Positions 1 through 31,634 of a stretch of DNA of 31,634 bases are shown here, piece by piece. This DNA is from a virus. The notes beneath the pieces are model-generated. The model was not told the origin of the DNA, did no database searches, and saw only the letters and a list, made by a program, of their open reading frames with translations. Every line of letters starts with the position of its first letter. The first letter of the stretch is position 1. Location of the stretch: IMG/VR virus record IMGVR_UViG_3300007960_000104, positions 1 through 31,634 of that record, one strand, 5' to 3'. The position numbers and the translations under genes were made by a program.

Positions 1-1197
1 ATAGGACGGGATTTCTTCCTCGGTGCTACACGGGAGGCCAAGAGCATCGCGGTCGGGATCTCGGCCATGCACGGTCGCGTCACGCACGAAGAACATGCGG
101 GGTGCGCCTTCCTCCGTGTGAGGGATGCCCGCGTTTCCCAGCATGATCCGCATGGTGTCCACGCCTTCGGCGATCCCGTTGAACGCCTTGTGGACCATCC
201 GATACCGCCCGTCGTCGCCCGGAACCGCCGCCCGCTTGCCCCAGCCCTGGAGCCGGTCATTGAGCAGGTCGATCGAGTCCGGTCGGCTGGGGTCGGCCAC
301 GATCCAGCGGATCTCGTACTGGTCGATCAGCGTCCGAATCCACTCCGCCGCCGTGTCGAACTTGAGGTTGCTGCGGTAGAACTCGGCCAGCCGGTACAGG
401 CAGCCATCGGCCACGCCCCAGACCTGAAACACGAACGGGTCGTTCCAGCCCCAGTCCAGAGACCCGAACGCCCACTCGATCTTGGGCAAGTCTTTGTGGT
501 TGATGAGATGCACCGCCGCGTCGTAGTTCTCGTAGACCGCGCCCTCGGCGGATACCCACTTGCCAAGGTACATGCGGGACCGCAGGGGCTCAGGCAGCCG
601 ATTCAGGCGGTTCAGGTAGTCCGGTGTGACGGTCGGGTTGTCCTCGTGTCGGCTGAACAAACGGGTGAAATCCCCCTTGTCCCCGCGCCGCTTGATCCAG
701 TGAAACTCGCTGTCTGGGTTGCAGTCCATCAGGAATTGCTGGAACGGAAGGACATTGTTGCGAAGCGAGCGTTGAAGCTTGTCAGCGTCGAGACTGGATA
801 TCTCGGTCGCCTCCTGCGCATAGATGATGTCCCACTCGGACGAATAGGTGCGCTCGGGGTCTTCCAGCCCCATCGGGACCAGAACCGAGCCATTCGGGTA
901 GTTGTAGGACTTGCGCTGCTCCCGCTTGGCCCCGCGCTTGAGCGGACTGTTGGGCGGCAAGACCTTTTCCTCGAAGGTCACAAGACCAGAGTTTGTCAGT
1001 GAAACGCGGGTCTTGCGGACGATCATCGCCCGGACCCCTGAAACCTGACTCAGCCAGAAGTGAATGTACTCCAGGATCGAACGGGACTTGCCCGTGCCTG
1101 CTGGCCCCTCAAGCAACACCCACGGATCACGGCAGCGGAACAGGTCCGCCGCCGCACCGTAGGGGGTGTATCGCAACTCGGAGGCCGTCTGGATCAC
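1..1197 (-). CDS. terL: Terminase large subunit (TerL), N-terminal 399 residues, runs off left edge
   Basis: ATP-driven DNA packaging motor and headful nuclease. The frame is open from GTG at 1197 to base 1, so the C-terminus is missing. Residues 31-38 are a Walker A loop (GPAGTGKS). Residues 122-134 (EWDIIYAQEATEI) fit Walker B and the catalytic glutamate, and CNP at 160-162 fits a coupling motif. SLDWGWNDP at 247-255 opens the RNase H-like nuclease domain with its first metal-binding Asp (D249). The GTG overlaps the TGA of the upstream coiled-coil gene by four bases, indicating coupled translation. The probable small subunit lies about 4.7 kb upstream in the same operon instead of next door, which is unusual. 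Identification is by motifs and is firm. Confidence 0.95.
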   Translation of the reverse strand, partial: MIQTASELRYTPYGAAADLFRCRDPWVLLEGPAGTGKSRSILEYIHFWLSQVSGVRAMIVRKTRVSLTNSGLVTFEEKVLPPNSPLKRGAKREQRKSYNYPNGSVLVPMGLEDPERTYSSEWDIIYAQEATEISSLDADKLQRSLRNNVLPFQQFLMDCNPDSEFHWIKRRGDKGDFTRLFSRHEDNPTVTPDYLNRLNRLPEPLRSRMYLGKWVSAEGAVYENYDAAVHLINHKDLPKIEWAFGSLDWGWNDPFVFQVWGVADGCLYRLAEFYRSNLKFDTAAEWIRTLIDQYEIRWIVADPSRPDSIDLLNDRLQGWGKRAAVPGDDGRYRMVHKAFNGIAEGVDTMRIMLGNAGIPHTEEGAPRMFFVRDATVHGRDPDRDALGLPCSTEEEIPSY

Positions 1198-1706
1198 TTC
1201 TTGGCCTTGATCGCTTCCTGCTCGGCCTTCCACGACTCATGCTCGGGGTGGGCCGGGTGTGCGGGGTGCTGAGGGTTGATGCCGTCCCCTGAGAACTTCG
1301 GGATCTTCTTCTTGTGGTTCACATCGGTTCTTCCGGCTGACGCTGGGGCGTTGGACGATCGAAGCGGGGCCAGTCGGCTCACCTGATCACAGACTGCCTT
1401 GAACGCCTTGATGCAGCCGCTTTGTTCGGCGTTTTCCGCAGTCAACACCTTCACCTTGCCGTCGAGGTCCGTATTGATCGCTTCGAGTTGCTGGACGCGG
1501 TTGACCGCGTGATCCCGCTCTCGCTGGATTCTGGCTGCGTCCCCGCACTTGGCGAGGGCTTCTTCCAGTTCAGCAATCCGGGCATCCCGGCTCTGGAGTT
1601 CCTGATCCAGTTCGGCCAGTTGGCGGGTGTACCGCTCGATCTCGCTGTTCAGGGCTTCGCAGTCGCAATCGGACTTGGACTCGGGCTTGGTGGTCTTGTT
1701 GGGCAT
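1194..1706 (-). CDS. Coiled-coil protein upstream of TerL
   Basis: 170 residues of unknown function. I chose the ATG at 1706 because AAAAGGA precedes it at good spacing. Residues of roughly 15-105 form a long Glu/Arg/Leu heptad coiled coil with Asp-Cys-Asp-Cys near its start. The C-terminal part is proline- and lysine-rich, with a short His-Pro repeat (NPQHPAHPAHPEHE), and ends in a lysine tail. No family is recognised. Position directly before TerL, with a GTGA overlap, suggests a packaging or virion-assembly partner (scaffold or adaptor), but nothing in the sequence proves it. Confidence 0.8.
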   Translation of the reverse strand: MPNKTTKPESKSDCDCEALNSEIERYTRQLAELDQELQSRDARIAELEEALAKCGDAARIQRERDHAVNRVQQLEAINTDLDGKVKVLTAENAEQSGCIKAFKAVCDQVSRLAPLRSSNAPASAGRTDVNHKKKIPKFSGDGINPQHPAHPAHPEHESWKAEQEAIKAKK

Positions 1707-1717
1707 GGGAATCCTTT

Positions 1718-2308
1718 TCAGTACATGAGGACGAAGGGAAGAAGCGAGGTCGCGGTCCCAACGGCGGTTTCGACTTCGAGGTACTTGCACCCCTGAGCGT
1801 CGAACGCGACATAATGAACGACATCAGCAGCAGACGGCCCGCACAGCTCGGCAAGTTCGCCCCGCGTGTAGTCGTTGGTGATGGCGATTGTGTCCGCGAA
1901 GAACATGCTGGTCGTGAACTGGCCGACATTGGCCGCTGGCTGAGACGCGCCGAGCGTTACCGCCAGATTCAAGAGTTCTTCGGGCAGGTACAGAGCGGGG
2001 GTCTTGGGCTCTGGCACCGACGAGTCAACCGTCCTGGCCTCGTGCCAGCCACGGACGCGAGCGGTCCCAGTCTCGTTGGCCGCGTCAGTCCCGAGGAATC
2101 CGAGCTTGCAAAGCACGGCGTTGTTCGTTTGCGTCAGATCGAACACGAACTTCCCGTTCGCGTTGTCATACGCGGGCTTGACGGCCTTGGGAACAATCGC
2201 ACTAATCGCGTCGAGCGCAGAGTTGGTGCTTGGTGTCAGGGTTGAATCACAAAGCAGGAATTGAGCGGAACCGCTCAGAACTTTCACTGGTTGCAATGAT
2301 CCGGCCAT
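1718..2308 (-). CDS. Putative virion protein, unknown fold
   Basis: 196 residues. ATG at 2308 is preceded by a strong Shine-Dalgarno (AAGGAGG) that begins in the TAA of the fibre gene upstream, so the start is secure. The protein is rich in Ala, Thr and Val with alternating hydrophobic stretches expected for beta structure. It has no signal peptide and no TM segment. It looks like a small structural or tail-accessory protein lying between the fibre gene and the coiled-coil/TerL pair in the late operon. No family is recognised; function is inferred from position only. Confidence 0.8.
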   Translation of the reverse strand: MAGSLQPVKVLSGSAQFLLCDSTLTPSTNSALDAISAIVPKAVKPAYDNANGKFVFDLTQTNNAVLCKLGFLGTDAANETGTARVRGWHEARTVDSSVPEPKTPALYLPEELLNLAVTLGASQPAANVGQFTTSMFFADTIAITNDYTRGELAELCGPSAADVVHYVAFDAQGCKYLEVETAVGTATSLLPFVLMY

Positions 2309-2319
2309 GCCTGGCCTCC

Positions 2320-4065
2320 TTAGTAAATCCGGTTTCGGTTCCGGTATGGGTTTCGTGGTCTGATCGTTGATCCGAGGGCAATGGTGTCTTCACCGCCGCC
2401 CGCCGCCGCGATCGTCGCCGACAAGTTCAGCGTGAACGGGCTGTTTGCGTCGTTGCTTGGGATCGACAGAACCGCCGTGTAAGTGCCGGGCGAAAGCGTG
2501 GCCGCAGCAGCGTTGAATGTCACCGCGAGTTGCAGCGTGCCGTCCGGTGCGACATCCTCATCGTCGTTCCACGAGCCGCTGCCCTTGGCAAAGTAATTGA
2601 CAATGTCGGTGCTGGTGATCGTCGCGGTGTTGAGGTCAAGTTTCAGCGTCGCGTTGCCGATGTTCTCGATCTCGATAGACCGTGCCGCGAGCGTCTCGTT
2701 TGCGACCGTGCCGAAATCGAGCTTGCCGCCCGATGCGACGATGCTGGGCGCGGTGATCGGATTGATGGTGAGTTGGAGGGTGGCAACGCCACGCTGAACC
2801 GCGCCGATGTCGGCGGTTGATTCGAGGAGCGTGCCGTACAAGTCCCATTCGGTGAACTGGTACGCCTCAGGCAGTTCTTCCAACAGCACCGATCCGGTGT
2901 CCGGCGTGTAGTCGCCGTCGCCTGCGTTGCCGACCGAGTTCAGTGATTGATCGTCCGTGAATCCGAGAGCAGTTCCGCCCGCGTAGTCCACGGTGTTTGG
3001 GCCAAGAAAACCCTGCATCGCGGAAGCACCACTGTCATTTGATGGAAAAGTTGTATTGAACGATCTGTTGTGAAAAACGCCCGTACCGTGTCCGGTCGGG
3101 AAGTTACCTACCCGATTAGCGTTCGGTGTGCCAAAGGTGTCGCCCTTGATGTTGAAACCGTCTTCGGATGCGTTGCCGATCCAAAGAATATTGGAACGGG
3201 TGGCCGAAGATGTTCCGCTGTCGTTGTAGCAGAAGTTCACCCTTTGGCCGATGACGGTGTTTTGAGCCCAAATGACATTGTTGGATGAGTTTACGCCGCT
3301 GTCTGCGTATATCTGCACTGCCGGGCTAGTCGATGATCCGGTTCCATGACGCTCTATCGTGTTTCCGAGAAATGCAAGCCCTATCGCTGTGTCGTAGGCA
3401 CCGTTGTAGGTAATCGCCCTGTCGTCACGATCGGCAATCTGCATCTGGTTGAATGATGCCGGAATAATTCCGTCTTGCGTCGGTGCTGGGTTGGAAGCGG
3501 GTTTGTGTTCAAGTAGCAGGTCACCGGAACACCTGCACATTTTGTATGTGCAATCGGATCTTGTAAAACCAGTGAACGCAACACCGTCAAACACATACGC
3601 GACACGACTACTGCTGAACGAAAGCACATCGGCAAAGGTTCCGCTGCACTCGGTGATGTATACGCCCTTTGATCGGTAGCCGAATCCAACCGTCGTGCTG
3701 GTTTGACTGACCGTGCAACCGTCAATCCACAGCCACCGCTCTGTGTTTTCTCCGTCCCAGAAATGCGCCGTGTTCAGTGTGACATTGCGAATGCAAAGGC
3801 GACGGGTCTTGTAAAGCAGGTTTCCAGATGTCTGGATCGTGACCGTTGCAGACGGTGCCGCTTCAACAAAGACCCAGTAATCCGCCGTGGTCACCGCCGG
3901 GGCAGTGATCGTGTGCGTCCCGGTCGTGCATCGAACGATGTTTGCGCCGTCGTCCAGTGCCGCTTTGATCGTCGCGTATGGGCTGGCCTCGGCGGTTGCT
4001 GGGGTTCCGCTAACCACGCCGGTCCCGTCGTTTCCACCGGAATCCACATAGGCATACTGATCCAA
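2320..4065 (-). CDS. Beta-helix fibre protein, distal part downstream of an in-frame amber
   Basis: 581 residues if started at TTG 4065, but that codon has no convincing ribosome site. The frame is open back to 4140, directly after the TAG that ends the preceding gene in the same frame. The first ~60 residues (AYVDSGGNDGTG... ASPYATI) look like the start of a right-handed beta-helix as in pectate-lyase-like phage fibres. The middle has repeated short strands with Asn and Cys ladders. The last ~150 residues contain a HYDIN/choice-of-anchor-D type Ig-like domain (LDFGTVANETLAARSIEIEN, then a SIPSNDANSPF strand pair). The end is Arg/Asn rich. It most likely forms one 860-residue fibre together with the upstream part by stop readthrough, or the gene is broken. 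Host-surface recognition or polysaccharide cleavage is inferred. Confidence 0.75.
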   Translation of the reverse strand: MDQYAYVDSGGNDGTGVVSGTPATAEASPYATIKAALDDGANIVRCTTGTHTITAPAVTTADYWVFVEAAPSATVTIQTSGNLLYKTRRLCIRNVTLNTAHFWDGENTERWLWIDGCTVSQTSTTVGFGYRSKGVYITECSGTFADVLSFSSSRVAYVFDGVAFTGFTRSDCTYKMCRCSGDLLLEHKPASNPAPTQDGIIPASFNQMQIADRDDRAITYNGAYDTAIGLAFLGNTIERHGTGSSTSPAVQIYADSGVNSSNNVIWAQNTVIGQRVNFCYNDSGTSSATRSNILWIGNASEDGFNIKGDTFGTPNANRVGNFPTGHGTGVFHNRSFNTTFPSNDSGASAMQGFLGPNTVDYAGGTALGFTDDQSLNSVGNAGDGDYTPDTGSVLLEELPEAYQFTEWDLYGTLLESTADIGAVQRGVATLQLTINPITAPSIVASGGKLDFGTVANETLAARSIEIENIGNATLKLDLNTATITSTDIVNYFAKGSGSWNDDEDVAPDGTLQLAVTFNAAAATLSPGTYTAVLSIPSNDANSPFTLNLSATIAAAGGGEDTIALGSTIRPRNPYRNRNRIY

Positions 4066-4140
4066 TGCCCCGGTCTTGTTGCAGGTGAACGACAGATCAG
4101 ATCGCAGCAGAATCTCATTGTCTACGCCGGTCGTGTCTGA

Positions 4141-4143
4141 CTA
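4141..4143 (-). other. In-frame amber codon inside the fibre reading frame
   Basis: The context on the minus strand is TTC GAC TAG TCA GAC. The frame is open on both sides: 253 codons before and 606 after. The downstream 25 codons contain no ATG or GTG in frame and no clear ribosome site. A single base change (for example CAG to TAG) would explain it, as would programmed readthrough. Two other ORFs, ending at 19548 and 21226, use TAG as an ordinary-looking terminal stop, which argues against general reassignment of TAG. Confidence 0.85.
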
Positions 4144-4902
4144 GTCGAACACCGACGATGCCGCACCGACATTCGGCTTGACCACCGCGTTGATCGTGAT
4201 GGTTTCGCCCTGCGTGAAACCAGCAATCGGTATGGTGGCCTCGTATGCCTCGCCGTACAGCGAAGTGTTCGCAGACTGCCTGCGGGTCTTGGTCGTCACC
4301 CGCACCGTTTGTTCGTGCGCGCTGGTCCCGCCTGTCGCCGTGAACTCAACACACGCGATGCCGAGATGATGGTACGCCTCGATGCCGACCGTGAAGTCAG
4401 CCGACACCCGCTGGGCCGGAACGCTGGTCTGCAAGTCCCACTGGGCGATGACCTTCGGTGGAGCGAGCGTGCTGTTGTTCGTGACCGATGCCGATGCCAG
4501 CGAGTTCGAGGTCTGGCTGGCCCCGCCGCTGTTCGTGACGATGCCAGCCGCACAGGTCAGCGTCGCCGTGTAGCCGGTCCAGAGCCATCGGTCGGCGTTG
4601 AAACGGATGTCGAGGTCGGACCCGCTCGCGTCCTGATCCTCGCTGCCGTCGTTCGGGTACGGCTTGCGGCGTACCGCGTTCAGCCGGCTGGTGTAGGTCG
4701 CCGACGAGTTCACCGTGCCGTCCGCGTTGTACCCGTTGCCGGTCAGCGTCAGCGTCGCGTCAGCGTCGGCAAGGTTGACGAGTGCGGTCCCTGCCCCGCT
4801 GCCCACATCCCAAGTCGCGCCGGTCGTGAATCCCTCGATGAGCAGGTCTACCGCGCCGCCGTCGAGGTTCGGGATTGTTGCGGTAATATCGCCGGTCGCC
4901 AT
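4141..4902 (-). CDS. Fibre/appendage protein, proximal part ending at amber
   Basis: 253 residues from ATG 4902, chosen over upstream starts because MATGDI begins the folded region and GGGTGG lies just upstream. The protein is beta-rich throughout, with Thr/Ser/Val strands and a pattern (TNNSTLAPPKVIAQW, later FTQGETITINAVV) that I associate with the N-terminal part of long phage appendage proteins that continue into a beta-helix. Here the frame stops at TAG (4143-4141) and then continues open for another 606 codons. So this product is either a complete short form, with a long form made by readthrough, or the first half of an interrupted gene. Confidence 0.8.
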   Translation of the reverse strand: MATGDITATIPNLDGGAVDLLIEGFTTGATWDVGSGAGTALVNLADADATLTLTGNGYNADGTVNSSATYTSRLNAVRRKPYPNDGSEDQDASGSDLDIRFNADRWLWTGYTATLTCAAGIVTNSGGASQTSNSLASASVTNNSTLAPPKVIAQWDLQTSVPAQRVSADFTVGIEAYHHLGIACVEFTATGGTSAHEQTVRVTTKTRRQSANTSLYGEAYEATIPIAGFTQGETITINAVVKPNVGAASSVFD

Positions 4903-4915
4903 CACGCACCACCCT

Positions 4916-5071
4916 TCACTTGGACTTTGCCTTGACCGGCGACGGAACCAGGATCGCCACACCGCCGACGATCAGCGAGATGGCGACGGCCTCTTCGCCC
5001 TTGCCGAGCAGGAGCAGACCGAAGCCGGACGCGACCGACAGAATGGAACCGATGAGTAGTGCCTTGTTCAT
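4916..5071 (-). CDS. Small two-TM membrane protein, holin-like
   Basis: 51 residues from ATG 5071, which overlaps the TGA of the coiled-coil membrane gene by four bases (ATGA). There are two hydrophobic segments, about residues 4-22 and 28-43, separated by a short Gly-Lys-Gly-Glu-Glu turn, followed by a lysine-rich tail (VKAKSK). Size, two-helix hairpin topology, charged tail and neighbours (lipoprotein, coiled-coil/TM protein) are those of a phage holin or lysis accessory protein. There is no sequence signature that proves holin function, and no endolysin is seen beside it. Confidence 0.7.
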   Translation of the reverse strand: MNKALLIGSILSVASGFGLLLLGKGEEAVAISLIVGGVAILVPSPVKAKSK

Positions 5072-5358
5072 TCCGATTTGCCCTTCGTGATGAGATCCCA
5101 GAAAGTGTGAACCGCCAAGCCGATCAACGCCGTCCCGACAATCCACATTGCCCGCCCGATGCGGCCCAGGTCGCGCTCGACTAGGGCGAGACGCGAAGGC
5201 AGGTTTTCGGCTTTCATGTCCGATTTGATGTCTGCGATGTCCTCGCCTTGCTTCTGCTGAGTGACCTTGACACCGGCCATTTCTTCACGGATGCCCGACA
5301 CATTGTCATTGATGCGGGCCAGCAAGCCGATCATCTGTTGCTCTTGTTGGTCGCTCAC
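5068..5358 (-). CDS. Coiled-coil protein with C-terminal TM anchor (XhlA-like)
   Basis: 96 residues from GTG 5358, which overlaps the upstream TGA by four bases (GTGA). Residues 1-66 form an amphipathic helix or coiled coil (ARINDNVSGIREEMAG, then DIADIKSDMK). Residues 70-90 are a single TM helix (MWIVGTALIGLAVHTFWDLI), followed by a short basic tail. This arrangement, coiled coil then C-terminal TM in about 90 residues, is that of hemolysin XhlA-like phage lysis proteins. It sits directly before the holin-like gene. Assignment rests on architecture and context. Confidence 0.75.
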   Translation of the reverse strand: MSDQQEQQMIGLLARINDNVSGIREEMAGVKVTQQKQGEDIADIKSDMKAENLPSRLALVERDLGRIGRAMWIVGTALIGLAVHTFWDLITKGKSE

Positions 5359-5642
5359 ACCGCCCCCACCGTGGCAACGATGAAACGAATCGCCCGCATC
5401 GCGGTACGCTGGAACGCGGCTCGGACCTGCGCCTCGGCCTGCAACGCGGCGGACGCGAGTTCGAGGGCCACACAATCCTTGTACGCCTTCACGGTTTCGT
5501 CGGACCCGCCGTCGAGGACCACCAGCTCGGCGAGCCCAGCGAGTTTCTGGAACCGCCGCTCTACATCGTCGGTGAGGATTTGCCCCTCGGCCTGCCAGTC
5601 GTCTTTGATGGCCTTGAGGAGTTCTTTGGCGCGGTCGCTCAT
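5355..5642 (-). CDS. Small helical protein of the lysis-like cluster, unknown
   Basis: 95 residues from ATG 5642, whose A is the last base of the upstream TGA (TGATG). The sequence is predicted helical, acidic at first, then Ala-rich, with a hydrophobic Arg/Ile end (AMRAIRFIVATVGAV) that could touch a membrane. It has two spaced Lys-Ala-Tyr and Asp-Cys elements but no catalytic pattern. The position between a lipoprotein and an XhlA-like protein suggests a role in lysis or envelope interaction. I do not recognise the family. Confidence 0.7.
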   Translation of the reverse strand: MSDRAKELLKAIKDDWQAEGQILTDDVERRFQKLAGLAELVVLDGGSDETVKAYKDCVALELASAALQAEAQVRAAFQRTAMRAIRFIVATVGAV

Positions 5643-5911
5643 CACTCACCCCCGGACAGCAGGTCGGCGATCAACTGGCCGAACGCCTCACGCCGAGCGT
5701 CGAGGACCGCCTTGCCCGCCTCCGTGACCTCGCCGGCTTCCAGCATGGCCTCGGCACCCAGCTCGCTCATACGGGCCTCGTTTGGCCACGCGGCGGACAG
5801 GGCGGCGAACGCCTGCGATTGGGCCGGGGTCGGCACCTTGCAGCAACCGGTCAAAGAAACAGCCGCTACGCAGGCGGCGACGATGAGGGTGATGCCGAGA
5901 GGGGATTTCAT
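5642..5911 (-). CDS. Small lipoprotein
   Basis: 89 residues from ATG 5911, which overlaps the TerS stop by four bases. A lysine start, the hydrophobic core LGITLIVAACVAAVSL and the lipobox LTGC (lipidated Cys at about 23, followed by another Cys) make a clear type II signal peptide. The mature part of about 65 residues is Ala/Glu-rich and helical. A short phage lipoprotein beside holin-like and XhlA-like genes could be an outer-membrane spanin subunit (Rz1-type), although it lacks the usual proline richness; an exclusion lipoprotein is an alternative. Confidence 0.8.
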   Translation of the reverse strand: MKSPLGITLIVAACVAAVSLTGCCKVPTPAQSQAFAALSAAWPNEARMSELGAEAMLEAGEVTEAGKAVLDARREAFGQLIADLLSGGE

Positions 5912-6495
5912 TGCTTGTTGCCTTTCGTGATGGCATCCACCTCAGCGGCCAACTGCTTCGCAATCTCCGCGTCGGTCGCCACAACCTTGATGAACTGGGT
6001 CTGGGCCTCGCCACCGGCGTTCGCGTACTTCTCGGGCATGTTGCCCTTCAAAGCGAACTCCAGAAGCCGGTCTGAACCGCACTCCTTCGCGCGGCGGAAC
6101 ATCTCATCTTCGAGGACTTCAACCGATAGGCGGCGGGCCAGCGACTCGGCAGCAACGAAGTACTCGTCAGAACGCCACTTGGTCACGGCCTGCGGGGTGA
6201 TGCCAGCGCATTTGGCGGAATGGGCCACCCGGCCAGTCATCGCCAGAGCCCCCAGATACCGTCGCTGGTAGTCCGAGAGCTTTTCGTCCTCCCAGACATT
6301 CCGCTTGCTGGACTTCAAAGACTCGATCAGGTCGATTTTGTACCGGAACGCGGCGTTTTCTTCGATCCAGTCCGCAACCTGCTTGGGGCTGATGTCGCAC
6401 TGCAGCGCGGCAGACCGCAGGTCGTCGCATTGCTCAAAGGCAGCGACCACGCGGTTCATCTCGGGCGTGAAAATGGGGTCTTTGGCCTTGCTCAC
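5908..6495 (-). CDS. terS: Terminase small subunit-like DNA-binding protein
   Basis: 195 residues from GTG 6495, which overlaps the upstream stop by four bases. Two helix-turn-helix-like segments are visible: residues ~25-45 (ALQCDISPKQVADWIEEN) and ~75-105 (YQRRYLGALAMTGRVAHSAK then CAGITPQAVTKWR). Next comes a helical oligomerisation segment, and then LLEFALKGNMPEKYA, a motif typical of phage small terminases (LLxFxLKxxxPExY). The usual role is to recognise phage DNA and load TerL. It is separated from TerL by several tail and lysis genes. The call rests on the motif and operon and is fairly firm. Confidence 0.8.
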   Translation of the reverse strand: MSKAKDPIFTPEMNRVVAAFEQCDDLRSAALQCDISPKQVADWIEENAAFRYKIDLIESLKSSKRNVWEDEKLSDYQRRYLGALAMTGRVAHSAKCAGITPQAVTKWRSDEYFVAAESLARRLSVEVLEDEMFRRAKECGSDRLLEFALKGNMPEKYANAGGEAQTQFIKVVATDAEIAKQLAAEVDAITKGNKQ

Positions 6496-6881
6496 GACAG
6501 AATCGCCTCCGTGCGGATCTCGGTGACCACCCGGATCTTGGCGTTGTCGATGCCGGTCAGCGTGTACTCACACCGGTAGGTCCGACCACCCTTGGGGAAC
6601 GCGGACGCGGCAGGGACCGTGTGGCGGAAGTTGTAGCCGATGCCGTCAATCGTCCAGTACCCGTCCGTCTGGAGCGTCGAGAACACCACATCACCCTTGG
6701 CAAGCGTCGTGGTCCAGACCTCGCTAGGCGGCGTGTCGGCGGTCACATCGAAGACTTTGAGGGCTACGGAGTCTTGGAACGAGGACTGGTTGAGAGCTGA
6801 ACCGTCCGCAGCCACCAGACGGGCAAGGTTCACGGCGGATTCGCCCTCGAAGACAGTGCCAGTTGCTACGCGGCGGCTCAT
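6492..6881 (-). CDS. Beta-rich structural protein, unknown
   Basis: 129 residues from ATG 6881 (ATGA overlap with the upstream stop); its own TGA overlaps the TerS GTG. The sequence alternates polar and hydrophobic residues (VALKVFDVTADTPPSEVW, then YRCEYTLTGIDNAKIRVV) as in immunoglobulin-like or jelly-roll strands. It has no signal peptide or TM segment. Its place directly downstream of three other beta-rich genes suggests a small tail or fibre-attachment protein. Family not recognised. Confidence 0.75.
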   Translation of the reverse strand: MSRRVATGTVFEGESAVNLARLVAADGSALNQSSFQDSVALKVFDVTADTPPSEVWTTTLAKGDVVFSTLQTDGYWTIDGIGYNFRHTVPAASAFPKGGRTYRCEYTLTGIDNAKIRVVTEIRTEAILS

Positions 6882-7450
6882 CGGTCGCCAACCTTCCTGA
6901 CCGTTGCACGGTCAATGCCAGCAGCGGCCACCTGAACAGCAGACACAGCGGCCTCGCCGACCGCAGGGGCAACGCCGAACGGGAACATCAGCACCGTCCG
7001 CAGGTCTCCGGGCGTGGTCCCCGAGCCCGTGCCACCGGGCAGCGTGTCTTGGGTGCTTCCGTTCGTCACAGCTGTTCCAACCGGGATCGCGGCGGTCTCG
7101 TTGTTGGACTCGTCGAAGTAGGTTCCAAACGGGCATTCGATCGTCACCGTGTCGGTGTCGAGGATGATTTCACCCGGAACAGCGGACAAGCCAAGGGCAA
7201 ACAGGTGGTTCGCGGCGTTCGAGTAGGTGGCTTCGAGCGGGGCCGAGTTGTTCTGAGCGTCGAACCCGAGCGATGACAGCACCGGGACCGTGTAGTTCGT
7301 GGCTCCACGGGTGATCGTCAGGGTCGGCAGGCGGTCACCGCGCTGATAGAACGAGGGCGCGTCCCAGTCTCCAGCAGGGGCAGACCAGGCCACGGTCAAG
7401 CCGCGACCACTGGCCAGCACCGAAGCCGAACTGAACGCGGCGACGGCCAT
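6878..7450 (-). CDS. Beta-rich appendage protein, unknown
   Basis: 190 residues from ATG 7450 (TGATG overlap). The N-terminus is mildly hydrophobic (VAAFSSASVLASG) but lacks positive charge for export. The middle has Ig-like strand patterns (GDRLPTLTITRGATNYTVPV) and a segment (SAVPGEIILDTDTVTIECPF) of the kind found in repeat modules of phage fibres, followed by Gly/Thr-rich linkers. The C-terminal 40 residues are Ala/Val-rich. It is probably a virion appendage component made with its neighbours; the exact role is unknown. Confidence 0.75.
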   Translation of the reverse strand: MAVAAFSSASVLASGRGLTVAWSAPAGDWDAPSFYQRGDRLPTLTITRGATNYTVPVLSSLGFDAQNNSAPLEATYSNAANHLFALGLSAVPGEIILDTDTVTIECPFGTYFDESNNETAAIPVGTAVTNGSTQDTLPGGTGSGTTPGDLRTVLMFPFGVAPAVGEAAVSAVQVAAAGIDRATVRKVGDR

Positions 7451-8010
7451 CAGTCGATCCCCACAACAGGGTCAGCGTCCGAATCCAGTGTCAGCGTCCG
7501 CGTCGTGAACGCGGTCGAGCCGTCCGTCCGGTTGATCGTCCAGACCGTGTTCGAGACCGACGACTCGGTGTGAGCCAGGATCAGGAACGCGAGCGTGTGA
7601 ACCGGGGCGGTTGCCTCGACATTGGAAACATTCCGGCCAAGAACCGCGTCGGCAACATCGTTCTTCTTGTTCTCGATGGCGGTCTCGATGACCCCGCGTC
7701 CGGTCGCGTCGATCTGGGCCACATTGACCTCATTCGTCCACTGAACCGGGCTCAGGATCGTGTTGCTCGTGCTGGACTTGCCGACGACCCCGGACATGAC
7801 ACCCGTGTTCTCGCCCGCAGCGACCGTGATCCGGTAGATGCCAGGGGCGTTGGTCGCATCGACCTCGGCAGGGCTGGCCGCGATGGTGGAGAGAACCCCG
7901 TCATTGATGACCCGCAGGGCGTGATTCGCCGAGTCACCCGTGCGGGGCGTGCCATCGTTGGTGTTGATCGCCTGATAGTAGACCGTGACCGCTTCGCCTT
8001 TGACTGGCAT
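7450..8010 (-). CDS. Virion appendage protein, unknown
   Basis: 186 residues from ATG 8010, overlapping the TAA of the beta-helix gene by one base (TAATG). The first ~80 residues are beta-structured (EAVTVYYQAINTNDG, then IYRITVAAGENTG). A central helical stretch follows (QIDATGRGVIETAIENKKND). The end (WTINRTDGSTAFTTRTLTL) resembles the closing beta module found in many phage baseplate or fibre accessory proteins. It sits directly after a beta-helix fibre-like gene in the same operon. The structural role is inferred from sequence texture and context; no family name can be given. Confidence 0.75.
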   Translation of the reverse strand: MPVKGEAVTVYYQAINTNDGTPRTGDSANHALRVINDGVLSTIAASPAEVDATNAPGIYRITVAAGENTGVMSGVVGKSSTSNTILSPVQWTNEVNVAQIDATGRGVIETAIENKKNDVADAVLGRNVSNVEATAPVHTLAFLILAHTESSVSNTVWTINRTDGSTAFTTRTLTLDSDADPVVGID

Positions 8011-9146
8011 TACATGACCCCCAGAATGTTCGGGTTGAGAGCCCCGCCAGCGGCAGCATTGCCAGCCGACTCAATGGCACCGAGATCAATCGTGTTGTCG
8101 CCCCGAGCTGTGTAGGGCAAAGCCACACCAGCGTCGATCATGGGCGATCCTGTCACAGGAGTCAGGTCTGTCCCGCTCGCGACCGTCGCAAGGCCACCCA
8201 CGGGTCCGAAGACAACGCCGGTCTGTGATGCACCGTCGCCCCCGAGAGCAGCCGCGATGATGCCCGTGTAGTCCCACACGCCCGTATCCGTGCCGCCATC
8301 GTCCGCGTCGAACGGGCCGGAAGTGTTCGCGTCGGCCCCGGTCCCGATGAAGGGACGGATCACCATGTCGCGGGCCTGGCTGGTCTCTTCGTCGAAGTTG
8401 AGCCCGAACCCGCCGTTGTCCCACGAGGCGACATTCACAAGCAGGTTGTGGTCGTCCACGCACCAGAAGCCGTGGGAGCCGTTGTTGTAGGCCGTGCAGT
8501 GGATCGCCGAGCAGTTCCCGTCGAGGGTAAAGCCCGTGTTGTTGTTACCGTAGGCGATGCAGCGGACGAAATGCACCCGATCCGACGAAGCCGCGACCGT
8601 GAAGCCGTCCGACACATTGTCATTGCTGATGCAGTGGACGAACAGGCCAGAGGTGGCCGTCGAGATGATGAACCCGTCGTTGTTGTTGTCCTCGGATCGG
8701 CACAGGATCAGCTTGTTCCCGTTCCCGACGACATTGATGCCAACCCCGGTCGAATCCGTCACCGCGCAGCACACGAGGCAGCAGTCGTCCGCATCGACCA
8801 GGATGCCATTTGACCCGTTGCACCCGTTGACCACGAGGCCGAAGACCTGAGACTTGTCGCCCTCGAAGGTGATCGCCACCCCAGAGGTCACAGCCGTCGC
8901 GTCGATGACCGCCCGAGCGTCAGGATCAAAGTCACCGTTCGCCTTCACCACGATGAACTGGCACTGGGACTCACCGGACGCGCAGAGCGTGAGGCCGCTT
9001 GTCCCGGCCAGCGTGTATGAGCCCTCGATGATGAAAACGCGGTCATCGTTGCCGATCGTGGCCCCACCCAACTGCGCGAGAGTCCACGGATCAGCGAACG
9101 ATCCAGCCCCAGAAGTGGCAGTTGGGGACACCCAATAGTCAGCCAT
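8010..9146 (-). CDS. Right-handed beta-helix protein (tailspike/fibre-like)
   Basis: 378 residues. ATG at 9146 is preferred over an upstream TTG at 9170 because GGGGGACGG precedes it and MADYWVSPTA is a normal beta-helix opening. The N-terminal signature (YWVSPTATSGAGSFADPWTLAQL) is the start seen in many pectate-lyase-like parallel beta-helix proteins. The body has about eight coils with Asn/Gly turns (CRSEDNNNDGF, NDNVSDGFTV, YGNNNTGF, NNGSHGF) and stacked cysteines (DDCCLVCC). The C-terminal region (GVALPYTARGDNTIDLGAIE) is the usual closing motif. It probably binds or cuts host surface polysaccharide. First gene of the leftward late operon. Confidence 0.85.
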   Translation of the reverse strand: MADYWVSPTATSGAGSFADPWTLAQLGGATIGNDDRVFIIEGSYTLAGTSGLTLCASGESQCQFIVVKANGDFDPDARAVIDATAVTSGVAITFEGDKSQVFGLVVNGCNGSNGILVDADDCCLVCCAVTDSTGVGINVVGNGNKLILCRSEDNNNDGFIISTATSGLFVHCISNDNVSDGFTVAASSDRVHFVRCIAYGNNNTGFTLDGNCSAIHCTAYNNGSHGFWCVDDHNLLVNVASWDNGGFGLNFDEETSQARDMVIRPFIGTGADANTSGPFDADDGGTDTGVWDYTGIIAAALGGDGASQTGVVFGPVGGLATVASGTDLTPVTGSPMIDAGVALPYTARGDNTIDLGAIESAGNAAAGGALNPNILGVM

Positions 9147-9184
9147 GACCCGTCCCCCAAACGCCCGCAAACGAGCGAATCCGG

Positions 9185-9204
9185 AAAAACGCCGTTTCTG
9201 GCGT
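9185..9204 (-). terminator. Hairpin with T run (possible intrinsic terminator)
   Basis: On the minus strand, ACGCC-agaaac-GGCGT is followed at once by TTTTCC. The opposite strand also has GGTTTT after the stem, so weak bidirectional activity is possible. It lies about 40 bases upstream of the first late gene, where it would stop antisense or readthrough transcription arriving from the integrase side. An operator-type inverted repeat is an alternative. Confidence 0.45.
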
Positions 9205-9421
9205 GGTTTTGGGGCGTTGAGCCGACACTGACTCGTGGGCCAGCATGTTCACTTCTGCGATCATCATAACGCAGACTTATGGCCATGCTTCAAGCCATTT
9301 CCTGATTTTATCGGAGATTGCACAATACTCCGTGTTTGCTCTAGGGATTCATGATATCGGGCGTGGTTGGTGGTTCTGCTGTTGGGCGGTTGCGGGTAGA
9401 CTCGCGGGGCGGAGGTGGATC
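9205..9421. promoter_or_regulatory. Divergent control region between late and integrase operons
   Basis: No gene is seen in this stretch. It separates the leftward late operon from the rightward small ORF plus integrase, and bases ~9250-9360 are clearly more AT-rich than their surroundings. TTGCAC at about 9325 could be a -35 box for rightward transcription, but no good -10 follows at standard spacing. It is the natural place for late and lysogenic promoters and operators; individual sites cannot be assigned with confidence. Confidence 0.35.
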
Positions 9422-9610
9422 ATGCGAGATCGGGATGAAGACGATCGGGCGGAGCAGTTCACGGATACGATCCGCCGGGCGGTGGAGGCGGCGGTTGTGA
9501 CTGACGGGCTGCCGCGAGACCGGGTGTTGGGCTTGTTGGCTGTCGAGATCCAGAGGAACGCACTGCTCCTGCTGTCTGCCCCCGATAACGGCGACGAATC
9601 CACCCGATAA
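9422..9610 (+). CDS. Small acidic helical protein upstream of integrase
   Basis: 62 residues. ATG at 9422 is preceded by a strong ribosome site (GGAGGTGG) with five-base spacing, which is the main reason to call it. The sequence is a charged helical start (MRDRDEDDRAEQFTDTIRRA) followed by a leucine-rich helix (RVLGLLAVEIQRNALLLL). It has no recognisable helix-turn-helix. Position just before the integrase makes an excisionase-like or regulatory partner possible, but this is inference from context. Confidence 0.6.
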   Translation: MRDRDEDDRAEQFTDTIRRAVEAAVVTDGLPRDRVLGLLAVEIQRNALLLLSAPDNGDESTR

Positions 9611-9677
9611 GGTGTGAGCATTCAATAACTTGCGCTGGTTTGTGCGATTTCGGCTGGTCTTTGGTGCTGGTGCGGTC

Positions 9678-10583
9678 ATGGTGCAGGTTGCCATGTGGCT
9701 TGAAAGGGCAATCCCGGACTTCGAGGGCTACCGCGTCCAAGTGCTGCGGCTCGATCCGTACAACTGCCGCAAGGGGTCTTTCGTGATTGAAGCCGCTGCC
9801 GAGCTGATGAACTGGAGATCGACGAACGACCTGACCCCGCCGGCGTGCGTGGAATGGCTGGGCAAGCTCGGGGCTGCCGGGCTGTCCGGGGCCACCATGC
9901 GGAACCGGATGAGCCAGATTCGGGCAATGGGGAAGTGGCTGGTCCAGGTCGGCGAGTGGGATGCGAACCCGCTCCGCGAGGTCCAGACCCCGAAAGTCCG
10001 CATGAGCGACAAGGGGGCCGGGGCTCGGGCATTCACCCGCGATGAGGTCAAGCGGCTGATCGAGGCGGCACGGGTCGCTGAGGGGTCTCACGCTGCGGCT
10101 CGTCGGTTCGGGGCGTGCCGGTCCACCCTGTACCACACGCTGTTTGAGACCGGCCTGAGATACGGCGAGGCGATGGGGCTTCGGGTCTGCGATGTGGACC
10201 TTGCGGGCCGGGTGATCCGGGTCGTGAAGGACAAGGCGGGGCGTGGGGACCGCATCCCGATCGGGCCGGGGACGGCGGCGGTGCTGGCGGCGTGGATCGC
10301 CGATCGCGGTCTGACGGGCCGTGATCCCGTATTCCTGCGGGTCTCACACCGGACGCTGGTTCGGGACATGAAGCGGGCTGGAATCCCCCGTGAGGTCGCT
10401 GGGCAGGCCGGGCAGTGGCATTGTTTCCGCAAAGGCATTGTGACGCACTACTTACGGAACGGTGCGGACCTGAAGACGGTGCAGAAACTGGCTCGGCACG
10501 CGAGCGCGAAGACGACGCTGGATCACTACTACCAGCTCGACGACGGGGCGGTTCGGGCTACGATCGGGTCTGGTGCGTTATGA
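9678..10583 (+). CDS. int: Tyrosine recombinase (phage integrase)
   Basis: 301 residues from ATG 9678; an ATG at 9693 and a TTG at 9630 are alternatives. It joins attP to attB and may also excise. An N-terminal SAM-like core-binding domain (~1-110) precedes the catalytic domain. The catalytic set is visible: Arg161 in ETGLRYGEAMGL, Lys in the KDKAGRGDRIPI hairpin, His248/Arg251 in HCFR, His274 in LARHAS and the Tyr284/285 nucleophile in TTLDHYYQ. A perfect hairpin with T residues follows four bases after the TGA. A folded region with a tRNA-3'-end-like segment, a possible attP, lies 200 bases downstream. Temperate lifestyle follows from this gene. Confidence 0.95.
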   Translation: MVQVAMWLERAIPDFEGYRVQVLRLDPYNCRKGSFVIEAAAELMNWRSTNDLTPPACVEWLGKLGAAGLSGATMRNRMSQIRAMGKWLVQVGEWDANPLREVQTPKVRMSDKGAGARAFTRDEVKRLIEAARVAEGSHAAARRFGACRSTLYHTLFETGLRYGEAMGLRVCDVDLAGRVIRVVKDKAGRGDRIPIGPGTAAVLAAWIADRGLTGRDPVFLRVSHRTLVRDMKRAGIPREVAGQAGQWHCFRKGIVTHYLRNGADLKTVQKLARHASAKTTLDHYYQLDDGAVRATIGSGAL

Positions 10584-10586
10584 GAC

Positions 10587-10608
10587 CCAAGCAATAGTGC
10601 TTGGTTTG
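10587..10608 (+). terminator. Intrinsic terminator after integrase
   Basis: The perfect seven-base stem CCAAGCA-atag-TGCTTGG begins four bases after the integrase stop and is followed by TTTG and, eight bases later, by TTTTT. It should end integrase transcription and separate it from the early operon. A weaker feature is that the first T run is only three bases. Confidence 0.65.
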
Positions 10609-10717
10609 CGTGACTTTTTCGATTTTCGTTTGCAACCTACCGGAATCGAGCCGATATTCCTGACAGTCACTAGCCCGGTCTCGCACCGTAGAGCGAAAGC
10701 GATACACGAACCGACCA

Positions 10718-10781
10718 CGAATCACGCACCCCCGGCTGGTGACTCTAAGGGGTGAGGGCGCAATGCCCTCCGCGTGATTCG
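10718..10781. repeat. Three-way-junction inverted repeat
   Basis: CGAATCACGC (10718-10727) is perfectly complementary to GCGTGATTCG (10772-10781). Inside, ACCCC (10728-10732) pairs with GGGGT (10749-10753), and GAGGGC (10754-10759) pairs with GCCCTC (10765-10770) around the loop GCAAT. The three helices meet with a single unpaired base (C10771). So compact a junction is unlikely by chance and suggests a folded RNA or a folded recombination or binding site. Function unknown. Confidence 0.65.
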
Positions 10782-10782
10782 C

Positions 10783-10875
10783 GGGGTTCAGGCAGTGGAG
10801 CCGGGGGGAATCGAACCCCCGCTCCCACTTCGGTTGGCAACCTCCTCCCGCTGACCTGATAACTGCCTGAGCCCC
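10783..10875. repeat. Second branched inverted repeat, 14-bp closing stem
   Basis: Bases 10783-10796 (GGGGTTCAGGCAGT) pair with 10862-10875 (ACTGCCTGAGCCCC) by 13 Watson-Crick pairs and one G.T wobble. Within it, GGAGC..GGGGG (10797-10808) pairs with CCCCCGCTCC (10816-10825) with a two-base bulge, and GGTT/AACC (10832-10842) forms a small hairpin. It starts two bases after the end of the three-way-junction element. It may be an attP arrangement, an RNA leader or a regulatory fold. Confidence 0.6.
10796..10840 (-). other. tRNA/tmRNA 3'-end-like segment, candidate attP core
   Basis: Read on the minus strand, a T-arm (GGGGG-TTCGATT-CCCCC) is followed by a seven-base acceptor strand CGGCTCC and discriminator A, the Ala-type end shared by tRNA-Ala and tmRNA; then CTG stands where CCA would be. 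Further 5' lies TTGCCAA, which could be an anticodon-type loop. No matching 5' acceptor (GGAGCCG), D-arm or proper anticodon stem exists, so this is not a working tRNA. Phages that integrate into tRNA or tmRNA genes carry exactly such 3' fragments next to the integrase. Confidence 0.5.
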
Positions 10876-10943
10876 ATTCGCCTTTGGGCTGGGTCGAGTG
10901 CCGTGTTGGTGCTGATCCTGCCCGTCAGTGGATGGGATTTTTT

Positions 10944-11306
10944 ATGTCTGAGCAGAAGCACACGCCGGGACCGTGGTATTGCATACCCGGTGAAGTTGAT
11001 TATGTCCGCGAAGAATACACGGATGCTTGCATTGCCCGTGTGTTTGAGGACAACGGACACGCCGACGAGCGGGGCCGCGAAGACCTGCCCCAAGAAGCCA
11101 ACGCCCGCCTGATCGCCGCCGCGCCTGAGTTGCTGGAGGCGTTGAAGTCGCTGCTTGTCGCCACCGAGTTTGCCATGACCACGCCATCGTGTCCCGAAAA
11201 GGGAACGGTTGTTCCGGCTGAGATGAGCAAGGAACAGTACGAGCAAAAGAGGGTTGTCAAAGCCGCCCGCGCCGCCATCGCCAAAGCAGCAGGCGGTGTG
11301 TCATGA
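10944..11306 (+). CDS. Early phage protein of the HTPGPW/AAPELLEAL type
   Basis: 120 residues from ATG 10944. It opens with QKHTPGPWYCI and contains ANARLIAAAPELLEALKSLL, a pair of motifs found together in a very common but uncharacterised class of small phage early proteins. The tail is Lys/Ala-rich and helical. It is the first gene of the rightward early operon, and its TGA overlaps the next ATG by four bases. Function is not known for the class. Confidence 0.8.
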   Translation: MSEQKHTPGPWYCIPGEVDYVREEYTDACIARVFEDNGHADERGREDLPQEANARLIAAAPELLEALKSLLVATEFAMTTPSCPEKGTVVPAEMSKEQYEQKRVVKAARAAIAKAAGGVS

Positions 11307-11485
11307 ACGACTACACCGACCACGAAATCGCCCTTGTCATGTCGAACTACGACTGCACCCGCGAGGAAGCGGTTGAAACCCTCGACGACGCAAGCAACCT
11401 CGATGAAAAACTGATGGCGATGGGCCTTGCCACCGAGCAGGGCGGAGACATCGTGCGCAACGCCAACTGGCGGGAGGAACTGTGA
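11303..11485 (+). CDS. Small acidic protein with UBA-like N-terminal motif
   Basis: 60 residues, ATGA overlap with the preceding gene. The first ~28 residues (NDYTDHEIALVMSNYDCTRE) fit a short three-helix pattern, and the next protein begins with the same pattern: Asp-Tyr, then Ala/Val-Met, Tyr, Cys, Ala and Leu at matching spacing. The rest is acidic and helical and ends WREEL. No family recognised; a small protein-protein contact domain is a guess. Confidence 0.75.
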   Translation: MNDYTDHEIALVMSNYDCTREEAVETLDDASNLDEKLMAMGLATEQGGDIVRNANWREEL

Positions 11486-11919
11486 TGCCTGACTACTGCG
11501 AAGACCAACTCGCTGACGCTATGGCCCGCTACCAGTGCGGAGCCGATCAAGCCGCTGGCTACCTTGAAGCCGAGTACGAGGCCGAGGAACTGGCTCTCAA
11601 CGAGGCCAAAGAACGCCGCATCAAGGCGAAGAAGGATGCGATGGAGTGTCCCCGCGTTCCTGGCGGTGTGCTGCGGTTCGAGCCCCGAGAGGGCGGATAT
11701 GAAGGCGACTTGGAAGCCATGCTCAATGGGTTCAAGTACACGATCGTTCGGAGGAACGGCGTTGCCGATATGTGGGTCGATGACCTTGGCGAAGAAGAAT
11801 TGTGCCTCCGGTCTGTCGCCAGTGCGAACGACTACAACGGCAGCGTCCCGAACCTGATGCGGATTGCCGAGCTGTATCACTCGATCCTGACCGCCGATCG
11901 GAATGGGGGTGGATCATGA
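11485..11919 (+). CDS. Unknown early protein sharing its N-terminal motif with the gene before
   Basis: 144 residues. ATG 11485 shares one base with the upstream TGA and is preceded by GGGAGGA; a GTG at 11482 is less likely. The N-terminus (PDYCEDQLADAMARYQCGAD) aligns with that of the 60-residue protein directly upstream. A Glu/Ala/Lys-rich helix follows, and then a beta-type domain (YTIVRRNGVADMWVDDLGEE). The last residues hold LMRIAELYHSIL. Function unknown. Confidence 0.75.
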   Translation: MPDYCEDQLADAMARYQCGADQAAGYLEAEYEAEELALNEAKERRIKAKKDAMECPRVPGGVLRFEPREGGYEGDLEAMLNGFKYTIVRRNGVADMWVDDLGEEELCLRSVASANDYNGSVPNLMRIAELYHSILTADRNGGGS

Positions 11920-12083
11920 AGCCCCTCGCCCTACTCGCAGCCGTCGCCATGTTTGTCGTGCTGGTCCGTGTCACCTACCGGGCATACCGGGGCGACTTCT
12001 CGGGCAACCCGTTTGTCCCCGTGCTGATGATCGTGCTGACCGCAGCCATCATCGGCGGGCTCTGTGCGGGGGCCGCGATATGA
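11916..12083 (+). CDS. Small two-TM membrane protein
   Basis: 55 residues, ATGA overlap on both sides. Two hydrophobic helices (LALLAAVAMFVVLVRVTY, then FVPVLMIVLTAAIIGGLCAG) are separated by an Arg/Gly/Asn loop. There is no signal cleavage site. Being inside the early operon, it is more likely an inner-membrane exclusion or host-takeover protein than a lysis holin, but there is no direct evidence. Confidence 0.7.
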   Translation: MKPLALLAAVAMFVVLVRVTYRAYRGDFSGNPFVPVLMIVLTAAIIGGLCAGAAI

Positions 12084-12415
12084 CCCAGACCCCCAAACCC
12101 ACAATCACCGGGCCGCTGTTTGGCAACGCACGATCCACGGACCCCGAGACCAGTCACAAGGCCGGTCGCGAGGTCGAAGCGTCAGGCAAGGCCACAAGCC
12201 AGCGCGACCGCATCCTCGTGCTCATGTCCCGCTATTCCGGGGCTCACACGGCGGGAGAGATTGCCGCGCTGCTCAAGGACATTGACCGCCACACCGTCAG
12301 CAAGCGACTCCCTGAACTGTCGCGGGCAGGTCTCATCGAGAAGTGGGGCAGCCGCAAATGCACCGCACACGGGACTGAGATGACGACTTGGAGGGTTCGC
12401 CATGCTGACTCCTGA
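12080..12415 (+). CDS. Winged-helix DNA-binding protein
   Basis: 111 residues, ATGA overlap with the preceding gene. The N-terminus has the phrase STDPETSHKAG, seen in small phage winged-helix proteins. Residues ~40-90 (QRDRILVLMSRYSGAHTAGE, AALLKDIDRHTVSKRLPELS, AGLIEKWG) form a MarR-like winged helix with recognition helix HTVSKRLPEL and a wing ending TTWRV. A transcriptional or replication-accessory regulator is likely; its target is not visible. It overlaps the next gene by 14 bases. Confidence 0.8.
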   Translation: MTQTPKPTITGPLFGNARSTDPETSHKAGREVEASGKATSQRDRILVLMSRYSGAHTAGEIAALLKDIDRHTVSKRLPELSRAGLIEKWGSRKCTAHGTEMTTWRVRHADS

Positions 12416-13406
12416 GCAACTGGAAGAACGCCGCAACTGGATCGGCGCGTCTGATATGGCCGCGATCCTGCAACTCTGCCCGTACCGCTCGCCCCGCGAT
12501 GTTTGGCACGAGAAGGTCTATGGGCTCACGCCCGAGGACGACGCGCCCCGCAAGACGGACGCGAAGGACATTGGCTCATGCTTTGAGACTGGATGCCTGG
12601 ACCTTGCGGAAGTGCGGATTGGAAAGAAGATCCAACGGCACTGCCTGACACGCGAGGTTGAAGGAACCAGAATCCGCGTCAACCTTGACGGCTGGCTCTA
12701 TGCCGAGGATGGAGATATCCCCGTCGAGGCCAAGACCGCAGGCATCGTCAATCCGTGGGCCGTCAACCCTGACGACTGGGGCGACGACGGAACAGACCAT
12801 TTCCCGCCGAAGTACATCATCCAGCTTCATTGCCAGATGATGGCGACAGGGGCCAAGTACGGATACCTGACCGCTGTGATCGGCGGGCTTGGGCATCGCC
12901 TTTACCGCTGCGAACGCCAAGACGACATTGTGGAGGTCATCACGAAGGCCGCTGCCGAGTTCTGGGCGTGTGTCGAGGAACGCCGCGAGCCCGAGGGCGA
13001 ACCGCCCAGTCTCGAAACCCTCAAGCGAATCGTCCGCCAGCCCGAGAGCGTTGTTCGCATCCCCCGCGAGGCCATTGGTTCCGTGATCCGCTGGAAGGAA
13101 TGGGCCGCGAACGAACGGGACGCGAAGGCGGAGAAGGAACAGCACCAGTCCGAGTCGATCGCCCTTCTGGGTGACGCTGAGGGCGCGTTGCTGGAGTTCC
13201 ACCAAGACGACTGCATTGCCCTGTCCGCTGCGATGGGCGTTCCGATCGACAAGGCGGGCGAGTACTGCAAGCTGACCTACTTCGCGGACAAGAACGGGCG
13301 GCGAACCCTGCGGCTGCAACGGGCCGACGATGAGTTTCTTGAGGCCGCGAATGATGCGCCGTGCATCGACCTGAGCAAATTGACCCTTTGTGGAGATGAG
13401 AGATGA
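12402..13406 (+). CDS. YqaJ-type viral recombinase (lambda exonuclease-like 5'-3' exonuclease)
   Basis: 334 residues. It should chew dsDNA 5'-3' to expose single strands for the annealing protein encoded next. The N-terminal WIGASDMAAILQLCPYRSP is the usual YqaJ opening. GSCFETGCLD supplies the helix with a conserved Glu. NLDGWL and VEAKT provide the PD-(D/E)xK metal site, and IIQLHCQMMATG is the following conserved helix. The C-terminal third is helical and charged. GGAGGG lies upstream, and the TGA overlaps the RecT-like ATG by four bases: an exonuclease/annealase pair. Firm call. Confidence 0.9.
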   Translation: MLTPEQLEERRNWIGASDMAAILQLCPYRSPRDVWHEKVYGLTPEDDAPRKTDAKDIGSCFETGCLDLAEVRIGKKIQRHCLTREVEGTRIRVNLDGWLYAEDGDIPVEAKTAGIVNPWAVNPDDWGDDGTDHFPPKYIIQLHCQMMATGAKYGYLTAVIGGLGHRLYRCERQDDIVEVITKAAAEFWACVEERREPEGEPPSLETLKRIVRQPESVVRIPREAIGSVIRWKEWAANERDAKAEKEQHQSESIALLGDAEGALLEFHQDDCIALSAAMGVPIDKAGEYCKLTYFADKNGRRTLRLQRADDEFLEAANDAPCIDLSKLTLCGDER

Positions 13407-14248
13407 ACAACCAAGCCCTGATGAACCCCGAGCAGTTGGCGGAGATCCGCCGCGAATCTCGGCATACGAACCCCGGACTTAGCAAGGCCGGATTCAGCCC
13501 GACGAACATGAGTGAGGCGATCGCGGTAGCCGACCTGTATATCCAGTCCGGCCTGACCGCCTTCAAGTCTGCGAGCGCGGCGGTCGTCGCCATCGAGCAT
13601 GGCATGAGTCTTGGCATGAGCCCGGCCCAGTCCATGCAGTCGATCGCCCTTATCAACGGCAAGCCCGGCATCTACGGCGATGCCGCCCTTGCCCTGGTCA
13701 AGTCCACCGGTCTGCTCAAGGCCCACAGCGAGACCTTCGAGGGATCGCTGAAAGACGGTACGCGGTCATGCACCTGCAAGGTAGTCCGCATCCAGAAGCT
13801 CGCGAACGGGGAGTGGACGGAACTGGCATACGAGCAGACCTTCGGAATCACCGAGGCCAAAGACGCGAAGTTGTGGGGCAAGGCAGGTCCGTGGGTCCAG
13901 TACCCGGATCGCATGATGAAGATGCGAGCCCGTGGCTTCTGCCTCCGAGATGCGTTCCCCGACATTCTCAAGGGCGTTGGCATCGCCGAGGAACTGCAAG
14001 ACTTCCCCGATCGCAAGCCGGTCGAGAACACCGCACCCCGCGAGATCAACGGGAGCCGCGCTGCAGGGCTTGGAGCGACGCTGGCAGGCAAGGTGAACCC
14101 TGAGCCCGTCGAGCCCGAGGAATCGCCTGAGAGCGACGCTGACGGCTACATCGACACCGAGGCCGTTGAGATCCTCGACGAGCCGCAGGGCGAGCCTGAG
14201 CCGCCCACGGAGTACGACGACGACCTGTTGAGCCAACTGCCCGAGTGA
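13403..14248 (+). CDS. recT: RecT-family single-strand annealing protein
   Basis: 281 residues. It binds ssDNA made by the YqaJ exonuclease and anneals it to homologous strands. The segment GMSLGMSPAQSMQSIALING followed by KPGIYGDAALALVKSTG is the RecT hallmark (GLDPLxAxQxIxVVxGKPxxxGDxxLALV). Later MKMRARGFCLRDAFPDIL matches the conserved helix before the end of the core. The last ~60 residues are an acidic Glu/Pro/Asp tail, like an SSB or annealase partner-binding tail. ATGA overlap with the exonuclease gene. Confidence 0.9.
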   Translation: MNNQALMNPEQLAEIRRESRHTNPGLSKAGFSPTNMSEAIAVADLYIQSGLTAFKSASAAVVAIEHGMSLGMSPAQSMQSIALINGKPGIYGDAALALVKSTGLLKAHSETFEGSLKDGTRSCTCKVVRIQKLANGEWTELAYEQTFGITEAKDAKLWGKAGPWVQYPDRMMKMRARGFCLRDAFPDILKGVGIAEELQDFPDRKPVENTAPREINGSRAAGLGATLAGKVNPEPVEPEESPESDADGYIDTEAVEILDEPQGEPEPPTEYDDDLLSQLPE

Positions 14249-14421
14249 AAGCCCGGACCCGTCTTCTGTTGCGTGAGGCGTGTTGCCGAACGCTGTCCCC
14301 GCTCCCCGATTTGCACTCAGGCGGCGGGGCTTGACCACCACCACCGAGGGCGCGTTGCCCCGGTGAACCTGCACCGCTCTTGGCCTGACGGCTGGGGGCG
14401 GGATTCAACGAAAGGGAAACG
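14249..14421. other. Intergenic gap with a small GC hairpin
   Basis: 173 bases without a credible gene. GGGC-gcgtt-GCCC (14348-14360) forms a short stem similar in sequence to the GAGGGC-gcaat-GCCCTC arm at 10754-10770. There is no T run. The end carries the AAGGGA ribosome site for the next gene. A promoter cannot be assigned. Confidence 0.4.
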
Positions 14422-14901
14422 ATGACTGACAAGGAACTTGCGGAAGCACTGGAAAAACTACGAACCCTGCTAATTGCAACTGGTGAGGTACATCGGTCAA
14501 AGCAACTTGACACGATCAAAGAAGCCGCCCGCCGCCTCCGCGAACTACCCGACCCAGCCAAGTCCGACGAGGACCGGATGCGGGAGTTGGTGGAGAAGCA
14601 TAAGTGTTTCAAGGGCGTGCTTGGATGGCGCGAATCGACAGATATGATCGATTTCCATTGGGTTTGGAAGTTCACCCAAACCAAAGGGGATGGCTGCTAC
14701 CTGCCAACCTCCGCAGCTCTCACCGTCATTCGCGGCATCGTGAAGGCGAAGTGTGACGCGATTGGTAATCAGGCGAACTGGAAACCGATGGGTGATGGGA
14801 ATCTTTCCGGGCAATGGCAGCACCACTGGAGAGGTATATCTCAGTACCACGACGACGAACTCGCCGCCATCGACGCCCTACTGACCGCGATGAACACCTG
14901 A
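14422..14901 (+). CDS. Unknown early protein
   Basis: 159 residues. ATG 14422 follows AAGGGA at good spacing. Residues 1-60 are charged helices (TDKELAEALEKLRTLLIATG, then EAARRLRELPDP). The remainder is mixed, with several Trp (LGWRESTDMIDFHWVWKF; SGQWQHHWRGIS). It is flanked by intergenic gaps of over 150 bases on both sides, unlike its tightly packed neighbours, so it looks like an inserted single-gene module. Not recognised. Confidence 0.75.
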   Translation: MTDKELAEALEKLRTLLIATGEVHRSKQLDTIKEAARRLRELPDPAKSDEDRMRELVEKHKCFKGVLGWRESTDMIDFHWVWKFTQTKGDGCYLPTSAALTVIRGIVKAKCDAIGNQANWKPMGDGNLSGQWQHHWRGISQYHDDELAAIDALLTAMNT

Positions 14902-14917
14902 CTCTCTCTCTCTTCCA

Positions 14918-14945
14918 CCGTCCGCCGCTGCGAAGTGCCGGACGG
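14918..14945 (+). other. Inverted repeat before the methyltransferase
   Basis: CCGTCCG (14918-14924) pairs with CGGACGG (14939-14945) over a 14-base loop, just after a (CT)n tract at 14902-14911. The following CTTTCGG is not a proper T run, so an intrinsic terminator is doubtful; an attenuator or protein-binding site is possible. Confidence 0.4.
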
Positions 14946-15058
14946 CTTTCGGCCTACCCGTGAGTGGTCGTCAGTGGTTTGCAGCGAGCCACAACCACGG
15001 GCTCAGGGGTACTCATCCACCCCGAACCGTCTGCTCTCGAAAGGGGGCAGGCGGGATT

Positions 15059-15970
15059 ATGAGATTTCTGTCCCTGTTTTCCGGCATCGGCGGGCTCGAC
15101 CTCGGCCTCGAATGGGCTGGCTGGACCTGCGCTGGTATGTGCGAGTTCGATCCGTGGTGCCGCGCTCTGCTCGCCGAGCGGTTTCCCGGCGTGCCGATCC
15201 ACGACGATGTGACCACGCTGCACCCGGAGCCGGGCGCGTTCGATGTGGTGGTCGGAGGCTTTCCATGCCAGGACATTTCAGTTGCAGGCAAGCAAGCAGG
15301 CATTGACGGCGAGCGATCCGGGCTCTGGAAGGAAATGCACCGTGTCATTGACATTGTTCGACCCCGATGGGTCGTTGCTGAGAATGTGCCTGCTCTCCGC
15401 ACTTCGGGATCAGACCGGGTACTCGGCGACTTGGAGGGAACGGGTTACACCTGCTGGCCGATCGTGGTGGGTGCTGACGACATCGGCGCGCCGCATCGAC
15501 GCAAGCGGGTGTTCATCCTCGGACGAATGGCCGACGCACACTGCGACGCAGTACGGCAGCAACGGGGACGCGCCGGGCGAGATCGGTCCTCGGCGGGGAT
15601 CGCTGCACCAGTCGACTCCGGCATGGCCGACGGCTGGCGCGAACGATCACAAAGGGACAGCGAAGCCGGGACAGAGGCGGGGCCAACTGGACGAAGCGGC
15701 GGAGCAGATTTTCCCCCCGGACCAGCAGACCTCGCCAGATGGCGCATGGTGCTTGAACTTCACCCGGAGCTTGCACCGGCCCAGGCTCAATCCGTGGTTT
15801 GTCGAATGGCTGATGGGCTTCCCGAGCGGCTGGGTCGCCGCTGGAGACGACGCGCTTTGAAGGGGCTGGGAAACGCCGTCGTCCCGCAGGTCGGCCTGCT
15901 CATCGGGGAAACGATCAACCGCTTTGAGGCGGAGAAGATGAACAACAGGGAGGTGACTTGTGGCTGGTGA
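15059..15970 (+). CDS. C5-cytosine DNA methyltransferase
   Basis: 303 residues from ATG 15059. It transfers methyl from SAM to cytosine C5. Visible motifs: I (FSGIGGLDLGLEWAG), IV with catalytic Cys70 (GGFPCQDIS), VI (VAENV, 106-110), VIII (RRKRVFIL, 147-154) and X (LGNAVVPQVG, ~268-277). The target-recognition region between VIII and X is short and very Arg/Gly-rich. It is open in a second frame that also resembles methyltransferase-associated sequence (see the separate entry). No restriction gene is adjacent, so it is an orphan phage enzyme, likely protecting against host restriction. The stop overlaps the next start by 11 bases. Confidence 0.9.
   Translation: MRFLSLFSGIGGLDLGLEWAGWTCAGMCEFDPWCRALLAERFPGVPIHDDVTTLHPEPGAFDVVVGGFPCQDISVAGKQAGIDGERSGLWKEMHRVIDIVRPRWVVAENVPALRTSGSDRVLGDLEGTGYTCWPIVVGADDIGAPHRRKRVFILGRMADAHCDAVRQQRGRAGRDRSSAGIAAPVDSGMADGWRERSQRDSEAGTEAGPTGRSGGADFPPGPADLARWRMVLELHPELAPAQAQSVVCRMADGLPERLGRRWRRRALKGLGNAVVPQVGLLIGETINRFEAEKMNNREVTCGW
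15243..15860 (+). other. Second open frame over the methyltransferase variable region
   Basis: This frame is open for about 600 bases inside the methyltransferase gene. From 15517 on it reads as sequence typical of phage methyltransferase tails: EWPTHTATQYGSNGD, then PTAGANDHKGT, RRGQLDEAAEQI and LNPWFVEWLMGFPSGW, stopping at 15860. The annotated frame over the same bases also looks authentic (RMADGLPERLG). It has no ribosome site of its own, so it would be expressed only by frameshifting. It may instead be the fossil of an older frame. Confidence 0.5.
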
Positions 15971-16946
15971 CTGGATCAAGATGAGGTATTCGCTGCTATC
16001 CGACCGCAGAGTTGTCCAGATCGCCAGGACTCTTGCTGACGACGAGAACTTCTGCAAATGGATGGGAGACCCAGTTCGCGTGAGCATTTCCAATGCGTTC
16101 GATCACACGCCTCCCGTCATCATTCGTCATCTTTGCGTCAGCACGCTTCTCATCATTTGGGGAGCTGTAGCGGAGCAGGGCAAGCGTGACGGTGATGATG
16201 CGGTGGTCGATGGCTTCGACTGTTTCACCATTGACGAGATCGCGGGTGTACCCGGATTCGCTGATGCGATGCTGTCAACCGAGTGGCTTGAATACGACGA
16301 TGAAGCCGAGACCATTGCCCGTTTTTGCGGATACCTAAAGGAAAATCTGCTCGCGACCGAGCGAGGAAAAGAGTCCCGCAGAGAGTCAAATCGGCTTGCT
16401 GCCAAGCGATATCGCGAGAAAAAATCATCAGCCGACAGTCATCATCCAGTCATCAATTCGTCATCACAGCGTCATCCAAAAGTCAGCCCTAGAGAAGAGA
16501 AGAGAAGAGAAGATAAGAAAGCATCAGCTATCGCTGATGCTGATTGCGCCGCAGCAGCAGCGACCGGACTCCGCTTCAAGTCCGAGGTCGAGGCGATGGT
16601 CGGGCGAACTGGATTCCCAGCCCCGGACGGACGCTCGTTGGACGAGATCCGCAAGGCCATTGGCCGCATCGAGTCGGGCATGTACCCGGACGCGCTGGGC
16701 GTGCCTGACCCGCTGGCGTATCTCGAAGCCCGATTGCGTTGGTACTGGGACGAGCAGGCGGTCAGGCGAAAACACGCCGAGCGTCGGCTGGAAGTCCCAT
16801 CGCTTCGCAAGACGCTCGCTGACGACCGATGGCGGGTTGACCCGGACGCACCGCACTGGGAGCCCGCACCAGACGAGAAACCCAAAGTCATTTCCGAAGA
16901 ACGCGCAAGAGCCCTCGACCGGCTCACACGGAGAACAGCGTCATGA
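15960..16946 (+). CDS. Replisome-organiser-like phage replication protein
   Basis: 328 residues from GTG 15960, chosen because AGGGAGGTGA sits just upstream and GDWIKMR is the family opening. The N-terminal ~130 residues (MRYSLLSDRRVVQIARTLAD, later TIDEIAGVPGFADAM and a WLEYDDEAETIARFCGY strand pair) match the winged-helix-type N-domain of phage O/DnaD-like initiators. A basic low-complexity linker follows (REEKRREDKK), encoded by an AGAGA-rich purine tract at 16491-16520. The C-terminal half is helical. It likely binds the phage origin and recruits host helicase. The exact helicase-loading mode is not visible. Confidence 0.75.
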   Translation: MAGDWIKMRYSLLSDRRVVQIARTLADDENFCKWMGDPVRVSISNAFDHTPPVIIRHLCVSTLLIIWGAVAEQGKRDGDDAVVDGFDCFTIDEIAGVPGFADAMLSTEWLEYDDEAETIARFCGYLKENLLATERGKESRRESNRLAAKRYREKKSSADSHHPVINSSSQRHPKVSPREEKRREDKKASAIADADCAAAAATGLRFKSEVEAMVGRTGFPAPDGRSLDEIRKAIGRIESGMYPDALGVPDPLAYLEARLRWYWDEQAVRRKHAERRLEVPSLRKTLADDRWRVDPDAPHWEPAPDEKPKVISEERARALDRLTRRTAS

Positions 16947-17557
16947 CCACGACCGAGTACGAATCCAAACGCCCGCCCGCACACTGGCTCACGGACACCC
17001 TCTGCGGCATGCTGGCCTTTGACGGCAAGCCCTACACCCTGTCGATTGAGCAGCAGGTCGCATGGGACGAGCGGTTTGCCAAACTCGTGAACCGCCACGG
17101 CGACGAAAAGACCCTCGACCTGCTCCGGGAGTTCTTCGAGACCAACCGGCTCAAGAAATCATCAAGACCGGGCGACTTCGCGGATTTCGTCGCCAGAGTC
17201 ACCAGCGACAGCATCGGCTCCTGGAAGGCCCGTAGCGACGATTGGGACCGAGCCGTGTCCCGGGTCCACCAACACGCGCAGAACGCAGCAGGCGGTCAGC
17301 AGCGGATTCCTGAGGCCGTTGTGCTGCGACTGGTCTCCGAGTGCCACAACGACCTGCAGACCGCGGCGATCCCCGCCAACCTGAGCGATGAGCTGCGGGA
17401 GCGGCGCAAGCGGGACGAGTGGCCGGAGATCCGGCGTGTCCTGGTCGAGTGCTGGGGCGGTGAACTGGTGAAGCGGTGGCGCGAATGGCGTGCTGCCACG
17501 ATCGAGGAAGTCAAGAGCGGCGGCGGATACCGGCTGCCGAGGATGGGAGGTCTGTAA
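16943..17557 (+). CDS. Unknown replication-module protein
   Basis: 204 residues, ATGA overlap with the organiser-like gene. Largely helical and charged (LRERRKRDEWPEIRRVLVECWGG region); no Walker motif, so it is not a DnaC-type ATPase. Conserved-looking Trp at several places (HWLTDTL, SWKARSDDWDRAV, RWREWR). Placement directly after the replication protein suggests a helicase-loader or partner protein, by context only. Confidence 0.75.
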   Translation: MTTTEYESKRPPAHWLTDTLCGMLAFDGKPYTLSIEQQVAWDERFAKLVNRHGDEKTLDLLREFFETNRLKKSSRPGDFADFVARVTSDSIGSWKARSDDWDRAVSRVHQHAQNAAGGQQRIPEAVVLRLVSECHNDLQTAAIPANLSDELRERRKRDEWPEIRRVLVECWGGELVKRWREWRAATIEEVKSGGGYRLPRMGGL

Positions 17558-17877
17558 TGGGCATGGTCAATTTCAGCGAATACCGGGACTTGCAGGAGAA
17601 GTGCATCAGGCAGGAACAGCGAATCCTCGAACTTGAGTCCGAGTTGATCGAAGCCCTGTCTGAGCAGTTCTTTGAGATCGCGACTAAAGGGGAGGGCATC
17701 GTCCTCGACGGTGACCCGATGGACGAGTGGTACTGCACCAACGGCAGGTCAACGGCTGTGTATGTGGGGGACCGCCTCATGCGGCTGGGTGTCCTTGAGA
17801 AGAACGGCAGGCATCAGGCGGGCAGCGTCATGTGGTACAGGCCGCTGGAGTACATGCGGAAGGCCGGTGAGCGATGA
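17557..17877 (+). CDS. Unknown small protein with N-terminal coiled coil
   Basis: 106 residues. ATG 17557 shares its A with the upstream TAA and follows GGGAGGT. Residues 5-40 are a heptad helix (EKCIRQEQRILELESELIEA). The rest is a compact alpha/beta domain (IVLDGDPMDEWYCTNGR, then a VLEKNGRHQAGSVMWYRP strand pair) reminiscent of a small winged-helix domain. Function unknown; part of the replication operon. Confidence 0.75.
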   Translation: MGMVNFSEYRDLQEKCIRQEQRILELESELIEALSEQFFEIATKGEGIVLDGDPMDEWYCTNGRSTAVYVGDRLMRLGVLEKNGRHQAGSVMWYRPLEYMRKAGER

Positions 17878-18275
17878 TCGACCGCGTCAACAAGGGAACG
17901 GCTGAGGCCGCGATGAACATGCGGATCGTTGAGGAAGAACTGAGGCGGCTAGTCATGCGACCCGTCCGCGTGTCCGATGTCATCGACGCGGTGATTGCCG
18001 AGACCGGGATCGAGGCCAGTCAGTTGCTCGGGACCAGTAGGAGAGCGCATGTCGTCAAGGCCAAGCAGGTCTGCACCGTCTGCCTCCGAGAGTGCAGCGG
18101 GCTGAGTTACCCGGAGATCGCAATACGCATGGGCAAGGCGAATGTGACTCGAAAAGGCGGACACACGGCGGCATACGACAGATGCAATCGAGAACGGACG
18201 GACGAGACCAACGAATTGATTGACCGCGTGAAGGAGAGACTTGGATGGAAGGCCAGAATGCAGGTGATCCGATGA
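17874..18275 (+). CDS. Stand-alone DnaA domain IV-like DNA-binding protein
   Basis: 133 residues, ATGA overlap. After an N-terminal helix, residues ~38-110 follow the DnaA C-terminal (DnaA-box-binding) plan. IEASQLLGTSRR gives the first helix and basic loop, VVKAKQVCTVCLRECSGLSY the long helix, and PEIAIRMGKANV followed by GGHTAAYDRCNR the helix-turn-helix with its HTxxxxAxxR-like recognition helix. No AAA+ part is present. It could bind DnaA-box-like sites at a phage origin or compete with host DnaA. Family placement is good; the role is inferred. Confidence 0.75.
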   Translation: MIDRVNKGTAEAAMNMRIVEEELRRLVMRPVRVSDVIDAVIAETGIEASQLLGTSRRAHVVKAKQVCTVCLRECSGLSYPEIAIRMGKANVTRKGGHTAAYDRCNRERTDETNELIDRVKERLGWKARMQVIR

Positions 18276-18745
18276 CCGTTGATTTCTTCGTGCCAGGCGT
18301 TCCAGCACCGGGCGGGTCAAAGTCCTACATGGGCCAGTCGAAGTCCGGTCGGGCGATCATTCGAGACTCGTCCAAGCGAGCCCCAGCATGGAAAGACTCT
18401 GTGAACACACACGCGATTCAGGCCATGAACGGGAGACCAGTGATCGACAAGGGCGTTCCGCTCGTCTGCAACTTCGAGTTCATCATGCCTCGCCCGCAGG
18501 GTCACTACCGGACGGGCAAGCACGAGGGCGAGCTGAAGGACTGGGCGATCAACAAGAAGCACACCACGAAACCGGACACGCTGAAACTGCAACGCCCCAC
18601 CGAGGACGCGATGACGGGGGTTGTGTGGACGGACGACTCTCAGGTGTTCGAGCAGTCGGCGACGAAGCGGTACGCGATGCCAGGCGAGATGACTGGCGTG
18701 AGAATCAGAGTCACAGCGGCGAGCATCGCCGGGAAGGATGAATGA
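18272..18745 (+). CDS. rusA: RusA-type Holliday-junction resolvase
   Basis: 157 residues from ATG 18272 (ATGA overlap). It cuts four-way junctions formed during recombination-driven phage replication, and is a homodimer in the known family. The N-terminal FFVPGVPAPGGSKSYM is the RusA start. KPDTLKLQRPTEDAMTGVVW followed by TDDSQV carries the conserved Asp cluster that binds metal. It completes the exonuclease, annealase and resolvase set in this operon. Confidence 0.9.
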   Translation: MTVDFFVPGVPAPGGSKSYMGQSKSGRAIIRDSSKRAPAWKDSVNTHAIQAMNGRPVIDKGVPLVCNFEFIMPRPQGHYRTGKHEGELKDWAINKKHTTKPDTLKLQRPTEDAMTGVVWTDDSQVFEQSATKRYAMPGEMTGVRIRVTAASIAGKDE

Positions 18746-18963
18746 TGGACGAGATCAGGGCTGACATTATTGAGAAGCATGAACTGCTTGACCACATCAC
18801 CCGCCTGACCGCTGAGCGTGACGAGGCGAGGTCGGAAGTGGAGCGGTTGCGGGAGTTGGAGGGGGCTATACAAGAATTGCGTGATGCCGCTTTCGACACC
18901 GCCCACACAGAGCTCGACGATCAGTTCGGCGGTGCGATGCGTAGACTTGCGGAAGGGGATTGA
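18745..18963 (+). CDS. Small coiled-coil protein
   Basis: 72 residues. ATG 18745 shares one base with the RusA TGA and sits seven bases after GGGAAGG; ATG 18742 directly before is possible. Almost wholly a charged heptad helix (HITRLTAERDEARSEVERLR). No further signature. Function unknown. Confidence 0.65.
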   Translation: MDEIRADIIEKHELLDHITRLTAERDEARSEVERLRELEGAIQELRDAAFDTAHTELDDQFGGAMRRLAEGD

Positions 18964-18965
18964 CC

Positions 18966-19277
18966 ATGAGCAGTGAATCACCGTGGCGGACGCTGGCGGA
19001 GCGGTTGGGCATGTTGCCGAAGAATCACAGGCCAGGCGATCCGGCCTTGATCCTGCTCGGCAATAAGTGGGCAGAGCCGGATGAAAATGCGGATGCCCAA
19101 GACCTGCTCATCGGTCGGGCGTTGCGGGTGGCGTGGGCTGCGTATGTCAAAAACGGCGGCGACCTCGACAAGACATCTGTGTTGGATGTTTTCTGGGAAT
19201 CCAGCAGGTCGGGCTACCGAGCCATCGCCGCACTGGAACTGCTGGACGCTGTGGGGTATGAACATGCCGACACCTGA
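18966..19277 (+). CDS. Unknown small early protein
   Basis: 103 residues from ATG 18966, preceded by GAAGGGG. Helical and acidic with Trp (WRTLAERLGM; VAWAAYVKNGGDLD), ending ALELLDAVGYEHADT. It overlaps the next gene by 14 bases. No family recognised. Confidence 0.65.
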   Translation: MSSESPWRTLAERLGMLPKNHRPGDPALILLGNKWAEPDENADAQDLLIGRALRVAWAAYVKNGGDLDKTSVLDVFWESSRSGYRAIAALELLDAVGYEHADT

Positions 19278-19593
19278 ACTCCCCACACTCCAAGACGCGA
19301 TCTACTGGACCATGCTCGAACTCAAGGACCGAGACGGAACCTGGCCGACGCTCCAGAAGATCGCCGACGCTCTCGACCGCGACAAGGTGAACATCTGGGA
19401 AGGGATGCAGCGACTTCACGCCAAGGGCATCGTCCGCAAGGCAGGCGACGGGACGGCTCGCTGCTACTCGGTCGCACCCGAGTACATGCCGAAGCCGAAA
19501 CCGATCGTGATACCGGTTGAAGGCAGGATCAACGCCCGTGTTTCTGACTACTCGTCCTCGTCGGACTCTGCGGCCTCGTCTTCTTGTTCTTGA
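19264..19593 (+). CDS. Winged-helix protein at the end of the early operon
   Basis: 109 residues from ATG 19264. Residues ~10-70 form a winged helix (DAIYWTMLELKDRDGTWPTL, then QKIADALDRDKVNIWEGMQR and LHAKGIVRKAGDGTARCYSV). The last ~15 residues are Ser/Ala low-complexity (SSSSDSAASSSCS) because the gene runs antisense into the acidic tail of the converging minus-strand gene. A regulator of phage or host transcription is plausible; the target is unknown. Confidence 0.75.
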   Translation: MPTPELPTLQDAIYWTMLELKDRDGTWPTLQKIADALDRDKVNIWEGMQRLHAKGIVRKAGDGTARCYSVAPEYMPKPKPIVIPVEGRINARVSDYSSSSDSAASSSCS

Positions 19594-19775
19594 ATCAACT
19601 CGTGAATCAACCCTTCGACCGTGAGTGCGTTGCCTCGGCTAGTGATGTAGGTCTGAGTGTTTCCCTCATCATCGACATAGGTCGTGATGAGCAGCGCAGC
19701 ATCGCAGTGTTCAGCCGCGATGCTGATAGACCGCTCAAACTGCTGGTCTCGATGATCCATAGAACCGCCCCCCAT
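19548..19775 (-). CDS. Small acidic protein, converges with the early operon
   Basis: 75 residues from ATG 19775, whose T is shared with the upstream TGA (TGATG); ATG 19760 after GGGGGGCGG is an alternative. It has an N-terminal helix (QQFERSISIAAEHCDAALLI) and a beta hairpin (TTYVDDEGNTQTYIT). The extreme acidic tail (EQEDEAAESDEDE) ends in TAG. The last 46 bases overlap, antisense, the end of the plus-strand winged-helix gene. Function unknown; the acidic end could mimic DNA, but this is speculation. Confidence 0.6.
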   Translation of the reverse strand: MGGGSMDHRDQQFERSISIAAEHCDAALLITTYVDDEGNTQTYITSRGNALTVEGLIHELIQEQEDEAAESDEDE

Positions 19776-20623
19776 CAATCAGCCCATGATGGGGTCGCGA
19801 TCATCTCACCCGTCTTGGAATCCATGCGAAACGAGAGCCACAGCGCGCCGATGGGCTTTGGGCTCAGGCCGATCGACTGCTCCCAGCTGTTCCCGTCCTT
19901 GCTGGCGTCCTTGTACCCGGGAGCAATACAGCACCACCTGGTCCGTTGCCGGATCTCGCCCCACCGCGTGATGAAGTTCTGGGGACGGTCCATCATCGAC
20001 CGCTCGTGAACATGCCCGATGTAGTACATATCCGCGTCGTAGTCGGTCGCGAACCGCTGGTGCTTGATGACCCCGCGCGTCACAGGCCCACCGCCGCCCG
20101 ATCCGTGGGTATACCGCAGCGTAAACCCGCCCTTTTTGGTTTTGCTCATCACGCCCCGGAACCGGATAAACCCGGAGTAGGGCATGTGGTGGATGTCGTG
20201 ACCCGTCCGGTCTTTGAGGCGGGCGATCAGCATAGCGGTCAGGTCAATCCCGAAGTGGCGCACGGGCGCGGTCTCGTGGTTGCCCCAGGACATTGAGCCG
20301 AACAGGTCGGCATAGGGCTCGTAGAAGCTTACCGCCTCGTCCATAATCAGGTTGAAATACTCGCCAGCGTCCTTCTCGCTTCGGATGACGCTGCGGCTCT
20401 GACGCGGATCCCTCGGACCCTGCATCGCATCGAACAGGTCTCCAAAATCGAAAACGCGAGCATTCCGCTCGCGTGCCTGATCCAGATGCCGCTTTTCCAT
20501 CTTGCGGTCGGATTTCGGATTGTCGAAGTGAACATCGGATCGGAGCAGGAACCACTGCTCCGCGTTGCAGTCGGCAAGTTCAAACTCGACGATCAGCGCG
20601 TCCTTGGGTCTTGTGATCTTCAC
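19775..20623 (-). CDS. Calcineurin-like metallophosphoesterase
   Basis: 282 residues from ATG 20623. All signature blocks of the metallophosphoesterase fold are visible in order: DVHFD (Dx[H]), GDLFDAM (GD), SWGNHE (GNHE), THG, and YIGHVHE (GHxH), giving a dinuclear metal site. Possible substrates are DNA or nucleotides. In phages such enzymes are often found near replication genes, but here it is transcribed in the late (minus) direction behind a small membrane protein (ATGA overlap). Chemistry is firm; substrate unknown. Confidence 0.9.
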   Translation of the reverse strand: MKITRPKDALIVEFELADCNAEQWFLLRSDVHFDNPKSDRKMEKRHLDQARERNARVFDFGDLFDAMQGPRDPRQSRSVIRSEKDAGEYFNLIMDEAVSFYEPYADLFGSMSWGNHETAPVRHFGIDLTAMLIARLKDRTGHDIHHMPYSGFIRFRGVMSKTKKGGFTLRYTHGSGGGGPVTRGVIKHQRFATDYDADMYYIGHVHERSMMDRPQNFITRWGEIRQRTRWCCIAPGYKDASKDGNSWEQSIGLSPKPIGALWLSFRMDSKTGEMIATPSWAD

Positions 20624-20886
20624 GACGACCCTGCCTTTCTTCGTTCAAGGCATTCGTGAAACACGGCGGTTGTGATCGCAGCCGGGACCGCATATGCGAG
20701 GATCAACGCCAACCACGGCTGCTCATTGAACAGGGCGGAGAACCCTGCCACGATGAACCAGACGCGCAGGGCGGTCACCATGAAGGTGTGTATACCTGAT
20801 CTCCATGACGACCGCTCGTTTGCCGACCTGTACCTGAGCAGGTACACGACCGCCTCTAGAAATCCGATGAACGCGAGCTGGATCAT
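20620..20886 (-). CDS. Small membrane protein
   Basis: 88 residues from ATG 20886. Three hydrophobic segments: ~2-18 (IQLAFIGFLEAVVYLL), ~36-52 (VTALRVWFIVAGFSALF) and ~57-74 (PWLALILAYAVPAAITTAV), with Arg-rich loops and a basic end. ATGA overlap with the phosphoesterase. No family recognised. The partner gene suggests a membrane-linked role in superinfection or the cell envelope, by context only. Confidence 0.75.
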   Translation of the reverse strand: MIQLAFIGFLEAVVYLLRYRSANERSSWRSGIHTFMVTALRVWFIVAGFSALFNEQPWLALILAYAVPAAITTAVFHECLERRKAGSS

Positions 20887-21004
20887 GATCTCTGGTCTCC
20901 GGTTCGCGCGTTCAGCGTCGTGTTTTGGTATCTGTCAGGTGATCGAGAGCCGGGGGGAATGCGGTCGGGTTTGCTTTGCGGGTTGGATGGGGTAGGGTTT
21001 GGGG
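20887..21004. promoter_or_regulatory. Divergent gap between membrane-protein gene and lone plus-strand ORF
   Basis: 118 bases separating genes that point away from each other, so promoters in both directions are expected if the plus-strand ORF is real. The plus-strand end is G/T-rich (GGATGGGGTAGGGTTTGGGG), which can serve as a loose ribosome site. No clear -35/-10 pair seen. Confidence 0.3.
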
Positions 21005-21226
21005 ATGAGCAATCAAAACGGAGACTTCACTTTTCAGGTTGGGTGGCGAATCCTCATTGTCGTTCCTATGTGGCTGATCTTTCTTTTTCCCTTGGCCTAC
21101 TTATTCAACCTGTTCGGATGGGACGGGGAAACGGCGGAGCGGTACTGCAAGGGTCTCGCGCTAGTGCCTGGTGTCGCTTTGAGTGCTGCGCTTCTGGCAT
21201 CCTATTTCAGCAGCGGCGATTTTTAG
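21005..21226 (+). CDS. Lone small two-TM membrane ORF
   Basis: 73 residues from ATG 21005. Two TM segments: WRILIVVPMWLIFLFPLAYL and GLALVPGVALSAALLASYF. The ORF stands alone on the plus strand between minus-strand operons. Its TAG overlaps the TAA of the giant protein gene by two bases, tail to tail. TM hairpin texture and a G-rich start region favour a real gene, but there is no homology evidence. It could be a superinfection-exclusion protein expressed from a prophage. Confidence 0.5.
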   Translation: MSNQNGDFTFQVGWRILIVVPMWLIFLFPLAYLFNLFGWDGETAERYCKGLALVPGVALSAALLASYFSSGDF

Positions 21227-24200
21227 AGCGGGTTCGGACGGCGGCTTGATCTTTCCTTTTCAGCCTTTTCCATGTCCCTTCTGATTTTTGAGTGCGATGC
21301 GTAAAGCGGGTTCAAGCCAACCGCCGCGAGTGCTGCGCTCGCAGATTTTTCCATGCTCCGCAAAAACTTTCCTGTTTCAAAATCGTCGTCTTTGTCAAAG
21401 ATGTCAATGATCTCGTCGCCCATGCCAAGCACACCCCTGAACGATTCGTTGATAATTGAAAGTGCTGGAGTGTCAACGCCGATACTTCCAAATCTCCGGT
21501 TGAATATGCCGTCAACGATCTTTGGTGTCACGAACGGATCAATGGTTGCGCCTGCCAAGTCAGACAGGATTTTTCCTGGCGCGTACTCGTCAGGCATCAT
21601 GGCGGCAAAAACTCGTTCCCAAAACTCATCCCACTCACCAGACAAAAGGGTTGCAACAATTACGGTTGCCGCATCCCACGCACCATCAATGACAATCGCG
21701 GAGATCGCGATGTTTATGACCTCGGCTGCAACAGCTCTGGCTCCGTCAGTCTTGGACTTCTGGAACCCGGTGTAGACCATGTTCCTTGCCCTTGAAACCT
21801 CTGATGTAAAGAGGAATAAAGGAGAAATGGCCGTGTTTCGTGCGGCATTCCCGATGTAGGATGAGTCAATAGGGCTTGGGGTCGCCTGAGTCTGTCGCAT
21901 AATGTTCGCTGCGTTCCATGCGACCCACTTCAGCTTCTGGTCGTCAGACCATTCTGGATGCTCTTGATTGACCTGCGCTTCTGATGCGGCCCAAGCGATC
22001 CGTGCAAGCACAGAGTCAAACTTGTTCATGATCTCAAGACTCTTAGTGGACGCTGTTCGCAGTTCCCGGAATGCTGCCGATATGTCTCCAACCTTGAGGT
22101 TGTTGATAGCTCTGCCGATTGCATCTATAGCCCGGTCGTCAGTTGAATCTGCTGTCTGTATTTCCAGTGCGGACGAAAACCGTCCTGTCATATTTCCGAT
22201 GTACCGTTCCCAGAAGAACCCAGAATTACTCACCATGTGCAGCATTGAAACCTTGTGTGCATTCGCAATGCCAGCGGCCCAATACCTCGGGCTTACAACC
22301 GCAGCGAACCTTGTCCCGCCAGAAATCTGGCGAAGCCATGTGCCTGGCTGGGTCAGTAGCCCAATCGAAGCACTCGTGTTGATCTCGCTGGCAACCCTTG
22401 CTCCGGCTCTTGCAATCCTCCCTCCGGTTGCAGCTGAATTGTCGCCGCGAGACATGTGGGCAATGTTGGTCTTCATTGCTTCAAGGCGATTCAGACCGTG
22501 CTTTGCGATAATCTCTCGCTGAACCTCTGGGTGCAAAAGCACCATCGAGACATTTCGGATCGGTTCGGCTAGGTGTGTGATCTTGGCAATGTTGTCAAGG
22601 TGATTGTTCAGTATCTCGGTGAAGTCGCCAATTACAATCGGAGCAGACTTTGGCCCAAACGAGTTGTCACGATCTTTGGTAAGTCCAAGGTTTTCGAGAT
22701 ATCGATTGATTGCTCCATCCCGACCAACTTCCGGGAGTCCAGCGTTTTCTGCCTGATCCAAGGCACGAATCCGAGGGAAATACCCTGGAACGATCTCTGG
22801 CTCCTGTCCTTTGAGTTTCTTGATAACCCGGTACGCCGGTCCTCGACGCTTCTCCATCAAGTCCTTGCCTCGATCAACAAACTCCTTTTGCTGATCGGTC
22901 AACTTGCTGATAATCGCATTGATCTCTGAGTCTGTGATCTTGTGGTTTTTGCTTTTGCGATGCTTGAACTGCGCCTGTGTGCCAGCTAAAAAAGCTGCTC
23001 GTGTTTGGCTGTCCATCGCGTACAGGTGCATTGCCTCGCCGACAGTGATTTCAACTTGCTCGCCGCCAATTTGGACACTCATCATCTGTGTGCTGGCCTT
23101 ACCAGACCCGCGCCTTGTTTTGGATTCAAGGTCTGTATAGGACTTGTACCCAGCATCTTTCGCGCTTTTGGCGTGCGAGTTCGCATCATCCTGCCTCTGC
23201 AGCAGAAATCCGTCCTCACCGTTTGCGACACTCGTGCCGTCGAACCCAAAAATCAACTGCTCAAGTATCGCGTCCCCGTCTGACTTACCCTCGACTATTC
23301 GGATCAAGAGTCTGGTGTCACTGAGCAATGTGCCAGCAGTTCTCCGAACAGACATCTGGTCAGGCGATGCGCCGTCTGCCGACTGCTTTGCGGTCCGCTT
23401 GGAGTTGCCGATGTTTTCAACAACTCTTTTGGCAAACTCATCCCTTGTCAATTTCAGGTTGGCCCCATACGCGATCCGCTGGGCGCGGTAGTAGGCCACT
23501 TCCTCGGCGATCTCACGCTCGATGCGGTTCAGGGCTTCCGCAGCGGCCACGATGTCGTTGGTCTGGATGCCTTGGACAGTCTTGCCCGTCGTCGATCGAG
23601 CGGCCTGACGGGGGCTGACATACGCCTCGCGGCTGTCCTTGAAGGTCTGGATATGCGGCTGGGCCTCACGCAGCATCTCCCGCACCTTCTCGCGGGTCTC
23701 GTTGTCCAGTTTCTTGAGTGCCTTCGGCCCGGCCAGTTGGCGGATCTGATTGATCGCGTGCCGCGCGTCGTACCGGGACAGTTCCCGCCTCATCTTGTCG
23801 ATGCTGTCGGCGAGGTTGCCAAGCGTCTTCGCGTTCATGAGGTCGGGGATGAACCGTCCGTGCAGACTGGCGGGCAGTTCGGCCTCGATCATGCGGCGGA
23901 GCTGCTTGCGGATACCCTCGATCCGATCCTCACGGGCCTTGTCGCGGAGTTTCTGGGCTTCCTTGACCGCCTGACGCATCGCGGGCAGTGTCGCCTTGAT
24001 GGACTTCACCCCGTCGCGGAATGCCTTGCGAGCGGTCTGCTCGTCCCGCTTCAACTGCTTGCGGAGTTCCTTGGCCTCGGTGGACTTGGTTTCCTCGTCC
24101 CCGACGATCTGACGGACCACACGGCTCGCGTCGGCCAGCCCGGTGATCTGACGGACCCGCACCTTGACCGATCGGCGGTCGGGCTCCACGGTCATGCTCG

Positions 24201-27200
24201 CGGCCTGCTCGCGGGCGATCGTGTAGATGTCCTCAATCTGCTCGTTGTTGTACCGGTCACCCCAGCGGGCGCGGAACGCCCTGCGGAAGTCCTGGAGGTT
24301 GCCGATGCCCTTGATGAGATGGCCGATGGACCATTCGAGGACGCTTCCGATCTCGGGGACCGGGTTGGAGTAGAGTCGGCCTTGGTTCTTCTTCTGGCGT
24401 GCCTCGGCCCGGTCGATCATCTTCTGGCCGAGTCGCTGGAGAGCGTTGGGCTTGGGCAGAACGCTGTTCTTGGCCGGTCGAACCTCCGCAACTCCGGGAA
24501 ACTCAGATTGCGACACGGCGATTTGACCGCCTGTTTCGATAGCAGCCAACGCTTTGACTGCAATCGGCTTGTTGCCTTTGTGAATAATCGGCCTGCCCTT
24601 ATTTCTTCCGGGAACATCGAGGCCAGCCGCCTTGAACCTGTCGATCAAATCGGAGTCGCTCAACTTGCGCAGTTCGGCTTCCTTTTCGCGCCTCGCCTGT
24701 TGCGTGTCCTTCAAGTCTTGGACACGGATAAACACCTCATCGCCGTTCTCAACGGTTGACGGGTCGATGCCAAGAGCGGCCAACTGGATCGTGTAGTAGG
24801 ACCGCTGAATATCTCCCTTTGGCTCAGAGACAATCACAAGCCCATCATCTTTGACGAATCCGTAGAGGAATTTGCCATCGTCCGGGTTGTCGGGATCGGT
24901 GCGAACCGCCTGCTTGTCGTTGGCCTGAATCTTGAGCAAGACCTGAACAGCGTCTTGTGTGTTACCGCCTCCAAGACGCGGGTTGAATCCGTCTGAGTAG
25001 ACATACGGAACAGCCGCGTTCGGGTTGTAGTACGCCCGTCCGGTTTCAAGATCAGTTGTGCCAAGCACCTGCTCCGTGGTCGCTACTTCCCCTTCGGCCT
25101 CGACCTTTGACTGCTGGTACGCATTTCGGAACGCGGCCCAATCAACTACGCCGTCACCGGAAACGACACCAAGCGAACGAAGCCGATCAAGCATCTGGTT
25201 GTTGATGAAGAACGATGGCGCGTCTGACTTTCCCTCGGCAATGTCAGCAAGACCTTGCTGTTTGGTTGGGTTCAGAGTGTCACCAAAGACAGACGAGAGC
25301 CACGACCCAGACTCCCTTGAGTCTGCGTCTGCTTGTCGCTGTGACTGCTTGCGGGATTCCTCCTGCCGTGCTTCCTCTGCCTTCCGTTCAGACTCCGCTT
25401 TTTGATCTCCACGGTATCCGTAGTTGTCGAATGTGTCCCACGCCGTTGCTTTGGAGTTCGAGAACCGAACGAGACTGATTGCCGTGTTTGACGATTTTTC
25501 GACCTTGTATCCGTTCCGCAAAGCCAGGTCCGTGAGTTCGGCAACCTGACTGTCCGTGAACCTCGCGCCGATCTTTCTGGGAACGATGGTGGCGTTGTTC
25601 TTGCTGGATACTGACAGTCGCCAGTCACGGAACGACACACGGTCTTTTGGTGCTTCTGTAGGCAGACCGCCTTTGCTCAGGATTTCGTCGATCAAGTCAT
25701 TCCTGGAAAGCGCGAACCTCATGCCAGCACGCTTCGCTCTATTGCGAAGTTCCATGAAGTCCATTGATTCCAGCACGGACCTGTCAACTATCGGCCCTTC
25801 GGCCTCGCCCGCTGGTTGATCCTGTCCCGCAGTTCCCTGATCGTCCGGTACTTGTCCGGCTTGCTGACCGGCTTCCCGTTGGCGGTTTCCAGTTGATACA
25901 GGCCGCTCGGCAGTCTGCGCATCTTCATTGGACCGCCCCCCAAGAATGGCGTTGATGAGTTGCTTTTTGGTCTGGTTCCCTTTGATCTTGGACAGCACGG
26001 CGATGGCCTGAACCTCGCGGTAGGTCTTGGCCTCAAGGTCTGCGCGTGATAATGGCTGGTACTCGCCGCCCTGCTCGGCTTCCGTCGCACGCGGCTCGGT
26101 GCGAGAAATCACGCCGTCACGGATGTATTCGGCCTCTACTTTGCGCAGGTAATCAACCGCCGTAGACGGCTGGTACTGAATCATCGCGCGCAACTTCTGC
26201 TCGTTGTCGCGCCTCGACATTTCGTTCTTGCTTGAAAGGCGATCAATCAGCGTATCGCCGATTCTTGCAAATATCTCTCTGGCTTCTTGCCGGTCGCTGT
26301 TTCGCTGCCGCGCCTCGGATTTTGCATCCTTCTTCTTCTGCTTCTTTGCCTTGTCGATCTCCGCGTCAATGTTTCCACGCTTGGACAACGGCACATTGAC
26401 AACGGCCTGATCCGGCTTCCTGTCTTGTTTTGCCGTCGCACGCGGCTCAGTGCGGGTGTTCTTATTTCGTTCCGCTTCCCTTGCTCGCCATGCCTCTGAC
26501 TCAAGTGATCCACCGGCAAACTGCTTGCTTTGTGTCTTGCCGTTTACCACTTTTGAGAAGTACGGGATGCCCAGCGTATTGCGGCCAGTGACCTCAAACT
26601 CTGTGCCTTCTTTGTCTGTGAACCGGAATCCGTCTTGGAGCGGATCAGACTTGCGAGACTCGTAGATCGGGGACATAGAGTCATTTGATTTTGGCTCGGT
26701 GCGGGTGTCCGCCTCCGCTTGTCCCTCACCCGTGACAGTCGAATCCGCTTGTGTATCACCGGACGGGGTTTGGTTGGAGACAACAGACTGAGTTTTGGAT
26801 TCCGATGGGAAGTAGTGAGTAACACCGACCGACCCTGTTCGGATAATCTGATCCCACGCAAAAAGGGATGGGTTGGTGAGTGACTGATTGGTTCCAGTGA
26901 TTTCAGGTGCTTCAACGACAGCGTATCCAAGCACTTTGTCACCCGAATCCGAAACAGACACAACGGAGTGAACTCGACCCGTCCTGTTGGCCTCGTTTTG
27001 TGCTGCTCGATCCGCAGGCGCACTTGACTTGAATATTGAACCAGACCGCGTTCCCGTGGCCCTTTCTGGCTTGCTGCCGCCCTTTGCCCAATCTTGCAGT
27101 TTCTTGGCGTATCCAGATTCGACAGGTTCATCGAACACTTGCAAGTGTCTCGCCGTGTCCCGCCTGATTTTGGCAATCGACTTCCTAGAGTTGGTCGAAT

Positions 27201-29310
27201 CGTTAGACCATTCGCTTTCCCTGTCACCTGTGAACACTTCCGCCCGTTCCTGTTCACTGGCGGAGTCTTGTGACACTTCCTGTTCATTGACCTCGATCGG
27301 AGTCGCAATCGGCTCCAACGGGTTCAGAATCCGGTCCAGCGTTTCGGCCAAGGGCATCGCACGCTGTTGGGGCATCAGCTCGTCAGGGCTCATCCCCTCG
27401 TTCGGGTCGTAGTTCGGATCTTGGGCCGGGTTCACCACACGGTTGATCGCACGGTTCCGCTCGGTCACAGACCCGCGAGGCTGACGCTGGGCGGGCTGGG
27501 GGACCGTCACCGTCCAGGTCTCGGACCCAAGCAGGTTGTTCACCTCGGCGGTCTGCTCGCCCGGTCTGGTCCGCTTGTTGATCTCACGGGCGTAGGACCG
27601 GGCATCCTGCTCGCTGTTGAACAGGGCCGTCCCGTCCTCCAGAACACGAACCGGCTGCGGTCCTGCGGGCTGCTGCGGGGATGGCGACTGCGGGGCGGGC
27701 TGCGGACCCGGACCCGCCTGAATCGAACCACGGGGCAACTGTCCGGGCTGTGGGGCCGCTCCGGGCTGCTGAGGCCGTCCGAAGACCTCATCGACCGTCA
27801 GACCGCCCTCTGGGGCTCCCTCGGCCTGAGCCCGCTCTACGAGGCCACGGGCGAACGCACTGGCCGCATCGGTCGGCTGCTGGTCTCCACGGCGACGGGC
27901 CTCGACCTGTTGGGTCTGATCCACGGGCTGCTGTGCGGCCCGTACACGCTGTGCTGCTGCCGGTGCTTGGGATCGCAGTTCGTTCTGGAACTGAGCCTGA
28001 TCCTGAACCCTTTGCTGACGGATGCCCTCGATGCCACGGCGAACCATGTTGGCGTTCTGGATCACCACACCGCCGAGCGCACCGCCGCCAAACGCCTCTG
28101 GCACATTGTCCCACAACCCGGTCTCCGGGCTGTAGGTCAATCCCTTCCGGGTGTTATTGATAAACTCGGTGAACCCTTCTTCAAAGCCCTCGACTCCTGC
28201 GGCGGTGGTGTATTGTGTAGCAACGCGAGCCGCACCGCGAGCCCCATCTTTGAGCAAGCTGTCACCGACCTCGGCAAACATTTTGTTTGCAACGCTGTCT
28301 GGAAGGTATCGCAGAGCGTCAATACCAATCCGTTCAATCACAAACTCGGTCGCCGCCGCTCCGGTGCTGTGCAGGATTTCAGCCGTGATTGAAGGGTCAA
28401 GGCCGCGACGCTCCATCTCCTTGCGGTAGTCCTGACCCTCGTTGCCGAACGCCGTGATCGCGTAGTAGGTCATCACCGATGGCATTGACACCGAAGCTGA
28501 ACCAACTGCCAAGACGGACGGTATTACTGATCCGGTCATAGAACCAGCAGAACCAGCCCATGTGTCGTAGGTGTTGCTCTGTAATGCCGCCTGCTCCGCG
28601 TCGGCAAGTCGGTCAAACTTTTCGGCCTCGCCCTCAAATCCAGTGGCTCGCAATGCGGTTGCAATCGTTCCCATTGTGCCACGGGTCAATGGACGAACCA
28701 AAGCAGCTCTCTGAGAACGGGCGTACTCGGTTAGCGCGCCGACATTATCTGGATCGTTTTGGGCAAGACGAACAAATGAGTCGCCTGGGTCTAGCATTCC
28801 CTCAGAGGTGTACGATCCTCCTTGATTTCGGAAGTTCTGCGCGGCAATAGCAAACCGCACAAGCCGGTCGTCCTTGCTGGCGTTTTTGTGCCTTTTTCGG
28901 AACTCATCAATGTCATCGCTGGTGACATCAGGAACACGCTCGACTACGCCAAGCGGCAAGCGGTACTCCATTGCCTGCTTTCGCATTGATTCGTATGTCA
29001 ACCTTTCCGCAAGGGTCAGGTCTTCAAACATTTTTCCGCGAAATGATGATGGCTCCTGTGGAGGCGGCGCGTAACTCGGAAGGGTTGACCCCGGTCTCTT
29101 TGGTCCACCAACTTGAGTGGTCAGTATTTCAGGAAACTCTATTGGCCTGTTTTGATTCGTCTGGATTCCGAGACGCTCCAAAACCCAGTCTGGCGGAACC
29201 TGACCAATTATTTCGCCGGACTCAAAGCGGTCGGCGTTTTCAACTGGATCGGTTATGCCCTTTGCCTTGCGGTATTGGGCCAAGATTTCCTGCGCGCTGA
29301 TCTGTGTCAT
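21223..29310 (-). CDS. Giant polyvalent / DNA-ejection-type virion protein (2695 aa)
   Basis: 2695 residues, ATG 29310, TAA. Architecture: charged N-terminus; Gly/Ala hydrophobic stretches at ~245-305 and ~365-390 (GVEGFEEGFTEFINNTRKG), likely membrane-interacting; Pro/Gln-rich linker ~440-560; disordered region with three TRTEP-type repeats (~868, 951, 1068); two SAP/Rho-N-like helices (~1083-1122, ~1177-1214); a long charged helical region ~1650-1960; a domain ending VPGYFPRIRAL near 2180; hydrophobic C-terminal segment ~2515-2580 (AISAIVIDGAWDAATVIVAT). This matches large polyvalent internal virion proteins of short-tailed phages that enter the cell with the DNA. No lysozyme or polymerase motif was recognised. 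Confidence 0.8.
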   Translation of the reverse strand: MTQISAQEILAQYRKAKGITDPVENADRFESGEIIGQVPPDWVLERLGIQTNQNRPIEFPEILTTQVGGPKRPGSTLPSYAPPPQEPSSFRGKMFEDLTLAERLTYESMRKQAMEYRLPLGVVERVPDVTSDDIDEFRKRHKNASKDDRLVRFAIAAQNFRNQGGSYTSEGMLDPGDSFVRLAQNDPDNVGALTEYARSQRAALVRPLTRGTMGTIATALRATGFEGEAEKFDRLADAEQAALQSNTYDTWAGSAGSMTGSVIPSVLAVGSASVSMPSVMTYYAITAFGNEGQDYRKEMERRGLDPSITAEILHSTGAAATEFVIERIGIDALRYLPDSVANKMFAEVGDSLLKDGARGAARVATQYTTAAGVEGFEEGFTEFINNTRKGLTYSPETGLWDNVPEAFGGGALGGVVIQNANMVRRGIEGIRQQRVQDQAQFQNELRSQAPAAAQRVRAAQQPVDQTQQVEARRRGDQQPTDAASAFARGLVERAQAEGAPEGGLTVDEVFGRPQQPGAAPQPGQLPRGSIQAGPGPQPAPQSPSPQQPAGPQPVRVLEDGTALFNSEQDARSYAREINKRTRPGEQTAEVNNLLGSETWTVTVPQPAQRQPRGSVTERNRAINRVVNPAQDPNYDPNEGMSPDELMPQQRAMPLAETLDRILNPLEPIATPIEVNEQEVSQDSASEQERAEVFTGDRESEWSNDSTNSRKSIAKIRRDTARHLQVFDEPVESGYAKKLQDWAKGGSKPERATGTRSGSIFKSSAPADRAAQNEANRTGRVHSVVSVSDSGDKVLGYAVVEAPEITGTNQSLTNPSLFAWDQIIRTGSVGVTHYFPSESKTQSVVSNQTPSGDTQADSTVTGEGQAEADTRTEPKSNDSMSPIYESRKSDPLQDGFRFTDKEGTEFEVTGRNTLGIPYFSKVVNGKTQSKQFAGGSLESEAWRAREAERNKNTRTEPRATAKQDRKPDQAVVNVPLSKRGNIDAEIDKAKKQKKKDAKSEARQRNSDRQEAREIFARIGDTLIDRLSSKNEMSRRDNEQKLRAMIQYQPSTAVDYLRKVEAEYIRDGVISRTEPRATEAEQGGEYQPLSRADLEAKTYREVQAIAVLSKIKGNQTKKQLINAILGGRSNEDAQTAERPVSTGNRQREAGQQAGQVPDDQGTAGQDQPAGEAEGPIVDRSVLESMDFMELRNRAKRAGMRFALSRNDLIDEILSKGGLPTEAPKDRVSFRDWRLSVSSKNNATIVPRKIGARFTDSQVAELTDLALRNGYKVEKSSNTAISLVRFSNSKATAWDTFDNYGYRGDQKAESERKAEEARQEESRKQSQRQADADSRESGSWLSSVFGDTLNPTKQQGLADIAEGKSDAPSFFINNQMLDRLRSLGVVSGDGVVDWAAFRNAYQQSKVEAEGEVATTEQVLGTTDLETGRAYYNPNAAVPYVYSDGFNPRLGGGNTQDAVQVLLKIQANDKQAVRTDPDNPDDGKFLYGFVKDDGLVIVSEPKGDIQRSYYTIQLAALGIDPSTVENGDEVFIRVQDLKDTQQARREKEAELRKLSDSDLIDRFKAAGLDVPGRNKGRPIIHKGNKPIAVKALAAIETGGQIAVSQSEFPGVAEVRPAKNSVLPKPNALQRLGQKMIDRAEARQKKNQGRLYSNPVPEIGSVLEWSIGHLIKGIGNLQDFRRAFRARWGDRYNNEQIEDIYTIAREQAASMTVEPDRRSVKVRVRQITGLADASRVVRQIVGDEETKSTEAKELRKQLKRDEQTARKAFRDGVKSIKATLPAMRQAVKEAQKLRDKAREDRIEGIRKQLRRMIEAELPASLHGRFIPDLMNAKTLGNLADSIDKMRRELSRYDARHAINQIRQLAGPKALKKLDNETREKVREMLREAQPHIQTFKDSREAYVSPRQAARSTTGKTVQGIQTNDIVAAAEALNRIEREIAEEVAYYRAQRIAYGANLKLTRDEFAKRVVENIGNSKRTAKQSADGASPDQMSVRRTAGTLLSDTRLLIRIVEGKSDGDAILEQLIFGFDGTSVANGEDGFLLQRQDDANSHAKSAKDAGYKSYTDLESKTRRGSGKASTQMMSVQIGGEQVEITVGEAMHLYAMDSQTRAAFLAGTQAQFKHRKSKNHKITDSEINAIISKLTDQQKEFVDRGKDLMEKRRGPAYRVIKKLKGQEPEIVPGYFPRIRALDQAENAGLPEVGRDGAINRYLENLGLTKDRDNSFGPKSAPIVIGDFTEILNNHLDNIAKITHLAEPIRNVSMVLLHPEVQREIIAKHGLNRLEAMKTNIAHMSRGDNSAATGGRIARAGARVASEINTSASIGLLTQPGTWLRQISGGTRFAAVVSPRYWAAGIANAHKVSMLHMVSNSGFFWERYIGNMTGRFSSALEIQTADSTDDRAIDAIGRAINNLKVGDISAAFRELRTASTKSLEIMNKFDSVLARIAWAASEAQVNQEHPEWSDDQKLKWVAWNAANIMRQTQATPSPIDSSYIGNAARNTAISPLFLFTSEVSRARNMVYTGFQKSKTDGARAVAAEVINIAISAIVIDGAWDAATVIVATLLSGEWDEFWERVFAAMMPDEYAPGKILSDLAGATIDPFVTPKIVDGIFNRRFGSIGVDTPALSIINESFRGVLGMGDEIIDIFDKDDDFETGKFLRSMEKSASAALAAVGLNPLYASHSKIRRDMEKAEKERSSRRPNPL
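26083..26708 (-). repeat. Three dispersed TRTEP-type linker repeats in the giant gene
   Basis: Three copies of a short element encoding (T/S)RTEP(R/K) lie at about 26083-26107, 26434-26459 and 26689-26708. The first two share CGTCGCACGCGGCTC and then a GTGCG end at the DNA level; the third keeps GGCTCGGTGCG. They sit in the low-complexity middle of the protein between folded segments and look like domain-joining linkers. Confidence 0.7.
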
Positions 29311-29313
29311 GGT

Positions 29314-30711
29314 TTACCGCTTACGGAGTTCTTTGCGCTTCTCGGTTTCCAACTGTTCGAGCGTCATGTTCAGGTTGTCGGCAATGAACTGAGCCGCCTG
29401 TTCGTGCGTCAGGTGCGGGTAAGCCGCGAGCAGGCGATCCATTGCGGCGTTCATGCCCTGCGGTTCCATCTCGCCAAGCGTCGGGCCTGGGTATTTCGCT
29501 TTTGTGACCGCAGCATCACGCCAGCCGCTTGTCTCCCAGCCGCCGATGCCCTCGGCCAACTGTTCAGCTCTTTGCCAGATTCGGTTTCGGTAGTCGTCGT
29601 CCGATTCGCCTTCGATTCCTTGAACCTGACTAGATGCCTTGGAGTACCAGAATCCAGCCGCAGCCGACCCCGGCCTGATTGGTTCGTTGTTCGCGCTAAA
29701 CGCGGACTCTGGTACATCTTCATCCCGGCCTCCGATTTTGATTCGAGTGAATCCAACCGGCGCGCCGCCTCTTGCCTTCGATGCACCCTCGGCGTTTCCG
29801 CCGCTGGTGTATTCCTCGGCAATCTTGAACACCTGTTCTGGCTGAATCGCTCCGATAGCGACTTGGCTGGCAATAAACGACGCTTCTTCTTCGGTCATGT
29901 CGGTACGCTTGACCACGGAATCGAGATAGCCCTGAACAACAGGGATCATCTCGGCACGCTGCTTCTGCTTGCGCATCTCGTCGCTTGCGTCAGCGGCCAA
30001 CGCCTGAGCGTTCGCCATCGCCCCCATGTAGTCTCCGGCCTCCATCTGCTCGGTGAGCATCGTCAGAGATTGCTCGGAGACAATCGGCATACCGTTTGGG
30101 CCGACCATTTGAGACAAGGCAGTGATGGTGTCCAACGCGGACTTTGCACCGATCCCTCGCTGCAATTCCTGTCGCATCACATTGATGTCCATGCCTTTCG
30201 GGAAGTTCATTCCGTACTTCTGGCCTTCGCCTCTCAGGTACTCCATCGTCGCGGCCTGACCGTCAAGACCTTGGCTCAACGCCTTGGCTTGAAGCTCGTT
30301 GATCCGCTGATCCATCTGAAATGAGATCGCTTCACGCTTTGCCTGCTCGACGCGGTTGTAGAGATCGACCGCGTTCCGGGCCTTGTCCATGCGGAAGCGT
30401 TCTTGCTGCATACCAAACTGGTCGTCGTACCGAGCATCCCCGATCTGGTCCCGCCCCTGCCGATAGTCAAATGTCTGGTCAAACTGTCGCTGAGACTCGT
30501 TGAAACCGCGATCGCTCTCGAAGTCCGAACGCTCGTCACGGCCAAGAAGCCGCTGGAACGCCATCTCTTGAAGCGTCATGCCACGCTCGGCGCGCTGGTT
30601 CGCCGCCTTGTCCAGTTGGTTCGTGCGGTACTTCTCGACGGACTGACCAAGACCAGCCGTGATGTTGCGGAGTGCGTAGTCGCCTGCGCTGTGGTCTACG
30701 ATGATCGGCAT
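29314..30711 (-). CDS. Helical internal virion protein
   Basis: 465 residues; ATG 30711 shares one base with the upstream TAA (TAATG). Nearly all helical, Gln/Arg/Asp-rich in the first 160 residues (QRQFDQTFDYRQGRDQIGDA), then Met/Ala-rich helices. A short beta segment (GFTRIKIGGRDEDVPESAF) lies near residue 325, and a Leu/Glu helix closes the protein (LEQLETEKRKELRKR). It is followed three bases later by the giant gene and preceded by another Gln/Gly-rich virion protein, as in podophage ejection-protein clusters. Role inferred from order and composition. Confidence 0.75.
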   Translation of the reverse strand: MPIIVDHSAGDYALRNITAGLGQSVEKYRTNQLDKAANQRAERGMTLQEMAFQRLLGRDERSDFESDRGFNESQRQFDQTFDYRQGRDQIGDARYDDQFGMQQERFRMDKARNAVDLYNRVEQAKREAISFQMDQRINELQAKALSQGLDGQAATMEYLRGEGQKYGMNFPKGMDINVMRQELQRGIGAKSALDTITALSQMVGPNGMPIVSEQSLTMLTEQMEAGDYMGAMANAQALAADASDEMRKQKQRAEMIPVVQGYLDSVVKRTDMTEEEASFIASQVAIGAIQPEQVFKIAEEYTSGGNAEGASKARGGAPVGFTRIKIGGRDEDVPESAFSANNEPIRPGSAAAGFWYSKASSQVQGIEGESDDDYRNRIWQRAEQLAEGIGGWETSGWRDAAVTKAKYPGPTLGEMEPQGMNAAMDRLLAAYPHLTHEQAAQFIADNLNMTLEQLETEKRKELRKR

Positions 30712-31379
30712 TATTTTTCCCCCCCGCCAACACCAAAGAGATCGTCAAGGAACGATCCGGCAACCCCGGCAAGTCCGCTGTTTCCAATCGCGCCAGTGAT
30801 GCCTTGCGTCAAACTATTACCTGCAACATCTTGTCTGTTGAACATCCAATCCAGACGGCGACCGAGTTGCCCTGACTCAAACCCAGCACGGTTGAAGTTG
30901 AACGAGGCCAGCGATCCCAGCGCGCCCATCTCCATCTGCGCCTGCTGGGTCATCAGGTTCCCCCGAAGCCCGGCCAGTCGTGCGGTCAAGTCCGCCTGCT
31001 GATCTGCGATCTGGCGACCGACACCAAGTTGAGCGTTGTCGGCCACGCTGGTTCCACCCAGACCTCGACGCTGCAAGTTCTGAGTGACCTGCGCCCCGGC
31101 CTGTTGGCCCTGCTGGTTGATACGCCGGTACTGCTGGTCGCCGTAGTCGTCCACCGCGCCCATCGCCTGACCGTAGCCCTGACGGATACCGGCGAGCGAC
31201 TGTTCGAGCAGCGAGTACGCATTGTCCATCAACTGATTTGACCGCACATCAAAGCGGTTCATCAGCCCAAGACCATCAAAGTACCGTTGCAGGTTGGCGG
31301 CGTTCGCGTCCTCGGCGGCGTCCTGTCCAGAGAACGCGCCGAGAATACCCAAGCCGCCAGAGATAAGTTCACCGAACAT
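30711..31379 (-). CDS. Internal virion protein, Gln/Gly-rich
   Basis: 222 residues from ATG 31379. The N-terminus is hydrophobic and Gly-rich (FGELISGGLGILGAFSG). The middle is a long Gln/Ala helix with QQGQQAGAQVTQNLQRRGLG followed by GTS, a motif type I associate with phage ejection and tail-tube proteins. The C-terminus is again Gly-rich (GITGAIGNSGLAGVAGSFL). It probably forms part of the DNA-delivery apparatus with the next two genes. Three bases separate it from the upstream gene. Confidence 0.75.
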   Translation of the reverse strand: MFGELISGGLGILGAFSGQDAAEDANAANLQRYFDGLGLMNRFDVRSNQLMDNAYSLLEQSLAGIRQGYGQAMGAVDDYGDQQYRRINQQGQQAGAQVTQNLQRRGLGGTSVADNAQLGVGRQIADQQADLTARLAGLRGNLMTQQAQMEMGALGSLASFNFNRAGFESGQLGRRLDWMFNRQDVAGNSLTQGITGAIGNSGLAGVAGSFLDDLFGVGGGEK

Positions 31380-31382
31380 GGT

Positions 31383-31634
31383 TCAGCCCTCGATGATTCC
31401 GGCATCGCGGAGCGAGGCCAGTAGGGAATTGATGGTTTGGGTCGCGGTCGCGTCAGTCGCGTCAGCCACCTTCACGCCGGGCTTGAGGATCAACTTCTGA
31501 CCCTCGAACCCGAGCGGTTCTTTGACGAGCAGTTCGGTCGGCAGTTCGCCCTGCGGGTTGCGATGCCCGCGCGGGTCGAGCCCGCCCAGTGCCTTGCTGA
31601 CCCGGCCCTTCGTGCTGTAACTGGCTTGGTTGCG
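31383..31634 (-). CDS. C-terminal end of a virion protein, cut by the right edge
   Basis: The last 83 codons of a minus-strand gene whose start lies beyond the window. The fragment contains GGLDPRGHRNPQGELPTELL, FEGQKLILKPGVKVADATDA and ends TINSLLASLRDAGIIEG. The closing pattern (ADATDAxTxxxxNxLLxxLRxAGII) recalls the conserved tails of phage head-fibre or decoration proteins. It is the first visible gene of the right-hand late cluster. Family placement is tentative. Confidence 0.7.
   Translation of the reverse strand, partial: RNQASYSTKGRVSKALGGLDPRGHRNPQGELPTELLVKEPLGFEGQKLILKPGVKVADATDATATQTINSLLASLRDAGIIEG

Follow-up and report, generated by a model that had tools for sequence, protein, structure and literature searches.

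An in-frame amber codon in a putative appendage gene

When a phage gene reaches a single stop codon and then continues in frame for hundreds of codons, the stop might serve to produce two proteins or might simply be a defect. This question is raised by a locus on the minus strand at positions 2320-4902 of the window, the 31,634-base virus record from a temperate tailed phage. The gene begins with an ATG at 4902 and runs for 253 sense codons (4902-4144) to a TAG at 4143-4141. Past the TAG, 606 in-frame codons (4140-2323) are open up to a TAA at 2322-2320, the normal gene end. If uninterrupted, this single frame would comprise 860 codons and encode a protein that resembles a fibre or spike.

An open run of 606 codons is not expected by chance (P ~9e-7 under a first-order Markov model of the same DNA). 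In the downstream half, third-position GC content is 0.66 in the reading frame of the fibre, compared with 0.52 and 0.51 in the other frames. Because the value is raised only in this frame, the downstream half looks coding. The first in-frame starts beyond the TAG are a TTG at codon 280 and a GTG at codon 286, with no ATG before codon 455, and a clear ribosome-binding site was found at none of the three. These findings agree with the original prediction, made from the sequence alone, of a 253-codon gene followed in frame by 606 open codons that lack a nearby start.

We also considered a restart of translation downstream of the TAG but discarded it, because the nearest in-frame TTG and GTG codons have no ribosome site. 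The predicted product of a restart also argues against it, since with translation resumed at these codons the Ig-like domain would lack its last strand.

A near-identical contig with a serine codon

A scan of IMG/VR with either half of the gene recovered one contig, IMGVR_UViG_3300007538_004614 (14,264 bases), in which codon 254 is TCG (serine) and the 860-amino acid frame is open throughout. A third contig was sought in IMG/VR by a pattern scan that left the middle base of this codon free, and none was found. The alignment of the recovered contig with the window covers window bases 1-10235 (10,235 bases) at 99.83% identity, and includes 15 substitutions and one 2-base indel. Eleven of the substitutions are synonymous and three are missense (D/E in TerL, I/T in the fibre and A/S in the integrase), leaving the amber change as the one nonsense difference. 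So high a synonymous count would be improbable without selection (P ~1e-4), suggesting that the differences between the two strains are largely true variation under protein-level selection, and that this includes the downstream half of the fibre gene. There, four of five substitutions are synonymous, which is consistent with a half that is normally translated.

The strain differences cluster at window positions 193-316 and 2722-2761, where nearly all are synonymous, in a pattern like that left by recombination with a third strain.

Diverged relatives across the join

More distant relatives were found with protein searches. A DNA-level search of annotated phages with the whole gene gave no match, nor did the two halves when searched separately at E 1e-5. 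With a looser limit, the uninterrupted protein matched hypothetical proteins of the Synechococcus phages Ssp-JY42 and Yong-M4-211 (XAI96955 / UPT53193) and of Zobellviridae phage T5S1-k141_653015 (XPQ49594). An alignment of these annotated-phage homologues then identified eleven more IMG/VR contigs. No relative was found in a bacterial genome collection and no match to the protein among PDB sequences, and matches to plasmids are limited to the C-terminal Ig-like domain.

The homologues are ~21-32% identical to the query and were confirmed through their open frames and by pairwise alignment. There are 13 when Ssp-JY42 and Yong-M4-211, which are identical at the site, are counted once and added to the Zobellviridae phage and the eleven contigs. 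All 13 carry both sides of the join in one open frame, which answers the proposal that homologues of the fused 860-residue product be inspected at this point. For example, the alignment with the Synechococcus protein spans the join unbroken (GAASSVFDSSDTT against GAAASVIDSADSS). The residue at the amber position is serine in five homologues, threonine in four, leucine in three and glycine in one. When the near-identical contig is included, a stop at codon 254 is present in 0 of 14 relatives.

The original prediction had named as its contrary case that the two halves are always distinct proteins, each with its own start. This was not seen in any of the 14 relatives: the reading frame is continuous in the near-identical contig and in every diverged homologue, and the alignments cross the join. 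Thus, we regard the existence of two separate genes as next to impossible.

By sequence, the proteins from the Synechococcus phages and the Zobellviridae phage belong to the same family as the window's product, from which they differ in being uninterrupted, only 26-32% identical, and devoid of the C-terminal Hydin/ASH-like Ig domain described below.

Predicted architecture of the protein

An AlphaFold2 model built on an alignment of 12 relatives is of moderate confidence, with a mean pLDDT of 57.5 and a pTM of 0.66, whereas prediction from the single sequence gave an unusable structure (pLDDT 36). By VIA-align, the N-terminal part of the former model matches Ig/FnIII-like domains. Codons 1-253 (4902-4144) would therefore encode the proximal part of the protein, with predicted Ig/FnIII-like beta-sandwich domains of which the second, at residues ~148-279, is truncated. 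The amber at codon 254 probably falls inside this second domain, ahead of its last strand (residues 270-273), and so the stop is not predicted to lie at a domain boundary.

Codons 255-859/860 (4140-2323) would supply that last strand, followed by a predicted right-handed beta-helix. Residues 281-615 match the beta-helix of rhamnogalacturonan lyase (PDB 5OLQ) with a Z of 10.3 and an rmsd of 5.1 A over 263 residues, and pLDDT in this region is mostly 50-90. The likeness to the lyase (PDB 5OLQ, 5OLR) is one of fold, whereas sequence identity is 10% and there is no sign of a common activity. Foldseek with the whole model returned weak matches, mainly to immunoglobulins.

Residues ~727-830 (window 2724-2413, minus strand) show weak similarity to Ig domains of the Hydin/ASH-like type (DUF1573, PF22544), indicating a possible C-terminal domain of this kind. 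This domain is missing in the two annotated relatives that were aligned, and none of the 11 relatives on viral contigs matches DUF1573 or PF22544.

Judging from its predicted fold and genomic position, the gene probably encodes one continuous appendage protein, either a fibre or a spike, in which Ig-like domains precede a beta-helix. The single reading frame of the relatives and the model both favour the earlier view that the upstream half is the proximal part, and the downstream half the beta-helix and C-terminal part, of one long phage appendage protein. For the main part of the protein neither Pfam nor PHROGs gave a family, and the analysis adds an appendage family of Ig-like domains and a beta-helix that both collections lack.

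Programmed readthrough

The 606-codon in-frame continuation without a start of its own is the arrangement expected if some of the ribosomes decoded the TAG as an amino acid and so made a long fibre alongside a short one. The minor coat protein A1 of phage Q-beta is produced in this manner by readthrough of a leaky stop, and the product is needed. The two genes are alike in that the reading frame goes on past a stop. However, the stop in Q-beta is leaky, whereas the one examined here is not kept even between strains, as it is absent from the 99.83%-identical contig and from all 13 diverged homologues.

The location of the codon also argues against readthrough. A stop within a predicted Ig-like domain, rather than at its boundary, would be a bad place from which to generate a designed short form, because this form would end in an incomplete domain and carry no beta-helix. 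No notable RNA structure was seen 3' of the TAG: in the 103 bases that begin with the stop, predicted folding is no more stable than in shuffled versions (MFE z-score 0.31, in a test that covers structures other than pseudoknots). Bacterial readthrough cases are not known to need RNA structure. The base that follows the TAG is U, which is not known as a leaky context in E. coli. Given these observations, the suggestion that programmed readthrough yields short and long fibres was not supported, and we consider it exceedingly improbable.

Suppression or recoding of TAG

Another possibility is that a phage or host suppressor tRNA decodes the amber codon, or that TAG is read as an amino acid throughout the genome. 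In favour of this, TAG is rare as a stop codon in the window. Over 25 gene calls there are 18 TGA, six TAA and one TAG, the last being the amber in the fibre gene. However, this scarcity could result simply from the ~60% GC content of the DNA, and two small ORFs, at 19548-19775 (minus strand) and 21005-21226 (plus strand), do seem to terminate at TAG. These fit the two TAG-ended ORFs from which it had been argued that the code is not reassigned.

The analysis supports this view. No other gene call in the window contains an in-frame TAG, whereas recoded phages have many. Crass-like phages with genetic code 15, in which TAG is translated as Gln, carry the codon repeatedly in numerous genes (PMC9523058). 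Such phages resemble the present case in having TAG within a structural gene but differ in the number of genes affected, which here is one. An amber suppressor tRNA was also sought, as had been proposed, in the window and in two neighbouring contigs. No tRNA gene of any kind is present in the window, IMGVR_UViG_3300007538_004614 or IMGVR_UViG_3300007960_003989, which together represent an incomplete genome. With the stop absent from relatives and no suppressor in the sequence examined, dependence of the gene on suppression or recoding is very unlikely.

A probable nonsense change private to one contig

The explanation we favour, with a probability of roughly 0.93, is a normal continuous 860-codon appendage gene in which, in this contig alone, a one-base difference creates an amber codon, whether through a recent mutation in nature or through an error in the consensus. 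The absence of the TAG from a near-identical phage and from thirteen distant relatives makes an ordinary mutation or sequencing error its most likely origin. In the record for the window, a single base change would have converted the serine codon to TAG. The options first offered for this site included a recent one-base mutation, and the comparison with the TCG contig upholds the single-base change, although an error in the consensus from the metagenome fits it as well as a natural mutation does, and the two are about equally likely.

With a real allele, translation would stop after 253 residues, and the resulting fragment would be missing the last strand of the second Ig-like domain and the entire beta-helix. 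Without amber suppression by the host, the appendage would then presumably be absent or inactive. It is also conceivable that a real amber allele is kept in part of the population alongside an amber-suppressing host, such that the beta-helix fibre is shown or hidden according to host tRNAs as a natural conditional allele, but we assign this variant a very low probability.

The closest precedent, if the amber is real, would be the broken side tail fibre gene (stf) of lambda PaPa, which is split into ORF401 and ORF314 (Hendrix and Duda 1992, as described in PMC9659904). According to that description, one small mutation likewise made two ORFs of a fibre gene that is whole in relatives. However, the lambda mutation is a real frameshift in a laboratory strain, whereas the present case is a nonsense codon read in one metagenome contig.

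Diversity-generating and phase-variation mechanisms were considered briefly. The strains differ at the join by one base, and no element of either kind was observed.

Although the interrupted gene in itself matters little, it illustrates how a stop that appears programmed in a single metagenome contig can dissolve against one near-identical contig.

Further strain differences

Three of the four non-synonymous strain differences are isolated G/T (C/A) transversions, at window positions 859, 4142 and 10113. These changes (D/E in TerL, the amber, and A/S in the integrase) are each of the G:C to T:A type, which is the class produced by oxidative DNA damage. As a sign of such damage, three cases prove nothing.

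The near-identical contig has a defect of its own. It lacks (near its position 10037) two bases that are present at window positions 6007-6008, close to the 3' end of the terminase small subunit gene (5908-6495, minus strand). In the window, this gene and the following one overlap at ATGA, and thus the version in the contig looks frameshifted, by either mutation or assembly error. With this deletion and the amber in the window, the material shows roughly one damaging difference for every 10 kb of each contig. Like the transversions, this rate bears on the choice between a real allele and a consensus error but does not decide it.

Genome context

Other recognizable genes in the window include those for the terminase large subunit (1-1233, minus strand), an integrase (9630-10583, plus strand) and a RecE-like exonuclease (12402-13406, plus strand). 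Base 1 of the window adjoins the start (1-60) of IMGVR_UViG_3300007960_003989 inside the terminase gene, with only a 3-base overlap, suggesting that both may be adjacent fragments from a single assembly. Another beta-helix-like protein, 386 residues long (8010-9170, minus strand), has no PHROG match and is perhaps also a spike. Finally, a gene of 2695 codons (21223-29310, minus strand) perhaps encodes a large internal virion protein.

Follow-up and report, generated by a model that had tools for sequence, protein, structure and literature searches.

A conserved fold around an ssrA-derived attP core, a candidate structured leader of a phage early operon

The window analyzed here is an IMG/VR virus record taken at its full length of 31,634 bases. 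Two inverted-repeat elements lie in the gap between the stop codon of its integrase gene (10583) and the ATG at 10944, exactly where the first-pass annotation had placed them. The gap leads into an early operon that includes a RecE-like nuclease, a RecT-like annealing protein, and a replication-initiation-like protein (phrog_2509); a C-5 cytosine DNA methylase is also found among the early genes (14960–15970, + strand; PF00145, 1.7e-40), and an open frame of 2695 residues with no Pfam match occupies 21223–29310 on the − strand. The features of the gap are collected in Table 1 together with their equivalents in L004 (IMGVR_UViG_3300010392_000805), a relative with an integrase 51% identical to that of the window. 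The promoter-like sequence falls under the threshold of our consensus scanner, which found no promoter in the window or in L004. An intrinsic terminator before the ATG was considered and rejected: the window has a single weak match (10921–10936), with none at the corresponding place in L004. The T-run found there may be only a spacer after the Shine–Dalgarno-like sequence.

Table 1. Features of the gap and its flanking genes (window positions)
Feature	Position	Strand	Remarks
Arm-less tyrosine integrase	9678–10583	+	301 aa from ATG 9678; open frame from 9630
Promoter-like TTGC-N19-GATANT	10630–10658	+	Conserved at L004 5971–5999
S1 5′ strand, AGTCACTAGCC	10665–10675	+	Partner 10734–10744; L004 equivalents 6005–6015/6074–6084
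Conserved unpaired-type blocks, GCGAAAGCGA (10693–10702) and ACGAACCGA (10706–10714)	10693–10714	+	Identical in L004
Element 1	10718–10781	+	Closing stem S2 10718–10727/10772–10781; hairpin b 10754–10770
S1 3′ strand, GGCTGGTGACT	10734–10744	+	Within element 1; S1 crosses S2 (pseudoknot layout)
Element 2	10783–10875	+	Closing stem S3 10783–10796/10862–10875; S3 arms flank attP core
attP core, ssrA 3′ end (T-arm and acceptor 3′ strand)	10796–10820	−	25 nt
Stem CCCATTC/GGATGGG covering Shine–Dalgarno-like sequence	10873–10936	+	CCC common with S3 3′ arm; L004 6227–6285
First early-operon ORF, HTPGPW protein, phrog_1273, function unknown	10944–11306	+	Homologous start at L004 6294

The integrase matches only PF00589 (1.3e-20) and PF02899 (1.2e-4) in Pfam, that is, the SAM-like and catalytic domains, and no arm-binding domain was found by Pfam in its 301 residues. 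It also matches PHROG integrases. Its solved relatives are XerA, a XerC-like protein, XerD, IntI4, and, as a weak match, 5vfz "Gp33," which we take to be the Brujita integrase; an oddly labeled ribosomal-entry chain (9i5v) was returned as well. Among the named phages that match at ∼30% identity are Redi and Butters, both presumably members of cluster N.

The tRNA-3′-like arm that the first-pass annotation had seen in element 2 proved to be the T-arm and acceptor 3′ strand of ssrA. When viral contigs were searched with the 25-mer 10796–10820 (− strand), this core was found in 20 stretches. It overlaps a tmRNA in 13 of them (ten called by ARAGORN and L019, L007, and L023 by Rfam above gathering, the Rfam search covering 7 of the 20 loci) and a tRNA-Ala in two (ARAGORN), so that tRNA-Ala may be a minor alternative target; the remaining five are the attP of the relative in Table 1 (L005), the far junction of a prophage (L008), L012, L016, and L017. 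That prophage belongs to IMGVR_UViG_3300012921_000081, where a complete tmRNA (L019:3438–3784, 154 bits) ends in the core and an integrase homolog adjoins it on the opposite strand (HMM of alignment A2, E 1.3e-54). The second copy of the core (L008:5819–5843) is the other prophage junction, and joining the flanks in silico gave an uninterrupted ssrA as the empty site. The prophage, whose arm-less tyrosine integrase is homologous to that of the window, is bounded by an intact ssrA on one side and by the 25-nt core on the other; we therefore firmly assign the core of the window as attP, and the rejoined gene identifies, by comparison, the 3′ end of ssrA as the target of this integrase family.

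A functional tmRNA or tRNA in element 2 was rejected, since ARAGORN found no tRNA or tmRNA gene in the window and RF00023 (tmRNA) scored 25.7 and 15.6 bits, under its gathering score of 47 bits. None of 4227 Rfam families reached gathering score in the window, and the gap and L004 gave sub-threshold matches only. Two further observations concern the core loci. In IMGVR_UViG_3300012921_000081, the integrase frame crosses attP (L019:3633–4068 with L008), so that its C terminus differs between the free and integrated states. In IMGVR_UViG_3300020235_000072, an 88-nt tmRNA match (L007:14520–14607, 52 bits, model positions 1–374) near the end of a 50-kb viral contig comprises both tmRNA ends, with nearly the whole middle missing.

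Integration at the ssrA 3′ end is known, for example, from Dehalococcoides islands, whose recombinase is of the serine type and whose repeat measures 20 bp (PMC3146451). In both cases, the core corresponds to the 3′ end of ssrA, and integration restores the gene and leaves a direct repeat at the far end; unlike the islands, the phage of the window has a tyrosine integrase, a 25-nt core, and conserved folds around the core.

Both elements fold in the window as had been described. Element 1 has a 10-bp closing stem, a 5-bp arm, a 6-bp arm (10754–10770), and a single unpaired C; element 2 has a 14-bp closing stem that includes one U·G pair (10787/10871); and 1 nt separates the two closing stems. 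Folding energies were better than those of 200 dinucleotide shuffles under both parameter sets, with z scores of −2.8 to −5.7 overall (−4.2 to −5.7 for element 1 and −2.8 to −5.4 for element 2). With RNA parameters, the z scores on the + and − strands were −4.2 and −5.2 for element 1 and −5.4 and −2.8 for element 2; with DNA parameters, they were −5.1 and −5.7 for element 1 and −4.0 and −2.8 for element 2. Low energy alone is not unique: five of 987 64-nt segments reached z ≤ −4.15 in a + strand scan (20 shuffles each) whose phase missed the exact position of element 1. The lowest value in that scan (−6.8) came from 19662–19725, which sits within a − strand open frame. The unusual feature is the side-by-side placement. 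The two elements form the only abutting pair among 15 stems in the whole window (at least 10 bp, at most one G·U, span 40–120), and an abutting pair appeared in none of 3000 dinucleotide shuffles of the 360-nt gap and in 1 of 3000 for L004, which upholds the earlier judgment that chance is a poor explanation for the pair.

We compared the gap with that of L004, which has exactly the same core and the same downstream ORF start. The core is inverted relative to int between the two phages (10796–10820, − strand, in the window; L004:6158–6182, + strand), with the gene order the same; if both use ssrA, int would come to lie on opposite sides after integration, and the two prophages would be oppositely oriented. 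(An early gene of L004 carries tandem RGADL-type pentapeptide repeats at 6820–6960.) Each gap contains exactly three stems of at least 10 bp, in the order S1, S2, S3, and in both a single base separates S2 from S3. S1 has 11 bp and a span of 80 in both phages and crosses S2, the coordinates giving a first loop of 42 nt in each. Pairs changed on both sides number 2 of 11 in S1 (one more changed on one side), 7 of 10 in S2, 3 of 6 in hairpin b, 3 of the 12 common pairs in S3 (two more changed on one side), and 1 of 7 in the stem over the Shine–Dalgarno-like sequence, with no pair broken in the last four. Across all five helices, 46 of 46 pairs are kept: 26 are unchanged, 4 differ on one side, 16 differ on both, and none is broken. 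Sliding the partner kept 18–25 of 46, a lenient control because the helices were picked for being possible in both sequences. Compensatory changes of the kind looked for are thus present in the one relative, and the conserved fold, carried by the window and L004 only, is well supported for these two phages. The predicted probability of S3 in L004 is just 0.07–0.35 in a long transcript. The third attP of the family, in IMGVR_UViG_3300012921_000081, is without the leader, and the int frame runs through it.

The three-way junction proposed for element 1 does fold in the window, but its 5-bp arm is poorly kept. In L004, this arm is reduced to 3 bp (CGG/CCG) and overlaps the longer crossing stem S1. 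Duplex energies in the window and L004 are −18.3 and −22.1 kcal/mol for S1 and −6.9 and −3.7 kcal/mol for the arm. Given the much greater stability of S1 relative to this local arm, the three-way junction was rejected as the form in which element 1 works, and it is probably not the main form.

Conserved repeats of this kind could also be double-stranded DNA sites for proteins, the arms of S1 and S3 binding excisionase, repressor, or integrase and the hairpins being by-products. The arms of S1 (WGTCACYMGCC) are matching inverted 11-mers spaced 69 bp center to center in both phages, one of them adjoining the promoter-like sequence, and in the third attP, a 9-bp repeat brackets the core. However, perfect repeats bracketing the core were equaled by 242 of 2000 shuffles for the window, 75 of 2000 for L004, and 39 of 2000 for the third attP, and bracketing alone is therefore weak evidence. 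In S2 and hairpin b, moreover, nearly all letters changed yet the pairing is kept, whereas the adjoining unpaired blocks are identical; Pfam finds no arm-binding domain in the integrase; and the rest of the window shows no enrichment of the S1 motif (7 matches at ≤1 mismatch vs. 4.46 expected). We consider protein sites a possible explanation, although a doubtful one.

The first-pass annotation had further suggested an attP used in folded single-stranded form. The attP part of that suggestion held, resting on the ssrA-end core and the two junctions left by the homologous integrase. Recombination as a folded single strand, in the manner of integron attC sites, appears highly improbable: the prophage of the family joins at an ordinary ssrA through a double-stranded core, element 1 lies outside the core, and the attC box (GTTRRRY) is absent from the arms of S2, CGAATCACGC and GCGTGATTCG, which lack GTT. 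These points outweigh an arm-less integrase with IntI4 among its solved relatives and folded strands that are stable under DNA parameters.

The position of the structure directly 3′ of int on the same strand, with S3 spanning attP, would also suit a retroregulator resembling lambda sib: a 3′ element on the int mRNA that is lost or changed upon integration. The conserved stem that covers the next ORF's ribosome-binding site points instead to the downstream gene, and we judge retroregulation of int unlikely. Because it reaches as far as this ORF, the stem links the structure with the mRNA of the ORF and likewise speaks against a replication origin or a free-standing phage noncoding RNA, the latter having been another of the earlier suggestions. 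A gene-free stretch of 360 bp with palindromes and a replication-initiation-like protein downstream would be in keeping with either, but no short repeated iterons were found among the direct repeats; taken jointly, an origin or a free-standing RNA is very unlikely.

Our best reading, to which we give a probability of roughly one-half, is that the + strand of the gap encodes a structured leader RNA for the early operon, one that encloses attP and is split by integration. A structured early-operon leader had been among the proposals of the first-pass annotation, and the compensatory changes in L004 favor it; we infer action as RNA from these two sequences. The + strand is the better folder in three of four comparisons, and GCGAAAGCGA and ACGAACCGA are identical in L004 while the stem letters change, which counts for RNA. 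The imperfect pairs within S1, S2, and S3 are G·U on the + strand, a weak indication because the stem finder allowed G·U only. The conserved fold likely acts as RNA.

A + strand transcript would start near 10665, directly past the promoter-like sequence, fold into S1, S2 with hairpin b, S3, and the stem over the ribosome-binding site, and lead into the early operon. Because the arms of S3 flank the core, a crossover must separate them: one end of the prophage would carry S1, S2, and the 5′ arm of S3, and the opposite end the 3′ arm and the early operon. The leader would then be intact in the free phage only, and the early operon of a lysogen would be cut from both the leader and the promoter-like sequence. 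In the simplest case, a continuous leader running from ∼10665 into the early operon would be read in the free phage and not in the lysogen. A switch in which S3 alone frees the Shine–Dalgarno-like sequence was rejected, since the computed access was 0.00–0.05 in every context, free and cut alike. More tentatively, and at rather long odds, the leader could be a phage riboregulator of integration state, a pseudoknotted RNA in which S3 forms only while attP is unbroken, so that the early operon would learn whether the phage is free or integrated with no repressor gene being cut; this sensor role is speculation. In known cases of genes rewired by integration, attP is located within a repressor gene, or a control element is found on the far side of attP. 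If real, a conserved RNA fold built around the point of crossover would couple integration to gene control at the RNA level, and the odd tRNA-like arm is explained as a tmRNA gene end.

The phage shares with those showing integration-dependent immunity a short integrase, an Int homologous to the type that we take to be cluster N, an attP core derived from an RNA gene, and a functional unit that is cut. The latter phages (clusters G, N, and P) have an attP without arm-type sites that lies within the repressor gene (PMC9262239), whereas the attP of the window lies in a gap, apparently in an RNA leader. The core lies between int and the HTPGPW ORF, where no repressor frame was recognized. The retroregulation of lambda int by sib (PMC5300877) offers a second parallel, in that a structured element stands by int and attP and its link to the gene depends on integration; unlike sib, the arms in the window straddle the core and lead into the following ORF. 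Among the papers searched, we found no account tying attP to a leader RNA or 5′ UTR with prophage and integrase and none of retroregulation combining attP, integrase, and RNase III, which suggests, as far as these searches reach, that the arrangement is not in print.

Further relatives were sought with several queries. The integrase, as a single sequence and as an alignment, retrieved two viral contigs, L003/L025 (99% identical, ending inside int) and L004/L026, and the alignment had no match among genome contigs; the RecE-like neighbor retrieved one fragment. The L004 leader gave no match in the phage collection and one short match among plasmids. A leader pattern found only the contig of L004 among viral contigs and two genome loci, both without the fold. 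A pattern of the T-run plus HTPGPW found that contig and three loci without an integrase match, and a separate, looser pattern found 23 stretches, the contig of L004 and 22 others. Among these 22, an 8-bp stem surrounds the motif in L031 and L033 only and is unlike element 1.
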